Positions 1 through 16,445 of a DNA stretch of 16,445 nt are shown here, piece by piece (position 1 is the first letter of the stretch; each line of letters opens with the position of its first letter). Origin of the DNA: Archangium sp. (GTDB lineage Bacteria > Myxococcota > Myxococcia > Myxococcales > Myxococcaceae); contig JAEUJT010000364.1 in the NCBI GenBank assembly GCA_016793525.1, positions 1 to 16,445 on the forward strand, written 5' to 3'. Position numbers and translations under genes: made by a program. A model generated the notes under the pieces. That model worked only from the letters and a program-made list of their open reading frames with translations, did no database searches and had not been told where the DNA came from.

Positions 1-1184
1 TCGCCGGTGTGGCGCTGCTCCGGCCCGGCGTCGTGGAGCGGGTCTTTCAGCGAGGGGAAGCTGACGTACAGCACCGGCGCGTCGGTCAGCTCGCCGTGCT
101 GCGAGACCCGCCACGCGTCGTCGTCGCTCCTCCACGTCTCGTAGAACCACTGGTTCGCCGCGCCCGCCCCTGCGCTGCGGATGTCGCCTTTGAAGCCCAG
201 GTACAGGCACACGTGCGCCGAGGCCGGGGAGAGCGCCGCGACCTCACCCGCCCACGGCTGGGTGCGCACCGATTCGGGCAACAGCCGCTGCACGGTGGAG
301 GCGATGCCCGCGGCGCTGATGACGCGCTTGGCTCGAATCTCCTGGCCGTTGGCGAGACGCACGCCGACCGCCGTGCCGCCCTCGAGGAGAATTTCTTTCA
401 CGTCAGTGGAGATGGCCGTGGCGCCTCCCGCATCGGCCACCGTCTGCAGCAACGTGCGGGCGATCTGCTGCGCGCCGCCGACGGGGTAAAAGCCGCCCCA
501 CAGAAAGTGCTTCACCACCAGCGCCTGCATCGCGAACGAGCTGCGGCTGGGTTTGGAGCCGTAGTACCCCCACTGGGCCGTCAGCACCGTGCGCAGCTTT
601 TCGTCACGCGTCAGGCCATTCACCACCGCCTGGGTGTTGAGCTCGAGCGCGCGCTGCGCCTTGGCCGCGAGCATGGTGTCGACCCGGCTCAGCGACGGAG
701 GCAGTGTTCGCGCGAGGTAATACGCCCGCATGCCCGAGGCGATGTCCTTCACCTGCGCGAAGTAGCCGTCGATGGCCGCCGCTTCGTTGGGGAACGCCGC
801 GACCAGGTTCTCGCGGAAAGCGATGGGGTTGTCGGGGAAGTCGAGCGTCAGGCCTCCGGGGAACTCGAACGTGTCGTACACGCTGCCGAGGCTCGCCCAC
901 TGCAGCGCGCCGCCGGTGAGCGCGTGGAGCAAGCGGCCGGTGAGGCTGCGCATGGTGACTTCACCAACCGCGTGCACGCCGACGTCCCACCGGTAGCCGG
1001 GGCGCTTGAAGGTGTGGGTGAAGCCTCCGGGCTCGTAGTGCTGCTCGAGCACCAGCACCCGGCGCCCAACTTTCGCCAGCAGCGCCGCCGCGGTCATGCC
1101 CCCCATGCCCGAGCCGATGACGATGTCGTCCCATGGGCCGGGTGGAACGTCGCGGCTCCACGGGCGAGGGCGGGTAGGTGTCAT
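1..1184 (-). CDS. FAD-dependent phytoene desaturase / retinol saturase-like oxidoreductase (3' end cut off)
   Basis: A partial gene read leftwards from ATG 1184; about 394 codons are present without a stop before the C-terminus is lost at the window edge. The N-terminus has a Rossmann dinucleotide-binding fold at about residues 19-49, with GSGMGG at 24-29 and the acidic E47 ending beta-2 (VLVLEQH). It is followed by PGGFTHTF, typical of the CrtI/CrtISO/RetSat amine-oxidase-like group. A later GGFYPVGGAQQ segment matches the substrate-domain signature of this group (YPxGG). Such enzymes desaturate, isomerise or saturate polyenes such as carotenoids or retinol; the substrate here cannot be told. 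ATG 1184 is the only ATG in frame, because a TGA lies five codons upstream; no strong Shine-Dalgarno is visible. It diverges from the small precursor gene across 177 bases. A role in modifying that peptide is possible but unsupported. Confidence is high for the family, low for the reaction. Confidence 0.88.
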   Translation of the reverse strand, partial: MTPTRPRPWSRDVPPGPWDDIVIGSGMGGMTAAALLAKVGRRVLVLEQHYEPGGFTHTFKRPGYRWDVGVHAVGEVTMRSLTGRLLHALTGGALQWASLGSVYDTFEFPGGLTLDFPDNPIAFRENLVAAFPNEAAAIDGYFAQVKDIASGMRAYYLARTLPPSLSRVDTMLAAKAQRALELNTQAVVNGLTRDEKLRTVLTAQWGYYGSKPSRSSFAMQALVVKHFLWGGFYPVGGAQQIARTLLQTVADAGGATAISTDVKEILLEGGTAVGVRLANGQEIRAKRVISAAGIASTVQRLLPESVRTQPWAGEVAALSPASAHVCLYLGFKGDIRSAGAGAANQWFYETWRSDDDAWRVSQHGELTDAPVLYVSFPSLKDPLHDAGPEQRHTG

Positions 1185-1231
1185 TGACGCACCATTTCAA
1201 AGACCCGTGGATGCTGGGTTTCGAGCAGCGT

Positions 1232-1249
1232 TTGCCCAAAAATTGGCAA
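1232..1249. promoter_or_regulatory. Inverted repeat, candidate enhancer (upstream activating) site
   Basis: TTGCC, eight bases, GGCAA: a perfect 5-base-arm inverted repeat with an A/T-rich middle inside GC-rich DNA. Its centre lies about 85 bases upstream of the transcription start predicted from the sigma-54 box at 1300-1315, the usual distance range for binding of a Fis-type sigma-54 activator. The sequence shows the repeat; its use as the site for the activator at 9241-10194 is inference. A second, weaker repeat (CTCCA at 1253-1257, TGGAG at 1267-1271) lies closer to the promoter. Confidence 0.4.
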
Positions 1250-1299
1250 GTCCTCCATGGCGACCTTGGAGATCCACCCTGTTGGCTCAACGAAGGGAG

Positions 1300-1315
1300 T
1301 GGCACGTGAGCTGCT
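1300..1315 (+). promoter_or_regulatory. Sigma-54 (RpoN) promoter of the precursor peptide gene
   Basis: The -24 element TGGCACG is a full consensus match, followed by four bases and CTGCT, one mismatch from the -12 consensus TTGCW. The invariant GG (1301-1302) and GC (1313-1314) are exactly ten bases apart, as sigma-54 requires. Transcription should start near 1326, giving a leader of about 36 bases with a ribosome binding site before ATG 1362. The site lies inside a longer in-frame reading (from ATG 1257), which argues that the true start codon is 1362. A sigma-54 activator is encoded in the facing gene string, which supports the call. Confidence 0.72.
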
Positions 1316-1351
1316 ATCGGAATTCTCCGCTACTGACGTCAACTCAAACGG

Positions 1352-1355
1352 GGAG
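1352..1355 (+). promoter_or_regulatory. Ribosome binding site of the precursor peptide gene
   Basis: GGAG six bases before ATG 1362. It decides the start codon in favour of 1362 over the in-frame ATG at 1257, which would lie upstream of the predicted transcription start. Confidence 0.7.
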
Positions 1356-1361
1356 CGAACC

Positions 1362-1709
1362 ATGGCGAAGAACGCAAAAGGGACTGCAAAAGGCGAAGTC
1401 ACGAAGCTCAGCAAGAAGCAGATGAAGGCGATGATGGGCGGAATCAAGTGCAATGGCGTCGACTACGGTCTCAATTTGACCGTCTCTGACATTCGGGGCC
1501 CTGTTTACAGCCTCAAGCTCGGTGGCTCCACGGGCAAGCTCATCGCCGTCTGCACCGGCAACGCCACCAATTGCGTGTGCGCGAGCGGGAGCGCCGGCAT
1601 CGTCCTCACGCCTGGCGGCCTCCCCCCGCCGACGCTCTCGGGCAACACCGTGCTGCCGGGCAGTGGCGGTGGCGGTGGTATCGGTGTCGGTGGTCTCGGC
1701 CGGAAGTAG
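1362..1709 (+). CDS. Double-glycine leader secreted peptide precursor (bacteriocin/RiPP-like)
   Basis: A 115-residue protein. Residues 1-27 are a lysine-rich leader ending LSKKQMKAMMGG. Counting back from the second glycine, positions -4, -7, -12 and -15 are M, M, L and V, the hydrophobic spacing recognised by C39 peptidases. Cleavage after G27 would release an 88-residue core with four cysteines (C30, C64, C71, C73), a PPP turn near 88-90 and a glycine-rich tail (100-113) ending in R-K. There is no Sec signal peptide. An exporter with an intact C39 peptidase ends 123 bases away on the other strand, so leader processing and export by it is the natural reading. No modifying enzyme is recognised nearby. 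The product could be an antimicrobial like Gly-rich class II microcins, or a signal; nothing in the sequence separates these. It is driven by the sigma-54 promoter at 1300-1315 and ended by the terminator at 1741-1781. No named family was recognised for the core. Confidence 0.82.
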   Translation: MAKNAKGTAKGEVTKLSKKQMKAMMGGIKCNGVDYGLNLTVSDIRGPVYSLKLGGSTGKLIAVCTGNATNCVCASGSAGIVLTPGGLPPPTLSGNTVLPGSGGGGGIGVGGLGRK

Positions 1710-1740
1710 CGCGGCAGCGACGTTCCGAGCTTCTCATCGA

Positions 1741-1781
1741 AGGCCGAGATCGAGCTCACCCTCGATCTCGGTCTTTTTTTT
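1741..1781 (+). terminator. Intrinsic terminator after the precursor gene
   Basis: An 11-base perfect stem (1744-1754 with 1761-1771), extendable to 14 pairs with one G-U, closes a six-base loop and is followed by eight T (1774-1781). It begins about 30 bases after the precursor stop. The T-run is only on the plus strand, so it should stop the precursor transcript before it runs antisense into the exporter gene. It offers no equivalent stop for the minus-strand operon. Confidence 0.9.
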
Positions 1782-1832
1782 CTGTGGCTCTTCGAAGTAC
1801 GGGCCGGCTTCGAGCGACGGCGTTGTCTGCGA

Positions 1833-4800
1833 CTACGCAGACATCTGGCGGCGGAACAAATCGAAGTACAGACCGCGGCGCTCCATGAGGGCGAAGTGGT
1901 TGCCGAGCTCGACCAGGTGGCCGTTGTCGAGCACCACGATGGTGTCGGCGTGCATGATGGTGTTGAGCCGGTGCGCGATGACAATGGTTGTCTTCTTGCG
2001 CTTCTTGATGCCGCGCACGATGCGCTGCTCCGAAATGGCGTCGAGCGCCGAGGTCGCCTCGTCCATCACCAGAATTGGCGGGTCTCGGTAAAACGCGCGC
2101 GCGATGTTGAGGCGCTGCCGCTGCCCACCCGACAGCCCCGAGCCACCTTCGCCCAGCAGCGTCGAGTAGCCGTCGGGCAGCTTGGCGATGAATTCGTGCG
2201 CGTCGGCGGCCACCGCGGCCTCCATCACTCGGTTGAATGACGGGCTGGGGTCTCCGAGCGCGATGTTCTCGAGAATGCTGCCCGAGAAGACGCTGTTGTC
2301 TTGAACGATGACGCCCACCTGGCGGCGCACCCAGTCGAGCGGCGCCTGCGAGGTGTCGACGCCGTCGATGAACACCTTGCCCTGCGTCGGCGCGTAGAGG
2401 TGGTTGATCATGTACCCGAGCGTCGTCTTGCCCGAGCCGCTGCGCCCCACGAAGGCCACCGTCGAGCCTGGCTCGACCTTGATCGAGATGTCTTCGAGCA
2501 CCTGCGGCGACAAGTCTCCGCCGTACTGGAAGCCAACGCCGCGCAGCTCGATGCCTCCCTTGGCCGTCGACGGCGGCGGGGCCACATCGTCGCCCTCTTC
2601 GTCGCGCTCTTCTGACGGCGAGGTCACCACGTCGTCGATGCGCGTCAGCGAGCGCGACAGCTCCTTCATCGACGACCACTCCTGCACGATGGAAAAGAGC
2701 GGCCCCAGCACGCTGCCGAGGAGGGTGTTCACCGCCACCACCTGGCCCAGCGTCAGCTCTTGGCGCATGTAGAGCAGCGCCGTCACCACCAGGAACACCA
2801 GCGCCGACAGCGCCTGCAAGAAGCCGCTGAACGACTGTACGAAGCCCGACCAGTTCAAGAACTCCAGCCGCAGCTTCAGCCCCTCGGCCACCGCGTGTTG
2901 CCAGCGCCAGCGCGCCGTCACCGTGGCGTCGAGCGACTTGATGGTCTCGAGGCTGCTGAAGTGTTCGAACGTGAGGCTCGCCACCTTGCCGCCCGCCTTG
3001 AAGCCCTTGGTCAGGTTGAGGTTGAGCCGCTTGTTCATCAGCACCACCACCGCCACCAGCGGCACCAGGCACAGCACTACCAGGCCCACCAGCTTCCACT
3101 GGTAGGCCGCGAGAATGGCGATGTACGCGGTCGCGGTCAGCGCGTTGATGAGCAGCGAGGGAAACTTCGACGTCGCGAACTCCCGCACTTCGCGCAGCTG
3201 ATCGAGCCGGGTGGTGATGTCGCCTACCCGCCGCACCGCGAAGAACGCCAGCGGCAGCGACAACACGTGTTTCATGAACAGCGTCGAGAACTTCGCGTCG
3301 AGCCGGCTCGCCAGGTGCGTCGTCAGGTACCCGCGCACCCAGCTCGCCAGGCCCGACACGCCGTTGAGCACCAGCACGCCGAGCGCCAGCGCGTTGAGCA
3401 GCCCCTTCTTCTGCTCGACCAGCACCGCGTCGAACACGAACTGCAGGAACAGCGGCGTGGCCAACCCCAACACGAAGGTCAGCAGCGAGACGAGCACGAT
3501 TTCGCCCAGCTGCGCCCACGAGCCGTTGAGGAGCGCGCCGTACTTCCACAGCTCTTGCCGGCTCTCGGGGAACGTCTGCAGCCGCTCGGTGGGCTTCAGC
3601 AGCAGCGCGACCTGCGAGTAGTCTTTCTGAAAGTCGTCGAGCGAGCGCTCCACCAGGCCCATGGCCGGGTCGCCCACCTTCACCCGCTTGTCGTCGAACT
3701 CGTAGACGACCACGAAGTGGTACTCGCAGAGCGCGATGAAGGGGAGCCGCAGCCCCTCGAGCCCCTTGAGCGACGCCATCACGCCGATGGCCTCGAACCC
3801 GACGTGGCTCGCCGCCTGCTTCAGCGCCAGCATCGACGCGCCGTCTTTCGATACCTGCACCAGCGAGCGGAACGACGCGACCGTCACGTGGCGCCCGTAG
3901 AACTGGGTCACCATCGACATGCAGGCCGCGCCGCAGTCCATCTCCTCGTGCTGCAACACGATGGGCCGCTTGCGCCGGCGCAGCTTGGCCAGCTCGTCCT
4001 CGTCGCACTGAAAATGCTCGACCTCGAGCCCGTCGTCGTCGTCTTCGTCGTCGAGCACCTTGGGCGTGTCGGCGTTGGCCGGCGCCTGCGTTTGGCTCTG
4101 CTTGAGCGACTGCGACGCCTCGGCCGAGGTGAACGGGTCGGCGAACGCGAGGAACTGCTGCGCCTTGGCTGGGTTCACCAGCTGCGGCCACTGCTCGCGC
4201 GACACCAGCCACACCCGGGTGTGCGCTTTGATGTCCCAGGTCACGCCGCTCTGGCCGCCGATGAGCAGGTAGTCGCCGGGCGCGTAGCTGGCGATGACCC
4301 GCGGCCTCGGCCCCTCGGAGCTCAGCGTCAGGCCGCCCTCATGCACCACCGCCAAGAAGGCCTTCGCCGGGCGCGCCTCTGACGAGGTCTGGAGCGGGGT
4401 GAGCGCCAGCGCGGCGATGGTGAGCTCGATCTCCAGCTCGGAGAACCCAAAGAAGCGCAGGTCGGTCGCCAGCTTCTCGAGCTCGGCGTGTTCGCTGGTG
4501 CGCGTGACATAGTCGCGCAGCTTGGGCGTCTGCTCCAAGATGGTGTCGAAGGCGCCTCGAGCGAAAGACAGCACCGCGCACGGCGTCTCCGCGTACCAGT
4601 CGTTCTGCCAGTGGGTCTCGTTGGTGAGCAGCGTGCGCAGCTCGATGACCCGCCCGGCGCTCACCTGCCCGCGCGGCACGGTGCGGTCGAAGCGCGCGAA
4701 GAGCGAGACCTCGCCCGAGAAGACGAGCGACACCTGGTTCGGCTGGGTCGAGCGCTTGATCGGCTGGCCCGCCGAGTACGCCTCGAAGGTCGCGTCGCTC

Positions 4801-4889
4801 AGCAGCAGCTGCCGCTGCGCCGGGGTGAGCAGCACCGCCAGCGACCATCGCGCCTCGAGCTGCGCCGCTGTGGGGAGGTTCGCCGCCAT
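1833..4889 (-). CDS. C39 peptidase-containing ABC exporter with N-terminal cNMP-binding-like domains
   Basis: 1018 residues, well above the roughly 700 usual for a C39 exporter because of an extra N-terminal half. Residues about 20-125 and 140-245 resemble two cyclic-nucleotide-binding folds, but the phosphate-binding cassette is not well kept. An acidic stretch (280-299) leads to the C39 peptidase (308-435) with catalytic C319 in DCGAAC, H391 and D407 all present. A membrane domain spans about 455-730 and the ATPase 778-1018: Walker A GRSGSGKT 815-822, LSGGQ 919-923, Walker B with E944, and H973. It should cut double-glycine leaders in the cytoplasm and export the mature peptide across the inner membrane. 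ATG 4889 is nine bases after the previous stop, with a ribosome binding site at 4894-4899. The best substrate candidate is the peptide at 1362-1709, whose gene points towards the 3' end of this one. Confidence 0.93.
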   Translation of the reverse strand: MAANLPTAAQLEARWSLAVLLTPAQRQLLLSDATFEAYSAGQPIKRSTQPNQVSLVFSGEVSLFARFDRTVPRGQVSAGRVIELRTLLTNETHWQNDWYAETPCAVLSFARGAFDTILEQTPKLRDYVTRTSEHAELEKLATDLRFFGFSELEIELTIAALALTPLQTSSEARPAKAFLAVVHEGGLTLSSEGPRPRVIASYAPGDYLLIGGQSGVTWDIKAHTRVWLVSREQWPQLVNPAKAQQFLAFADPFTSAEASQSLKQSQTQAPANADTPKVLDDEDDDDGLEVEHFQCDEDELAKLRRRKRPIVLQHEEMDCGAACMSMVTQFYGRHVTVASFRSLVQVSKDGASMLALKQAASHVGFEAIGVMASLKGLEGLRLPFIALCEYHFVVVYEFDDKRVKVGDPAMGLVERSLDDFQKDYSQVALLLKPTERLQTFPESRQELWKYGALLNGSWAQLGEIVLVSLLTFVLGLATPLFLQFVFDAVLVEQKKGLLNALALGVLVLNGVSGLASWVRGYLTTHLASRLDAKFSTLFMKHVLSLPLAFFAVRRVGDITTRLDQLREVREFATSKFPSLLINALTATAYIAILAAYQWKLVGLVVLCLVPLVAVVVLMNKRLNLNLTKGFKAGGKVASLTFEHFSSLETIKSLDATVTARWRWQHAVAEGLKLRLEFLNWSGFVQSFSGFLQALSALVFLVVTALLYMRQELTLGQVVAVNTLLGSVLGPLFSIVQEWSSMKELSRSLTRIDDVVTSPSEERDEEGDDVAPPPSTAKGGIELRGVGFQYGGDLSPQVLEDISIKVEPGSTVAFVGRSGSGKTTLGYMINHLYAPTQGKVFIDGVDTSQAPLDWVRRQVGVIVQDNSVFSGSILENIALGDPSPSFNRVMEAAVAADAHEFIAKLPDGYSTLLGEGGSGLSGGQRQRLNIARAFYRDPPILVMDEATSALDAISEQRIVRGIKKRKKTTIVIAHRLNTIMHADTIVVLDNGHLVELGNHFALMERRGLYFDLFRRQMSA

Positions 4890-4893
4890 CGCG

Positions 4894-4899
4894 TTCCTT
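4894..4899 (-). promoter_or_regulatory. Ribosome binding site overlapping the upstream stop codon
   Basis: AAGGAA, four bases before ATG 4889 and overlapping the TGA (4901-4899) of the upstream exporter gene. This supports ATG 4889 as the start and translational coupling of the two exporter subunits. Confidence 0.7.
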
Positions 4900-7800
4900 C
4901 ACGACTCCGGGGTGTTGAGCTGGTGCTCGAACAGCTCGGCGTAGTGACCGCCCCGCTCGAGCAACTCGGTGTGGGTGCCGTCTTCGACGATCTGCCCGTC
5001 GCGCATCACCAAGATGCGGTCGGCGTTGCGAATGGTGGAGAGCCGGTGCGCGATGACGATGCTCGTCTTGCCCTTGAGAATCTCGCGCATGCTGTCGACC
5101 ACCGCCTGCTCGCTCTCGGCGTCGAGCGCGCTGGTCGCCTCGTCCATGATCATGATCTGCGGCGCGCGGTAGAGCGTACGAGCGATGGCGAGCCGCTGCT
5201 TCTGGCCACCAGACAGGCCCATGCCACCTTCACCGAGGAACTGCTTCATGCCCATCGGCATCTCGTCGATGAAGCCGCTCGCGTGCGCGTCATTCGCCGC
5301 CGCCATCACCCGGGCGCCTTCGGGCGCGTCGTCGCCGTACGCAATGTTGTCTTCGAGCGTGCCCTGGAACAGGTCGTTGCCCTGCATGATGTAGCCGATC
5401 TGCCGGCGCAGCGAGGGCAGCGACACGAAGGTGCTGTCGAACTGGTCGTAGAGCATGCGCCCGCTCGACGGCCGCACGTTGCCCGCGATGAGGTTCGCCA
5501 GCGTCGTCTTGCCGCAGCCGCTGCGCCCCACGATGGCCACCACCTGCTGGGGAAAGATGGTGAGCGACACGTCGCGCAGCACCCAGTCGTTGCTCGACGG
5601 GTACTTGAAGTGCACGTGCTCGAGCTTGATTTTGCCGCGCAGGGGGAAGCAGTGGGTGACGCTCGCGCGCTCGGGCGCGAACTCTTCGGGGGCGTTGAGA
5701 ATGGTCGCCACGTTGTTCGTTGCCAGCTTGGTGCGCTGGTACTGGCCGAACAGCCCCGCGAAGCCGGTGAGCGCCCCCACCACCTGCCCCAGGTACGCGC
5801 TCGCCGCGAGAATGGCCCCCGGGCTCAAGCTGCCCTGCAACGCCAGGTTGCACACGAACCACAGCCCACCGACCCGCGCCATCGACCCGAGGAACTGCAC
5901 CGCCCCCTCGAGCGCGCTCGACTGCAGGTTCGCCGTGGTCGAGAGCCGCAGCCCGGTGACGAAGGCGTCGCAGTAGCGGCGCAACATCGCCTTCTCGGCC
6001 CGTGAGGCCTTCACCGTGGTGATGGCCGACAGCTGCTCGGTGACGAGGCTTTTGCGCAGCGTCTCGTAGGCGTAGGCGCCGCTCAGGCGCTTCATCACGT
6101 ACATGCCCGCGCCGATCTGAAGCGCCATCACCGTGACGCCGAGGCCCAGCGCCAGCACCGCCACCGAGGCGCTGTAGCTCGCCAGCAGCGCCACGTAGAG
6201 AAACACCGCCGCGCCCTGGGTCACCGCGTTGAGCGTGCTGCCCGACACGAAGCCGCGAATCTGCTCGAGCTCGCCGAGGCGGGTGAGCATCTCGCCCGCC
6301 TTGCGGTTCGAGAAGAACGACAGCGGCGTGCCGAGCGCCCGGCGGTAGAGCAGGCCCTGCAGGTCGTAGTCGACCTCCATCAACGCGCGCGACAGCACGC
6401 GGTTGCCCACGAAGTCGACCGCGGCTTGCAGCAGCGCCACGATGGCGTAGCCCGCCGCCAGCCCCCACAGCACCTGCGTGTCGCGCAGGGTGAGCACGTC
6501 ATCGAGCAGGTGCTCCATGAACTTCGGCTGCGCGGCGCCGAGCATCATCTCGATGAGCGACAACACCCCGACGATGATGAGCGCGGTGCGGTGCTCGAGC
6601 ACCTTCGTCGCCATGGTGGTGAGTGGCGATTCACCTCGGGCCTGAGTCAGCGAGCCCTCGAGCACCCAGCCGTCGCTCTCGAGCGCCAGGTCGGCCCAGC
6701 TCACCTCGACGAAGCCGCGCACCGGATCATGGAGGAGGAACTGGTGGCGCTTCTCGTCGTTCGCCAACAGCACGACCAACCGCTCTCCCAGCCGCGTCAG
6801 CACCGGTAACGCCAGGCCGGTGTCGGAGTCGGGCGCCCAGCGCCGCAGCCGCGTCTGCACCCCGTACGGCTCGATGCAGGTGGCCAGCCGCAACGCGGTC
6901 ACCCGGCCCAGGCCCTCGAGCTCTTCTTTGAGCGCGCCGAAGTTGCCCGACCGGCCCTTGAGCGAGAGGAAGTTCGCCACGCTTGCGGCGTAGGTGTGGT
7001 GGTCTTTCTCGGCCCGCACCAGCTCCGACAGGTCGGTGCCAAACCGCAGCTGGCTCAGCCACTTCTGCGACGCGGGTTTCCCCGGGAGCGGCGCCGCGGG
7101 GCGGTAGGCCGGGGCAACCGTCGTGCGCTCGCCCGCATACGCGAGGATGCACGGCTCGTCGTAGAGCGTCTCCAGCGTGTTCGAGTCGGGGTCGACCGAG
7201 CGCGAGAGAAAGGCGCGCAGCGGCTCGATGGGCGCCACGTGCATGCGCAGGTCTTGCAGCGGCACCGCCTCGTACGCCCAGCGGAACGGGCTCACCAGCG
7301 CCGCGCCACCGAAGTACGCGCCTTCGCCCAGCTCGACGGTGTTGCGGTCGAAGCGGTCACCCAGCTTCGTCAACCGCAGCGCGCCCGAGGCGACGAAGAT
7401 GAAGTGTTCGCGCCAGGCCTCCAACGGCCGGCCCTGCGGCACCAGCTCGGTGTCGTCGCGCACGAGCGAGAAGAGCTCGACCACTTTGTCCATCGACAGG
7501 CCGGAGTCGACCAGCGCCTGGCGAAACTTGCGCAGCCCCGCCGACGCCGTAATCAACCGCAGGTAGTGCGCCACCTGCGGGTGCCGCTCGAGCAGCTGAA
7601 TGAACTCCGCGCGCTCGAGAAACAGCACCGACGTGTTCTGCTCGGCGATGGCGGAGAAAGGGAACGAGCGGCCCAGCAGCAGCTCACGCAGCGCCAGCGA
7701 GCGCCCCGCCTTCAGAAAGCCCGCGGGCTGCGTCTCACCCCGGCGGTCGACGGTGCTCAGCTGCAGCCCGCCGGAGAGCGGGAGGATGAGCTGCTTGATC

Positions 7801-7985
7801 TCGGTGTTCTGCCGGCAGATGGCCTGGCCCTTCGCCACCACCCGAATCGCGCCGCGCTCGACCAGCAGCTTGCCCAACCCCGGCACCACCGAGAGCAGCG
7901 ACTTCGCCCAGATCTCCTCGAGAATGCGCGAGCGCCGGCCGTCGAACGTGGGCGCCGGAGCGGCTTTCGCGCTCTCAGCCCTCAA
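4899..7985 (-). CDS. ABC exporter with degenerate C39-like domain and N-terminal cNMP-binding-like domains
   Basis: 1028 residues with the same plan as its downstream neighbour. Residues about 30-145 and 160-265 look like two degenerate cyclic-nucleotide-binding folds. Residues about 305-445 occupy the place of the C39 peptidase, but the expected Cys position appears to be Thr331 (TYAAS in place of CGAA) and the His position Arg402; only an Asp (D420, HDPVRG) is kept. This half should bind leaders or act structurally without cutting. A membrane domain spans about 460-740. The ATPase is complete: Walker A GRSGCGKT 820-827, LSGGQ 924-928, Walker B D948-E949, H980. The start is TTG 7985, overlapping the preceding stop as TTGA, so translation is probably coupled. 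Two-ABC-protein bacteriocin export loci (the NHLM type) also pair a peptidase-bearing and a peptidase-free subunit, and these two may form a heterodimer. That assignment is inference. Confidence 0.9.
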   Translation of the reverse strand: MRAESAKAAPAPTFDGRRSRILEEIWAKSLLSVVPGLGKLLVERGAIRVVAKGQAICRQNTEIKQLILPLSGGLQLSTVDRRGETQPAGFLKAGRSLALRELLLGRSFPFSAIAEQNTSVLFLERAEFIQLLERHPQVAHYLRLITASAGLRKFRQALVDSGLSMDKVVELFSLVRDDTELVPQGRPLEAWREHFIFVASGALRLTKLGDRFDRNTVELGEGAYFGGAALVSPFRWAYEAVPLQDLRMHVAPIEPLRAFLSRSVDPDSNTLETLYDEPCILAYAGERTTVAPAYRPAAPLPGKPASQKWLSQLRFGTDLSELVRAEKDHHTYAASVANFLSLKGRSGNFGALKEELEGLGRVTALRLATCIEPYGVQTRLRRWAPDSDTGLALPVLTRLGERLVVLLANDEKRHQFLLHDPVRGFVEVSWADLALESDGWVLEGSLTQARGESPLTTMATKVLEHRTALIIVGVLSLIEMMLGAAQPKFMEHLLDDVLTLRDTQVLWGLAAGYAIVALLQAAVDFVGNRVLSRALMEVDYDLQGLLYRRALGTPLSFFSNRKAGEMLTRLGELEQIRGFVSGSTLNAVTQGAAVFLYVALLASYSASVAVLALGLGVTVMALQIGAGMYVMKRLSGAYAYETLRKSLVTEQLSAITTVKASRAEKAMLRRYCDAFVTGLRLSTTANLQSSALEGAVQFLGSMARVGGLWFVCNLALQGSLSPGAILAASAYLGQVVGALTGFAGLFGQYQRTKLATNNVATILNAPEEFAPERASVTHCFPLRGKIKLEHVHFKYPSSNDWVLRDVSLTIFPQQVVAIVGRSGCGKTTLANLIAGNVRPSSGRMLYDQFDSTFVSLPSLRRQIGYIMQGNDLFQGTLEDNIAYGDDAPEGARVMAAANDAHASGFIDEMPMGMKQFLGEGGMGLSGGQKQRLAIARTLYRAPQIMIMDEATSALDAESEQAVVDSMREILKGKTSIVIAHRLSTIRNADRILVMRDGQIVEDGTHTELLERGGHYAELFEHQLNTPES

Positions 7986-9226
7986 TTGCGCACCAACTCG
8001 TCACCCACGTTGAGCAGCTTGCGCACCGCCACCGAGAGCACCGACTCGTGGCGGGTGACGACGAGGCCCTCGAGCGCCATGCCCAAGCGAAAAGGGTAGA
8101 CCGTGCCCCCGCGCTGAAAGGCCTGGGTCTCGAGCCGCACCCGCACCGGGTACATGATCTGCCCGCTGTCTTTCGCCGCCAACCCGGTCGCCGGCACCGA
8201 TTCGACCACGCCTCGCGCCACGCCGAACTGCCGCTCGGGCAGCGCCTCGAGCTTCACCACCACGGGCATTCCCTCGCGCACCTCGGCGATGTCTTTGTTG
8301 GCGATGTTCAGCTCGGCCACCAGCGGCGAGTTGAGCGGCACGAGCTGGAGCAGGTCTGAGCCGGCGCCCACCAGCTCGCCCCGCCCGCTGACTTTGATCT
8401 GCGTCACCACGCCGTCGATGGGCGCCACCGCTTTTTGCTGCGCGCGGAACTGGTCGAGCGTGGGCCCCAGCGACGCCAGCCGCACCTCGAGCCGGTCGAG
8501 CGTGCGGTCGACCGCCGACTGGAGCGACTGCTGCCGGTCGTAGATGAGGCTCTTCGCAGAGGACACCTCGTTGCCGAGCTGCTCGAGCTGGGGGGCCAAC
8601 ATCTCCTCGGCGTGGCGCCGGCGAATCTCCGCGATCTTCGCGCTCGCGACCGCGATTCGGCGGCGGGCCTCGGCGGTCATCTCAGGGAGCCGCGCCAGCT
8701 GCTGCACCGACGTCGCCAGGTCTTTGAACAGGTCTTGTACGCCGACGAGCGTCTCGCGAATGCCGCCCTGGTTTTCGGTGACGAAGCCATTTTGCGCGAG
8801 CTTCTCGACCCGTACCGTGCAGTCGGTGCAGGCGCCCTTTCGCAGCGCCGTCGCCACCAACAGCGCCTGCTGGAGATCTCCGCGCAGCCGCGTGTGCTCG
8901 TCTTCGGTGAGCTGATCATCGGCCACCACCAGCACGTCGCCCTGGTGCACCACCTGGCTTTCTTTCACCAGGAGCTCGCCGATGCGAATGCTCGTCTTCA
9001 GCCGAATCGGCACCGGCGGCTGCTCGCTCACCAACCCGCCGCGCGCGCTGATGGAAATGGCGATGGTGGCCCACGCGCCGTAGGCGACGAGCAGCGCCAG
9101 CGACGCAAGCAACACGTAGACGAAGCCGCGAATGAAGACCCGCGGGCGCTCGCGCACGAACTCGTCGGTCGCCCAGGGGACGCTCGTAGCCTCGTACACC
9201 AGGGTCTTGTCGCGCCGGCTCGCCAT
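7982..9226 (-). CDS. HlyD-family membrane fusion (periplasmic adaptor) protein
   Basis: 414 residues from ATG 9226. A cytoplasmic N-terminus of about 30 residues precedes one membrane segment (31-53), then a biotinyl-lipoyl-like half near 65-102, a helical hairpin rich in A, E, L and R (about 105-262), the second lipoyl half (265-295, APIDGVVTQIKVSGRGELV) and a beta-barrel region to the C-terminus. This is the standard layout of adaptors that join an inner-membrane ABC exporter to an outer-membrane TolC-like channel. No channel gene is in the window. An unusual CTDC pair (C133, C136) sits within the hairpin. Readings upstream of 9226 overlap the activator gene and do not resemble the family. 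The gene lies 14 bases after the activator stop and overlaps the next exporter gene by TTGA, so it is firmly in the operon. Confidence 0.92.
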   Translation of the reverse strand: MASRRDKTLVYEATSVPWATDEFVRERPRVFIRGFVYVLLASLALLVAYGAWATIAISISARGGLVSEQPPVPIRLKTSIRIGELLVKESQVVHQGDVLVVADDQLTEDEHTRLRGDLQQALLVATALRKGACTDCTVRVEKLAQNGFVTENQGGIRETLVGVQDLFKDLATSVQQLARLPEMTAEARRRIAVASAKIAEIRRRHAEEMLAPQLEQLGNEVSSAKSLIYDRQQSLQSAVDRTLDRLEVRLASLGPTLDQFRAQQKAVAPIDGVVTQIKVSGRGELVGAGSDLLQLVPLNSPLVAELNIANKDIAEVREGMPVVVKLEALPERQFGVARGVVESVPATGLAAKDSGQIMYPVRVRLETQAFQRGGTVYPFRLGMALEGLVVTRHESVLSVAVRKLLNVGDELVRN

Positions 9227-9240
9227 GTCTGAAGCGCGTT

Positions 9241-10194
9241 CTACCCGATGCCGTACTTCTTCAACCGATTCTGAAGCGTCTGGCGCGGCAGCTTGAGCCG
9301 ACGGGCCACCTCGGAGTGGTTGTTCTCGCACTGGCGCAGCGCCACCTCGAGCAGCGACTTCTCGATCTCCTCGAGCGTCTCGTCGAGCCCGCGGCCGCTC
9401 GAGAAGCTTTCGTCGATGATGGCGCGCAGCCCGTTTTTGGTGCGGCGGGGGCGAATGAACTCGGCGCCGATGATCGAGGTGTCGGACAGCGCCACCGCGC
9501 GTTCGATGGTGTGCTCGAGCTCGCGAATGTTGCCCGGCCACGAGTGCTCCACCAGCGCCCGCATCGTCTCCTCGCTCAGCTGCTTGCGCGTGCCGGTGCT
9601 GCGCGCCAACCGGTCGAGGAAATACTGGGCCAGGGGCACGACGTCTTCGCGGCGCTGGCGCAGCGGCGGCACGTCGATTTGAACCACGTTGATGCGGTAG
9701 TAGAGGTCTTCGCGAAACAGCCCCTTGTCGATGAGCTCCTCGAGGTTGCGGTGGGTCGCGCAGATGAGCCGGAAGTTCGTCTGCCGCGGGGTATTTTCGC
9801 CGAGCCGCTCATAGCGGCGCTCCTGAATGACGCGCAGCAGCTTCACCTGAATCGACGCCGGCAGGTCGCCGATTTCGTCGAGGAACAGCGTGCCGCCGTT
9901 CGCCAACTCGACCCGCCCCTCGCGCGCCGTCTTCGCTCCCGTGAAGGCGCCAGCGGCGTGGCCGAAGAGCTCGGCCTCCATCAAATCGAAGGGAATGGCC
10001 GACAGGTTGGCGGTGACGAAGGGCGACTCCGCGCGGTGGCTCAGCCGGTGCGCCTCCTGCGCCAGGCGGCTCTTGCCCACGCCCGTCTCGCCGAGAATGG
10101 GAATGCTGGAGTCGGTCGGGGCCACCCGAGCCAACAGGTTGTGCACCGCGATGAGCGCGGTGGAAGGAGGGAGCGCCTCGGAAGGGTCGTTCAT
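9241..10194 (-). CDS. Sigma-54-dependent transcriptional activator without sensory domain
   Basis: 317 residues from ATG 10194. It opens almost directly with the AAA+ domain: Walker A GETGVGKS at 35-42, the sigma-54-contacting loop GAFTGA at 82-87, Walker B LFLDEIGD at 103-110. A Fis-type helix-turn-helix lies at the C-terminus (about 292-312, EVARRLKLPRQTLQNRLKK). There is no receiver, GAF or PAS domain, so control must come from a partner protein, from expression level or from a small molecule acting on the AAA+ domain, as for PspF-type activators. An alternative GTG start at 10248 would add 18 residues (335 in total); both lack a convincing Shine-Dalgarno, and ATG 10194 best fits the family's domain boundary. 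As a gene linked to the exporter operon, its likely target is the sigma-54 promoter at 1300-1315. Confidence 0.93.
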   Translation of the reverse strand: MNDPSEALPPSTALIAVHNLLARVAPTDSSIPILGETGVGKSRLAQEAHRLSHRAESPFVTANLSAIPFDLMEAELFGHAAGAFTGAKTAREGRVELANGGTLFLDEIGDLPASIQVKLLRVIQERRYERLGENTPRQTNFRLICATHRNLEELIDKGLFREDLYYRINVVQIDVPPLRQRREDVVPLAQYFLDRLARSTGTRKQLSEETMRALVEHSWPGNIRELEHTIERAVALSDTSIIGAEFIRPRRTKNGLRAIIDESFSSGRGLDETLEEIEKSLLEVALRQCENNHSEVARRLKLPRQTLQNRLKKYGIG

Positions 10195-10281
10195 CTCAGA
10201 TGAAAATCGCGGGCGACGTTGGAAGGACTCCTGCCGACTCTTGGGCACCGGCTGCCTGAGTTACGGCGCGATAAAGTGTAG

Positions 10282-10599
10282 CTAACCCTCGTGATCCAAC
10301 GCACACCGCAGCGTGGCAAAAGCCCAGCCACCGCGCAGATGACGAAGGTCGGCGTTCGACAGCTTCAGCGGCCCCGAGCCGTCGAGCGAACCGGTCGTGG
10401 CGAAGCGTAACCACGCCGCTTCGCTGAGGGTTTGGGCCAGGCCCGAGAGCCAGCCGATGCTCGACTCGGTGATCTTCTCGACGATGGGTGACCCCGTTCC
10501 CAAGTGCCGGGTGACGATGTCGCGCAATGTGCGCCAGTCGAGTTGGCGTTGAGCCAGGGCGCGTCGCAACGCCAGCGCATCTTTTTCCTGCGGAGTCAT
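10282..10599 (-). CDS. Hypothetical protein, 105 residues
   Basis: Not recognised. The protein is soluble by appearance, with no signal peptide or membrane segment: a charged helical N-terminus (about 1-35, rich in R, Q, L), a middle with ITESSIGWLSGLAQTLSE and a C-terminus with two Trp and LRCALDHEG. Third codon positions are mostly G or C, as in the neighbouring genes, which argues for a real gene. The same frame stays open far upstream under the glycosyltransferase, but that part looks like antisense; ATG 10599 is the first start clear of it. It lies on the operon strand, 87 bases before the activator start used here (33 before the alternative GTG), so it may be the first gene of the export operon. 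One could imagine it as a control partner for the sensor-less activator, but nothing in the sequence shows that. Confidence 0.6.
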   Translation of the reverse strand: MTPQEKDALALRRALAQRQLDWRTLRDIVTRHLGTGSPIVEKITESSIGWLSGLAQTLSEAAWLRFATTGSLDGSGPLKLSNADLRHLRGGWAFATLRCALDHEG

Positions 10600-10610
10600 G
10601 AGAAGACGGA

Positions 10611-10628
10611 ACGCAACAAGCGCGCCAA
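10611..10628 (-). promoter_or_regulatory. Possible sigma-54 promoter of the export operon
   Basis: Read on the minus strand, TTGGCGCG, four bases, TTGC. The GG (10626-10625) and GC (10614-10613) are ten bases apart; the -12 box is intact and the -24 box differs from TGGCACG by one base. Transcription would start near 10601, only about two bases before ATG 10599, so that gene would be leaderless or the true first product would begin further on. That misfit and the GC-rich background keep this tentative. Confidence 0.35.
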
Positions 10629-10671
10629 CGCCGTTGAACTTGCTGGGGCCTTCTCGTATGGGCGCCGCGAC

Positions 10672-11625
10672 ATGGCGCTCTGCTCGGTAGTCATTCCCGT
10701 CTATCGCAACGAGGAGTCGCTCACGGCGCTGCTGGCCGAGCTGACCGACCTGGCCACCTCGATGCGCGACGAGCTCGAGGTGGTGTTCGTCGTCGACGGC
10801 AGCCCCGACGCGTCGGCCGACGTGCTGCGGCGGCTGCTTCCCCAGGCGTCGTTCCGGTCGCAGCTGTTGCTGCACTCGCGCAACTACGGCGCGGCGGCGG
10901 CGGTGCGCACCGGGCTCCAGGCGGCGCGCGGGGCGTACATCGGGGTGATGGCGGCCGACCTCCAGGAGCCCGCGTCGTTGATGACGGGCTTCTTCGCCAA
11001 GCTCCAGGCGGGCCACGACGTGGCGGTGGGCATGCGCACCGAGCGCGACGACCCGGCGCTGACCGCGCTGAACGCGAAGATTTTCTGGTCGTTTTTTCGC
11101 CGCTTCATCATGCCGGAGATCCCCGAGGGTGGCGTCGACGTGTTCGGCCTCAGCGCCCGCGCCCGCGACGCGCTGGTGTCGCTGCCCGAGCGCAACAGTT
11201 CCCTCGTCGCCCAACTCTTTTGGATCGGCTTCACCCGCACCGAAGTGCCGTACGCGCGGCGGCCGCGGCCCTTCGGCACCTCGGCGTGGACCTTCAAGAA
11301 GAAGGTCCAGTACCTGCTCGACAGCGTCTACAACTTCACCGACCTGCCGATTCGGTTCCTCCTCTTCATCGGCCTCGGTGCCATGGCGCTGGCCTTCGTC
11401 GGCGCGGCCACGGTGCTCATCGGCCGCCTGCTCGGCGAGATTCCGGTGCGCGGCTACACCCCGACGGTGTTGATCATCGTCTTCTTCGGAGGGCTCAACT
11501 CGTTTGGCCTCGGCATCATCGGCCAATACGTGTGGCGCACCTTCGAGAACACCAAGCAGCGGCCGCTCAGCATCGTCAGCGACCGGCTGGCGTTCGAGGC
11601 TACTTCTTCCCCACCACCTTCTTGA
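10672..11625 (+). CDS. GT2-family membrane glycosyltransferase (GtrB/DPM1-like)
   Basis: 317 residues from ATG 10672. The N-terminus CSVVIPVYRNEESL is the classical GT-A opening. VVDGSPDAS (40-48) stands where the family usually has DDGSxD, and ADLQEP (95-100) is the metal and nucleotide-sugar site. RRPRPFGTSAWTFKKK (196-211) matches the acceptor-side signature, and two membrane segments (about 228-252 and 263-287) close the protein. Such enzymes move a sugar from a nucleotide donor to polyprenyl phosphate at the inner membrane for surface polysaccharide or glycoprotein assembly; donor and acceptor are unknown here. An in-frame extension upstream to 10504 overlaps the opposite gene and does not resemble the family. 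No strong ribosome binding site is seen. It stands alone on its strand, 72 bases from the divergent hypothetical gene, and its 3' end overlaps the Hsp70-fusion gene by 26 bases. Confidence 0.92.
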   Translation: MALCSVVIPVYRNEESLTALLAELTDLATSMRDELEVVFVVDGSPDASADVLRRLLPQASFRSQLLLHSRNYGAAAAVRTGLQAARGAYIGVMAADLQEPASLMTGFFAKLQAGHDVAVGMRTERDDPALTALNAKIFWSFFRRFIMPEIPEGGVDVFGLSARARDALVSLPERNSSLVAQLFWIGFTRTEVPYARRPRPFGTSAWTFKKKVQYLLDSVYNFTDLPIRFLLFIGLGAMALAFVGAATVLIGRLLGEIPVRGYTPTVLIIVFFGGLNSFGLGIIGQYVWRTFENTKQRPLSIVSDRLAFEATSSPPPS

Positions 11626-14401
11626 GGAACTTCCAGAAGCGGCCGCCGCGCGAGGCGAGCTCTTCGGCGCGCTTCTCTTCGGCGGCGTTCGGCTTGGTCT
11701 GCGTCACCCCCAGCCGCTGGCGAATCTCGTCGGGGCTGTAGCGGGTCGCCAAGGTGCTGGAGAAGCTCTTGCGGGTGCGCAGCTCCCGCGCGTCGACGTG
11801 CACCACGCACTCGCCGTCGACTCGCACCGTCACCATGGCCGTCACCGCGCCTTTGGGGCCTTTGGGGAGCCCCTCGATGCGCAGCGTGCCGAGGTACTCG
11901 TTGGCCGCGGCGTTGGTGTCTTCACCTTGAAAGAGCTCGATCTCGATGAAGGTCTCGTCGTCCCGCGCGGTGGAGATGTTGAACGACTTGGTCGCCGGCA
12001 GCGGGGCGTTGCGCTCGATGACCCGCTTGAAGGCCCCGCCCTGCGCGCCGTAGCCGATGGTCATCGGCACCACGTCGATGAGCACCACGCTCGACACCTT
12101 GTCGACGGTGCCAGCGAAGAGCGCCGCGCCCAGGGCCACCGCCTCGTCGGCGTTCACGCTGGCGTGCGGCGTCTTGTTGAAGAGCGTCTTCAGCCGGTCG
12201 CGCACCGCCGGCATGCGGCTCATGCCTCCGACGAGAATGATGTCGTCGACGTCGGCCGGCTTGAGCGAGCCGCCGGTGAGCACCTCGCGCACGACCTCGA
12301 GCGTGCGGTCGACCAGCGGCTTGCACGCGGCGTTGAGCTCGTCGCGGGTCAACGTGCCCTTGAGGTCGAGGGGAATGCCCGACGGCAACATCTGCAGCAT
12401 CGGGAGGCTCAGGTCGAACGAGGTGCGCTCCGACAGCGCCACCTTCGCGCGCTCGGCCAGCTCGGTGACGCGAGACAGCGCCACCGCGTCGCCGGAGAAG
12501 GGCTCGCTGTGCTGGCTCTGGAACTTCTGCAGCAGCAGGTCGACGATCTGGTTGTCGAAGTCGATGCCGCCCAGGAAGATGTCTCCGCCCGTCGACAGCA
12601 CCTCGAACACGTTCTTGTCGATGCGCAGCAGCGTGGCGTCGAAGGTGCCGCCGCCCAGGTCGTACACCAGCACCTTGCGCGACAGCTCGCGGTTCAACCC
12701 GAAGGCCAGCGCCGCCGCGGTCGGCTCGTTGAGCACGCGCTCGACCTTGAGGCCGGCCATCGCCGCGGCTTTGCGCACCGCCTCGCGCTGCTGGTCGGAG
12801 TAGTACGCCGGGCAGGTGATGACCGCGCGGCTCACCGGGCGCCCGAGGTGTTGCTCCGCCATGGCCTTGCACTCGCGCAGCACCAGGCCCTGCACCTCTT
12901 CGAGCGCCAGCGGCTGCCCACCCAACGTCACCGCCGCCTTACCGTCGGGGCCGGCCACGATGTCGTAGTGGAAGCGCTCCTTCACCGTGCGCACCGTCGG
13001 CGTGTCGAAGTCGCGACCCACCAGGCGTTTGGCGCCGTAGATGCTCTGGTTCGGGTTGAGCACCATTTGCGCTTTGGCGCGGTGGCCCACCAGCAGCCCG
13101 TGTTTCCCCAGCGCCACCACGGAGGGAATCGTGTTGTACCCGTCTTTCGACGCCAGAATCTGCGGCCGGCCGTTGCTGAGAATGGCGCAACACGAGTTGG
13201 TGGTGCCGAGGTCGATGCCCACCACCGGCCCGCCCGGGTCGATGCTCGCCGGCGGCTGCAGGTAGACCGGACGGCCCGGGGCCCGGCGCGTCAGGTGCGG
13301 CGCGATGGGCAGCTGCTGGAGCAGTGCGGGCACCTCAGACGCCGACGCGGTGGGGTCGGTGCGGGTGCCGCGCCTCAGCTCGGGCAGCGCGGCTTCATCG
13401 GTGGGGGCGGGCGGTGCCTGCACCAGCGGAGGCGGGGCGGCGGGGCTCCTGCTCGGCACCGGTTTGGCGACCGGTGGTGCCGATGGCCTCGGTGGCGCAG
13501 GTGCCTGGGCCGCGGCCCGTGGTGCCGGCGCGGCGGCAGGCTTGGTCGGAGGTGCCTTCGCCGCCGGTGCTGCAGCGGAGCGCTCGATCTCCAGCTCGAG
13601 CGACGAGTCGTCGTCGCTGAGATCGAAATCGATGGTCGCGGGCGTCTTGCTGGCCAGCTTCGGCGCTGGTTTCGAGGGAGGCGCCTTGGCGGCGGGCTTG
13701 GGTGCTGGCTTCGGAGGAGGTGTGCCCTTGCCGTGGGTCGGGCGATCGAGATCGAGCTCGAGCGGGGCATCGTCTTCGCCGATGTCGAGGTCGATTTCGA
13801 AGCTGCCGGTCCGCACATCTGTCGCCGGTCGCGGCGCGGGGGGCGGCGAGTCGGTGCTGGCCACCAGGGTGTCGAGCTCGATGTCGACCTCCATGTCGCT
13901 CGGCGGCGGCGGAGCGCCGAAGGAGGCGAAGGGGTTCTCTTCATCACCCTCGGGCAGCGCGGCGGGGGCCTTGGGACGAGGCGGCGGCGGTGGTTGACGA
14001 GCGGGTGGCGCGGCCCTCGAGGGGGCGCTGCCCAACATGCGGTTCACGAGCGACTGGCTAGCGGGGTCGAGCGTCTCGAACGACACGCCCATGCCGGGAG
14101 GGCCCTCGGGGTCGTTCATGCCGCGCACCCACTTCACCACCGCGCTGCCCTGCATCACCCGCGCACCCGAGGCGAGCTCGATTTTGAAGTGCACCAGCGT
14201 GCCCAAGGGCTTTGGGTCGCGCGAGCGAATGAACATGCCCCCTGGGCTCAGGTTGGTGGCGTATTTCTCAACGAACTCGTCGATGCCCGAATGCGCCAGC
14301 TTGACCAGCAGGTTGACGGCCTTGCGGTCACTCCCCGCGCGACGTTCACTCACCCGGTGATTGTGCCTTCGCTCGGGCCGCGGCGAAAGTTTCAAATCCA
14401 T
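11600..14401 (-). CDS. PilZ-like domain fused to Hsp70 (DnaK-like) chaperone
   Basis: 933 residues from ATG 14401. Residues about 17-122 form a PilZ-like domain of the Myxococcus-expanded type (ERR and DRK near the start, then NLSPGGMFIRS). Residues 125-390 are a Pro/Ala/Lys-rich low-complexity linker with acidic blocks. From about 392 an Hsp70 nucleotide-binding domain follows: GIDLGTTNSC (395-404), VYDLGGGTFDATLL (579-592) and ILVGGMSRMP (722-731). The beta substrate-binding part starts near 772 (LIDVVPMTIGYG), but the helical lid is short and ends in a basic tail (FWKFLKKVVGKK). It is probably a specialised chaperone, not the housekeeping DnaK; no DnaJ or GrpE gene is near. The PilZ part may respond to c-di-GMP, although the N-terminal RxxxR motif is not clear. 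GTG 14353 is an alternative start (917 residues). Readings upstream of 14401 cross the divergent promoter region and are rejected. Confidence 0.93.
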   Translation of the reverse strand: MDLKLSPRPERRHNHRVSERRAGSDRKAVNLLVKLAHSGIDEFVEKYATNLSPGGMFIRSRDPKPLGTLVHFKIELASGARVMQGSAVVKWVRGMNDPEGPPGMGVSFETLDPASQSLVNRMLGSAPSRAAPPARQPPPPPRPKAPAALPEGDEENPFASFGAPPPPSDMEVDIELDTLVASTDSPPPAPRPATDVRTGSFEIDLDIGEDDAPLELDLDRPTHGKGTPPPKPAPKPAAKAPPSKPAPKLASKTPATIDFDLSDDDSSLELEIERSAAAPAAKAPPTKPAAAPAPRAAAQAPAPPRPSAPPVAKPVPSRSPAAPPPLVQAPPAPTDEAALPELRRGTRTDPTASASEVPALLQQLPIAPHLTRRAPGRPVYLQPPASIDPGGPVVGIDLGTTNSCCAILSNGRPQILASKDGYNTIPSVVALGKHGLLVGHRAKAQMVLNPNQSIYGAKRLVGRDFDTPTVRTVKERFHYDIVAGPDGKAAVTLGGQPLALEEVQGLVLRECKAMAEQHLGRPVSRAVITCPAYYSDQQREAVRKAAAMAGLKVERVLNEPTAAALAFGLNRELSRKVLVYDLGGGTFDATLLRIDKNVFEVLSTGGDIFLGGIDFDNQIVDLLLQKFQSQHSEPFSGDAVALSRVTELAERAKVALSERTSFDLSLPMLQMLPSGIPLDLKGTLTRDELNAACKPLVDRTLEVVREVLTGGSLKPADVDDIILVGGMSRMPAVRDRLKTLFNKTPHASVNADEAVALGAALFAGTVDKVSSVVLIDVVPMTIGYGAQGGAFKRVIERNAPLPATKSFNISTARDDETFIEIELFQGEDTNAAANEYLGTLRIEGLPKGPKGAVTAMVTVRVDGECVVHVDARELRTRKSFSSTLATRYSPDEIRQRLGVTQTKPNAAEEKRAEELASRGGRFWKFLKKVVGKK

Positions 14402-14486
14402 CTGTTCACATTCGTCACACTGAGCGAATCGCGCGAAAGGTGAGGGACCAGCGGGCCGCTTTGGTAGATGGGCGGTCGACGACGCG
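14402..14486. other. Divergent intergenic region between PilZ-Hsp70 and WYL genes
   Basis: 85 bases carrying the start signals of two divergent genes. I find no convincing sigma-70 or sigma-54 box and no clear palindrome. WYL regulators often control adjacent genes, so an operator may lie here, but none can be named from the sequence. Confidence 0.3.
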
Positions 14487-15470
14487 ATGGAACGCACCGA
14501 ACGCCTGCTCGACTTGGTAGCGCTGCTCCTGGCGGCGCCGGGCCCGTTGGCCTGGGAGCACATTTTCGACGCGTTTCCCGACGACTACGGTGGCGCGCCC
14601 GAAGCCGCCGAGCGCAAGTTCGAGCGCGACAAGGCCGAGCTGCTCGAGCTCGGGGTACCCATCACCTTCGTCACCGACGACGACGGCGTGCCGGGCTACG
14701 TCATCGACCGCGCCGCCTACTACCTGCCCGACGCCGGCTTCACGCCCGACGAGCTCGCGGTGCTCTACGCCGCCGGGTCCGCCGCGCTGGCCTCGGGCGC
14801 TTTCCCCGGCCGGCACGACCTGGCCCACGCGCTGCGAAAAATCGGCTTCCTCGCCGACGGGCCGCTGCCGACGCCGAAGGTGCGCTTCGAGCTCGACGCC
14901 GTCGCCGACGCCGACGCGCTGGCCACGCGGCTCGAGATGCTCTGGCGCGCGGTGGGCGCGGCGAAGTGGGTCGACCTCGACTACTTCTCGCCGCGGGGTG
15001 GGGCGGTGACGCAGCGCCGGGTGAACCCCTACGGCCTCGCGCTGCGCCGCGGGGTGTGGAGCCTGGTGGGCTGGTGCCACCTCCGCCAGGGCATTCGCAC
15101 CTTTCATGTGCACCGCATTCGCGCGCTGCGGCCCAACCCGGCCAAGCCGAAGACGCCCGACTTCACCGTGCCGCCCGACTTCGACGTCGACGCCTACGTG
15201 GCGCGCTGGCCGTGGCAGCACCACATTCACCCGCCCATGGCCGTCGAGCTCGAGGTGCGCGGAGGCCTGGCGGCGCGCGCCGCCCACGTCTTCCCTCCCG
15301 GCGCGGTCGAGGGGCGCACCGTGCGGCTGGCGGTGACCCACGTCGAGGGGCTGGTGCGGTTTGTGTTGCCGCTGGGGGCCGAGGTATCGGTGGTACAACC
15401 GCCCGAGGCGGTCGAGCGGCTGCAGCAGGCGGCGCGGCGCATCGCGCTGGCCCACGGAGGCGCGGCGTGA
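14487..15470 (+). CDS. WYL-domain transcriptional regulator (first of pair, PafB-like arrangement)
   Basis: 327 residues from ATG 14487. The N-terminus (ERTERLLDLVALLLAAPGPLAWEHIFDAF) is a winged-helix-like segment of the type found in PafB/PafC-like proteins. The WYL domain lies at about 165-225, but its signature reads GVWSLVGWCHL, with Ser in place of the middle Tyr. The following TFHVHRIRAL matches the family's ligand-contact strand (usually RxFRLDRI). A C-terminal WCX-like extension follows (MAVELEVRG onward). WYL proteins bind nucleic acid or small ligands and regulate transcription, in some bacteria the DNA-damage response; the target here is unknown. Its stop overlaps the next gene's start in GTGA, so the two are co-translated and may act as a heterodimer. 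Confidence 0.88.
   Translation: MERTERLLDLVALLLAAPGPLAWEHIFDAFPDDYGGAPEAAERKFERDKAELLELGVPITFVTDDDGVPGYVIDRAAYYLPDAGFTPDELAVLYAAGSAALASGAFPGRHDLAHALRKIGFLADGPLPTPKVRFELDAVADADALATRLEMLWRAVGAAKWVDLDYFSPRGGAVTQRRVNPYGLALRRGVWSLVGWCHLRQGIRTFHVHRIRALRPNPAKPKTPDFTVPPDFDVDAYVARWPWQHHIHPPMAVELEVRGGLAARAAHVFPPGAVEGRTVRLAVTHVEGLVRFVLPLGAEVSVVQPPEAVERLQQAARRIALAHGGAA
15456..15460 (+). promoter_or_regulatory. Ribosome binding site of the second WYL gene
   Basis: GGAGG six bases before GTG 15467, inside the last codons of the first WYL gene. It fixes the GTG start and the four-base GTGA overlap. Confidence 0.75.
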
Positions 15471-16426
15471 AGGCCATTCCCCCTGGAGAACCGACGGCCG
15501 CGTCGGAACGTCTCCGCAGGCTCCTCTTCCTCGTGCCGTACGTGTCGAAGCACCAGGGCCGCACCGTCGACGAGGTGGCGCAGGCGGCGGGCCTCAGCGC
15601 GGCCGAGCTGCTCGAGGCGCTCGAGATGTTGACCCTCGTCGGGCGCCCTCCCTTTCAACCCGATGACTTCATCGACATCTACGTCGAAGACCAGCGGGTG
15701 TACGTCGACGTCGATCAGCGGTTCTCCTCGCCGCCTCGGCTGACGGTGTCTGAAGGTACGGCGCTCGCGTCGGCGGCGGGGTTGCTCCGCTCGACGGGCG
15801 GCGAGGCGCTGGAGTCGGCGCTCCAGAAGTTGGAGCGCACCTTGCCCGGGGCGGCGGTCGAGCAGGTGCGGGCCTCGGCGCGGCAGCTCGACGTGCGGCA
15901 CGACGCGCCGTCAGAAGCCGTGCGCATCACCCAGGCCATGGCTGAGCGCCGCGAAATCACCTTCGATTACCAGTCGGGGCAAGGCCAGGGCGCCGCCACC
16001 GCGCGCCGGGTGCGGCCGTATGAGCTCTTTCACGCCCACGGCCACTGGTACCTGTCGGGCTGGTGCCACACCCGCGCGGCGGTGCGGCTGTTCCGCCTCG
16101 ACCGGCTGTCGACTTTGGCGGTGACGGCGGAGCGCTTCGAGGAGACGGCGCCACCTCGGCCTTCGACCCGTCAGCGGGGCGCCGAGGCGCCGGCCACCGT
16201 GCGGGTGCGCTTCGAGGCAGGGGCAGCGGCGTACGTGCGCGAGCGCTTCGGCGACGCGGCGCAGGTGCTGCCAGACGGGCGGCTCGAGGTGGGCGTGCCG
16301 GGCGATTCCGAGGCCTGGTTGGCGCAGTGGGTGCTGTCGTTCGGCGGCGACGCGGCGGTGGTGTCGCCCGAATGGGCAAAAGCCGTCGTTGCCCGCGCGG
16401 CCTCTGCGTCACTACACTCCCGCTGA
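15467..16426 (+). CDS. WYL-domain transcriptional regulator (second of pair, PafC-like arrangement)
   Basis: 319 residues from GTG 15467. An N-terminal helix-turn-helix (about 12-60; GRTVDEVAQAAGLSAAELLEAL) is followed by a helical middle, then a WYL domain at about 150-220 with the canonical HWYLSGWCH and RLFRLDRLSTL. The C-terminal WCX part contains VRVRFEAGAAAYVRERFG. Unlike the first protein of the pair it keeps the full W-Y-L triplet, so if only one partner binds a ligand this is the likelier one. The gene is coupled to its upstream neighbour by the GTGA overlap and a strong ribosome binding site. Only 19 bases follow the stop before the window ends, so further operon members cannot be excluded. 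The target genes are unknown. Confidence 0.9.
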   Translation: MKAIPPGEPTAASERLRRLLFLVPYVSKHQGRTVDEVAQAAGLSAAELLEALEMLTLVGRPPFQPDDFIDIYVEDQRVYVDVDQRFSSPPRLTVSEGTALASAAGLLRSTGGEALESALQKLERTLPGAAVEQVRASARQLDVRHDAPSEAVRITQAMAERREITFDYQSGQGQGAATARRVRPYELFHAHGHWYLSGWCHTRAAVRLFRLDRLSTLAVTAERFEETAPPRPSTRQRGAEAPATVRVRFEAGAAAYVRERFGDAAQVLPDGRLEVGVPGDSEAWLAQWVLSFGGDAAVVSPEWAKAVVARAASASLHSR

Positions 16427-16445
16427 CCTGAATGTCATTTCAGCT

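Follow-up and report, generated by a model that had tools for sequence, protein, structure and literature searches.

Does this stretch of Archangium DNA encode a single system that makes, exports and switches on a small peptide, or do its exporter, activator and small reading frames only lie side by side? Our analysis of the window, the whole stretch of 16,445 nucleotides, indicates that the locus probably produces a small peptide and exports it, with sigma-54 in control. The first-pass annotation had proposed such a module at 1232-10628, built of a double-glycine (GG) precursor with a sigma-54 promoter, an exporter with a live C39 domain, a second exporter with a dead one, an HlyD adaptor and a sigma-54 activator. 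All of these parts are found, and the GG motif of a 105-aa ORF adds to the module as first described:

1300-1315, + strand: predicted sigma-54 promoter P1, TGGCACGTGAGCTGCT; 28/30, the best score in the window
1362-1709, + strand: double-glycine precursor, 115 aa, with a leader of 27 aa (1362-1442) and a core of 88 aa (from 1443); strict GG-leader motif, in-frame codon usage
1739-1776, + strand: terminator-like hairpin and T run, 3' of the precursor; 16 pairs, statistically weak (one found against a mean of 0.8 in shuffles)
1833-4889, - strand: ABC_A, 1018 aa; cNMP-like region, catalytically complete C39 peptidase (PF03412, 111.5 bits), ABC exporter
4899-7985, - strand: ABC_B, 1028 aa; two cNMP stretches, C39-like region without the catalytic Cys and His, ABC exporter (Pfam, alignment)
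7982-9226, - strand: HlyD-type adaptor, 414 aa; PF13437 above cut-off
9241-10191, - strand: sigma-54 activator; AAA+ domain with GAFTGA (PF00158, 213 bits) and Fis-type HTH (PF02954)
10282-10599, - strand: ORF of 105 aa; strict GG motif (10327-10362, motif search); candidate second substrate or small regulator
10612-10627, - strand: predicted sigma-54 site P2, TGGCGCGCTTGTTGCG, at the head of the activator-exporter block; 27/30, second best in the window

The activator, HlyD, ABC_B and ABC_A form a single block on the - strand that faces the precursor gene on the + strand. They are as closely packed as had been described, with 14 nt between the activator and HlyD, a 4-nt overlap of HlyD with ABC_B and 9 nt between ABC_B and ABC_A. 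The proposed boundaries also fall on sequence features: an inverted repeat with 5-nt arms (1232-1249) coincides with the start, and P2 fits the end at 10628. No outer-membrane channel was found among the nine window proteins scanned, which lie before 14.6 kb, and this counts against the main reading. HlyD also matches TIGR01843 at 137.2 bits, under the cut-off of 208.65.

A live and a dead C39 exporter

ABC_A fuses a catalytically complete PF03412 domain (Q313/C319/H391/D407) to an ABC half-transporter, the arrangement of a PCAT, and the solved relatives include PCAT1-type and ComA chains. In ABC_B, Q is replaced by A, C by T and H by R at the aligned catalytic places and D is retained, identically in its relative P0042; PF03412 gave no match to ABC_B at E ≤ 0.1. 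That this region of ABC_B folds like a C39 domain is weakly suggested by the alignment, together with a poor profile match (hhalign probabilities of 3.4 and 9.3%). Both cNMP stretches of ABC_B lie above the Pfam cut-off, and the one in ABC_A lies just below it (25.9 versus 27.5). ABC_A and nine aligned relatives (P0003-P0011) retain the C39 catalytic residues, which ABC_B and P0042 have lost; the Walker and H-loop residues are intact in all 12 sequences.

A second contig probably carries a similar pair of exporters, since P0003 (67% identical to ABC_A) and P0042 (65% identical to ABC_B, and its one relative) both have 31566 bases as the length of their longest contig. A genome-contig search with ABC_A alone reached at least 18 loci at 26-34% identity over the C-terminal part only, none of them titled as Myxococcota. 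TIGR02266 matched 3 of the 18 genomes behind these loci at E ≤ 0.001, none over its cut-off. Alignment A1 found one locus (31%) among viral contigs; against the phylum of G001, 25 of 200 genomes passed 1e-150, every match starting at query position 229 or later, and wide regions were taken from 15 of the 25.

Two reading frames with double-glycine motifs

The precursor leader ends LSKKQMKAMMGG (1407-1442), and the 88-aa core holds four Cys. Across the six frames of the window the strict GG-leader motif has two matches, one in the precursor and one in the 105-aa ORF; residue shuffles gave a mean of 0.04 and reached two in 0 of 500. At E ≤ 1 the sole match of the precursor was itself, and plasmids gave none. 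Neither ORF matched an NHLP or Nif11 leader at E ≤ 0.1 or any leader family above cut-off. The GG-leader precursor linked to ABC_A, likewise as for a PCAT, is thus an orphan, and its link to the exporter has no conservation support because no homologue was found, which weighs against the main reading. An alternative in-frame ATG lies upstream at 1257; with this start P1 would fall within the ORF.

As a substrate, the 105-aa ORF would split into a 91-aa leader and a 14-aa core. It has no match in Pfam, NCBIfam or plasmids. We give slightly less than an even chance to a reading for this gene only, compatible with the rest of the module, in which it is a small regulator of the activator and its GG motif arose by chance. 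Small regulators of this kind, such as PspA and HrpV, act on sensor-less activators, and the ORF lies directly upstream of the activator and nearly leaderless behind P2. Structure prediction from the one sequence, with a middling mean pLDDT of 67.6, places helices over residues 3-69, in keeping with a regulator, and the motif appeared in 97 of 200000 shuffles of the 105-aa sequence. Against this, the motif is exactly in register with that of the precursor, the same model places it by a low-confidence stretch (74-90) just ahead of a predicted final helix, and the window holds no third strict motif, only one looser match (909-944) within a flavoprotein gene.

Predicted sigma-54 sites

Sites were scored out of 30 against a weighted consensus, TGGCACGNNNNTTGCW. 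With both strands scanned, the top score in the window falls at P1, a GG-N10-GC site whose first base lies 62 nt before the precursor ATG, a spacing at which it could work. Its score was reached in 6 of 5000 dinucleotide shuffles of 1188-1361, and that of P2 in 5 of 5000 shuffles of 10603-10671, so that by position the chance of each site is about 0.1%. The two top sites of the window mark the two starts that matter, one before the precursor gene and the other where the activator-exporter block begins, each on the appropriate strand, and this placement argues for one sigma-54-controlled module. The activator has the expected PF00158 domain and HTH, and its GAFTGA loop was recognised by eye; a Pfam-type domain scan found no sensor domain in it, which would fit the unlinked cue proposed in the first-pass annotation. 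Scanning two stretches for sigma-70-type promoters found none.

No activator-binding repeat common to P1 and P2 was found, their shared words never exceeding 7-mers, and this counts against the main reading. Neither region holds an exact dyad with 6-nt arms (the repeat at 1232-1249, with 5-nt arms, falls below this test); a single near-dyad at 1253 occurs in the P1 region only. Between P2 and the start codon of the 105-aa ORF the distance is just 28 nt, which leaves the ORF with hardly any 5' leader, a further point against the main reading.

Similar loci in other lineages

Burkholderiaceae-type loci share much of this arrangement. We counted 23 (L025, L038, L039 and L073-L092), omitting L040 as a near copy of L039; L083 has the same values as L039, so the 23 are not all independent. 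The labels Burkholderiaceae-type and Pseudomonadota are inferred from named plasmid records and the NCBI lineage of L018. All 23 combine a sigma-54 activator with HlyD and a cNMP-C39 exporter, and 22 also have, on the opposite strand as in the window, a GAPW-type GG peptide headed by a sigma-54 site (score 26-30, 56-103 nt before the ATG). Shuffling the upstream regions, 21 of 22 of which are distinct, gave an expectation of 0.22 such peptides in 22 loci. At the remaining locus, L092, a site of 28 is kept and the GAPW peptide is absent; the gene looks broken. A first pass with a regular expression had flagged 28 of the 84 sites scoring at least 26 in these loci, and the recount used the GAPW motif; flagged peptides at L079 and L085 (+ strand) were rejected, as they read like an LRAT-type gene. 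The L025 activator, like that of the window, gave no sensor-domain match.

Unlike the window, these loci show no second exporter of this kind and carry PpiC and LRAT genes (Pfam in L025), and their GAPW peptides look, by eye, unlike the core of the window precursor. Identity to the window is 37-38% for the exporter and 37-40% for the activator, the latter perhaps no more than between sigma-54 activators generally, which counts against the main reading.

In a third exporter group (L093-L097), cNMP-C39 architecture was found by Pfam in 5/5 and an activator in three (L093, L094, L097), where it precedes HlyD and the exporter just as the window activator does. No GG peptide behind a sigma-54 site was identified at any of these five loci, and the two cyanobacterial cNMP-C39 loci lack the activator; both results count against the main reading. 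The only regular-expression match behind a sigma-54 site in this group, at L093, reads like a PpiC-type protein and was set aside. Ten shorter cNMP-less exporters taken as controls (L098-L107; C39-family match in 8/10, none for L100 and L105) had an activator in 0/10. ABC_A groups apart from the exporters of both the Burkholderiaceae-type loci and the third group. The activator that they have in common may therefore have been recruited repeatedly, which again weighs against the main reading.

Alternative explanations and known systems

The exporters could instead serve another, unlinked substrate; the 115-aa ORF would then only happen to lie nearby, its GG motif would be accidental, and both sigma-54 sites would be chance matches. 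The orphan state of the precursor fits this, and high scores are not rare in GC-rich DNA: shuffled whole windows reached at least 28 somewhere in 18/100 and at least 27 in 50/100, and the 23 Burkholderiaceae-type loci hold 84 sites of at least 26. We nonetheless consider it unlikely, given the positional rarity of both sites, a GG motif expected 0.04 times and the same logic at 22/23 other-lineage loci where 0.22 was expected. A very improbable alternative is an NHLM-type bacteriocin export system that adjoins a sigma-54 activator. Its three-part plan (ABC1 with peptidase, ABC2 without, HlyD) is the same, and TIGR03796 is the best NCBIfam model for ABC_A; all three window proteins, however, score under the curated cut-offs (TIGR03796, 535.7 of 853.3 bits for ABC_A; TIGR03797, 375.2 of 709.4 for ABC_B; TIGR03794, 43.7 of 156.2 for HlyD), and the two GG-motif ORFs lack a leader-family match above cut-off. 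The best NCBIfam model for ABC_B is TIGR01846, also below cut-off (451 of 725.55).

As described in excerpts of PMC2887384, NHLM/NHLP systems share with the window a pair of ABC exporters, of which one has a peptidase and the other lacks it, together with HlyD, the GG cleavage motif and long leaders. The window differs in the two cNMP stretches and C39-like remnant of ABC_B, in having no NHLP or Nif11 leader match, and in its predicted sigma-54 control, a kind of control which those excerpts do not mention. HetC of Nostoc PCC 7120 likewise joins a cNMP domain, C39 and an ABC exporter in one chain, and it binds ppGpp in vitro through its N-terminal domain, which is required in vivo; according to the passages seen of PMC10986499 its substrate is unknown, unlike the window with its candidate precursor, and these passages mention neither a sigma-54 activator nor a dead-C39 partner. 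PteB and EbfG1-4 of Synechococcus elongatus also combine a C39 exporter with linked GG peptides, with cleavage after GG or GA backed by mass spectrometry and a role in biofilms; sigma-54 control does not appear in the extracts of PMC4997328. In Myxococcus xanthus, secondary-metabolite loci are driven by sigma-54 and an activator, Nla28, which in the part of PMC7910581 available is, unlike the window activator, a response regulator with a partner kinase, its targets being polyketide and non-ribosomal peptide loci. No prior description of a module like that of the window was found in the open-access literature, among the matches listed.

The proposal of a single sigma-54-controlled peptide export module is therefore borne out in part. 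Its parts and predicted promoter positions stand; we also favour one module because a second contig probably carries a similar pair of exporters and because other-lineage loci bring together the activator, HlyD, the cNMP-C39 exporter and a GG peptide behind a sigma-54 site, an arrangement that supports the module and broadens it.

Proposed mechanism and a possible wider class

We propose that a signal not seen in the window sets the linked activator free, which would open P1 (precursor) and P2 (its own block) for RpoN transcription, creating a positive loop. The GG leader would direct the precursor to ABC_A, whose C39 domain would cut after Gly-Gly. ABC_A and ABC_B together would form the pump that sends the peptide out by way of HlyD and an outer-membrane channel with its gene elsewhere, before any action it may have. 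ABC_B, with two cNMP domains and no working C39 site, would most likely be the heterodimeric partner of ABC_A and, instead of cleaving the substrate, would hold either it or a nucleotide ligand.

The window may further be the most elaborate form seen here, with a live/dead C39 pair, cNMP gating and two substrates, of an unrecognised multi-lineage class of RpoN-switched peptide secretion modules, an idea that we hold tentatively and think rather doubtful. What would mark such a class is the linkage of a cNMP-C39 exporter to a sigma-54 activator that lacks a sensor, accompanied, in the loci where one was detected, by a GG peptide behind a sigma-54 site. If it is real, the cNMP domains of the live/dead pair may gate export through an alarmone-like ligand. 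The two window substrates would then differ greatly, one an 88-aa Cys/Gly-rich peptide and the other a 14-aa peptide with a 91-aa leader that, lying at the head of the activator operon, could serve as autoinducer of the activator.

The module would link peptide secretion with RpoN regulation, and its dead-C39 partner would offer a natural case for the role of the second subunit in a peptide exporter. A linked sigma-54 activator with a clear -24/-12 site would also provide a rule for finding the substrates of cNMP-C39 exporters, orphans included. The Burkholderiaceae-type exporter is common, occurring in 128 of 349 genomes of one family, 20 of which were taken for the locus analysis, and the idea can therefore be tested in ordinary strains.

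Gene organization and proposed mechanism

The plus-strand precursor of the window is faced by a minus-strand block that extends from the exporter ABC_A to a 105-codon ORF, and both carry a candidate sigma-54 site.

Features of the locus
1300-1315 (+), sigma-54 site P1
1362-1709 (+), precursor, a 115-codon ORF with a leader ending LSKKQMKAMMGG
1833-4889 (-), exporter ABC_A, C39 domain present
4899-7985 (-), exporter ABC_B, two cNMP stretches
7982-9226 (-), HlyD adaptor
9241-10191 (-), sigma-54 activator, AAA+ plus Fis-type HTH
10282-10599 (-), 105-codon ORF
10612-10627 (-), sigma-54 site P2

The four large genes are spaced by -4 to 14 nt, and a 90-nt gap separates the 105-codon ORF from the activator. 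The precursor core comprises 88 residues, including four Cys, and has a Gly-rich tail. In the domain-model scan, no C39 match was returned for ABC_B and no sensor-domain match for the activator. The window also encodes an unusual fusion, a 987-aa protein (11600-14563, minus strand) in which a PilZ domain at the N-terminus (TIGR02266, 86.5 bits, above the cut-off) is joined to an HSP70/DnaK-like domain at the C-terminus.

The most likely reading of this arrangement is the export module proposed in the first-pass annotation. The activator, freed by a signal outside the observed data, would open P1 and P2; the precursor would then be cut by ABC_A and pass from ABC_A/ABC_B through HlyD to an outer channel encoded elsewhere. 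The cNMP domains may modulate export. A similar N-terminal domain occurs in HetC, where it binds ppGpp rather than cAMP and is required in vivo (PMC10986499). The peptide may act in antagonism, signalling or the matrix; a biofilm role has been described for some double-glycine (GG) peptides (PMC4997328).

Several of these elements have precedents. C39 export of GG peptides is already known, as are two-ABC NHLM systems (PMC2887384), although three parts of the window, the exporters and HlyD, all score below the NHLM cut-offs (TIGR03796, TIGR03797 and TIGR03794). In M. xanthus, PKS/NRPS loci are known to be under sigma-54 control (PMC7910581). No description of sigma-54-controlled GG-peptide export appeared among the open-access matches listed.

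Sigma-54 sites

Both strands of the window were scored with a weighted sigma-54 consensus (maximum 30). P1 is the top-scoring 16-mer (28/30), 62 nt ahead of the precursor ATG, and P2 is the runner-up (27/30), directly ahead of the 105-codon ORF. Score alone is insufficient, because shuffled whole windows hold such values too (at least 28 somewhere in 18/100, at least 27 in 50/100), whereas dinucleotide shuffles of the respective upstream regions rarely do (6/5000 for P1, 5/5000 for P2); the sites are therefore meaningful by position. The 5' leader left by P1 is normal, and GGGGAG can be read by eye ahead of the ATG. Transcribed from P2, the 105-codon ORF would have almost no 5' leader, a difficulty for this gene although not for the block that follows. 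A scan of two window stretches for sigma-70-type sites found none. A hairpin with a T run lies 3' of the precursor, a kind of match that shuffles yield at a mean of 0.8.

Exporter residues and phylogeny

Twelve proteins were aligned jointly. Residues Q313, C319, H391 and D407 of the ABC_A C39 domain recur unchanged in its relatives P0003-P0011, and the same positions read A, T, R and D in ABC_B and its relative P0042; all twelve retain the Walker and H-loop residues that were checked. Profile comparison gives a weak match for the C39-like region of ABC_B. The Arg typical of cAMP-binding sites seems, by eye, absent from both exporters.

N-terminal searches scored the ~8000 candidates with most words in common. 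Among these, ABC_A residues 1-460 found 39 proteins at E<=0.001, ABC_A included, with P0003-P0011 as close relatives (37-67% identity); the more distant P0014-P0018 have cNMP and C39 domains too (precomputed Pfam). ABC_B residues 1-470 found P0042 as the sole other protein among the ~8000 candidates scored. Because P0003 and P0042 both list a longest contig of 31566 bases, we infer that an ABC_A/ABC_B-like pair probably stands together on one other contig. A 37-exporter tree resolves three groups, each with 100/100 support: ABC_A plus P0003-P0011, the Burkholderiaceae-type exporters, and one more, called here the third group; ABC_B and P0042 sit on a very long branch of unsure placement.

A candidate second substrate

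Across its six frames the window has two matches to a strict GG-leader pattern (L-S-x3-hydrophobic-x2-hydrophobic-x-G-G), one in the precursor and one in the 105-codon ORF, where the motif LSNADLRHLRGG lies 14 residues from the protein end. Residue shuffles give a mean of 0.04 occurrences (one in 20/500, two in 0/500), shuffles of the 105-aa protein hold the pattern in 97/200000, and 37 other loci (430 kb) hold two matches in total; a looser pattern adds one match, within a flavoprotein gene. Codon usage of the ORF is in frame and resembles the precursor, and is weaker than in the large genes compared. When its product is modelled from the single sequence (mean pLDDT 67.6), helices span residues 3-69, and a last helix follows a low-confidence stretch at 74-90. 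Whether the ORF encodes a second substrate or a small regulator is about an even call.

Related loci

The 17 other loci compared comprise five of the third group, ten with shorter exporters and two from cyanobacteria. All five third-group exporters carry cNMP and C39 domains, and three of the loci have an activator, which in each precedes HlyD and exporter, the order seen in the window; in the two without one, the exporters lie near a contig end. A sigma-54-headed GG peptide was searched for in these five loci and none was found, which counts against the module reading. In L097, one of the three loci with an activator, the operon (6898-13788, minus strand) starts with the activator, followed by a 250-aa ORF, HlyD and exporter. 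The shorter exporters have a cNMP match in 0/10, a C39-family match in 8/10 and an activator in 0/10 loci. The two cyanobacterial cNMP-C39 exporters are in loci without an activator; cyanobacteria are not known to have sigma-54. On Nostoc and Tolypothrix plasmids (L026, L027), a cNMP-C39 exporter and HlyD lie near aldo/keto reductase and peptidyl-prolyl isomerase genes, L027 also having an annotated HopA1-family gene.

A plasmid search led to Burkholderia stagnalis and Caballeronia, with exporter, HlyD and activator just downstream. At E<=1e-200 the exporter is present in 2/399 genomes in the order of genome G010 and 128/349 in the family of genome G465. Twenty regions spread across the exporter ranking, plus L025, L038 and L039, gave 23 loci, all with exporter, HlyD and activator (36.8-40.2% identity to the window activator). 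A GAPW-family GG-leader peptide with a sigma-54 site (score 26-30, 56-103 nt ahead of the ATG) is present in 22/23. Shuffles of the 22 upstream regions, of which 21 are distinct sequences, reached a score of 26 in 109/11000, or 0.22 loci expected. L092, as oriented, keeps a sigma-54 site of 28 at 12087 (-); the GAPW peptide is absent and the peptide gene looks broken. None of the Pfam and NCBIfam models matched the L025 GG peptide.

Additional sigma-54-headed GG peptides of other families occur in L039 and L074-L079, including a second, Asn-rich family with a C-terminal ...TINF.

Asn-rich ...TINF peptides in oriented loci
L039, 1100 (+)
L074, 235 (+) and 14648 (-)
L075, 14923 (-)
L076, 15134 (-)
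L078, 13978 (-)
L079, 14440 (-)

Divergent from the GG peptide of L025 is an LRAT-domain gene (PF04970; 13065-13595, plus strand) with its own sigma-54 site (28/30), and genes resembling it sit behind sigma-54 sites in L038, L039, L079 and L085.
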